Shown: positions 1 through 25,242 of the stretch, one piece after another
Layout of the letters: the number at the start of each line of letters is the position of its first letter
Numbering within the stretch: position 1 is the first letter of the stretch
From: a virus
Length of the DNA: 25,242 nt
Strand: one strand, 5' to 3'
Virus record (IMG/VR): IMGVR_UViG_3300025438_001457
Coordinates: 1-25,242 of that record
Translations under genes and position numbers: made by a program
The notes under the pieces: model-generated
Seen by the model: only the letters and a program-made list of their open reading frames with translations
Database searches by the model: none
What the model was told of the DNA's origin: nothing

Positions 1-162
1 TGGATACCTTGACGACCCTGAATACCTTGAATACCTTGTCCACCAGTAATACCTTGGATACCTTGTCCGCCAGTAATACCTTGGATACCTTGACGACCCT
101 GAATACCTTGAATACCTTGTCCACCAGTAATACCTTGGATACCTTGTCCGCCAGTAATACCT
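1..162. repeat. 81-bp tandem duplication in the collagen tract
   Basis: Bases 1-81 are repeated at 82-162, read by eye with no mismatch. The period is nine Gly-X-Y triplets (27 residues), so copy-number change keeps the frame. This points to recent expansion or to collapse during assembly. Confidence 0.85.
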
Positions 163-1436
163 TGAATACCTTGAATACCTTGGGCGCCAGCGGCACCAGT
201 AATACCCTGAATACCTTGTCCACCAGTAATACCTTGAATACCTTGAATACCTTGGGCGCCAGCGGCACCAGTAATACCCTGAATACCTTGTCCACCAGTA
301 ATACCCTGTATACCCTGTGACCCAGCTCCAGTAATACCCTGAATACCCTGTTCGCCAGTAATACCTTGAGCACCAGTAACACCTTGGATACCTTGAGCAC
401 CAGTAACACCTTGGATACCCTGAATACCTTGTTCACCAGTAATACCCTGAATACCTTGAACACCCTGAGCACCTACAGAACCTAATGTACCGCTAATACC
501 TTGAATACCTTGTTCACCAGTAATACCTTGGATACCTTGAACACCCTGTTCACCAGCTCCTGTTAAACCTTGAATACCTTGTTCACCAGTTATACCTTGT
601 ATACCTTGAGCACCAGTAACACCTTGGATACCTTGGTTTCCAGTACCGTCAGTACCTTGTACACCCTGTTCACCAGTAATACCCTGAATACCTTGGTCAC
701 CTTGACTACCTTGGATACCCTGTTCTCCAGTAATACCTTGGATACCTTGTTCACCAGTAGTACCTTGAGAACCTTGAATACCTTGATTACCGGTACCGTC
801 AGTACCCTGAATACCTTGTTCACCAGTTATACCTTGGATACCTTGAACACCCTGAATACCTTGGTCGCCAGTTATACCTTGAACACCCTGGATACCTTGT
901 ACACCCTGTTCACCAGAAATACCTTGGATACCCTGTTGCGCAATACCTTGAATACCTTGGATACCTTGCGGTCCAACGATGTCTCCGGTGTTAACCCAAT
1001 CACTACCACCCCAAACCCATAGGTTTGATGTTGCTTCGTCAATTACACCGTCAGCCAAAGAAGGCGATGAGAAAGCTGCAGACAGAGTTGTTTGCGGGTT
1101 ATTTGGCGGATTGACATTAACATCAGGAACAGATCCTAATACTTTAAAAGGATCACCCTTTGTACCTTGGAGACCTTGAAATCCCTGAATACCCTGAATA
1201 CCTTGTTCACCAGTGATACCTTGAATACCCTGTGGACCAATTATAGTACTTCCGTCTATCCAATTTCTAGACCCATCTTCATCAGATGCAAGTATGTAAC
1301 CGTTAGCAGATGGTACGCCAAGATCTGGTTCTGTTTCAGATAGAGTTAAAAATTCGTATCTATCTTCAGAAACTTCAGATGACGGAGTTTTTGATATTCT
1401 ACCCGATACGGTAGAATCGGATATTAATTTTACCAT
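1..1436 (-). CDS. Collagen-like tail fibre protein, N-terminal part (runs off the left edge)
   Basis: Virion fibre, inferred. Starts at ATG 1436-1434, with GGAG about ten bases upstream inside the end of the preceding gene. 478 codons are present and the frame is open at the left edge. Residues 1-66 form a head without collagen pattern. Residues 67-96 are a short Gly-X-Y stretch. Residues 97-154 are a globular insert ending in [14 protein letters not shown], of the 'W-dG-sa-W-v-G' type that often precedes collagen tracts in phage fibres. From residue 155 the protein is almost pure Gly-X-Y ([15 protein letters not shown]), with short breaks such as GTDGTGNQG and [10 protein letters not shown]. 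The tract is nearly free of proline and lysine, so trimer stability cannot rest on hydroxyproline. It is last in a unit with the 540- and 154-residue proteins under the late promoter at 3560. Position 2-1 continues in frame into the gene at the right edge if the ends are joined (646 aa in total). Fibre role is inferred from composition and neighbours. Confidence 0.85.
161..304. repeat. 72-bp tandem duplication in the collagen tract
   Basis: Bases 161-232 are repeated at 233-304, with a shared GGCGCCAGCGGCACC segment. The period is eight Gly-X-Y triplets (24 residues). It lies directly beside the 81-bp duplication, so this end of the collagen tract is the most recently expanded part. Confidence 0.8.
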
Positions 1437-1438
1437 TT

Positions 1439-1903
1439 TTATTCAACTCCAACGTGTTCGTTTGACGTTTTCTCTTCTGCAGAAACCCAAATATCAAACA
1501 TATTTGCTACTTCTGCTCTTACTTGTAAAGTATCACCAGACGCATTGTTTGCTACTCTTTTTAATAAACTTCTACCCTGTAAAGGTATCAACGCTGTATC
1601 ACCAGCTGGTACTTCCACCTTAGCAAACTCTATTGTTTGGCTATCTTCCGTGACAAAAATTGCCTCAACCCACCTAGTAACAGTATCTTTATTTTTTGCT
1701 GCTATCGGAGTCAAAAAGAATACTTCACCTGGCCTGATTGCACGAGTATCATCAGTTGGATCGCGATCTGGGAACTTATTTGACGCGTCTGGTACCGAAA
1801 AGTCTGGTGCTTCTGCGATTGTTACAAATGTACTTGCAACATCTGCTTGTATAATTCTTAATGGTTTCCCCGTAGATGGGGTTCTACATGTAATGCGTGC
1901 CAT
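1439..1903 (-). CDS. Small virion-associated protein of unknown function (154 aa)
   Basis: I do not recognise a named domain. The protein opens [17 protein letters not shown] and is soluble, rich in beta-type sequence, with no signal peptide or membrane segment. A phrase around residues 56-61 (RPGEVFFL) and the residues after it suggest a compact beta fold. ATG 1903 lies three bases after the stop of the 540-aa gene, and the AAGGAG ribosome site sits inside that gene's last codons. The gene ends two bases before the collagen fibre start. This tight placement between two fibre genes suggests a fibre-attachment or assembly role, which is inference from position only. A structure prediction against baseplate or fibre-connector proteins would be the decisive check. 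Confidence 0.75.
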
Positions 1904-1906
1904 TAT

Positions 1907-3529
1907 TTAAAAACTCCTTGCGATTGCTGCTCTTGTGGCAATTCTATTTACTGCCTGATCGAATGGTGGTCCAGAAAGTTCTCCTGTGTCAGCATCAATT
2001 TTCATACCGCCAACGAATAGCGCAGAACCTTGATCGTCTTGTCCAGAAGCAATAACTTTTCCGTTACTTAATTCCAAAATACTTTCTTCTATTGTTGTCT
2101 TATTTTTCGCTGGCGGAATGCGAGTAAGAGCAACACCTGTCATAATTGAATTCCAAGTATGACCGATTGCTGTAATAGTTGAAGGTTCTGAAATTCTTAC
2201 TGGGTTTTGTTGTGTATTAATTAATGCTACAAATAAAGCATCTACGATAGTATCAGAAGCCGCGTTGACGCCGGATAACGCTTTTATTTCAGCTCTTATA
2301 AATTGCCATGCTCTGATAGCTGCAGTTTCTTTACCTGCGGTTATTGTCGGTGTTCCGTCTAAATTAAACAATCCTTTTTGAAAATCTAACATTGGTTTTT
2401 CTACCGCTGTTTGAAGAACCCATTCTATTGATTGTATAAGGTTTTTGGCATCTCTACGACAGAGGGCCTCGTCTCCTGTAGCCCACGAAGAAGTAAATCC
2501 ATTATCTACTAAATCTGTAATCGTTGCATCAATAATAGTATTAGCCGCGGCGCCTACTGCTTGATATGCCGCGATTTGAATAGTTAATGTACCTTCTGCA
2601 ACTTCAGTCGCTTGGACAAGATCGCGAGTTCCACTAGCAACTAATGTATAATCACCAAATTGTGTTGAACAAGCAGAAAGAATTAAATGGCCACCTGATA
2701 ACGCTAGGAAGTGTTTGTGTGCCCAAAGACTAATAGCATTCACTGCGTTAATCAGTGCACCGTTTTTAGCACAATATCCAATACCATTATGAGATACTGG
2801 CGTTGCACCCCATGCCATGATATTAGGGTAAATACTACTCGCAGAACAAACAAGACCATCTGCAAGAATAACACCAGCGCCTCTACCATACAACGGATTG
2901 GAGTTTGCTCTATCAAGTGGAGGTGCAATTGTGTCCCAGAAAGGAGTTGTTCGAACAACACATTTGTGTACATATGGAGTTCTACGAATTACTGCACCTG
3001 GTCTAAACGATACCGCGAAACCTTCGGTTGGATTTTCTAAGCTATCCAATCTCCAGCCTTCAAATACAAATCCTTCTATGAAACATCCAGACCCAAGTCT
3101 AAAAACGTTTTTTTCCTCATAACCAGTTTCCGGTTTTATTATTGTAGATCTGTGACAGGTGCGAAGAAGACAATTATCAGGAACATCAATATGGCCTTGA
3201 GATGTATACTCGCCAGGACCTACATCAATAATAGTAAGTTCGCCGTCTCTCGTATCAACTTCTTGAATTGCTCTTTCAATCGTAGCAAAAGCTGCGCTCC
3301 ATGTATTACCAAGAACGTTGTTTGCATCACTGCCATTTTTTTGTACGTAATAAACATTTTTAACCGGGTTAGTCCCGGTAAATTTAATTATTTCTTCGGT
3401 ACCTTCACGATCTATTTTTGCGAAGATATTTCCATCGTATGTATTAACGGCTAATTCGCCTAATACGAGCTGGTCTAATGTAGGTTCCCTACCTGTTACA
3501 CCAGATAATCTATGTTTGATTATAGCCAC
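1907..3529 (-). CDS. Large tail-fibre/adhesin-type virion protein (540 aa)
   Basis: Likely virion structural protein. The N-terminus has the phage fibre head pattern (LVLGELAVNTYDGNIFAK, about residues 21-38) known from many tail proteins of marine T4-type phages. Residues about 60-300 look like a right-handed beta-helix: GSDANNVLGNTWSAAFATI and VGPGEYTSQG resemble the entry coil of pectate-lyase-like tailspikes, followed by short glycine/asparagine-rich turns. Residues about 340-540 are more helical and end in GGMKIDADTGELSGPPF. Start is GTG 3529-3527 with AAGGTG upstream; no closer in-frame ATG fits. The late promoter at 3560-3567 lies 31 bases upstream. It forms a unit with the 154-aa gene (gap 3) and the collagen fibre. 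No catalytic residues could be assigned, so an enzymatic tailspike is possible but not shown. Confidence 0.8.
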   Translation of the reverse strand: MAIIKHRLSGVTGREPTLDQLVLGELAVNTYDGNIFAKIDREGTEEIIKFTGTNPVKNVYYVQKNGSDANNVLGNTWSAAFATIERAIQEVDTRDGELTIIDVGPGEYTSQGHIDVPDNCLLRTCHRSTIIKPETGYEEKNVFRLGSGCFIEGFVFEGWRLDSLENPTEGFAVSFRPGAVIRRTPYVHKCVVRTTPFWDTIAPPLDRANSNPLYGRGAGVILADGLVCSASSIYPNIMAWGATPVSHNGIGYCAKNGALINAVNAISLWAHKHFLALSGGHLILSACSTQFGDYTLVASGTRDLVQATEVAEGTLTIQIAAYQAVGAAANTIIDATITDLVDNGFTSSWATGDEALCRRDAKNLIQSIEWVLQTAVEKPMLDFQKGLFNLDGTPTITAGKETAAIRAWQFIRAEIKALSGVNAASDTIVDALFVALINTQQNPVRISEPSTITAIGHTWNSIMTGVALTRIPPAKNKTTIEESILELSNGKVIASGQDDQGSALFVGGMKIDADTGELSGPPFDQAVNRIATRAAIARSF

Positions 3530-3559
3530 TTTTACACCTTAAACTTATTCTGTTTCTTT

Positions 3560-3567
3560 TATTTATA
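3560..3567 (-). promoter_or_regulatory. T4-type late promoter (TATAAATA) for the 540-aa adhesin unit
   Basis: Minus-strand TATAAATA lies 31 bases before the GTG start of the adhesin and just past the stop of the 72-aa gene. Likely drives adhesin, 154-aa gene and collagen fibre. Confidence 0.75.
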
Positions 3568-3569
3568 AT

Positions 3570-3788
3570 TTAATAACTGCCACCATCAATCACATTTCCG
3601 TCTCCATCAATTGAAAGAATCGAAGATGCGGAAGTTGCAACTATTGTATTGGTTGCTGAATCATACGTTAATATTTCGTTATTTGCTGCTCCTGCCAAAT
3701 CAACATCGGCCAAATCAAAAATAGATCTAGTAACTACTCCGGTGTTTTGATTTACAAAAACTTTTATTTTTTCTCTATTTGAAATCAT
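3570..3788 (-). CDS. Short fibre-like protein of unknown function (72 aa)
   Basis: Residues about 23-50 (DLADVDLAGAANNEILTYD, then TNTIVATS) match the 'DVDLsg..n.eiLtYdsa' linker often seen in phage fibre proteins, usually as a head segment of a longer protein. Here it stands alone and ends with GNVIDGGSY. ATG 3788 overlaps the stop of the 113-aa gene as ATGA, so translation is probably coupled. No enzyme motif, no membrane segment. Likely a small virion protein, or a fibre head that has lost its shaft; the sequence does not distinguish these. Confidence 0.75.
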   Translation of the reverse strand: MISNREKIKVFVNQNTGVVTRSIFDLADVDLAGAANNEILTYDSATNTIVATSASSILSIDGDGNVIDGGSY

Positions 3789-4126
3789 ATTTGTGTTACC
3801 GTTGGTGTTATTTTTAAAAGACCTTCGAGGATTTTTGTTTTTGCCCCCGAAGGATTAACCATTATAATATCGTAAACATAATTTCCTGGATCTACATTCT
3901 CAGTCGCTTCAGCTGATAACGCAAATTCTAATATATTATTAGCAGAAGATAACAACGTAACTTCGGCATTTGCTATGGCAGCTGAAGAATAATGTTTTCT
4001 AAAACTTGAATAAAACGACTTGTCGCTTATTAAAAAAACTTCTCCAGGATTTGCATCATAAGTTATTTCAAGATCTATTGCAAAATCAGTCCCTTTACCT
4101 ACATATAAATTAGCCTGAGTTGTCAT
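3785..4126 (-). CDS. Ig-like virion protein of unknown function (113 aa)
   Basis: The layout is that of short phage beta-sandwich proteins: an opening 'GKGTDFAIDLEITYDANPG', a middle with FRKHYSS, and a closing YVYDIIMVNPSG...LEGLLKITPTVTQ strand pair. This resembles the small Ig-like or BppU-N-type proteins found next to tail fibre and baseplate genes. The resemblance is from motif layout, not a search. ATG 4126 follows the late promoter at 4153-4160 by 27 bases. The ribosome site is weak (AGG). It overlaps the 72-aa gene by four bases, so the two are probably made together. Confidence 0.78.
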   Translation of the reverse strand: MTTQANLYVGKGTDFAIDLEITYDANPGEVFLISDKSFYSSFRKHYSSAAIANAEVTLLSSANNILEFALSAEATENVDPGNYVYDIIMVNPSGAKTKILEGLLKITPTVTQI

Positions 4127-4152
4127 TTAGAAACCTATTAATCCTTTACATT

Positions 4153-4160
4153 TATTTATA
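4153..4160 (-). promoter_or_regulatory. T4-type late promoter (TATAAATA) for the 113-aa/72-aa pair
   Basis: Minus-strand TATAAATA preceded by a T-run, eight bases past the stop of the dehydratase gene and 27 bases before ATG 4126. Confidence 0.75.
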
Positions 4161-4168
4161 AAAAAGTT

Positions 4169-5194
4169 CTACTCTGAAACGAGCCATCTATCGTTTTTAA
4201 GTGTCCAATCAACAACTTCTTCAATTCTTTCCCGAACAGATTTGGAAGGTACCCAACCCATTTCAGCCATTTTATTTCCATCCAATGCATAACGAAGATC
4301 GTGCCCAGGTCTGCTTGAATGAAAATCCACGTATTCATAATTTAATTCTTTTCCTTGCGTTTCAGCAATAATTTTTGCAAGCTCGTAATTATCAATTTCT
4401 TCAGCACCTACGATATTAAACTTAGGGCATTTTGCGCCACCCCATTCCAATTCTTTAACATCCTTACCAAAAAGAAACATGACAGCATCAGCTACATCTT
4501 CAGCGTGTATGTAATGACGTGATCCTGCAATTGTTTTGGTGTTATCGCTATGGATCGTAATCTTTTCACCGTCTCTTGCTCGTTTAATACACATCGGAAT
4601 ATACTTTTCCGGATGCTGTCTTTCGCCAAACACATTCATAGTATGAGTAATATAGATTGGCAGCTTATATGTATTTTCGTATGCTACCGCGAGTTCTTCG
4701 CCGCCTGCCTTTGAAGCGCTATATGGATTTGTTGAATTGTAGCGATCATTTTCCTTATACTTAATACCATCTGGTGCAGGACCAAAAACTTCATCTGTAC
4801 TAAAGTAAATAAATCTTTCTAAATTATCCTTTTGGTGTTTAGCAAATTCTAGAATATTACACGTTCCTACAACATTGTCAAGGACAAATTCCATTGGATA
4901 TTCAATAGAACGGTCTACATGTGATCCAGCTGCTAGGTGCGCGATATAATCAACTTTTCCAATTTCAGCACGAATAAGTGGATTTAATTCTGCTTTTAAA
5001 TCATGAAAAACAACTTTTACTCGTTTTTTTGTTTCAACATCAAACTCTTGTAGAGCATCATCTAAGCGATTTAAATTACCACTATAATCCAATCTGTCGA
5101 GTGTTACAATCTCCCAGTCTGTTTCCTTTAGCACCTTACTCACGAGATGGTGAGCAATAAATCCAGCTCCGCCAGTAATCAAAATTCTTTTCAT
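4169..5194 (-). CDS. RmlB-type nucleotide-sugar 4,6-dehydratase (341 aa)
   Basis: Short-chain dehydrogenase acting on a nucleotide sugar, most like dTDP-glucose 4,6-dehydratase, which makes the 4-keto-6-deoxy precursor of rhamnose and other deoxysugars. Visible motifs: NAD-binding GGAGFIA (8-14); DRLDYSGNLNRL (33-44); the STDE catalytic triplet region (132-135); YSASK with Tyr158 and Lys162; and RPGHDLRYALD (295-305), a hallmark of the RmlB branch. Length is normal for the family. Start ATG 5194 has GGAG eight bases upstream. No RmlA, RmlC or RmlD is visible in the window, so the product must be finished by host enzymes or by genes outside. It lies behind the sulfotransferase with its own late-type box (5238-5245). 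The exact substrate is inferred from motifs. Confidence 0.9.
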   Translation of the reverse strand: MKRILITGGAGFIAHHLVSKVLKETDWEIVTLDRLDYSGNLNRLDDALQEFDVETKKRVKVVFHDLKAELNPLIRAEIGKVDYIAHLAAGSHVDRSIEYPMEFVLDNVVGTCNILEFAKHQKDNLERFIYFSTDEVFGPAPDGIKYKENDRYNSTNPYSASKAGGEELAVAYENTYKLPIYITHTMNVFGERQHPEKYIPMCIKRARDGEKITIHSDNTKTIAGSRHYIHAEDVADAVMFLFGKDVKELEWGGAKCPKFNIVGAEEIDNYELAKIIAETQGKELNYEYVDFHSSRPGHDLRYALDGNKMAEMGWVPSKSVRERIEEVVDWTLKNDRWLVSE

Positions 5195-5237
5195 AGTATA
5201 AACTCCATTTTTAATAATTCAATGTCTTGATTAATTG

Positions 5238-5245
5238 TATTTATC
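5238..5245 (-). promoter_or_regulatory. Late-promoter-like box (GATAAATA) for the dehydratase
   Basis: One base off TATAAATA; the TGA stop of the sulfotransferase gene overlaps its first bases. It lies 44 bases before ATG 5194. Less certain than the exact boxes. Confidence 0.5.
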
Positions 5246-6077
5246 AATTATTCGTAACGTCTGGATAAAATGACTTATAAAACCACTGATTCTCATTTAC
5301 AACTTGGTTGTGAAAATTATCAGAAAGTACTCTTGTCGGTTCTTTCCAAGGTATCATTTGCGGTTTAGTTTTGTGATCTGTTTTTTCCCGGAAGTATGCG
5401 TTATCATGCTCAAACATCGATGCCTGCGGTATATTATCCAAGTCATGTTGATAGTTTTGTAAACCGAGGAATTCGTATATTCGTTTTAACATGTAGTTTG
5501 GATCACGAAGAAGATCCTCGTAGCGAATAAATTTAACTCTTGAAGGATCTCGTTTAAACAGTTCAATATACTTTGGTATTTCGTGGCGAAGAGTTACAGA
5601 AAAAGAATTAGTTTCCTTGAAGTGATAAGCGTATTTTTCGTCTTCGGTCAACGAGCCGTATAGTGTATTGTCATTACCAAACGTGTGTAGAGCTTTAATC
5701 TTGCTATTAACACGATCAAAACTTTCTACGATATCTCTAAGATCGCGAACTGTAATTAACATTTTTGATTTTGGGAATAAGTGGTGTAGACCTGACCAAT
5801 CTCGTGCCTTTGAAATTACAACTGGTTTTTGAGTAAGACCTTCGTACCAACCGCGAGTTGCACCAAGAGCCATACCATAAACAGCATCGTCGGCTTGCTC
5901 ACAACTCATTGCTTGAAACGCTTCTGAGTATCTTGACTTAATTAAAATTTGTTCATTAAGTATATGTGGAAATGGGTCTGTAGAAGTAGTAAACACTTCT
6001 GGGTTTTGCTGTAACACATTCATTAGGACGGTCGACCCAGTTCTAGGTAAACCACCGCAAAAATTCAATTGTTTCAT
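5244..6077 (-). CDS. PAPS-dependent sulfotransferase (277 aa)
   Basis: Transfers a sulfo group from PAPS to a hydroxyl or amino group. The 5'-phosphosulfate loop is GLPRTGSTV (9-17), close to the N-terminus as in the family. The 3'-phosphate site is ITVRDLRDIVESF (108-120), with Arg111 and Ser119 in the expected places. RYEDLLRDP (185-193) is the typical helix before the C-terminal part. Length is normal, with no signal peptide or membrane segment, so it would act in the cytoplasm. Start ATG 6077 with GAAAG upstream; late promoter at 6105-6112. Its partner genes for PAPS synthesis are absent, so it would rely on host sulfate assimilation. Substrate unknown: a host or phage glycan, or a fibre protein, is plausible from the neighbouring sugar gene. 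Confidence 0.88.
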   Translation of the reverse strand: MKQLNFCGGLPRTGSTVLMNVLQQNPEVFTTSTDPFPHILNEQILIKSRYSEAFQAMSCEQADDAVYGMALGATRGWYEGLTQKPVVISKARDWSGLHHLFPKSKMLITVRDLRDIVESFDRVNSKIKALHTFGNDNTLYGSLTEDEKYAYHFKETNSFSVTLRHEIPKYIELFKRDPSRVKFIRYEDLLRDPNYMLKRIYEFLGLQNYQHDLDNIPQASMFEHDNAYFREKTDHKTKPQMIPWKEPTRVLSDNFHNQVVNENQWFYKSFYPDVTNN

Positions 6078-6104
6078 GATATAACTTTCGTTGTTTAACG
6101 AATC

Positions 6105-6112
6105 TATTTATA
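6105..6112 (-). promoter_or_regulatory. T4-type late promoter (TATAAATA) inside a kelch gene remnant end
   Basis: GTATAAATAG on the minus strand, 28 bases before the sulfotransferase ATG. The Val codon and TAA stop of the remnant (6108-6221) are part of the promoter sequence. Confidence 0.78.
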
Positions 6113-6221
6113 CTTGTTGGGCCGCGATATCGAATCTAGTTTGTGTTAGATCACCAACGTTAGTACAACTGGCAGCGGCTGCAAAAGGAAACTTGTAAAT
6201 ATTAGCAGCTGCTCGCCGCAT
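6108..6221 (-). pseudogene. Remnant of a seventh kelch-like repeat, cut off from gene 6252-7247
   Basis: Translated in the frame of the upstream propeller gene, this stretch reads NIYKFPFAAA, then TNVGDLTQTRF, then IAAQQV and stop. That is the second half of the kelch-like repeat with the usual C-terminal QQV of the family. It is separated from the gene by two consecutive TAA codons (6254-6249) and about ten further in-frame codons without repeat character. A 37-codon ORF could start at ATG 6221, but no ribosome site is evident and the repeat half alone could not fold as a blade. Best read as the decayed original end of the neighbouring gene, kept perhaps because it holds the sulfotransferase promoter. 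Confidence 0.75.
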
Positions 6222-6251
6222 AACAAATTTCCTAAATCTTATTATTTTTTA

Positions 6252-7247
6252 TTATACAGAGCTTTGATTTCCATGGACCCAGCGTCTTGATGCTGTTGTT
6301 AGATCCCCAACATCTGTTGCGTTAGCGTCAGAAGCAAAAGGAAACTTATCAATTGTGTTTGTGGCCGCAGGCCCTGCAAACCCGCCAGACCTATAACCGG
6401 AAGCCGTACTCGACTGACCAGCGGCCGTAGTCACAACAGATGTCAAATTACCAACATCTGTTGCATTTGCATCAGAAGCAAAAGGAAACTTATCAATAAC
6501 ATTAGAAGTTGCTGGATAATAGGTGCCAGTACTATGCCCGCCTGAAGTATAGCCAGATATTAAACTTGATTGGCCGGCTACGCTGGATCTAGCTTGAGAA
6601 AGATTAGCGACATCAGTTGCATTTCCATCAGTTGCAAATGAAAATTTGTATATAGTATTTTGTGTCGAACCGCCTGTGTTACCACCTGATACATAACCAT
6701 TTTCCAAGCTTGATTGGTCAGTGCACCACGCCCGGATCGCTGGAAGATCACCAACGTCCGTTGCATTAGCATCCGTAGCGAATGCAAACTTGTCTATCGT
6801 ATTAACAATCGGTGCTGATTGCCCTCCGGCTGTATAGCCTGATACGTCGCTTTCATGGCCTGAGCCATTTCCTCTTGCTTGCGTTAAATCACCAACATCG
6901 GTTGCATTTCCGTCAGCAGCAAAGGGATACTTGTCAATAACGTTAGAGGTGGCAGTAGGCCCGCCGCCCACACTATAACCACTTACCAAACTTGATGCTC
7001 CAGTTTGGCTGCCGAACGCAGAAGTACGTGTCAAATTACCAACATCAGTCGCGTTGGCGTCAGATGCAAAAGGAAACTTATCGATTACATTAGAATTTGG
7101 CTGCCCACCATGTGTGTATCCGGATACACTACCGTATGCAGTTGGAGTTGGCGGCACGTTAAACTCATTCGCGGTAGCTTTACCGTCAAAGTATATGCCG
7201 TCATCGTATTCAGTAAACGAAAAAAGTTCTGTTATAACGGTTGCCAT
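6252..7247 (-). CDS. Six-repeat kelch-like propeller virion protein, copy 6 (331 aa)
   Basis: N-terminal head of about 40 residues (SFTEYDDGIYFDGKATANEF), then six repeats of the form GY-x-SGG, variable loop, N-x-I-D-K-F-P-F-A, DANATDVG-(D/N)-LT, spacer. Six such units suggest a closed six-bladed beta-propeller, a fold inferred from repeat number and length. Variable loops include QPNSN, GPTATS, QSAPIV and HSTGTYYPAT. The last repeat ends GNQSSV instead of the usual AGQQV: the chain stops where a further blade would begin, and a broken seventh repeat follows in frame (6108-6221). Start ATG 7247 has AAGGA upstream and its own late promoter at 7275. Probably a tail or fibre-associated adhesin; the protein family is widespread in marine T4-type phages without assigned function. 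Confidence 0.85.
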   Translation of the reverse strand: MATVITELFSFTEYDDGIYFDGKATANEFNVPPTPTAYGSVSGYTHGGQPNSNVIDKFPFASDANATDVGNLTRTSAFGSQTGASSLVSGYSVGGGPTATSNVIDKYPFAADGNATDVGDLTQARGNGSGHESDVSGYTAGGQSAPIVNTIDKFAFATDANATDVGDLPAIRAWCTDQSSLENGYVSGGNTGGSTQNTIYKFSFATDGNATDVANLSQARSSVAGQSSLISGYTSGGHSTGTYYPATSNVIDKFPFASDANATDVGNLTSVVTTAAGQSSTASGYRSGGFAGPAATNTIDKFPFASDANATDVGDLTTASRRWVHGNQSSV

Positions 7248-7274
7248 TCATTTAATCCTTGGAGTTGTTTAGTC

Positions 7275-7282
7275 TATTTATA
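7275..7282 (-). promoter_or_regulatory. T4-type late promoter (TATAAATA) overlapping the stop of kelch copy 5
   Basis: GTATAAATAG: the GTA codon and TAA stop of the upstream gene form the box. It is 28 bases before ATG 7247. The following leader up to AAGGA is nearly the same as at 15071-15106. Confidence 0.8.
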
Positions 7283-8288
7283 CCTGTTGACCGGCCGCGG
7301 CGTAAACAGCATTAGTTAAATTACCAACATCTGTTGCATTAGCATCAGCAGCAAAAGGAAACTTTTCAATCGTGTTAATAGCTGCCCCAGGTGGCTGATA
7401 TCCCCCAGAAGTATAACCAGAAGCTGTGCTTGACGTGCCTGTTACTCTGCGCGAAAATAACGTTGTTAAATCACCAACATCAGTCGCATTTCCATCAGAT
7501 GCAAAAGGAAATTTATCAATTGTGTTAACACTTACAACCCCAGGACCAATATTACCCCCAGAAGTATAACCTGAAGTTGCACTATTCTGTCCTGCAGCTT
7601 GCTTACGACTTTGCGTTAGATCCCCAACATCACTCACGTTTGCATCTGTAGAAAATGGAAACTTTTCAATAATATCAGTGTTTACTGAAGGGTCAGAAGG
7701 TAAACCGCCTGAAATATAGCCTGACACAACACTTGAGTGACCAGCTGGTGACGACCTACCTTGCGTTAAATCGCCAACATCTGTTGCGTTTGTGTCAGCT
7801 GCAAAAGGAAACTTGTCGATTACTAAGGAAGACGGTGGAAATACAAAACCACCTGATGTATACCCAGATACAGTACTTGACTGACCCGACGCACTGTTCC
7901 TTACCTGTGTTAGATCACCAACATCTGTTGCATTTCCGTCAGCTGCAAAAGGAAACTTGTCGATTTTATTAACACGAGTAGGGGACCCCGGTGTAGTACC
8001 ACCAGAAGTATAACCGTTTTCTGTACTTGATTGCCCAGCAACAAATGCTCTGTTATCAGGTCCGGACAAAAACCCAGATTGAGTTGCGTCAGCATCAGAT
8101 GCAAAAGAAAACTTGTTAATTCTGTTAGTATGTGGCGGATTTATACCACCAGACGAATAACCACTTACAGTACCCTGCGCATGGCTATCCGCAAATCCTA
8201 AATAGTCATTAACTACAATTTTAGTTTTATTTGCTGTGATAGACGCGTTATCACTTATAACCTCAACATCTTTTACAAACCATGCCAT
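7278..8288 (-). CDS. Six-repeat kelch-like propeller virion protein, copy 5 (336 aa)
   Basis: Head of about 40 residues with TKIVVNDYLGFAD, closely like the head of the gene at 16047-17048 (TKFVVNDYLEFAD). Six repeats follow, with variable loops after SGG such as INPPHT, TTPGSPTRV, FVFPPSS, LPSDPSVNTD, NIGPGVVSV and YQPPGAA. The first repeat is degenerate: it reads FASDADATQSGFLSG in place of DANATDVGDLT. It ends AGQQV. The start overlaps the stop of the upstream copy by one base (TAATG), so translation is coupled and it shares the upstream promoter. Fold and role are inferred as for its sisters: a six-bladed propeller with exposed variable loops, probably on the virion surface. Confidence 0.85.
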   Translation of the reverse strand: MAWFVKDVEVISDNASITANKTKIVVNDYLGFADSHAQGTVSGYSSGGINPPHTNRINKFSFASDADATQSGFLSGPDNRAFVAGQSSTENGYTSGGTTPGSPTRVNKIDKFPFAADGNATDVGDLTQVRNSASGQSSTVSGYTSGGFVFPPSSLVIDKFPFAADTNATDVGDLTQGRSSPAGHSSVVSGYISGGLPSDPSVNTDIIEKFPFSTDANVSDVGDLTQSRKQAAGQNSATSGYTSGGNIGPGVVSVNTIDKFPFASDGNATDVGDLTTLFSRRVTGTSSTASGYTSGGYQPPGAAINTIEKFPFAADANATDVGNLTNAVYAAAGQQV

Positions 8289-9280
8289 TATGCTTGTTGA
8301 CCTGCTTGGCGAAGTCTTCCTACTGTTAAATCACCAACATCAGTTGCATTAGCATCAGAAGCAAAGGGAAACTTTTGAATTGTATTAGAAACCGGGCCAC
8401 CAGACACATAGCCAGACGCTGTGCTAGATTGTCCTTCGTAATATGAACCTACTTGCAACAGGTCGCCGACATCAGTAGCATTTCCATCAGATGCAAAAGG
8501 AAATTTATCGATTACATTGGTTGTGCCCGGGGATTGGCCGCCGGAAGCATAACCAGATTCTGTGCTACTTTGGCCCGCGCCGTCAAACCTTCCTACTGTT
8601 AAATCGCCAACATCAGTTGCATTACCATCAGTAGCAAAAGAAAACTTGTTAATAACATTTGAAGCAGGAGTGTTCCCGCCTGACACATAACCAGAAACTA
8701 GGCTTGATTGCCCCGTAACCAACGTGACGGTATTTGTTAAATCACCAACATCTGTTGTATTACCATCAGTAGCAAAAGGAAACTTGTGAATTTCAGCAAC
8801 GGTCGGTTGGCCCGCGATTTGAGGGGCGGTGGCGCCGGAAGTATAACCATTCGTGCCGCTTGATTGACCAGCTCCTTGCCATCCTGTGGCCGCTATACCA
8901 ACATCAGTTGCATTACCATCAGATGCAAAAGAAAATTTCATGATAGTGCCTATGTTATAGGCAGGGGCATTTGTTCTTCCCCCAACAACATACCCGGCCG
9001 TAGAGCTAGATACTCCAACTCCGTTGCTATAGGGTAATGTCAAATCACCAACGTCAGTTGCATTTCCGTCAGATGCAAAAGGAAACTTGTCAATTACAGT
9101 GGAGTACGCCGGTTCTTCACCGCCTGAAGTATAGCCACTTACAGTACCTCCAAATTGCCAACGCTCTTCATATTCTGTAGCCAATATGTTGCCGTCAAAC
9201 TCAAAACCTTCATCAGTAAAGGTTAACGTATAGTCACCAAAATTTATGGTACCGTCTTGGTTAAATTTAATTTGGGACAT
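8288..9280 (-). CDS. Six-repeat kelch-like propeller virion protein, copy 4 (330 aa)
   Basis: Head of about 45 residues (INFGDYTLTFTDEGFEFDGN), of the same class as the gene at 14079-15071. Six repeats, with loops EEPAYS, RTNAPAYNIG, TAPQIAGQPTVA, NTPAS, QSPGTT and PVS. The third repeat has SGA instead of SGG, and the second reads VGIAATG in place of VGDLT, so blades drift individually. It ends AGQQA instead of AGQQV, so no late promoter is created at its stop, in line with the coupled next gene. Transcribed probably from 9813 with the 111-aa and 42-aa genes. Adhesin or fibre-tip role is inferred. Confidence 0.85.
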   Translation of the reverse strand: MSQIKFNQDGTINFGDYTLTFTDEGFEFDGNILATEYEERWQFGGTVSGYTSGGEEPAYSTVIDKFPFASDGNATDVGDLTLPYSNGVGVSSSTAGYVVGGRTNAPAYNIGTIMKFSFASDGNATDVGIAATGWQGAGQSSGTNGYTSGATAPQIAGQPTVAEIHKFPFATDGNTTDVGDLTNTVTLVTGQSSLVSGYVSGGNTPASNVINKFSFATDGNATDVGDLTVGRFDGAGQSSTESGYASGGQSPGTTNVIDKFPFASDGNATDVGDLLQVGSYYEGQSSTASGYVSGGPVSNTIQKFPFASDANATDVGDLTVGRLRQAGQQA

Positions 9281-9296
9281 GTACTACTTCTTTCTA

Positions 9297-9425
9297 TTAA
9301 ACGTCTTCAACGAGCTCTTTTAAAATTTCAAACGCATCATTATCTTCCATTTGAAATTTTCTTAATACTTCAATTAATTCATTTTCATCAAGTTCTTCAA
9401 TCTTTTTTGCTAACATAATTTCCAT
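9297..9425 (-). CDS. Small acidic protein (42 aa), unknown function
   Basis: Minus-strand ATG 9425 to TAA 9297-9299, opening MEIMLAKKIEELDENELIEV and ending LKELVEDV. It is acidic, predicted almost fully helical, without cysteine or membrane segment. A good ribosome site, GGAAG, lies ten bases before the start, inside the end of the preceding gene (six-base gap). It sits between the 111-aa gene and the propeller gene at 8288-9280, which starts 16 bases later. The placement, start signal and absence of any other coding on either strand support a real gene. Function unknown; a chaperone-like or regulatory helper for the propeller is only a guess. Confidence 0.65.
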   Translation of the reverse strand: MEIMLAKKIEELDENELIEVLRKFQMEDNDAFEILKELVEDV

Positions 9426-9431
9426 ATTGTA

Positions 9432-9767
9432 TTAACTTCCGTTTTTAGTTACAAAATCGTCGTACCAAGCTTCAGTCATTGTTGTTACTTCGGCATCAGT
9501 CATATCTGTTGGATCTGCACCAGGATCAGATTCATCCATATTCTGAAACGGAGTTACTCCATGCATTGCGAGGTTGCGAGTAACCAATTCTGCTTTTGTA
9601 AAGGACGTAACCGAGTCGGGAACGTAATAATCGCGAGTATCATCTACCCAGCCGATATATGTATTGTCTGCGCTATTAAACCAGTGGCCGCGATCGCCGA
9701 CCCAACCTGGTATTTCAGCGCGATTACCACCATTAATTCTATGAAGCATATATTCTATTACAGCCAT
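9432..9767 (-). CDS. Conserved-type small phage protein (111 aa), function unknown
   Basis: Opens MAVIEYMLHRINGG; contains GWVGDRGHWFN (residues about 22-32), then YIGWVDDTRDYYVP (37-50), then TKAELVTRNLAMHGV. The pattern is that of a hypothetical protein often seen near fibre genes of marine T4-type phages, recognised from memory and without assigned function. The C-terminal 40 residues are acidic and Met/Asp-rich. The start ATG 9767 has a strong GGAGGAAA site. The late promoter at 9813 lies 46 bases upstream. It leads a unit with the 42-aa gene and propeller copies 4 and 5. A role in propeller assembly is position-based inference. Confidence 0.75.
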   Translation of the reverse strand: MAVIEYMLHRINGGNRAEIPGWVGDRGHWFNSADNTYIGWVDDTRDYYVPDSVTSFTKAELVTRNLAMHGVTPFQNMDESDPGADPTDMTDAEVTTMTEAWYDDFVTKNGS

Positions 9768-9812
9768 TTTATTTCCTCCGGGTGTTATAGTTTAAATAAA
9801 GGTTTCTCAGTG

Positions 9813-9820
9813 TATTTATA
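9813..9820 (-). promoter_or_regulatory. T4-type late promoter (TATAAATA) for the 111-aa gene unit
   Basis: Minus-strand TATAAATA one base past the TAA stop of the methyltransferase gene (9822-9824) and 46 bases before ATG 9767. Confidence 0.72.
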
Positions 9821-9821
9821 A

Positions 9822-10592
9822 TTACAATGATCTTATATTCTTCCTTGGGTAAGGAAAAATATCTATTGGTGTTAAAGTAATACAACATGTGCTATTTTGA
9901 TTGCGTTCTTTATTTTCTACCATGTGGTCTACTTTAAATTCTGTATTTTCAATTTTATATTTTAGTTTTTCTATATCGTATTCTTTTTGTAGGCCTTTAC
10001 TGTTTTCTAATGCATCATAAAATATTTTTGGCATTTTTCCATTATTTAATACATCAATTATACGATTAATTGCCATGTAAGATGGATAATGAGTACTTGC
10101 GCTATCGATATATATTTTAGCATGGTCATTCATTTTTGGAATATAATCAACTAATAACTTTGTTACATCAAAAACACCATGCGCAAAATCAGAAAAAAGT
10201 ATATCAATATTATTTAAATCTAAAACATCAATTTTTTGATTTAAAAACTTAATACTATCCTTAAGTTGAAAGTCTTCAATTAAACCTAAAATAAAATCGT
10301 CATATTCTTCTTTATAGTAATTACCCATCGCATCTTTTGCAGTTTTAAGACGGTGCCATTCGCTACCGTCATCAATAGTATGTATAGTACCATAATCGTT
10401 TTCTTGAAGAGCTAACCCAGCCCAAAGCATTGCTGAACCAAGACCAGTTCCAAGTTCAACAACAGTTTTTGGTTTCATCATTTTAATCATAGAATAAAGG
10501 TACACTGAAAAGTCTTCTGTTCCGTATATAGAACCAACTCCGTCAGTGTACCTTTTTAACTCTACGAATTTTTCATAGAAATCAGTCTTCAT
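9822..10592 (-). CDS. Class I SAM-dependent methyltransferase-like protein (256 aa)
   Basis: SAM-binding motif I is VVELGTGLGSA (about 44-54), followed by a second-strand acid in IHTIDDG. Motif-IV-like stretches are DILFSDFAHG and IYIDSAS. This arrangement is closest to the Methyltransf_24 type of small-molecule and sugar methyltransferases. Start chosen at ATG 10592 (MKTDFYEKF), not the more upstream ATG at 10625, because the longer form would overlap the previous gene by 44 bases and adds an unlike basic tail. The chosen start overlaps it by 11. Residues after about 200 are lysine-rich and probably a small C-terminal helix bundle. Last gene of the oxygenase unit starting at 14001. Substrate unknown. 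Confidence 0.78.
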   Translation of the reverse strand: MKTDFYEKFVELKRYTDGVGSIYGTEDFSVYLYSMIKMMKPKTVVELGTGLGSAMLWAGLALQENDYGTIHTIDDGSEWHRLKTAKDAMGNYYKEEYDDFILGLIEDFQLKDSIKFLNQKIDVLDLNNIDILFSDFAHGVFDVTKLLVDYIPKMNDHAKIYIDSASTHYPSYMAINRIIDVLNNGKMPKIFYDALENSKGLQKEYDIEKLKYKIENTEFKVDHMVENKERNQNSTCCITLTPIDIFPYPRKNIRSL

Positions 10593-11529
10593 CTGTCTCT
10601 TCTGTAAGGTCAGCAAGAGATGCAACTTTGTTTGAAAAGGAAATTGCTTCGTTTGGTTCTGGGTCGTATCCTAGAAGTTCCATTCGAGTAATGTCAACCT
10701 TATGCTTATTAATCAATTCATTTGCTAAACCATCAACAAACTCAAATAATCCTTCGCTACCCCAAGAGTTTTGTTCAACTTCTTTCTTTACATATTCTTG
10801 AATGATACGTTGCATTTTACTCGGGTTTACACCAATCTGTTCCATATACTCTTGTTCACCCTTTGTAATTTTACCAGATTGGCGAACGTCACGAATACAT
10901 TGAACAATACTTCTTTTAAGATGTGTAATTGATTCTTCTTTTTCAATATCATGCTCAGAGAAACCACTTACCTTTTCTTTAAGATCTTCGTAGATTTCTT
11001 GAAGGGCAAGAACATCTTTCATCGCACCTTCGATATATGTCATACCGTCAACAGCACCTTCTTGAAGCTGAGCAAGTTTAATCTTAAGATCAACTTCTCT
11101 CCAATAATCGAGATCTACAGCATTTTGCAGTTCTTCTTGAAGTTTACGAATTTTTGCTTCATTTTTAATATGACGCCACTTTGCCTCGGTAAGAGCAGAA
11201 TTCTTTTTTGATAACTCAGCAGAAATTTGGCGCATATTCTTATGTGGACTGTGGTAACTAAAGTTAATATGTTTCCACATCCATTGCGAGTGACTGTGGT
11301 TCCAAATATTACCTAATTCGCCAACATTCTTTAGAGCAGCGTCAACGAGCTGAGAATTTTCGTTGAGCGTCTTGTTCCCAAAACTAGGGAGATTACCTGT
11401 AGTACCGTGGCCAAAAACCATAGCCATCGGAACCTTTAACTTTTCGGCATTTTCAGTCGTTACGATATTGCTTTTACGTATTTCTTCAAATACAGTAAGT
11501 TCACGTACGTTTTTCTTTTCTTCTTCCAT
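10582..11529 (-). CDS. Coiled-coil protein of unknown function (315 aa)
   Basis: No named domain recognised. From residue about 95 to 250 it is strongly helical and charged, with heptad-like runs (KWRHIKNEAKIRKLQEELQ; EIYEDLKEKVSGFSEHDIEK), as in a coiled-coil. The N-terminal third contains MAMVFGHGTTGNLPSFGNK and HSHSQWMWKHINFSYHSP, histidine-rich and possibly metal binding. The end is acidic (EETDED). Start chosen at ATG 11529, one base after the upstream stop, because AAGGAGA sits ten bases before it; an ATG at 11553 inside the previous gene lacks such a site. It lies between the double oxygenase and the methyltransferase in one late unit. Could be a scaffold for these enzymes or a virion protein; neither is shown. 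Confidence 0.75.
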   Translation of the reverse strand: MEEEKKNVRELTVFEEIRKSNIVTTENAEKLKVPMAMVFGHGTTGNLPSFGNKTLNENSQLVDAALKNVGELGNIWNHSHSQWMWKHINFSYHSPHKNMRQISAELSKKNSALTEAKWRHIKNEAKIRKLQEELQNAVDLDYWREVDLKIKLAQLQEGAVDGMTYIEGAMKDVLALQEIYEDLKEKVSGFSEHDIEKEESITHLKRSIVQCIRDVRQSGKITKGEQEYMEQIGVNPSKMQRIIQEYVKKEVEQNSWGSEGLFEFVDGLANELINKHKVDITRMELLGYDPEPNEAISFSNKVASLADLTEETDED

Positions 11530-11530
11530 G

Positions 11531-12865
11531 TTATTTAAATCTCCTTGGTCCATGTATCCAAATTACGAGTGCATAGCGATCTCCGGTTTCAATTGGAGTA
11601 ACTACATGTGGCATATAGCTCGGGAATAGGGAAATAGATCCTCTTTCACGAACTGCTTGTATTTTATTTCCGTGGTCATCAACAACTAAATCACAACCTG
11701 TATAGCTGTCTGGGTTGGATAATTGAGCCGTGAATGATATTTTTCTTGTTGCTACTGTGCCGTTTCCAGCATCAACGTGCCAATCATAGTGTCCTGGAAC
11801 TTCTGAATCGGATGGATAATGAATTAACTGTAGTGAATGTTCAATATGTGATATGTCATAGTCAAAGTGTATTGCGTTTACAGCAGTTATAGACTTTGCT
11901 ACTTTATCAAAAATCCATTTATTCTCTTTATCATTTTCAACTGAGTATATTTCAGCTGATCTTATTTTACGAGAAACTGTGCCTTTACTATCGCCACCTA
12001 CGCTCGCAGATGCTGCGTACGAATCGTTTGCGATCTGAATAATACGATCACATTCTTCATCTGTAAACTTTAACTGCGGTAATGTTTTATTATTGATTGG
12101 AAAATACCCAGGCAAAGTATTATCCCGGCCAGGTAAAATTATCCCGCCAAACACCGGATCCGGAATAAGCATATCTTTTTTCTTTTCAAGAATTTCTTGA
12201 ATAGGTACCTGATTATGTTGATGAACGATCGTAGTCGTCTGTTCTTGCTGGGCGGGTTGTTGAACTTCATTTGTGTTTGTCATAGTAGCTGCTGTTTTAT
12301 CAACTCCCAATTCTGTTCTTCCATCCATAGCTTGATCTGCGTGTGGACCATCTGCATCAACAAAATGCAAGAATACTTGACAATGCCAATTACCTTTAAA
12401 CGGCTTTCTCCAGTGTACCATTTCAGTACCTTTGTAGGCTGCCATTTCTCCTGGTTCCATTGTTACTGCTTTTTCTACAGTACCATCGTCGTTTGAAAAA
12501 TAGATTGGCCAGTTTGCCTTTGCATCATAACCTAATGTTAATGTTGTACTAATCTCACACGCTGGGCGATCCTTATGTTTTTTGAGTACGTCTCCCGGGC
12601 GATAAATGCGAGCATAGGAGTATGTAGGAAGTAGTCTTTTTCCGACTGCCTTTCCAAGAGGTTCTGCGACGTTCTGAAGCAGCGCGTCAAATTTAAGATC
12701 GCCATACACTGCATCTGATAGTGGGCACTGGTCGTCCTTCACTAACTTACCAGCGTCATGCAGATCAAACATGTGCTTTACTAAACCATCAGATTGTTCT
12801 TTTGATAAAACATCCTGTAGTACTACGTATCCATTTTCTTCAAAATAATTTACTGTGTCGGTCAT
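11531..12865 (-). CDS. Fusion of two 2OG-Fe(II) oxygenase domains (444 aa)
   Basis: Two iron/2-oxoglutarate dioxygenase domains in one chain. Domain 1 (about 1-172) has the iron-binding His97-Lys-Asp99 and a distal His151 in MVHWRKP, followed by a final strand CQVFLHFVD. Residues about 173-235 are a Gln/Thr-rich linker. Domain 2 (about 255-444) is of the prolyl-4-hydroxylase/PKHD type: His363-Val-Asp365, distal His420 in MPHVVTP, and Arg430 for 2-oxoglutarate in GDRYALVIW. Both iron triads appear complete, so two active sites are expected. A six-base gap separates it from the upstream oxygenase, with GGAG before ATG 12865. Substrates are unknown: side-chain hydroxylation of a virion protein, or a sugar or small molecule. 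The tandem fusion is the notable feature. Confidence 0.88.
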   Translation of the reverse strand: MTDTVNYFEENGYVVLQDVLSKEQSDGLVKHMFDLHDAGKLVKDDQCPLSDAVYGDLKFDALLQNVAEPLGKAVGKRLLPTYSYARIYRPGDVLKKHKDRPACEISTTLTLGYDAKANWPIYFSNDDGTVEKAVTMEPGEMAAYKGTEMVHWRKPFKGNWHCQVFLHFVDADGPHADQAMDGRTELGVDKTAATMTNTNEVQQPAQQEQTTTIVHQHNQVPIQEILEKKKDMLIPDPVFGGIILPGRDNTLPGYFPINNKTLPQLKFTDEECDRIIQIANDSYAASASVGGDSKGTVSRKIRSAEIYSVENDKENKWIFDKVAKSITAVNAIHFDYDISHIEHSLQLIHYPSDSEVPGHYDWHVDAGNGTVATRKISFTAQLSNPDSYTGCDLVVDDHGNKIQAVRERGSISLFPSYMPHVVTPIETGDRYALVIWIHGPRRFK

Positions 12866-12871
12866 AATATA

Positions 12872-13444
12872 TTATTCTCCATTCGTATATTGAAATTTGC
12901 AAGTCACAACGTATCTTTTATCCTGAGCCGAAGCAAATGGTGGTGAACCACAGTGCGGAATACCTCCATCAAAAACAACCAATCTACCAGGAACGTAAGC
13001 GGCAGCATATTCGATGTTATCAAGAGTTTCATTGAAAAAGAAGGTATGTCCTCCCCAATGAATATTCCAATCCGGATGCGGATAATAGAGAGCAGTCTTT
13101 GGCTTTCCTAAGTGATTATCGTCGATGTGTATCGTATCAAAATCACTTGTGGTAGCAAGGTTTACATATTGACGGTGTACTATGTAATTATCGCCCAAGT
13201 TTGGATCTACTCTATTGAGTTTATTTATAATACCAAAATTAATTGATTGCTCACGCGACTCAAAAACATATTTTAATTTGTGCTTTTCACCATATATATG
13301 CGAACGCAACCCGTCACTAAAATTTGTAGCTGAGTAAGGAAATTGGCGAACAGCAATAAACATTCGCGACATTTCTTCAAAAGTAAAAAGATCATCGTAT
13401 ACGTCAACTTTTCGGCCGTTAATATTAATTTCTTTATGTTTCAT
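12872..13444 (-). CDS. 2OG-Fe(II) oxygenase (190 aa)
   Basis: Single-domain iron/2-oxoglutarate oxygenase. Iron ligands: His106 and Asp108 in IHIDDN, and distal His164 in GGIPHCGSPP. Arg177 in KRYVVTCKF is the expected 2-oxoglutarate anchor. The core strand YVPGRLVVFDGG (about 150-161) is typical of this superfamily in phages. ATG 13444 overlaps the upstream oxygenase stop by four bases (ATGA), indicating coupled translation. Together with the neighbours on both sides it makes four oxygenase domains in three consecutive genes. The substrate cannot be read from the sequence. Confidence 0.87.
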   Translation of the reverse strand: MKHKEININGRKVDVYDDLFTFEEMSRMFIAVRQFPYSATNFSDGLRSHIYGEKHKLKYVFESREQSINFGIINKLNRVDPNLGDNYIVHRQYVNLATTSDFDTIHIDDNHLGKPKTALYYPHPDWNIHWGGHTFFFNETLDNIEYAAAYVPGRLVVFDGGIPHCGSPPFASAQDKRYVVTCKFQYTNGE

Positions 13445-14001
13445 GATATACCTATATTAAAGCTAATGCTTACTCTATTTTCTTCTGATGTGTTTGGTTC
13501 TACGTAATGTTCTAACCAACCCGGGAAAACAATACATGCAAGATGTTGAGGATCTATTGGATAATTTTTAGAGCGAATAGTGTGAGTATCGCTACGGATA
13601 TTTGGATTTACAAATATTAATCTGCCACTGCTTTTTGGCACTTGTAAATAAAAAACTCCAGATAGACAACCTTCATGAGTATGTTGATAATTAAAAGAAT
13701 GTTTACCATTTACATTCGCCCACATACTTTGTACTACAGGATTTTCTATCCCGTAGTCTTTTAGAATTGTTTGTCCAATTGATTTAATAAGAGTATTATT
13801 TACAAACTCTTTAAAAAGCGGTTCTTCGTGAAGATTATCCCGAGACTGCCATCCGCCTCCTGCATTGCTTTTATTTGCAGAAGGTTCAGCAGAATGCAAT
13901 TCAAGTATTTTTTCAAGATAATCTTCAGCCTGATATTTTTCACTGCTTAAAACATAACCCCAAATAGGAGTTGGAAATATATTTACTTCGTGGTCGTTCA
14001 T
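13441..14001 (-). CDS. TIGR02466-type putative 2OG-Fe(II) oxygenase (186 aa)
   Basis: Matches the family pattern throughout: an opening FPTPIWG (9-15), GGGWQSRDNLH (48-58), YQHTHEGCLSGVFYL (105-119), IVFPGWLEHYVEPN (157-170) and ENRVSISFN (174-182). Probable iron ligands are in His107-Thr-His109 and His165, with Arg176 for the co-substrate; the first ligand pair is unusual for 2OG enzymes but normal for this family. First gene of the unit, with GGAG before ATG 14001 and a late promoter 31 bases upstream. This family is frequent in marine phages and has no proven substrate. Confidence 0.87.
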   Translation of the reverse strand: MNDHEVNIFPTPIWGYVLSSEKYQAEDYLEKILELHSAEPSANKSNAGGGWQSRDNLHEEPLFKEFVNNTLIKSIGQTILKDYGIENPVVQSMWANVNGKHSFNYQHTHEGCLSGVFYLQVPKSSGRLIFVNPNIRSDTHTIRSKNYPIDPQHLACIVFPGWLEHYVEPNTSEENRVSISFNIGIS

Positions 14002-14031
14002 AATTTACTCCATAATATAACATTGTATTGT

Positions 14032-14039
14032 TATTTATA
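14032..14039 (-). promoter_or_regulatory. T4-type late promoter (TATAAATA) for the oxygenase unit
   Basis: Minus-strand TATAAATA 31 bases before ATG 14001. The bases in front read, in one frame, KLVAAFV-stop, faintly like the AAGQQV-stop end of the propeller genes, so this may be another eroded gene end. Confidence 0.75.
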
Positions 14040-14078
14040 CAAACGCGGCCACTAATTTAAATGCTGTATTTTACATTT

Positions 14079-15071
14079 TTAGTATTGATGGCCCGCTACC
14101 TTGTTTGACGCCAATGTTAAATCACCAACATCAGTTGCATTACCATCAGCAGCAAATGGAAACTTGTCAATTGTGTTTTGCCGGCCGGCTGGCGAAAAAC
14201 CGGCCATAGCATAACCGCTATCTTGACTTGATGAACCGCTAGTCTGTGACCGCCCTTGTGTCAAATTACCAACATCAGTCGCATTTCCGTCAGATGCAAA
14301 AGGAAACTTATCGATTATATTAGAATTTGGCTGCCCGCCAGATGTGTAGCCGTGTGAGTCAGACTGTTGACCAGCTGGCTGTGACCGCCCTTGTGTCAAA
14401 TTTCCAACATCCGTTGCATTGGCATCAGATGCAAACGGAAACTTATCGATTACATTAGAATTTGGACTGTCTGGCCGATGCCCGCTTGATGTATAACCCG
14501 ACACTGTACTCGATTGACCTGTAGAGTACCGTCCGGTTGTTGTCAAATCGCCAACGTCTGTTGCATCACCGTCAGCTGCAAAGGAAAATTTATCGATTAC
14601 ATTTGTGCTGGTTGGAAATCCACCGCCTGAAGTATAACCATAATCCGCGCCACTTTGACCAGCTGCGTATTGCCTAGTAGTTACAGTCAATGCGCCAATA
14701 TTAGTACCAGCCGGAGTGCCAGAAGCAAAGGGAAATTTTTCAATTCCAAAAGCAGCGGGCGGTGTTCTTCCTCCACTACTATAGCCATTTACTGTACTTG
14801 ATGTACCGGCATAACCTTCACGGCCTGTTGACAAATTACCAACATTTGTTGCATTACTATCAGTAGCAAAAGGAAACTTTTGTATCCTAGTTTGGAGAGC
14901 GGGCCCACCGCCACCCGACGCATAGCCACTCGTAGAACCTTGAGCTCCTGGTGGGATTGGTACCGCGTAAGATCCGTACTTAAACTTCCCGTCGATCTCA
15001 ATACCATCGGCATGAACTGAGATACTATAGGTCCCAAAGTTTATTGAGTCTTTATTAATTGAAATCGGCAT
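14079..15071 (-). CDS. Six-repeat kelch-like propeller virion protein, copy 3 (330 aa)
   Basis: Head of about 45 residues (INFGTYSISVHADGIEIDGK), same class as the copy at 8288-9280. Six repeats with loops GGPALQTR, RTPPAAF, GFPTST, HRPDSPNS, QPNSN and FSPAGRQ. Repeat 2 has an insertion (FASGTPAGTNIGALTV), and repeat 6 starts GYAMAG instead of GYTSGG. Loop QPNSN and its flanks are shared with repeat 1 of the copy at 6252-7247, about 7 kb away. It ends VAGHQY, not AGQQV, and the next promoter lies about 40 bases further. ATG 15071 is preceded by AAGGA and a late promoter at 15099. Propeller fold and adhesin role inferred. Confidence 0.85.
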   Translation of the reverse strand: MPISINKDSINFGTYSISVHADGIEIDGKFKYGSYAVPIPPGAQGSTSGYASGGGGPALQTRIQKFPFATDSNATNVGNLSTGREGYAGTSSTVNGYSSGGRTPPAAFGIEKFPFASGTPAGTNIGALTVTTRQYAAGQSGADYGYTSGGGFPTSTNVIDKFSFAADGDATDVGDLTTTGRYSTGQSSTVSGYTSSGHRPDSPNSNVIDKFPFASDANATDVGNLTQGRSQPAGQQSDSHGYTSGGQPNSNIIDKFPFASDGNATDVGNLTQGRSQTSGSSSQDSGYAMAGFSPAGRQNTIDKFPFAADGNATDVGDLTLASNKVAGHQY

Positions 15072-15098
15072 TTACAAAATCCTTAGAGTTCTTTAGTC

Positions 15099-15106
15099 TA
15101 TTTATA
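15099..15106 (-). promoter_or_regulatory. T4-type late promoter (TATAAATA) overlapping the stop of kelch copy 2
   Basis: GTATAAATAG formed by the last Val codon and TAA stop of the upstream propeller gene; 28 bases before ATG 15071. Confidence 0.8.
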
Positions 15107-16010
15107 CTTGTTGGCCTGCAGATTTGTACCTGCCTTGTGTTAAATCACCAACATCAGTCGCATTTCCATCATATGCAAAAGGAAACTTATCAATTGTTCC
15201 GACTACCGGGGGAGTTCCGCCTGATGCATAACCGGATGCATCGCTTGATTGGCCTGCAGCCCCGGTTCTACCTTGTGTTAAATCACCAACATCAGTCGTA
15301 TTGCCGTCAGCAGCAAAAGGAAACTTTTCAATTGTTGCGACTACCGCGGGAGATCCGCCTGATGCATAACCAGATACATCGCTTGATTGGCCTGCAGGCC
15401 CGGCTGTCGCTACTGTTAAATCACCAACATCAGTCGCATTGCCGTCAGCCGCAAAGGGGAACTTATCAATTATCATGCTCCAATTGCCGGGGTCCATTCC
15501 GCCTGAAGTATACCCAGATACAGTACTTGACTGACCTGCCGCCACATATCTTGCTTGTGTTAGATCACCAACATCTGTTGCATTTCCGTCAGATGCAAAA
15601 GGAAACTTGTCAATAACAGTAGAAGTTGGAAAATGGCCACCAGACGAATAACCCGACACTGTACTCGATTGACCCGCAACGGTCTGTCTTGCTACTGTCA
15701 AATCGCCAACGTCTGTTGCATTACCATCAGCTGCAAAAGGAAACTTGTCAATAACAGTAGAATAGGGAGGTGCAGTCCCACCAGAAGTATATCCGGATAC
15801 TACGCTTGATTGCCCTCCACATATTTGTCCTCTTAATACTGTCAAATCGCCAACGTCTGTTGCATTGGCATCAGATGCAAAAGGAAATTTATCAATTACA
15901 TTTGTGGACGCGGTTCCGCCTGAAGTATAACCGCTTACCGAGCCTTGTGCATGTGACGGGTTTGATACATGTACACTTGCTATCTTATCTTGAGTAATTT
16001 TTATTGCCAT
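15102..16010 (-). CDS. Six-repeat kelch-like propeller virion protein, copy 2 (302 aa)
   Basis: The shortest copy: the head is only about 20 residues (MAIKITQDKIASVHVSNPSH) before AQGSVSGY. Six regular repeats, with loops TAST, TAPPYS, HFPTS, MDPGNWSMI, SPAVVA and TPPVVG. All repeats keep the DxNxTDVGDLT turn, making it the most regular member. The last two repeats are very alike, which suggests recent duplication. Its repeat 3/4 region (15502-15653) is nearly identical to a stretch in the upstream copy. It ends SAGQQV, with the stop forming the next gene's promoter. A weak late-type box (16024-16032) lies upstream. Function as for the family: probably a variable surface-binding virion protein. 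Confidence 0.85.
   Translation of the reverse strand: MAIKITQDKIASVHVSNPSHAQGSVSGYTSGGTASTNVIDKFPFASDANATDVGDLTVLRGQICGGQSSVVSGYTSGGTAPPYSTVIDKFPFAADGNATDVGDLTVARQTVAGQSSTVSGYSSGGHFPTSTVIDKFPFASDGNATDVGDLTQARYVAAGQSSTVSGYTSGGMDPGNWSMIIDKFPFAADGNATDVGDLTVATAGPAGQSSDVSGYASGGSPAVVATIEKFPFAADGNTTDVGDLTQGRTGAAGQSSDASGYASGGTPPVVGTIDKFPFAYDGNATDVGDLTQGRYKSAGQQV
15502..15653. repeat. 152-bp near-identical tract shared with 16759-16910
   Basis: Aligned by eye without gaps to 16759-16910, with about seven mismatches clustered in two variable spots. It covers the end of one blade, the conserved turn and the next loop (HFPTS here, MFPAS there). Best explained by gene conversion or recent duplication. 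Confidence 0.8.
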
Positions 16011-16023
16011 TTTTCTATCCTAA

Positions 16024-16032
16024 TATTTTATA
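16024..16032 (-). promoter_or_regulatory. Weak late-promoter-like box (TATAAAATA)
   Basis: One extra A relative to TATAAATA, 14 bases before ATG 16010, closer than the other boxes. Could be chance in an AT-rich gap. Confidence 0.3.
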
Positions 16033-16046
16033 CTCGTTTGTTGACA

Positions 16047-17048
16047 TTATACTTGTTGACCTGCTAAACTATAACGACCCGCTGTTAAATTTCCTACATC
16101 AGTTGCATTACCGTCAGCCGCAAAGGGGAACTTGTCGATAATATTAGATTGGGCAGGGACTTTGCCACCAGAAGAATAACCAGACGCGGTGCTCGATTGA
16201 CCAGCTGCCTGGCGTTTTACCGTCGTTAAATCACCAACATCAGTAGCGTTAGCGTCAGATGCAAAAGGAAACTTGTCGATAATATTTGTGAACGCGCCGC
16301 CATCGCCACCAGAAGTATATCCGGATACTGTGCTCGATTGACCAGCTGCATACCTTGTTACTCTTGTCAAATCACCAACATCAGTTGCATTACCGTCAGC
16401 CGCAAAGGGGAATTTATCAATTATATTTCCAGACCCCAATGTGCTATACCCAGCTGAAGAATATCCGGATACTGCGCTTGATTGGCCAGCCGGGGAATAT
16501 CTACCTTGTGTTAAATCACCAACATCAGTTGCATTACCGTCAGCCGCAAAGGGGAACTTGTCGATAACATTTGTAAGCGTCATGGCGCCGGTTGGATTGG
16601 TTCGCCCGCCTGAAGTATAACCAGACGCGTCGCTTGATTGACCAGCCATATAATAACGAACCTGTGTCAAATCACCAACGTCAGTTGCATTTCCGTCAGA
16701 AGCAAATGCAAACTTATCAATTGTATTCTGCAATGCCTGTGCCGGCCACGTGTTTCCACCTGAAGTATACCCAGATACAGTACTTGACTGACCTGCCACA
16801 GCATATCTTGCTTGTGTTAGATCACCAACATCTGTTGCATTTCCGTCAGATGCAAAAGGAAACTTGTCAATAACAGTAGAAGCTGGAAACATGCCACCAG
16901 ACGAATAACCACTTACCGAGCCTTGTTCAGGCGTCGTTGGATGATCGGCAAATTCTAAATAGTCATTTACAACAAACTTTGTTTTGTCACCCGGGTTAAT
17001 ATTACCGGATGCATCTACAACTACGGTACCTTTTACTTTATATGTCAT
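16047..17048 (-). CDS. Six-repeat kelch-like propeller virion protein, copy 1 (333 aa)
   Basis: Head of about 42 residues with TKFVVNDYLEFAD, matching the head of the copy at 7278-8288, then QGSVSGY and six repeats. Loops: MFPAS, NTWPAQALQ, RTNPTGAMTL, YSTLGSG, DGGAFT and KVPAQS. Repeat 4 has SAG for SGG. It ends AGQQV; the stop here is followed by TGT, so no promoter is formed. It begins five bases after the gp14-like gene and has no promoter of its own, so it is co-transcribed with the neck genes. That links the propeller family to the virion. Fold inferred from six equal repeats. Confidence 0.86.
   Translation of the reverse strand: MTYKVKGTVVVDASGNINPGDKTKFVVNDYLEFADHPTTPEQGSVSGYSSGGMFPASTVIDKFPFASDGNATDVGDLTQARYAVAGQSSTVSGYTSGGNTWPAQALQNTIDKFAFASDGNATDVGDLTQVRYYMAGQSSDASGYTSGGRTNPTGAMTLTNVIDKFPFAADGNATDVGDLTQGRYSPAGQSSAVSGYSSAGYSTLGSGNIIDKFPFAADGNATDVGDLTRVTRYAAGQSSTVSGYTSGGDGGAFTNIIDKFPFASDANATDVGDLTTVKRQAAGQSSTASGYSSGGKVPAQSNIIDKFPFAADGNATDVGNLTAGRYSLAGQQV
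16759..16910. repeat. 152-bp near-identical tract shared with 15502-15653
   Basis: Partner of the tract in the next gene; here it covers the spacer and loop between repeats 1 and 2. Same length, about seven mismatches by eye. Confidence 0.8.
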
Positions 17049-17053
17049 ATATC

Positions 17054-17734
17054 TTATCCAGCATCTGTTGGGTTTGTGATAGTTTCGCTAAACGGATCTA
17101 TCTCTGTGAAATCTATTATATCATCACCAGCATCTTCAAAGTCTATATTATTTGCAATAGGATCTTTTGTTTTTAATGCAGTGAGCGAAGTAACAGCAGT
17201 TGTTTTATAATTATCAAAAAATGTATCTATATCCGATACACCAGTTTGGAATCTTTCATTGGAATATTCAAACAATTCGCACTGAAGGTCGAACACTTGT
17301 AAAGCACCACTCTGATAGAAGACGCTCTCATGTTCAACGTGAGTAATTTTAAAGAACTTGTTAACCATTGGAAAGTATACTAGTTCTCCTTCCTTTGGTC
17401 TTAAAATAGTAGGGATTATGTTAGTTACATTTTTCTCAAATGTTCGCATTGCAACAGTAAATGTAACTTGGTCACGAATTTGTAAACCAAACCTACTAAG
17501 GAAGTCGCCTTCACCTTGAAATCCATCAACACTCTTAACATACATTTCCATTTCATATGAAGTATTAAAGATCGAAAGATCATCTTCATTTAATATATTG
17601 TCTACAGCCTGCAAACTACGAGTAAGATAATACGTGTCTATCCCATAAATCTGAATAGACTCGATCACCAGGTCATCAATGAGAGTCTGTTCGTTTGAAT
17701 AATCATAATTATTAAAATATGCGTTAGTAGCCAT
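17054..17734 (-). CDS. gp14: T4 gp14-like neck protein (226 aa)
   Basis: Head completion/neck protein that, with gp13, closes the filled capsid and forms the tail attachment site. Opening MATNAYFNNYDYSNEQTLI with DDLVIESIQIYGIDTYYL is the signature of gp14 in marine T4-type phages. The central VDGFQGEGDFLSRFGLQI and the beta-rich stretch EGELVYFPMVNKFFKITHVE are conserved parts of the family. Length is close to that of marine homologues and shorter than T4 gp14. The C-terminal 40 residues are acidic and low in complexity. Three bases behind gp13, no own promoter. In T4 the next gene would be gp15; here a propeller gene follows. Recognition is from sequence memory, not a search. Confidence 0.88.
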   Translation of the reverse strand: MATNAYFNNYDYSNEQTLIDDLVIESIQIYGIDTYYLTRSLQAVDNILNEDDLSIFNTSYEMEMYVKSVDGFQGEGDFLSRFGLQIRDQVTFTVAMRTFEKNVTNIIPTILRPKEGELVYFPMVNKFFKITHVEHESVFYQSGALQVFDLQCELFEYSNERFQTGVSDIDTFFDNYKTTAVTSLTALKTKDPIANNIDFEDAGDDIIDFTEIDPFSETITNPTDAG

Positions 17735-17737
17735 GTA

Positions 17738-18481
17738 TTAACCCACAAAATTATAGGTAAGCGGTTGCAGGGAATTAATAGCGTTTTCTTCCATCTCTTT
17801 TCGATCTGTCTTAGCTTCGCTTAATATTTGCTCACCGTTAAACTGTACACCACCTACAAGTTGCATGTTTGTAAACTTCGTTAAATTAAATCCCCATTGT
17901 TCTCTTACTAGAGCTGAAGTGTAATTTTGAAGAAAGCGATCTTGCCAAACATCAGCATATGTTTCACCACTTATGATATCATATCCTTCAATGATAATAT
18001 GCGATCCTGCGACCATTATATTTTTCTTACCATCAATATAAAGGCGATTTACATGGCGGTTATATCGTACTAAAGGTTTTCCTACTAAAATTTCCTGAAG
18101 AAATTGCAGATGAGACATTGACATATAATAGTTCTGTATACTATATCCTGTAATATCACTGAGGTTATTTAAAACGAATTGGTATTGCACATTAAAAATG
18201 CCAGTACCCGTTGACACAGATGAGCTCAAGTCAAATATTCGAGTAACACCGAGCATATTTTCCGGTACTGTGACATAACCTTGATCTATTTCAGCTTGGG
18301 TGAGCTCGTGCTTAAGATAAACCATTTGACTTCCATCATAATGATAATCTCTCCAAAAAGATATAGCTTCGTCAATACGGTCTTCAATTTGTTCTTCGGA
18401 AACATTTATTTGAATGACCGGAGCACCTATTTTACGAAGTACGTAATCTTTAAACTCTTCGCGTGTTGTTGGTAATGCCAT
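17738..18481 (-). CDS. gp13: T4 gp13-like neck protein (247 aa)
   Basis: Neck protein partner of gp14. The N-terminus FKDYVLRKIGAPVIQINVSE followed by EDRIDEAISFWRDYHYDGS is the clear signature of gp13 in marine T4-type phages. Later landmarks are YVTVPENMLGVTRIFDLSS and REQWGFNLTKFTNMQLVGGV, which hold the conserved Gln-Trp-Gly-x-Asn. Length is typical of marine relatives. The ATG 18481 has the late promoter 18505-18512 only 24 bases upstream. It heads the unit gp13, gp14, propeller copy 1. This is the best anchor for calling the window T4-type. Recognised from memory of the family. Confidence 0.9.
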   Translation of the reverse strand: MALPTTREEFKDYVLRKIGAPVIQINVSEEQIEDRIDEAISFWRDYHYDGSQMVYLKHELTQAEIDQGYVTVPENMLGVTRIFDLSSSVSTGTGIFNVQYQFVLNNLSDITGYSIQNYYMSMSHLQFLQEILVGKPLVRYNRHVNRLYIDGKKNIMVAGSHIIIEGYDIISGETYADVWQDRFLQNYTSALVREQWGFNLTKFTNMQLVGGVQFNGEQILSEAKTDRKEMEENAINSLQPLTYNFVG

Positions 18482-18504
18482 GTGAGTTAACCTATTTTTG
18501 TTTA

Positions 18505-18512
18505 TATTTATA
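18505..18512 (-). promoter_or_regulatory. T4-type late promoter (TATAAATA) for the neck genes
   Basis: Minus-strand TATAAATA, 24 bases before the gp13 start, inside a non-coding gap that also carries two opposed sigma70-type promoters. Confidence 0.78.
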
Positions 18513-18528
18513 AAAAAAGAGCTATTGT

Positions 18529-18600
18529 CATTTTTCTATTGACATTTTTCAAATAATAGATATAATAGAATTATCTATTCTGGGAGTTGTGGTACTAGAT
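18529..18600 (+). promoter_or_regulatory. Sigma70-type promoter, first of two tandem copies, facing rightward
   Basis: TTGACA at 18539-18544 and TATAAT at 18561-18566, spacer 16, both hexamers perfect. Just behind lies a small AGAAT/ATTCT inverted repeat and GGGAG. It points against all genes of the window and toward the 3' end of the nucleotidyltransferase gene. Confidence 0.7.
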
Positions 18601-18627
18601 TACAATAATTTAATTCAATGCAGGTAC

Positions 18628-18699
18628 CATTTTTCCATTGACATTTCTTCAACAATGAGTATAATAGAATTATATATTCTAGGAGCCATGGTATTAGAC
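18628..18699 (+). promoter_or_regulatory. Sigma70-type promoter, second tandem copy, facing rightward
   Basis: TTGACA at 18638-18643 and TATAAT at 18660-18665, spacer 16. It is a near-copy of the element 99 bases to the left, including the inverted repeat TAGAAT/ATTCTA and AGGAG. A transcript would start near 18672 and run antisense into the neighbouring gene. Confidence 0.7.
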
Positions 18700-19452
18700 G
18701 CGTTCTATATCTTCTTCAATGCAATTACTGCCGTACTGTATTTCAACTATCCTAACTTCATCATTTGTATTATTTATCAATTGATGCCATGTATGGACCG
18801 GAATGTATATTTCACCATGTTTTTTAAGTACTGATGTCTGTATATTATCTAGATCATCACCATGATTTACGGTTGCTTCTCCGTAACTTACAATCCAATA
18901 TTCACTTCTTGTTTCGTGTTTCTGCAAACTAAGCGATCTTCCAGGCGCAACAACAAGTTCTTTTACTTTAGTGGATGGGCCATCAGAATGAAGTACGCGA
19001 TAATATCCCCATTTTCTTTCTGTTTTTGGTGTTTTCCACTCAGTAAGTATTTTACTGCTGGAATTCATCTTGTGAATTCCACCTACTCCGAAAACAAATG
19101 ATAATCTCTTATCTTTAATTTTCATTTCTGGAATGTTATCATCTGTTCTATCTCCACCGTTCGCAAAGATAATTTCAGCGTTTGGATACATATTTAAACA
19201 ATTATGAATTGCCTGGGATGCACCACCATCGCTATCGTCGAATACCATTACAGAGTCAACGACAGAAAGATTTTTTACAATCTCAACTCTTTCGTTAATA
19301 TCCATAAACGGTTGGCCTTTTTTACGAGTCAGCCATTCGTTGCTATTTACCCCAACAACTAGCACGTCCCCTAACTTTTTCGCTTCATTAAAATATGCTA
19401 TATGACCAGAATGAATCGGGTCAAATCCGCCTGTAACTAAAACTACTTTCAT
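18694..19452 (-). CDS. Nucleotidyltransferase fused to phosphomannose-isomerase-type cupin (252 aa)
   Basis: Residues 1-135 are a cytidylyltransferase-like Rossmann domain: VTGGFDPIHSGH (6-17) holds the HxGH nucleotide motif; MDINERVEIVKNL is the family helix, and NSSSKI (130-135) stands where the ISST motif would be. Residues about 145-252 are a cupin like the C-terminal isomerase half of ManC: KVKELVVAPGRSLSLQKHE, then RSEYWIVSYGEA, GEIYIPVHTWHQLIN, and EIQYGSNCIEEDIERV. Metal ligands are probably His179, Glu184 and His223. It could make an activated sugar from a phosphosugar, with isomerisation and nucleotidyl transfer in one chain; this pairing is inferred. Start ATG 19452 has AGGAG seven bases before it; a TTG two codons upstream is less likely. 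Two bases after the upstream stop. Confidence 0.87.
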   Translation of the reverse strand: MKVVLVTGGFDPIHSGHIAYFNEAKKLGDVLVVGVNSNEWLTRKKGQPFMDINERVEIVKNLSVVDSVMVFDDSDGGASQAIHNCLNMYPNAEIIFANGGDRTDDNIPEMKIKDKRLSFVFGVGGIHKMNSSSKILTEWKTPKTERKWGYYRVLHSDGPSTKVKELVVAPGRSLSLQKHETRSEYWIVSYGEATVNHGDDLDNIQTSVLKKHGEIYIPVHTWHQLINNTNDEVRIVEIQYGSNCIEEDIERV

Positions 19453-19454
19453 TA

Positions 19455-20168
19455 TCAATCTCCTAAATGCATATTTGAAACTTCGCCATCAAAGAAAAAC
19501 ATTTGCCACATTCTACAATCATGTATATTGCTACCAAAATATTCAGAAGCAGCATGTATTGATCCACCTTCGAATATAACTAATCTGTTAAAAATATTAC
19601 CAAAAGAATCTACCGTATCGTATGGAGTCTTATCTAAAAATGTATTTCCAGGAAATACTTTATGGCCAGTCCCATCGTTCCAATTAATTTGGGAATTATG
19701 ATGGATTTTAGTTTCTCTATGCATATAGGTACTTGTACCAGTTTGTGGTGGGGCATCTGGAGTTAGGTATATCATAGCGGCCCATTTTTGTTGGTCACAG
19801 TGATATACTAATTTTTCACCGGCGTGGTTGTGTTGAAACCTTCCGTTCATACCATATGTTTCCCATTCGCTAATTCTTTCGCCAATGATACTTTCAAATG
19901 TTTCCTTTAGTCCTGGAAAAAGGTGTTGTGTTCTTGTTCTTTTACCGATATACCCGTCATCATCAAAGTATTCTTGTTGAAGCGCAAATTCTCGCATCGC
20001 GTAAGGATCCGCATAAAAATTATCAATTATGAATGCTCTTTTGTTTTCTTGTAGATTGGGGTTAACCGCGTATACAGAAGAATCGTCATGATGAGTAATT
20101 TCTTCATCTTGAACTTCTATAATTTCTTCTTCTGTAATTTCTTCTTCTGTAATAAGCCAATTTTTCAT
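19455..20168 (-). CDS. DUF6445-like 2OG-Fe(II) oxygenase (237 aa)
   Basis: The core matches the DUF6445 layout: NFYADPYAMREFALQQEYF (50-68), YHCDQQKWAAMIYLTPDAPP (122-141) with probable iron ligands His123 and Asp125, the GTSTYMHRET stretch (144-153), and FNRLVIFEGGSIHAAS (193-208) with distal His205. Whether these enzymes are active oxygenases has not been shown for the family to my knowledge. The first 30 residues are acidic, with an exact tandem ITEEE repeat, probably a disordered tail. The start one base after the upstream stop has no clear ribosome site, so translation is probably coupled. Fifth oxygenase-type domain in the window. Confidence 0.82.
   Translation of the reverse strand: MKNWLITEEEITEEEIIEVQDEEITHHDDSSVYAVNPNLQENKRAFIIDNFYADPYAMREFALQQEYFDDDGYIGKRTRTQHLFPGLKETFESIIGERISEWETYGMNGRFQHNHAGEKLVYHCDQQKWAAMIYLTPDAPPQTGTSTYMHRETKIHHNSQINWNDGTGHKVFPGNTFLDKTPYDTVDSFGNIFNRLVIFEGGSIHAASEYFGSNIHDCRMWQMFFFDGEVSNMHLGD
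20121..20150. repeat. 15-bp exact tandem repeat coding ITEEE twice
   Basis: AATTTCTTCTTCTGT occurs twice head to tail inside the start of the oxygenase gene. In frame and acidic; a slippage product. Confidence 0.85.
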
Positions 20169-20169
20169 A

Positions 20170-21729
20170 TTAAAAACCCATGTGTTTTTGTCTAACGAAA
20201 TCTAAATCGTATGTTGTTGCTGAGATTGGTGTTTCTTCACCTTCAAATACTTCTTTATTAGGAGACAACTTTCTCCAACCGATACCCCATTTACGTGTTA
20301 AATAATCAATATTTAACTCATTTGAGTGGTCAAGCTTTTCTTTTAAACCATTTTCGTTTTTCTCTGTTTGACTACCGGTTTCATAATACATTGTACTATC
20401 ACCGTGTCCATGCATATATTTATTCTCTAGACCAACAATCTTTCGAATAGGACGATGCGACATTCGCATAATATAATCGGCATCTTCACAATATGCGGGG
20501 TATGTGTTTTCATCAAACAACCCAAATACCTTTACAACGTTTTCTCGAATAAGGAAAAGATCCCACGCGCCAACATTAAAGTCTCCAGCATTTGGATGTA
20601 TCATGCCGACCATTGGATCGCCGTTTATTCTTTCAACCATTTCGCCTAAAAGACCAGGGCCAAAGGCGACATCGTCGTTTGCAATAATCCAATAAGGAGC
20701 TAACATATAACATTTAATAATAAGGTTCCAAGCACCTGCGCACCCTACATTTGCAGGCATGTGAACTACTTTAATATTATCAATAAACTTATGATCCATT
20801 TTAACCAAACGGTTGAGCTCTTCATCTAATTCACCCCTGCCATTATTGTTTATAATGACAAAGTTTTCTACAGGATAGTCAACACTCATAATAAGTCTTG
20901 AAATCCAATAAGTGCTATTTACAACTGGTGCACCTATGACTGGGATTTTATCTACCATATTCACCAACTCCTTTATATTAATATTATTTCCGTTTTCTTT
21001 CCACCAATCAGTTATAAATTTACTACTCTGATTTTGGATTGTGTCTATATTATCCTTGTTGTCCTGTCTTATAAGAGTGGAATCATGTACTCTATTTTCT
21101 GTAAAGAACGGAAACACGTAGCATCTTTTATAGTTATAAGGATATATTACATTCTCAGGTAAAGGAATGTGTCTTGTCTCTTTTATTTTTAGGTTGAAAG
21201 AATTTGTTTCTACATCGTAGAAGTCATCCAATATTTCCTTTGCATATTCTCGTCGCATTAAATATGCACAACACGACCAATCATTCCACCTTTTTCTTCT
21301 TATTCTCATGTCACTCCAATTAACTGGATCTTCTTTAATTAGTGACATTTGAATAACCTGCCAATCTTGTGGCAACGGTTCGATAAATTCACTGAAATCA
21401 AAGTTCCAATAATCGGCTAGAGAAAAATTAATATCATCTTCGCAAAAGAAACCAATTTCTTCATCGGTCTCTGTATACCAACGGTATATCATATGTAAAT
21501 GGGATACTGCAACAGATAGTACTTCAGAAGAAATACCTATAGGACTTAAGTGTGGACTTGTTATATCTAATTGTTCTCGGATATCAACGGTTCTTCCATC
21601 GTATCCTTCAATCATACAAAAATTTACTCCTCTTGAGGACAGCTGCGATTCTAAATCGCGCTGCCTCTCTAAGGAATCTTTTAAAGAAAGATAATATACT
21701 GTTGGAAAGTTTTTAAGCTGCTTCGCCAT
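20170..21729 (-). CDS. Two-domain glycosyltransferase, GT25-like plus GT2-like (519 aa)
   Basis: Residues 1-230 are GT25-like: YYLSLKDSLERQRDLESQL (12-30), IEGYDGR, then VAVSHLHMIYRW (73-84) and FCEDDI (95-100) with the acidic metal site. Residues about 260-470 are GT2-like: PVVNSTYWISRLIMSVDY, VIINNNGRG, MPANVGCAGAWN (324-335), IIANDDVAF (348-356) with the DxD-like Asp352/353, and YCEDADYIMRM (413-423) near HGHGDS. Both active sites look intact, so it could add two sugars in sequence. The start overlaps the methyltransferase stop by 17 bases. It lies among sugar-modification genes. GT25 also includes collagen galactosyltransferases and LPS enzymes, so both a fibre and a lipopolysaccharide target are possible. 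Confidence 0.87.
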   Translation of the reverse strand: MAKQLKNFPTVYYLSLKDSLERQRDLESQLSSRGVNFCMIEGYDGRTVDIREQLDITSPHLSPIGISSEVLSVAVSHLHMIYRWYTETDEEIGFFCEDDINFSLADYWNFDFSEFIEPLPQDWQVIQMSLIKEDPVNWSDMRIRRKRWNDWSCCAYLMRREYAKEILDDFYDVETNSFNLKIKETRHIPLPENVIYPYNYKRCYVFPFFTENRVHDSTLIRQDNKDNIDTIQNQSSKFITDWWKENGNNINIKELVNMVDKIPVIGAPVVNSTYWISRLIMSVDYPVENFVIINNNGRGELDEELNRLVKMDHKFIDNIKVVHMPANVGCAGAWNLIIKCYMLAPYWIIANDDVAFGPGLLGEMVERINGDPMVGMIHPNAGDFNVGAWDLFLIRENVVKVFGLFDENTYPAYCEDADYIMRMSHRPIRKIVGLENKYMHGHGDSTMYYETGSQTEKNENGLKEKLDHSNELNIDYLTRKWGIGWRKLSPNKEVFEGEETPISATTYDLDFVRQKHMGF

Positions 21730-23563
21730 TATTAGTTCTGCCCATCATATAATCTTCAGCCATTTTTGTAGAATCATCGTTATTCTTTAAAATGCTAAAC
21801 TCATTAGTATTTATAATATCTGGATGGACAAACCAATCTTCATAAGGCCTATCCTTATCAGGAGATATGTTACCAACAACAAGTTCATAGCCATACGATT
21901 TTAAATATTGTCTAGCTTTTTCTCTATATCCGCCGGTTGGATCTGCATAATGATCATGCTCAAATGTAATTACTCCAAACCTTTTGGTTTCAAACGGCAT
22001 TGATAATAGTACTTTAAAACTTACTTCGGGCGGATCACAATCAATTTGCAGATAGTCAATATCCTTACCAAAGCCAAGACCATTTAAGAATGAGTCGTAA
22101 TTAACAGTAGTCGCATCTTTAAGAAGACACGTATGGTTTCTTTCTTTGTTATGGCCAGCAACAAACTCTTCGCTTATATCAAATGATACGCCATTCCAAC
22201 CATAATCTTTTTCTAATAAGTATGTGTTATTTCCGTATGTAGGATGACCAGAACCAACTTCAACGTAACTACCGTTTTTCTTACCGCCGAATAATGTAAG
22301 AACAAACATATCTTGGTAAGCTTCAGAATAATTCTGTTTGATATTTTCAGAACCAGAAAATTGATTTTTTAAACTACTATGTTTTTCATTTGTATATAAT
22401 GTAAGACTTTTAGATGTGAATGCTCCTAATCTTACGAGGTTTTCATATACTGAATTGCGATACTCATCTTTCAAATCATAATTTGTATAGAGATCCATTA
22501 ACATACTTCTTGAATCCTCACTAAGACCACACCACCAAGCAGTATGAGCTTTTTGGAATAATAAGGCATGTTTACCAGGGTAATCCACGACAGTCCTGAG
22601 AGGCTCTAATACGTCGTCTGTAAAGGAGTAACCAATTGACGCAGTTGTATACGAGTCAAACCATTTACCGTCACCAGGATCATTTTCATAAAACTTACTA
22701 AGTAAATAATAACCTTCAGGGCGATGTGGTTGTGTTGCTATTGCGTGCTGCACGATACCCTTTACAGTAAATCTTCGAGTACCTTGTTTTTCAAAACACA
22801 TCGCAGCCCGAATGAGACATTCGTATTTTAACAAATCTTCTTCTGTTCTTTCGGCTGTGCGAATATAAAAAGAAATCGCAGAAGCTAGTTGCCCAATTGT
22901 ATCGTAGTGTAGAGCTAAATTCCAATTACTTTCAGGGTTATTTGGATCCATGATATAAGTTTTTAACATGAATTTTAGACCAGTCATTCCAAACATTTTT
23001 CCAAATTTTTCGGGGCTAATAAGATTTAACCATTCTACTCTATTTTTGTCAAAGTCTTTATATTCTAATTCACCATTTGGTATATCTAAAGTTTTTTGCT
23101 TACCTTTTTTAATTATCCCACAACCATGATCTGTATTAACAGTGTACATTTCCAAATCTTTTCGAGTTGCTCTTAAATTGACAAATGCTTTCCAGCAATC
23201 ACCATTCCAAGTACCTCCTTTAAATGGTATGATTTGATGTTCTTCCTTAAGTGGGTTCATATCGTGACATACTATATAACCACCTTCATTTAAAATATCA
23301 ACTGCGTTTGTAATATCACGATGAACTTGATCTGCGTGATGTAAACCATCAACAAATATTACATCAAAAGTTTCTTTATTTTTTTCAAAAAATTCATCGG
23401 ACGTTATAACACAATCAGCTTTTGACAGCGGTTCTGGGTCAACACTTACTTTGTGTTTGCATTTTATTTCTCTCCAATTGTATCCTTCTGAAATTCCTAT
23501 TTCAAGATAGCTCTTTGCTTCTATTTTGTTTATGAGAGATTGTATAATATCAGTTCTGTTCAT
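21713..23563 (-). CDS. Three-module protein: methyltransferase, helical repeats, FkbM methyltransferase (616 aa)
   Basis: Residues 1-155 are a Methyltransf_24-like domain: YLEIGISEGYNWREI (19-33), VSVDPEP, FDVIFVDGLHHADQ (66-79), GGYIVCHDMNP (94-104). Residues about 205-380 are helical repeats of TPR type, with motifs such as NWNLALHYDTIGQLASAISF. Residues about 410-585 are FkbM-like: AYQDMFVLTLFGG, GSYVEVGSGHP (431-441), DIDYLQIDCDPPE (501-513), ITFEHDHYADP. Such proteins usually methylate sugars. Start ATG 23563 has GAGAGGA eight bases before it and lies 13 bases after the upstream stop; a TTG at 23584 would add only seven residues without support. Two methyltransferases on one TPR scaffold is uncommon. 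Confidence 0.87.
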   Translation of the reverse strand: MNRTDIIQSLINKIEAKSYLEIGISEGYNWREIKCKHKVSVDPEPLSKADCVITSDEFFEKNKETFDVIFVDGLHHADQVHRDITNAVDILNEGGYIVCHDMNPLKEEHQIIPFKGGTWNGDCWKAFVNLRATRKDLEMYTVNTDHGCGIIKKGKQKTLDIPNGELEYKDFDKNRVEWLNLISPEKFGKMFGMTGLKFMLKTYIMDPNNPESNWNLALHYDTIGQLASAISFYIRTAERTEEDLLKYECLIRAAMCFEKQGTRRFTVKGIVQHAIATQPHRPEGYYLLSKFYENDPGDGKWFDSYTTASIGYSFTDDVLEPLRTVVDYPGKHALLFQKAHTAWWCGLSEDSRSMLMDLYTNYDLKDEYRNSVYENLVRLGAFTSKSLTLYTNEKHSSLKNQFSGSENIKQNYSEAYQDMFVLTLFGGKKNGSYVEVGSGHPTYGNNTYLLEKDYGWNGVSFDISEEFVAGHNKERNHTCLLKDATTVNYDSFLNGLGFGKDIDYLQIDCDPPEVSFKVLLSMPFETKRFGVITFEHDHYADPTGGYREKARQYLKSYGYELVVGNISPDKDRPYEDWFVHPDIINTNEFSILKNNDDSTKMAEDYMMGRTNNGEAA

Positions 23564-23576
23564 AATAATTTTCCTC

Positions 23577-24647
23577 TCAACCAATCATATCTTCAATTGT
23601 TTTTGGATTTACTTCTAAGATAAATGCTGCATTATCTTGGAACCCGAATGTAATAAGTATTTTATCTTTGTAATGACACATGCCTGCTGAAAATTCAGTA
23701 TGTCCGTTCATTAAAGAAAAATCTTTTGAATGTTTTAGTATATTCCAGTCTTTATCAAATAATATAAACCTATGTCGATACACACCATCTTTTCTTCCAA
23801 CATCACTTTTAAATAAATCAACGTCATGAGTAAGTGTAAGGTAATTATCACCAAACGGAATTACTTGCGAACCTCCACGCGGATCCTTACTTAAAAAATT
23901 ACCAGAAGATTGTAAGTGGCATGTTTCTGATTCGACCCAATTTGATTCAAAAACTTTGTCATCAGTTGGAGTTTCGTTAACTTTTACAACTTCTACTGGG
24001 TTACACCATTTTACATATTTAAAAGGCTGGTCTGCAATTGGCATCCAATTCTTTTCACAATATGAATTCTTATCGTTTGGTGGATGAATTCTCCATCTTG
24101 AAACTTCTACAACACTATCTTCACGCACTTCAATTTCACAAAGTTCCATTCTCCCTTGGCCGTTTTCAGTTGTATCACGTCGTACTCCTGATGTAAATAG
24201 TTTTCCATTCCATTCAATTAAACGCGCATCCTCAAGACCAACAAAGTCCCACATTGGTTTGTAGTTGTCAAATTTGCTTGTGTCTATTTTATTAAACCGA
24301 GTTATTTCAAACGAATCGTCTAATTCGCAATAATAGTTTTCTGTCCTCAGATGCATATCGTTCTCGGGATGCAAATACGTAAGAGGTCCCCACGGGTGTT
24401 GAAACAGTTTTCTTTCTGAATGATAGAAAGTATAGTTTACGTGTCTTATATTTACAACAAGTTTACCGTCTATATTCAATATAGACGGGTTCATTAAACC
24501 TGTGCCGTTTGTAAGATTTGATGGAATAATGAGGGGGTAAATATCACCCCCATCATTTAAAACGTTTTTTGCAAAACTATCACTGTCGCCGTAATGATAC
24601 GTGCTTTCAACTTCTTGTCCATTTTTAGTTTTTTCGAAAAAACTCAT
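23577..24647 (-). CDS. GH130/GT108-like five-bladed propeller glycosidase or phosphorylase (356 aa)
   Basis: The sequence has the order of motifs of the GH130 superfamily: GLMNPSIL (50-57), VVNIRHVNY (64-72), FVGLEDARLIEWNGKLF (135-151) with the acidic Asp140, RGGSQVIPFGDNYLTLTH (257-274), HTEFSAGM (316-323) and FGFQDNAAFIL (334-344). GH130 enzymes act on mannosides, often as phosphorylases, and the related GT108 family transfers mannose. Which applies cannot be read here. Length is normal. No signal peptide, so it acts inside the cell. A GC-rich hairpin lies in the first part of the gene (about 24533-24554). GGAG precedes ATG 24647. No late promoter lies directly upstream, so it may be read through from the fibre gene. 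Confidence 0.78.
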   Translation of the reverse strand: MSFFEKTKNGQEVESTYHYGDSDSFAKNVLNDGGDIYPLIIPSNLTNGTGLMNPSILNIDGKLVVNIRHVNYTFYHSERKLFQHPWGPLTYLHPENDMHLRTENYYCELDDSFEITRFNKIDTSKFDNYKPMWDFVGLEDARLIEWNGKLFTSGVRRDTTENGQGRMELCEIEVREDSVVEVSRWRIHPPNDKNSYCEKNWMPIADQPFKYVKWCNPVEVVKVNETPTDDKVFESNWVESETCHLQSSGNFLSKDPRGGSQVIPFGDNYLTLTHDVDLFKSDVGRKDGVYRHRFILFDKDWNILKHSKDFSLMNGHTEFSAGMCHYKDKILITFGFQDNAAFILEVNPKTIEDMIG

Positions 24648-24689
24648 AATATATTTTCACTCCATAATAAAACATAATAAAACTAGAAG

Positions 24690-25242
24690 TTACTTATTTT
24701 TAACTTCTTCCTTTAGTTTATTTATCGCGTCGATCATGATTGCAATTAAAGGAATATATGAAACAGTTCTTTGACCATTGCCATTTTTCTTTACAAGCTC
24801 AGGCATGATTTTTTCTAATTCTTGCGCCATAACACCATAACTCAATTCTTTTGTATCTTTCCAATTAAACTTATATGTATCAATTTTATCAAGTATTGAA
24901 AAGCTATCATTAATTGGTAAAATATTTTCTTTAACTGTTGCATCTGAAAGTGAATTAAAGCCTGTTGCTGACAAGTCGCCAGTAGAAGGATTAAAATACA
25001 GTTTTGTTGTTGACGACGTAATTGTTTGAACAGATCCAGTTGCTCCAACAAAAACCGGATAAAAATCTTGATTTGTTGATGTATCATTTAGTGATTGCAA
25101 TTCATATGCAGAAGCAGCTTCTGCAGCTCCACCTTGAATACCTTGTCCACCAGTAATACCTTGGATACCTTGCGAACCAACGCCAGTAATACCTTGGATA
25201 CCTTGACGACCCTGAATACCTTGAATACCTTGTCCACCAGTA
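24690..25242 (-). CDS. Collagen-like fibre, C-terminal part with S74 chaperone domain (from right edge)
   Basis: The frame is open at the right edge with Gly-X-Y residues ([12 protein letters not shown]) until about 25131, then an Ala-rich joint (GGAAEAASAYELQ), a short beta region (FVGATGSVQTITSS; KLYFNPSTGDLSATGF) and the S74 domain: SLSDATVKENI, YKFNWKDTKELSYGVMAQEL, then SYIPLIAIMIDAINKLKEE. S74 domains help fibres trimerise and then cut themselves off with a Ser-Lys pair; here Ser and Lys are five residues apart in SDATVK as in known members, so self-cleavage is expected. If the window ends are joined this is the same protein as the left gene, and the frame fits exactly. If not, there are two collagen fibre genes. 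Confidence 0.88.
   Translation of the reverse strand, partial: TGGQGIQGIQGRQGIQGITGVGSQGIQGITGGQGIQGGAAEAASAYELQSLNDTSTNQDFYPVFVGATGSVQTITSSTTKLYFNPSTGDLSATGFNSLSDATVKENILPINDSFSILDKIDTYKFNWKDTKELSYGVMAQELEKIMPELVKKNGNGQRTVSYIPLIAIMIDAINKLKEEVKNK
25195..25242. repeat. 48-bp end repeat, identical to bases 1-48
   Basis: Exact match to the first 48 bases of the window, and again to 82-129. The match with the internal copy extends to 62 bases (25181-25242 equals 68-129), so the longest identity is internal. Confidence 0.9.

Follow-up and report, generated by a model that had tools for sequence, protein, structure and literature searches.

A multi-gene array of predicted six-bladed Kelch-fold propellers, candidate receptor-binding heads of a T4-like phage

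Known propellers and the array in the window

The propeller fold and phage receptor-binding proteins based on it are already known. Closest in fold to the proteins described here are the Kelch domains of Keap1, KLHL12 and KLHL3 and the SAKe6 designs, which share with their predicted structure six four-stranded blades, a Gly-Gly that ends strand B, ring closure by a C-terminal strand A, and long B-C and D-A loops on one face. However, sequence identity to these domains is only 13-19%. Unlike the cellular Kelch proteins, ours are encoded by phage genes and have no BTB domain, and outside the loops the blades within a protein are nearly interchangeable.

Propeller heads that bind receptors, or are presumed to, have been described in other phages: that of the phi11 RBP has five blades, that of PhiKZ gp131C seven and that of PRD1 P2 a distorted five (PMC4901313). 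The propellers studied here differ from all three in blade number and belong to another family. To our knowledge, none of these three propellers occurs in a multi-gene array. Jumbo phages with contractile tails (CBB_550/552/554, PhiPA3, Noxifer, Phabio) also encode Kelch-fold propellers, and CBB_552 was detected in the virion by mass spectrometry (PMC5259590). Our fold search returned proteins from PhiPA3, Noxifer and Phabio that are named virion structural proteins. The jumbo-phage Kelch proteins share no demonstrated sequence homology with our family, and in the open-licence literature we found no description of a comparable array (up to 11 variable copies) for them. Related repeats do occur in Synechococcus phage S-SKS1, a divergent cultured phage (host strain WH7803) and the nearest isolate that we found, with only about 28-34% identity to our units. 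Two of its three loci contain six units, a GGASERIKGSR linker and six further units, split by frameshifts, so that two propellers are fused, unlike in our proteins; at the third locus, a count of 6+7 spans the junction of the record ends and is uncertain. What is new here is a multi-paralogue array that is locked in blade number and variable on one face. We did not find this family described in the open-licence literature, and phrog_19111, the best family match for all six of its proteins, is listed in PHROGs with function unknown.

The window (the whole stretch of 25,242 nucleotides that was analysed, IMG/VR record IMGVR_UViG_3300025438_001457) comes from a marine-type T4-like phage of bacteria. 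A check of its ORFs recovered six paralogues, all on the minus strand (propellers A to F, Table 1), each of which splits into exactly six GY-x-SGG units, in agreement with the 36 units counted in an earlier note on this DNA. The unit length given there, 45-52 residues, holds for the internal units; the last unit of each protein has 41-48 residues and is shorter because the sequence stops at the ring-closing strand. Propeller F ends in GNQSSV instead of the usual AGQQV. Just downstream of it lies a single-unit remnant that the earlier note had missed and that is probably the debris of a lost blade or of a collapsed copy. A comparable one-unit mini-ORF, with its anchor intact, was found in a related contig (L042, 12029-12280).

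Table 1. Features of the propeller array and its surroundings in the window.
Feature	Coordinates	Strand	Description
Tail fibre protein	1907..3529	-	phrog_17885 E=5.8e-19
Sulfotransferase adjoining propeller F	5244..6077	-	Sulfotransfer_3 E=6.3e-17
Single propeller-unit remnant	6108..6221	-	MRRAAANIYKFPFAAAASCTNVGDLTQTRFDIAAQQV, 37 codons + stop
Propeller F	6252..7247	-	42-residue anchor 7122-7247, then six blades
Propeller E	7278..8288	-	42-residue anchor 8163-8288, then six blades
Propeller D	8288..9280	-	48-residue anchor 9137-9280, then six blades
Three 2OG-Fe(II) oxygenase-like genes	11531..14001	-	Pfam 2OG-FeII_Oxy_5 and _3; between the propeller triplets
Propeller C	14079..15071	-	48-residue anchor 14928-15071, then six blades
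Propeller B	15102..16010	-	26-residue anchor 15933-16010, then six blades; six units by profile
Propeller A	16047..17048	-	46-residue N-terminal anchor 16911-17048, then six blades; AlphaFold2 model
Neck protein, T4 gp14-like	17054..17734	-	Pfam T4_neck-protein E=4.5e-39; phrog_460 E=8.9e-67
Neck protein, T4 gp13-like (head-tail adaptor)	17738..18481	-	phrog_211 E=7.4e-37
Collagen-like tail fibre, C-terminal part (intramolecular chaperone, S74)	24690..25100	-	Peptidase_S74 E=1.2e-14

The family search found no named family match for the short anchors, and a sequence search against solved structures gave nothing useful. Weak Pfam matches to DNase_NucA_NucB, THDPS_M, DUF4907 and an HCBP-related family were rejected as chance, as they rest on a short repeated motif and almost no single stretch passes by itself. 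A recent burst of duplication within this genome was unsupported, as every propeller in the window matches another contig better than it matches its siblings. Specialised blade positions were ruled out as well: across loci, blades of the same number in different proteins were 57.7% identical and blades of different number 56.9%, so that position carries little identity, with the last blades slightly more alike.

The assembly calls for some caution. The two ends of the window join within one collagen-like S74 fibre gene, of which the N-terminal part lies at positions 1-1100 (the junction was read in contig L002). The 25-kb contig therefore closes on itself, as no complete T4-like genome could at such a length. 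After propeller A, the large contigs behind L008 and L076 continue with a gp15-like gene and the terminase and not with further propellers. As the contig is self-closing and the gene order differs in these relatives, a false join near propeller B is possible; the adjacency of A and B is supported by L003 and L004. Such a join would leave the conclusions on individual proteins untouched.

Predicted fold and constancy of blade number

Propeller A was modelled with AlphaFold2 using 76 relatives (mean pLDDT 93.0, pTM 0.86). The four strands of each unit repeat along the chain, and the protein is predicted to be a closed six-bladed Kelch-fold beta-propeller, in line with the six-bladed propeller that the earlier note had proposed from the repeats. 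The best Foldseek matches in the PDB were KLHL12, SAKe6 designs and KEAP1 (E about 1e-19 to 1e-17), and VIA-align superposed the model on the Keap1 and SAKe6 propellers with a Z of about 41 and an rmsd of 1.6-1.9 A over about 280 residues. Within a unit, GYTSGG would form strand B, NVIDKFPF strand C, TDVGDLT strand D and AGQSS strand A, connected by a variable B-C loop, a constant C-D turn and a variable D-A loop. In the model, the C-terminal strand A completes blade 1: the last strand (residues 329-332, AGQQV) aligned through Keap1 residue 609, and the first blade strand starts at residue 46. Keap1 closes its ring in the same way (PMC4668279).

The double glycine that ends strand B is present in the unit profile at 95% and 96% (columns 5-6). 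The Kelch packing residues, Tyr in strand C and Trp in strand D, are absent from it; strand C instead carries Phe (95% and 98% at columns 19 and 21) and strand D Val or Leu. The Pfam Kelch cut-off was not reached, the best match being Kelch_6 with 12.9 bits against the required 25.3. The units thus have a predicted Kelch fold, but by sequence are not members of the Kelch-motif family.

To count blades beyond the window, we gathered 85 loci, consisting of IMG/VR viral contigs and six stretches of metagenome-assembled bacterial genomes, and applied the unit profile to 200 non-redundant complete ORFs. Six units were counted in 196 of them. Two of the four exceptions (in L028 and L084) have six units by eye, with degenerate or spurious ones; a third (L023, 3250-4440) has a profile count of four, yet its model is a six-bladed Kelch propeller (pLDDT 78.5). 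The fourth, a five-unit ORF near the start of its contig (L093), looks truncated or frameshifted. The N-terminal parts of the homologues span 26 to 716 residues, and in most of them only 1-2 residues follow the last unit. Six units per protein is far from chance. The one-unit debris in the window and in L042 shows that repeats do collapse, but no intact gene with another blade number is kept. The presence of debris together with the absence of such genes is what one would expect from selection on ring closure, for which the earlier note had argued from the constant number six.

Loop and frame variation, and turnover between related phages

Each unit has two hypervariable stretches, one between SGG and N-x-I (columns 7-13) and one after LT-x-x-R (columns 38-40), both with an entropy of about 3-4 bits. 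The constant frame and variable spacers described earlier were borne out, but the single hypervariable loop per repeat became two per blade, B-C and D-A. Across 1158 units from 193 proteins, mean entropy was 3.09 bits in the B-C and D-A columns, 0.85 bits in the strands and 1.13 bits in the C-D turn; the loop column boundaries behind these values were set in part after inspection of the data. The B-C loop varies in length from 0 to 19 residues, whereas the C-D segment has constant length in 1139 of the 1158 units. As the antiparallel topology of the blade places the B-C and D-A connections on one side of the ring and the A-B and C-D connections on the other, the variation lies on one face, as the earlier note had expected. 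This assignment derives from topology rather than from measured coordinates. In Keap1, the B-C and D-A loops on that face bind the ligand (PMC4668279).

Loops were also far more variable than the frame between nearly identical phages. In ten close pairs with 80-99% identity (nine between different contigs, the tenth formed by two adjacent L031 genes; a small set with some dependence among pairs), the fraction of differing residues was 0.154 in B-C, 0.113 in D-A and 0.023 in the strands, so that change is five to seven times as fast in loops as in strands. The pN/pS ratio in these pairs was 0.99 for loops, against 0.16 for the frame. A loop value near 1 indicates strong release from constraint; it fits a mixture of diversification and constraint and also a simple relaxation, and positive selection is unproven. 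With these data, neither a non-propeller fold, nor a freely varying repeat number, nor loops no more variable than the frame was encountered. A diversity-generating retroelement was considered as a source of the loop variation; the Pfam scan found no reverse transcriptase among the genes of the window, which is only part of a genome.

Entire heads are exchanged as well, and the propellers vary faster than the virion genes that flank them. Relative to the window, L008 and L049 are 95% identical in gp13 and 97% in gp14 but only 62% in propeller A, so that neighbours with 95-100% identity can flank a replaced propeller at the same site. In L003, propeller A is identical (100%) and the neighbours are 99-100% identical, yet the shared propeller B anchor bears another head. 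In L052, which is 99-100% identical across the oxygenase block, the head of propeller C has been replaced (blades 43-70%, anchor 82%). Its propeller D is 94% identical overall, and 11 of the 19 differences fall in B-C or D-A loops; the changes are confined to blades 1-3, apart from a slight change in the anchor. The anchor search found only a few cases of anchors shared with non-propeller ORFs, the clearest being between one propeller of L027 and a WD40-like repeat protein of L053.

Tail-gene neighbourhood and proposed function

The arrays lie between S74/collagen-like fibre genes and T4-like genes for the neck (gp13-gp14), a gp15-like sheath stabiliser, the terminase and the sheath. In the window, the gp14-like gene stops a few bases ahead of the start of propeller A. 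Some relatives carry propellers behind recognisable tail modules: one in L031 is fused to Mtd_N (E=2.9e-14) and to tail-fibre PHROGs, and the N-terminal regions are of tail-spike type in L022, tail-fibre type in L021 and fibre type in L050. Based on these anchors and on gene position, we infer that the propellers of the window are displayed on the virion. Relatives of at least one of the oxygenase genes occur in 28 of 43 propeller-bearing loci (at least 12 kb, non-redundant propellers), and a sulfotransferase is also found next to the propeller genes of S-SKS1.

We consider it likely that tail fibres or whiskers carry the propellers as interchangeable heads for receptor binding. Each gene would encode a short N-terminal anchor and a six-bladed Kelch-fold propeller whose ring is closed by pairing of the last strand, AGQQV, with the SGY strand at its start. 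With five or seven blades this closure would fail, and selection would remove such variants. Six B-C and six D-A loops would crowd onto one face as the binding surface, while the strands and the opposite face remain constant. The anchor may attach the propeller to a tail fibre, a whisker or the baseplate, so that the propeller forms the tip in contact with the host surface, where the target would probably be a glycan or a surface protein. Diversification would proceed by substitutions and indels in the loops, by exchange of the head while the anchor is conserved, and by the combination of several distinct propellers in one phage. The constant frame would guarantee folding, and several paralogues could give one phage several specificities or a higher avidity.

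The propellers could also be decoration or general stickiness proteins without specific receptors, in which the loops vary by drift and repeat recombination for want of constraint. Immunoglobulin folds are known from phage decoration proteins, a loop pN/pS of about 1 that is not clearly higher accords with this reading, and up to 11 copies on one locus would fit redundancy. However, constraint is lifted on one face only, as the C-D turn remains low in entropy and keeps its length; entire heads are replaced where anchors and neighbours are almost identical; and in some relatives the propellers occupy the usual place of a receptor-binding or depolymerase domain, behind tail-fibre or tail-spike anchors. 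We therefore regard a purely decorative role as rather unlikely.

A role as tail enzymes (depolymerase, sialidase-like or galactose-oxidase-like) has a precedent in galactose oxidase, which is a Kelch-fold enzyme. Phage endosialidase tailspikes also contain propellers (PMC4901313). In our family, however, hypervariability affects the very side where an active site would be expected. The positions that hardly vary (glycines, hydrophobic residues of the strands, and turns) recur in every blade and do not point to a single catalytic set, and the closest solved structures are binding domains, which together make an enzyme very unlikely. Most Kelch propellers of other viruses act inside the cell as adaptors, and ours might likewise bind host proteins in a takeover of the host, in the manner of poxvirus or cellular Kelch proteins; poxvirus Kelch proteins were among our structural matches. 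For the window this is most improbable, as its proteins are without a BTB or other partner domain and are encoded in a late structural module, by fibre, neck and sheath genes, with tail anchors in relatives. Tandem repeats of about 45 residues are also found in fibre shafts, and the units might form a solenoid or trimeric shaft in which six is a coincidence of recent duplication. This is scarcely credible in view of the closed propeller predicted at high confidence and of six repeats in essentially all of 200 diverse homologues with such different N-terminal parts.

If the propellers are receptor-binding heads, a tentative extension is that they form a natural repertoire resembling that of antibodies, with up to about ten heads per phage on different anchors, faces of 12 loops on an invariant scaffold, and exchange between phages. 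The neighbouring 2OG oxygenases, sulfotransferase and glycosyltransferases may then modify fibres or heads.

With receptor binding, phrog_19111, an uncharacterised family that recurs in many environmental T4-like phages, gains a testable function. It also represents a natural scaffold in which ring closure sets the blade number and one face is free to vary. If receptor binding is confirmed, host recognition by uncultured aquatic phages could be read from the loops, and the variants found in nature would tell which loop changes can be accommodated by a binding face of Kelch type.

Window ends and oxygenase-like genes

The collagen-like tail fibre gene with the C-terminal S74 chaperone domain is spanned in both its halves by contigs L002 and L005. 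Because these two contigs join up the two ends of the window, the window contig is circularly permuted, probably with one false join. Relatives of the 2OG-Fe(II) oxygenase-like genes are present in most propeller-bearing loci of at least 12 kb, and their products possibly hydroxylate the fibre or propeller proteins.

Coordinates and strands of the fibre gene, oxygenase-like genes and single-unit or frameshifted propeller genes
Feature	Location	Strand	Remark
Collagen-like (GxQGIQG) tail fibre, C-terminal S74 chaperone	window 1-1100 + 25242-24690	-	one gene split between both ends
Three 2OG-Fe(II) oxygenase-like genes	window 11531-14001	-	between propeller triplets
Propeller gene remnant, single unit, 37 codons	window 6221-6108	-	immediately behind propeller F
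Mini-gene, anchor intact, one propeller unit	L042 12029-12280
S-SKS1 propeller loci, frameshifted	L074 1-1226; L075 5817-7666, 8504-10352, 11249-11962

Single-unit and frameshifted copies

Propeller F, the six-unit neighbour of the single-unit remnant, lacks the usual ring-closing AGQQV ending. The L042 mini-gene is probably a copy that collapsed via recombination between repeats. In the cultured Synechococcus phage S-SKS1, frameshifts break all three propeller loci (3/3), which may reflect sequencing error, or else real inactivation or phase change.

Anchors and heads

Related propellers also occur on L090-L092 and L095, contigs that are binned as a Gammaproteobacteria genome (Nau_16) and are probably phage contigs; their anchors (ISGGVQLSG), the N-terminal parts ahead of the blades, form a separate class. 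On L053 (13660-16107), a different, WD40-like repeat protein is headed by an anchor resembling that of an L027 propeller, which suggests that one and the same anchor can receive, by swapping, heads from more than one family of propellers.
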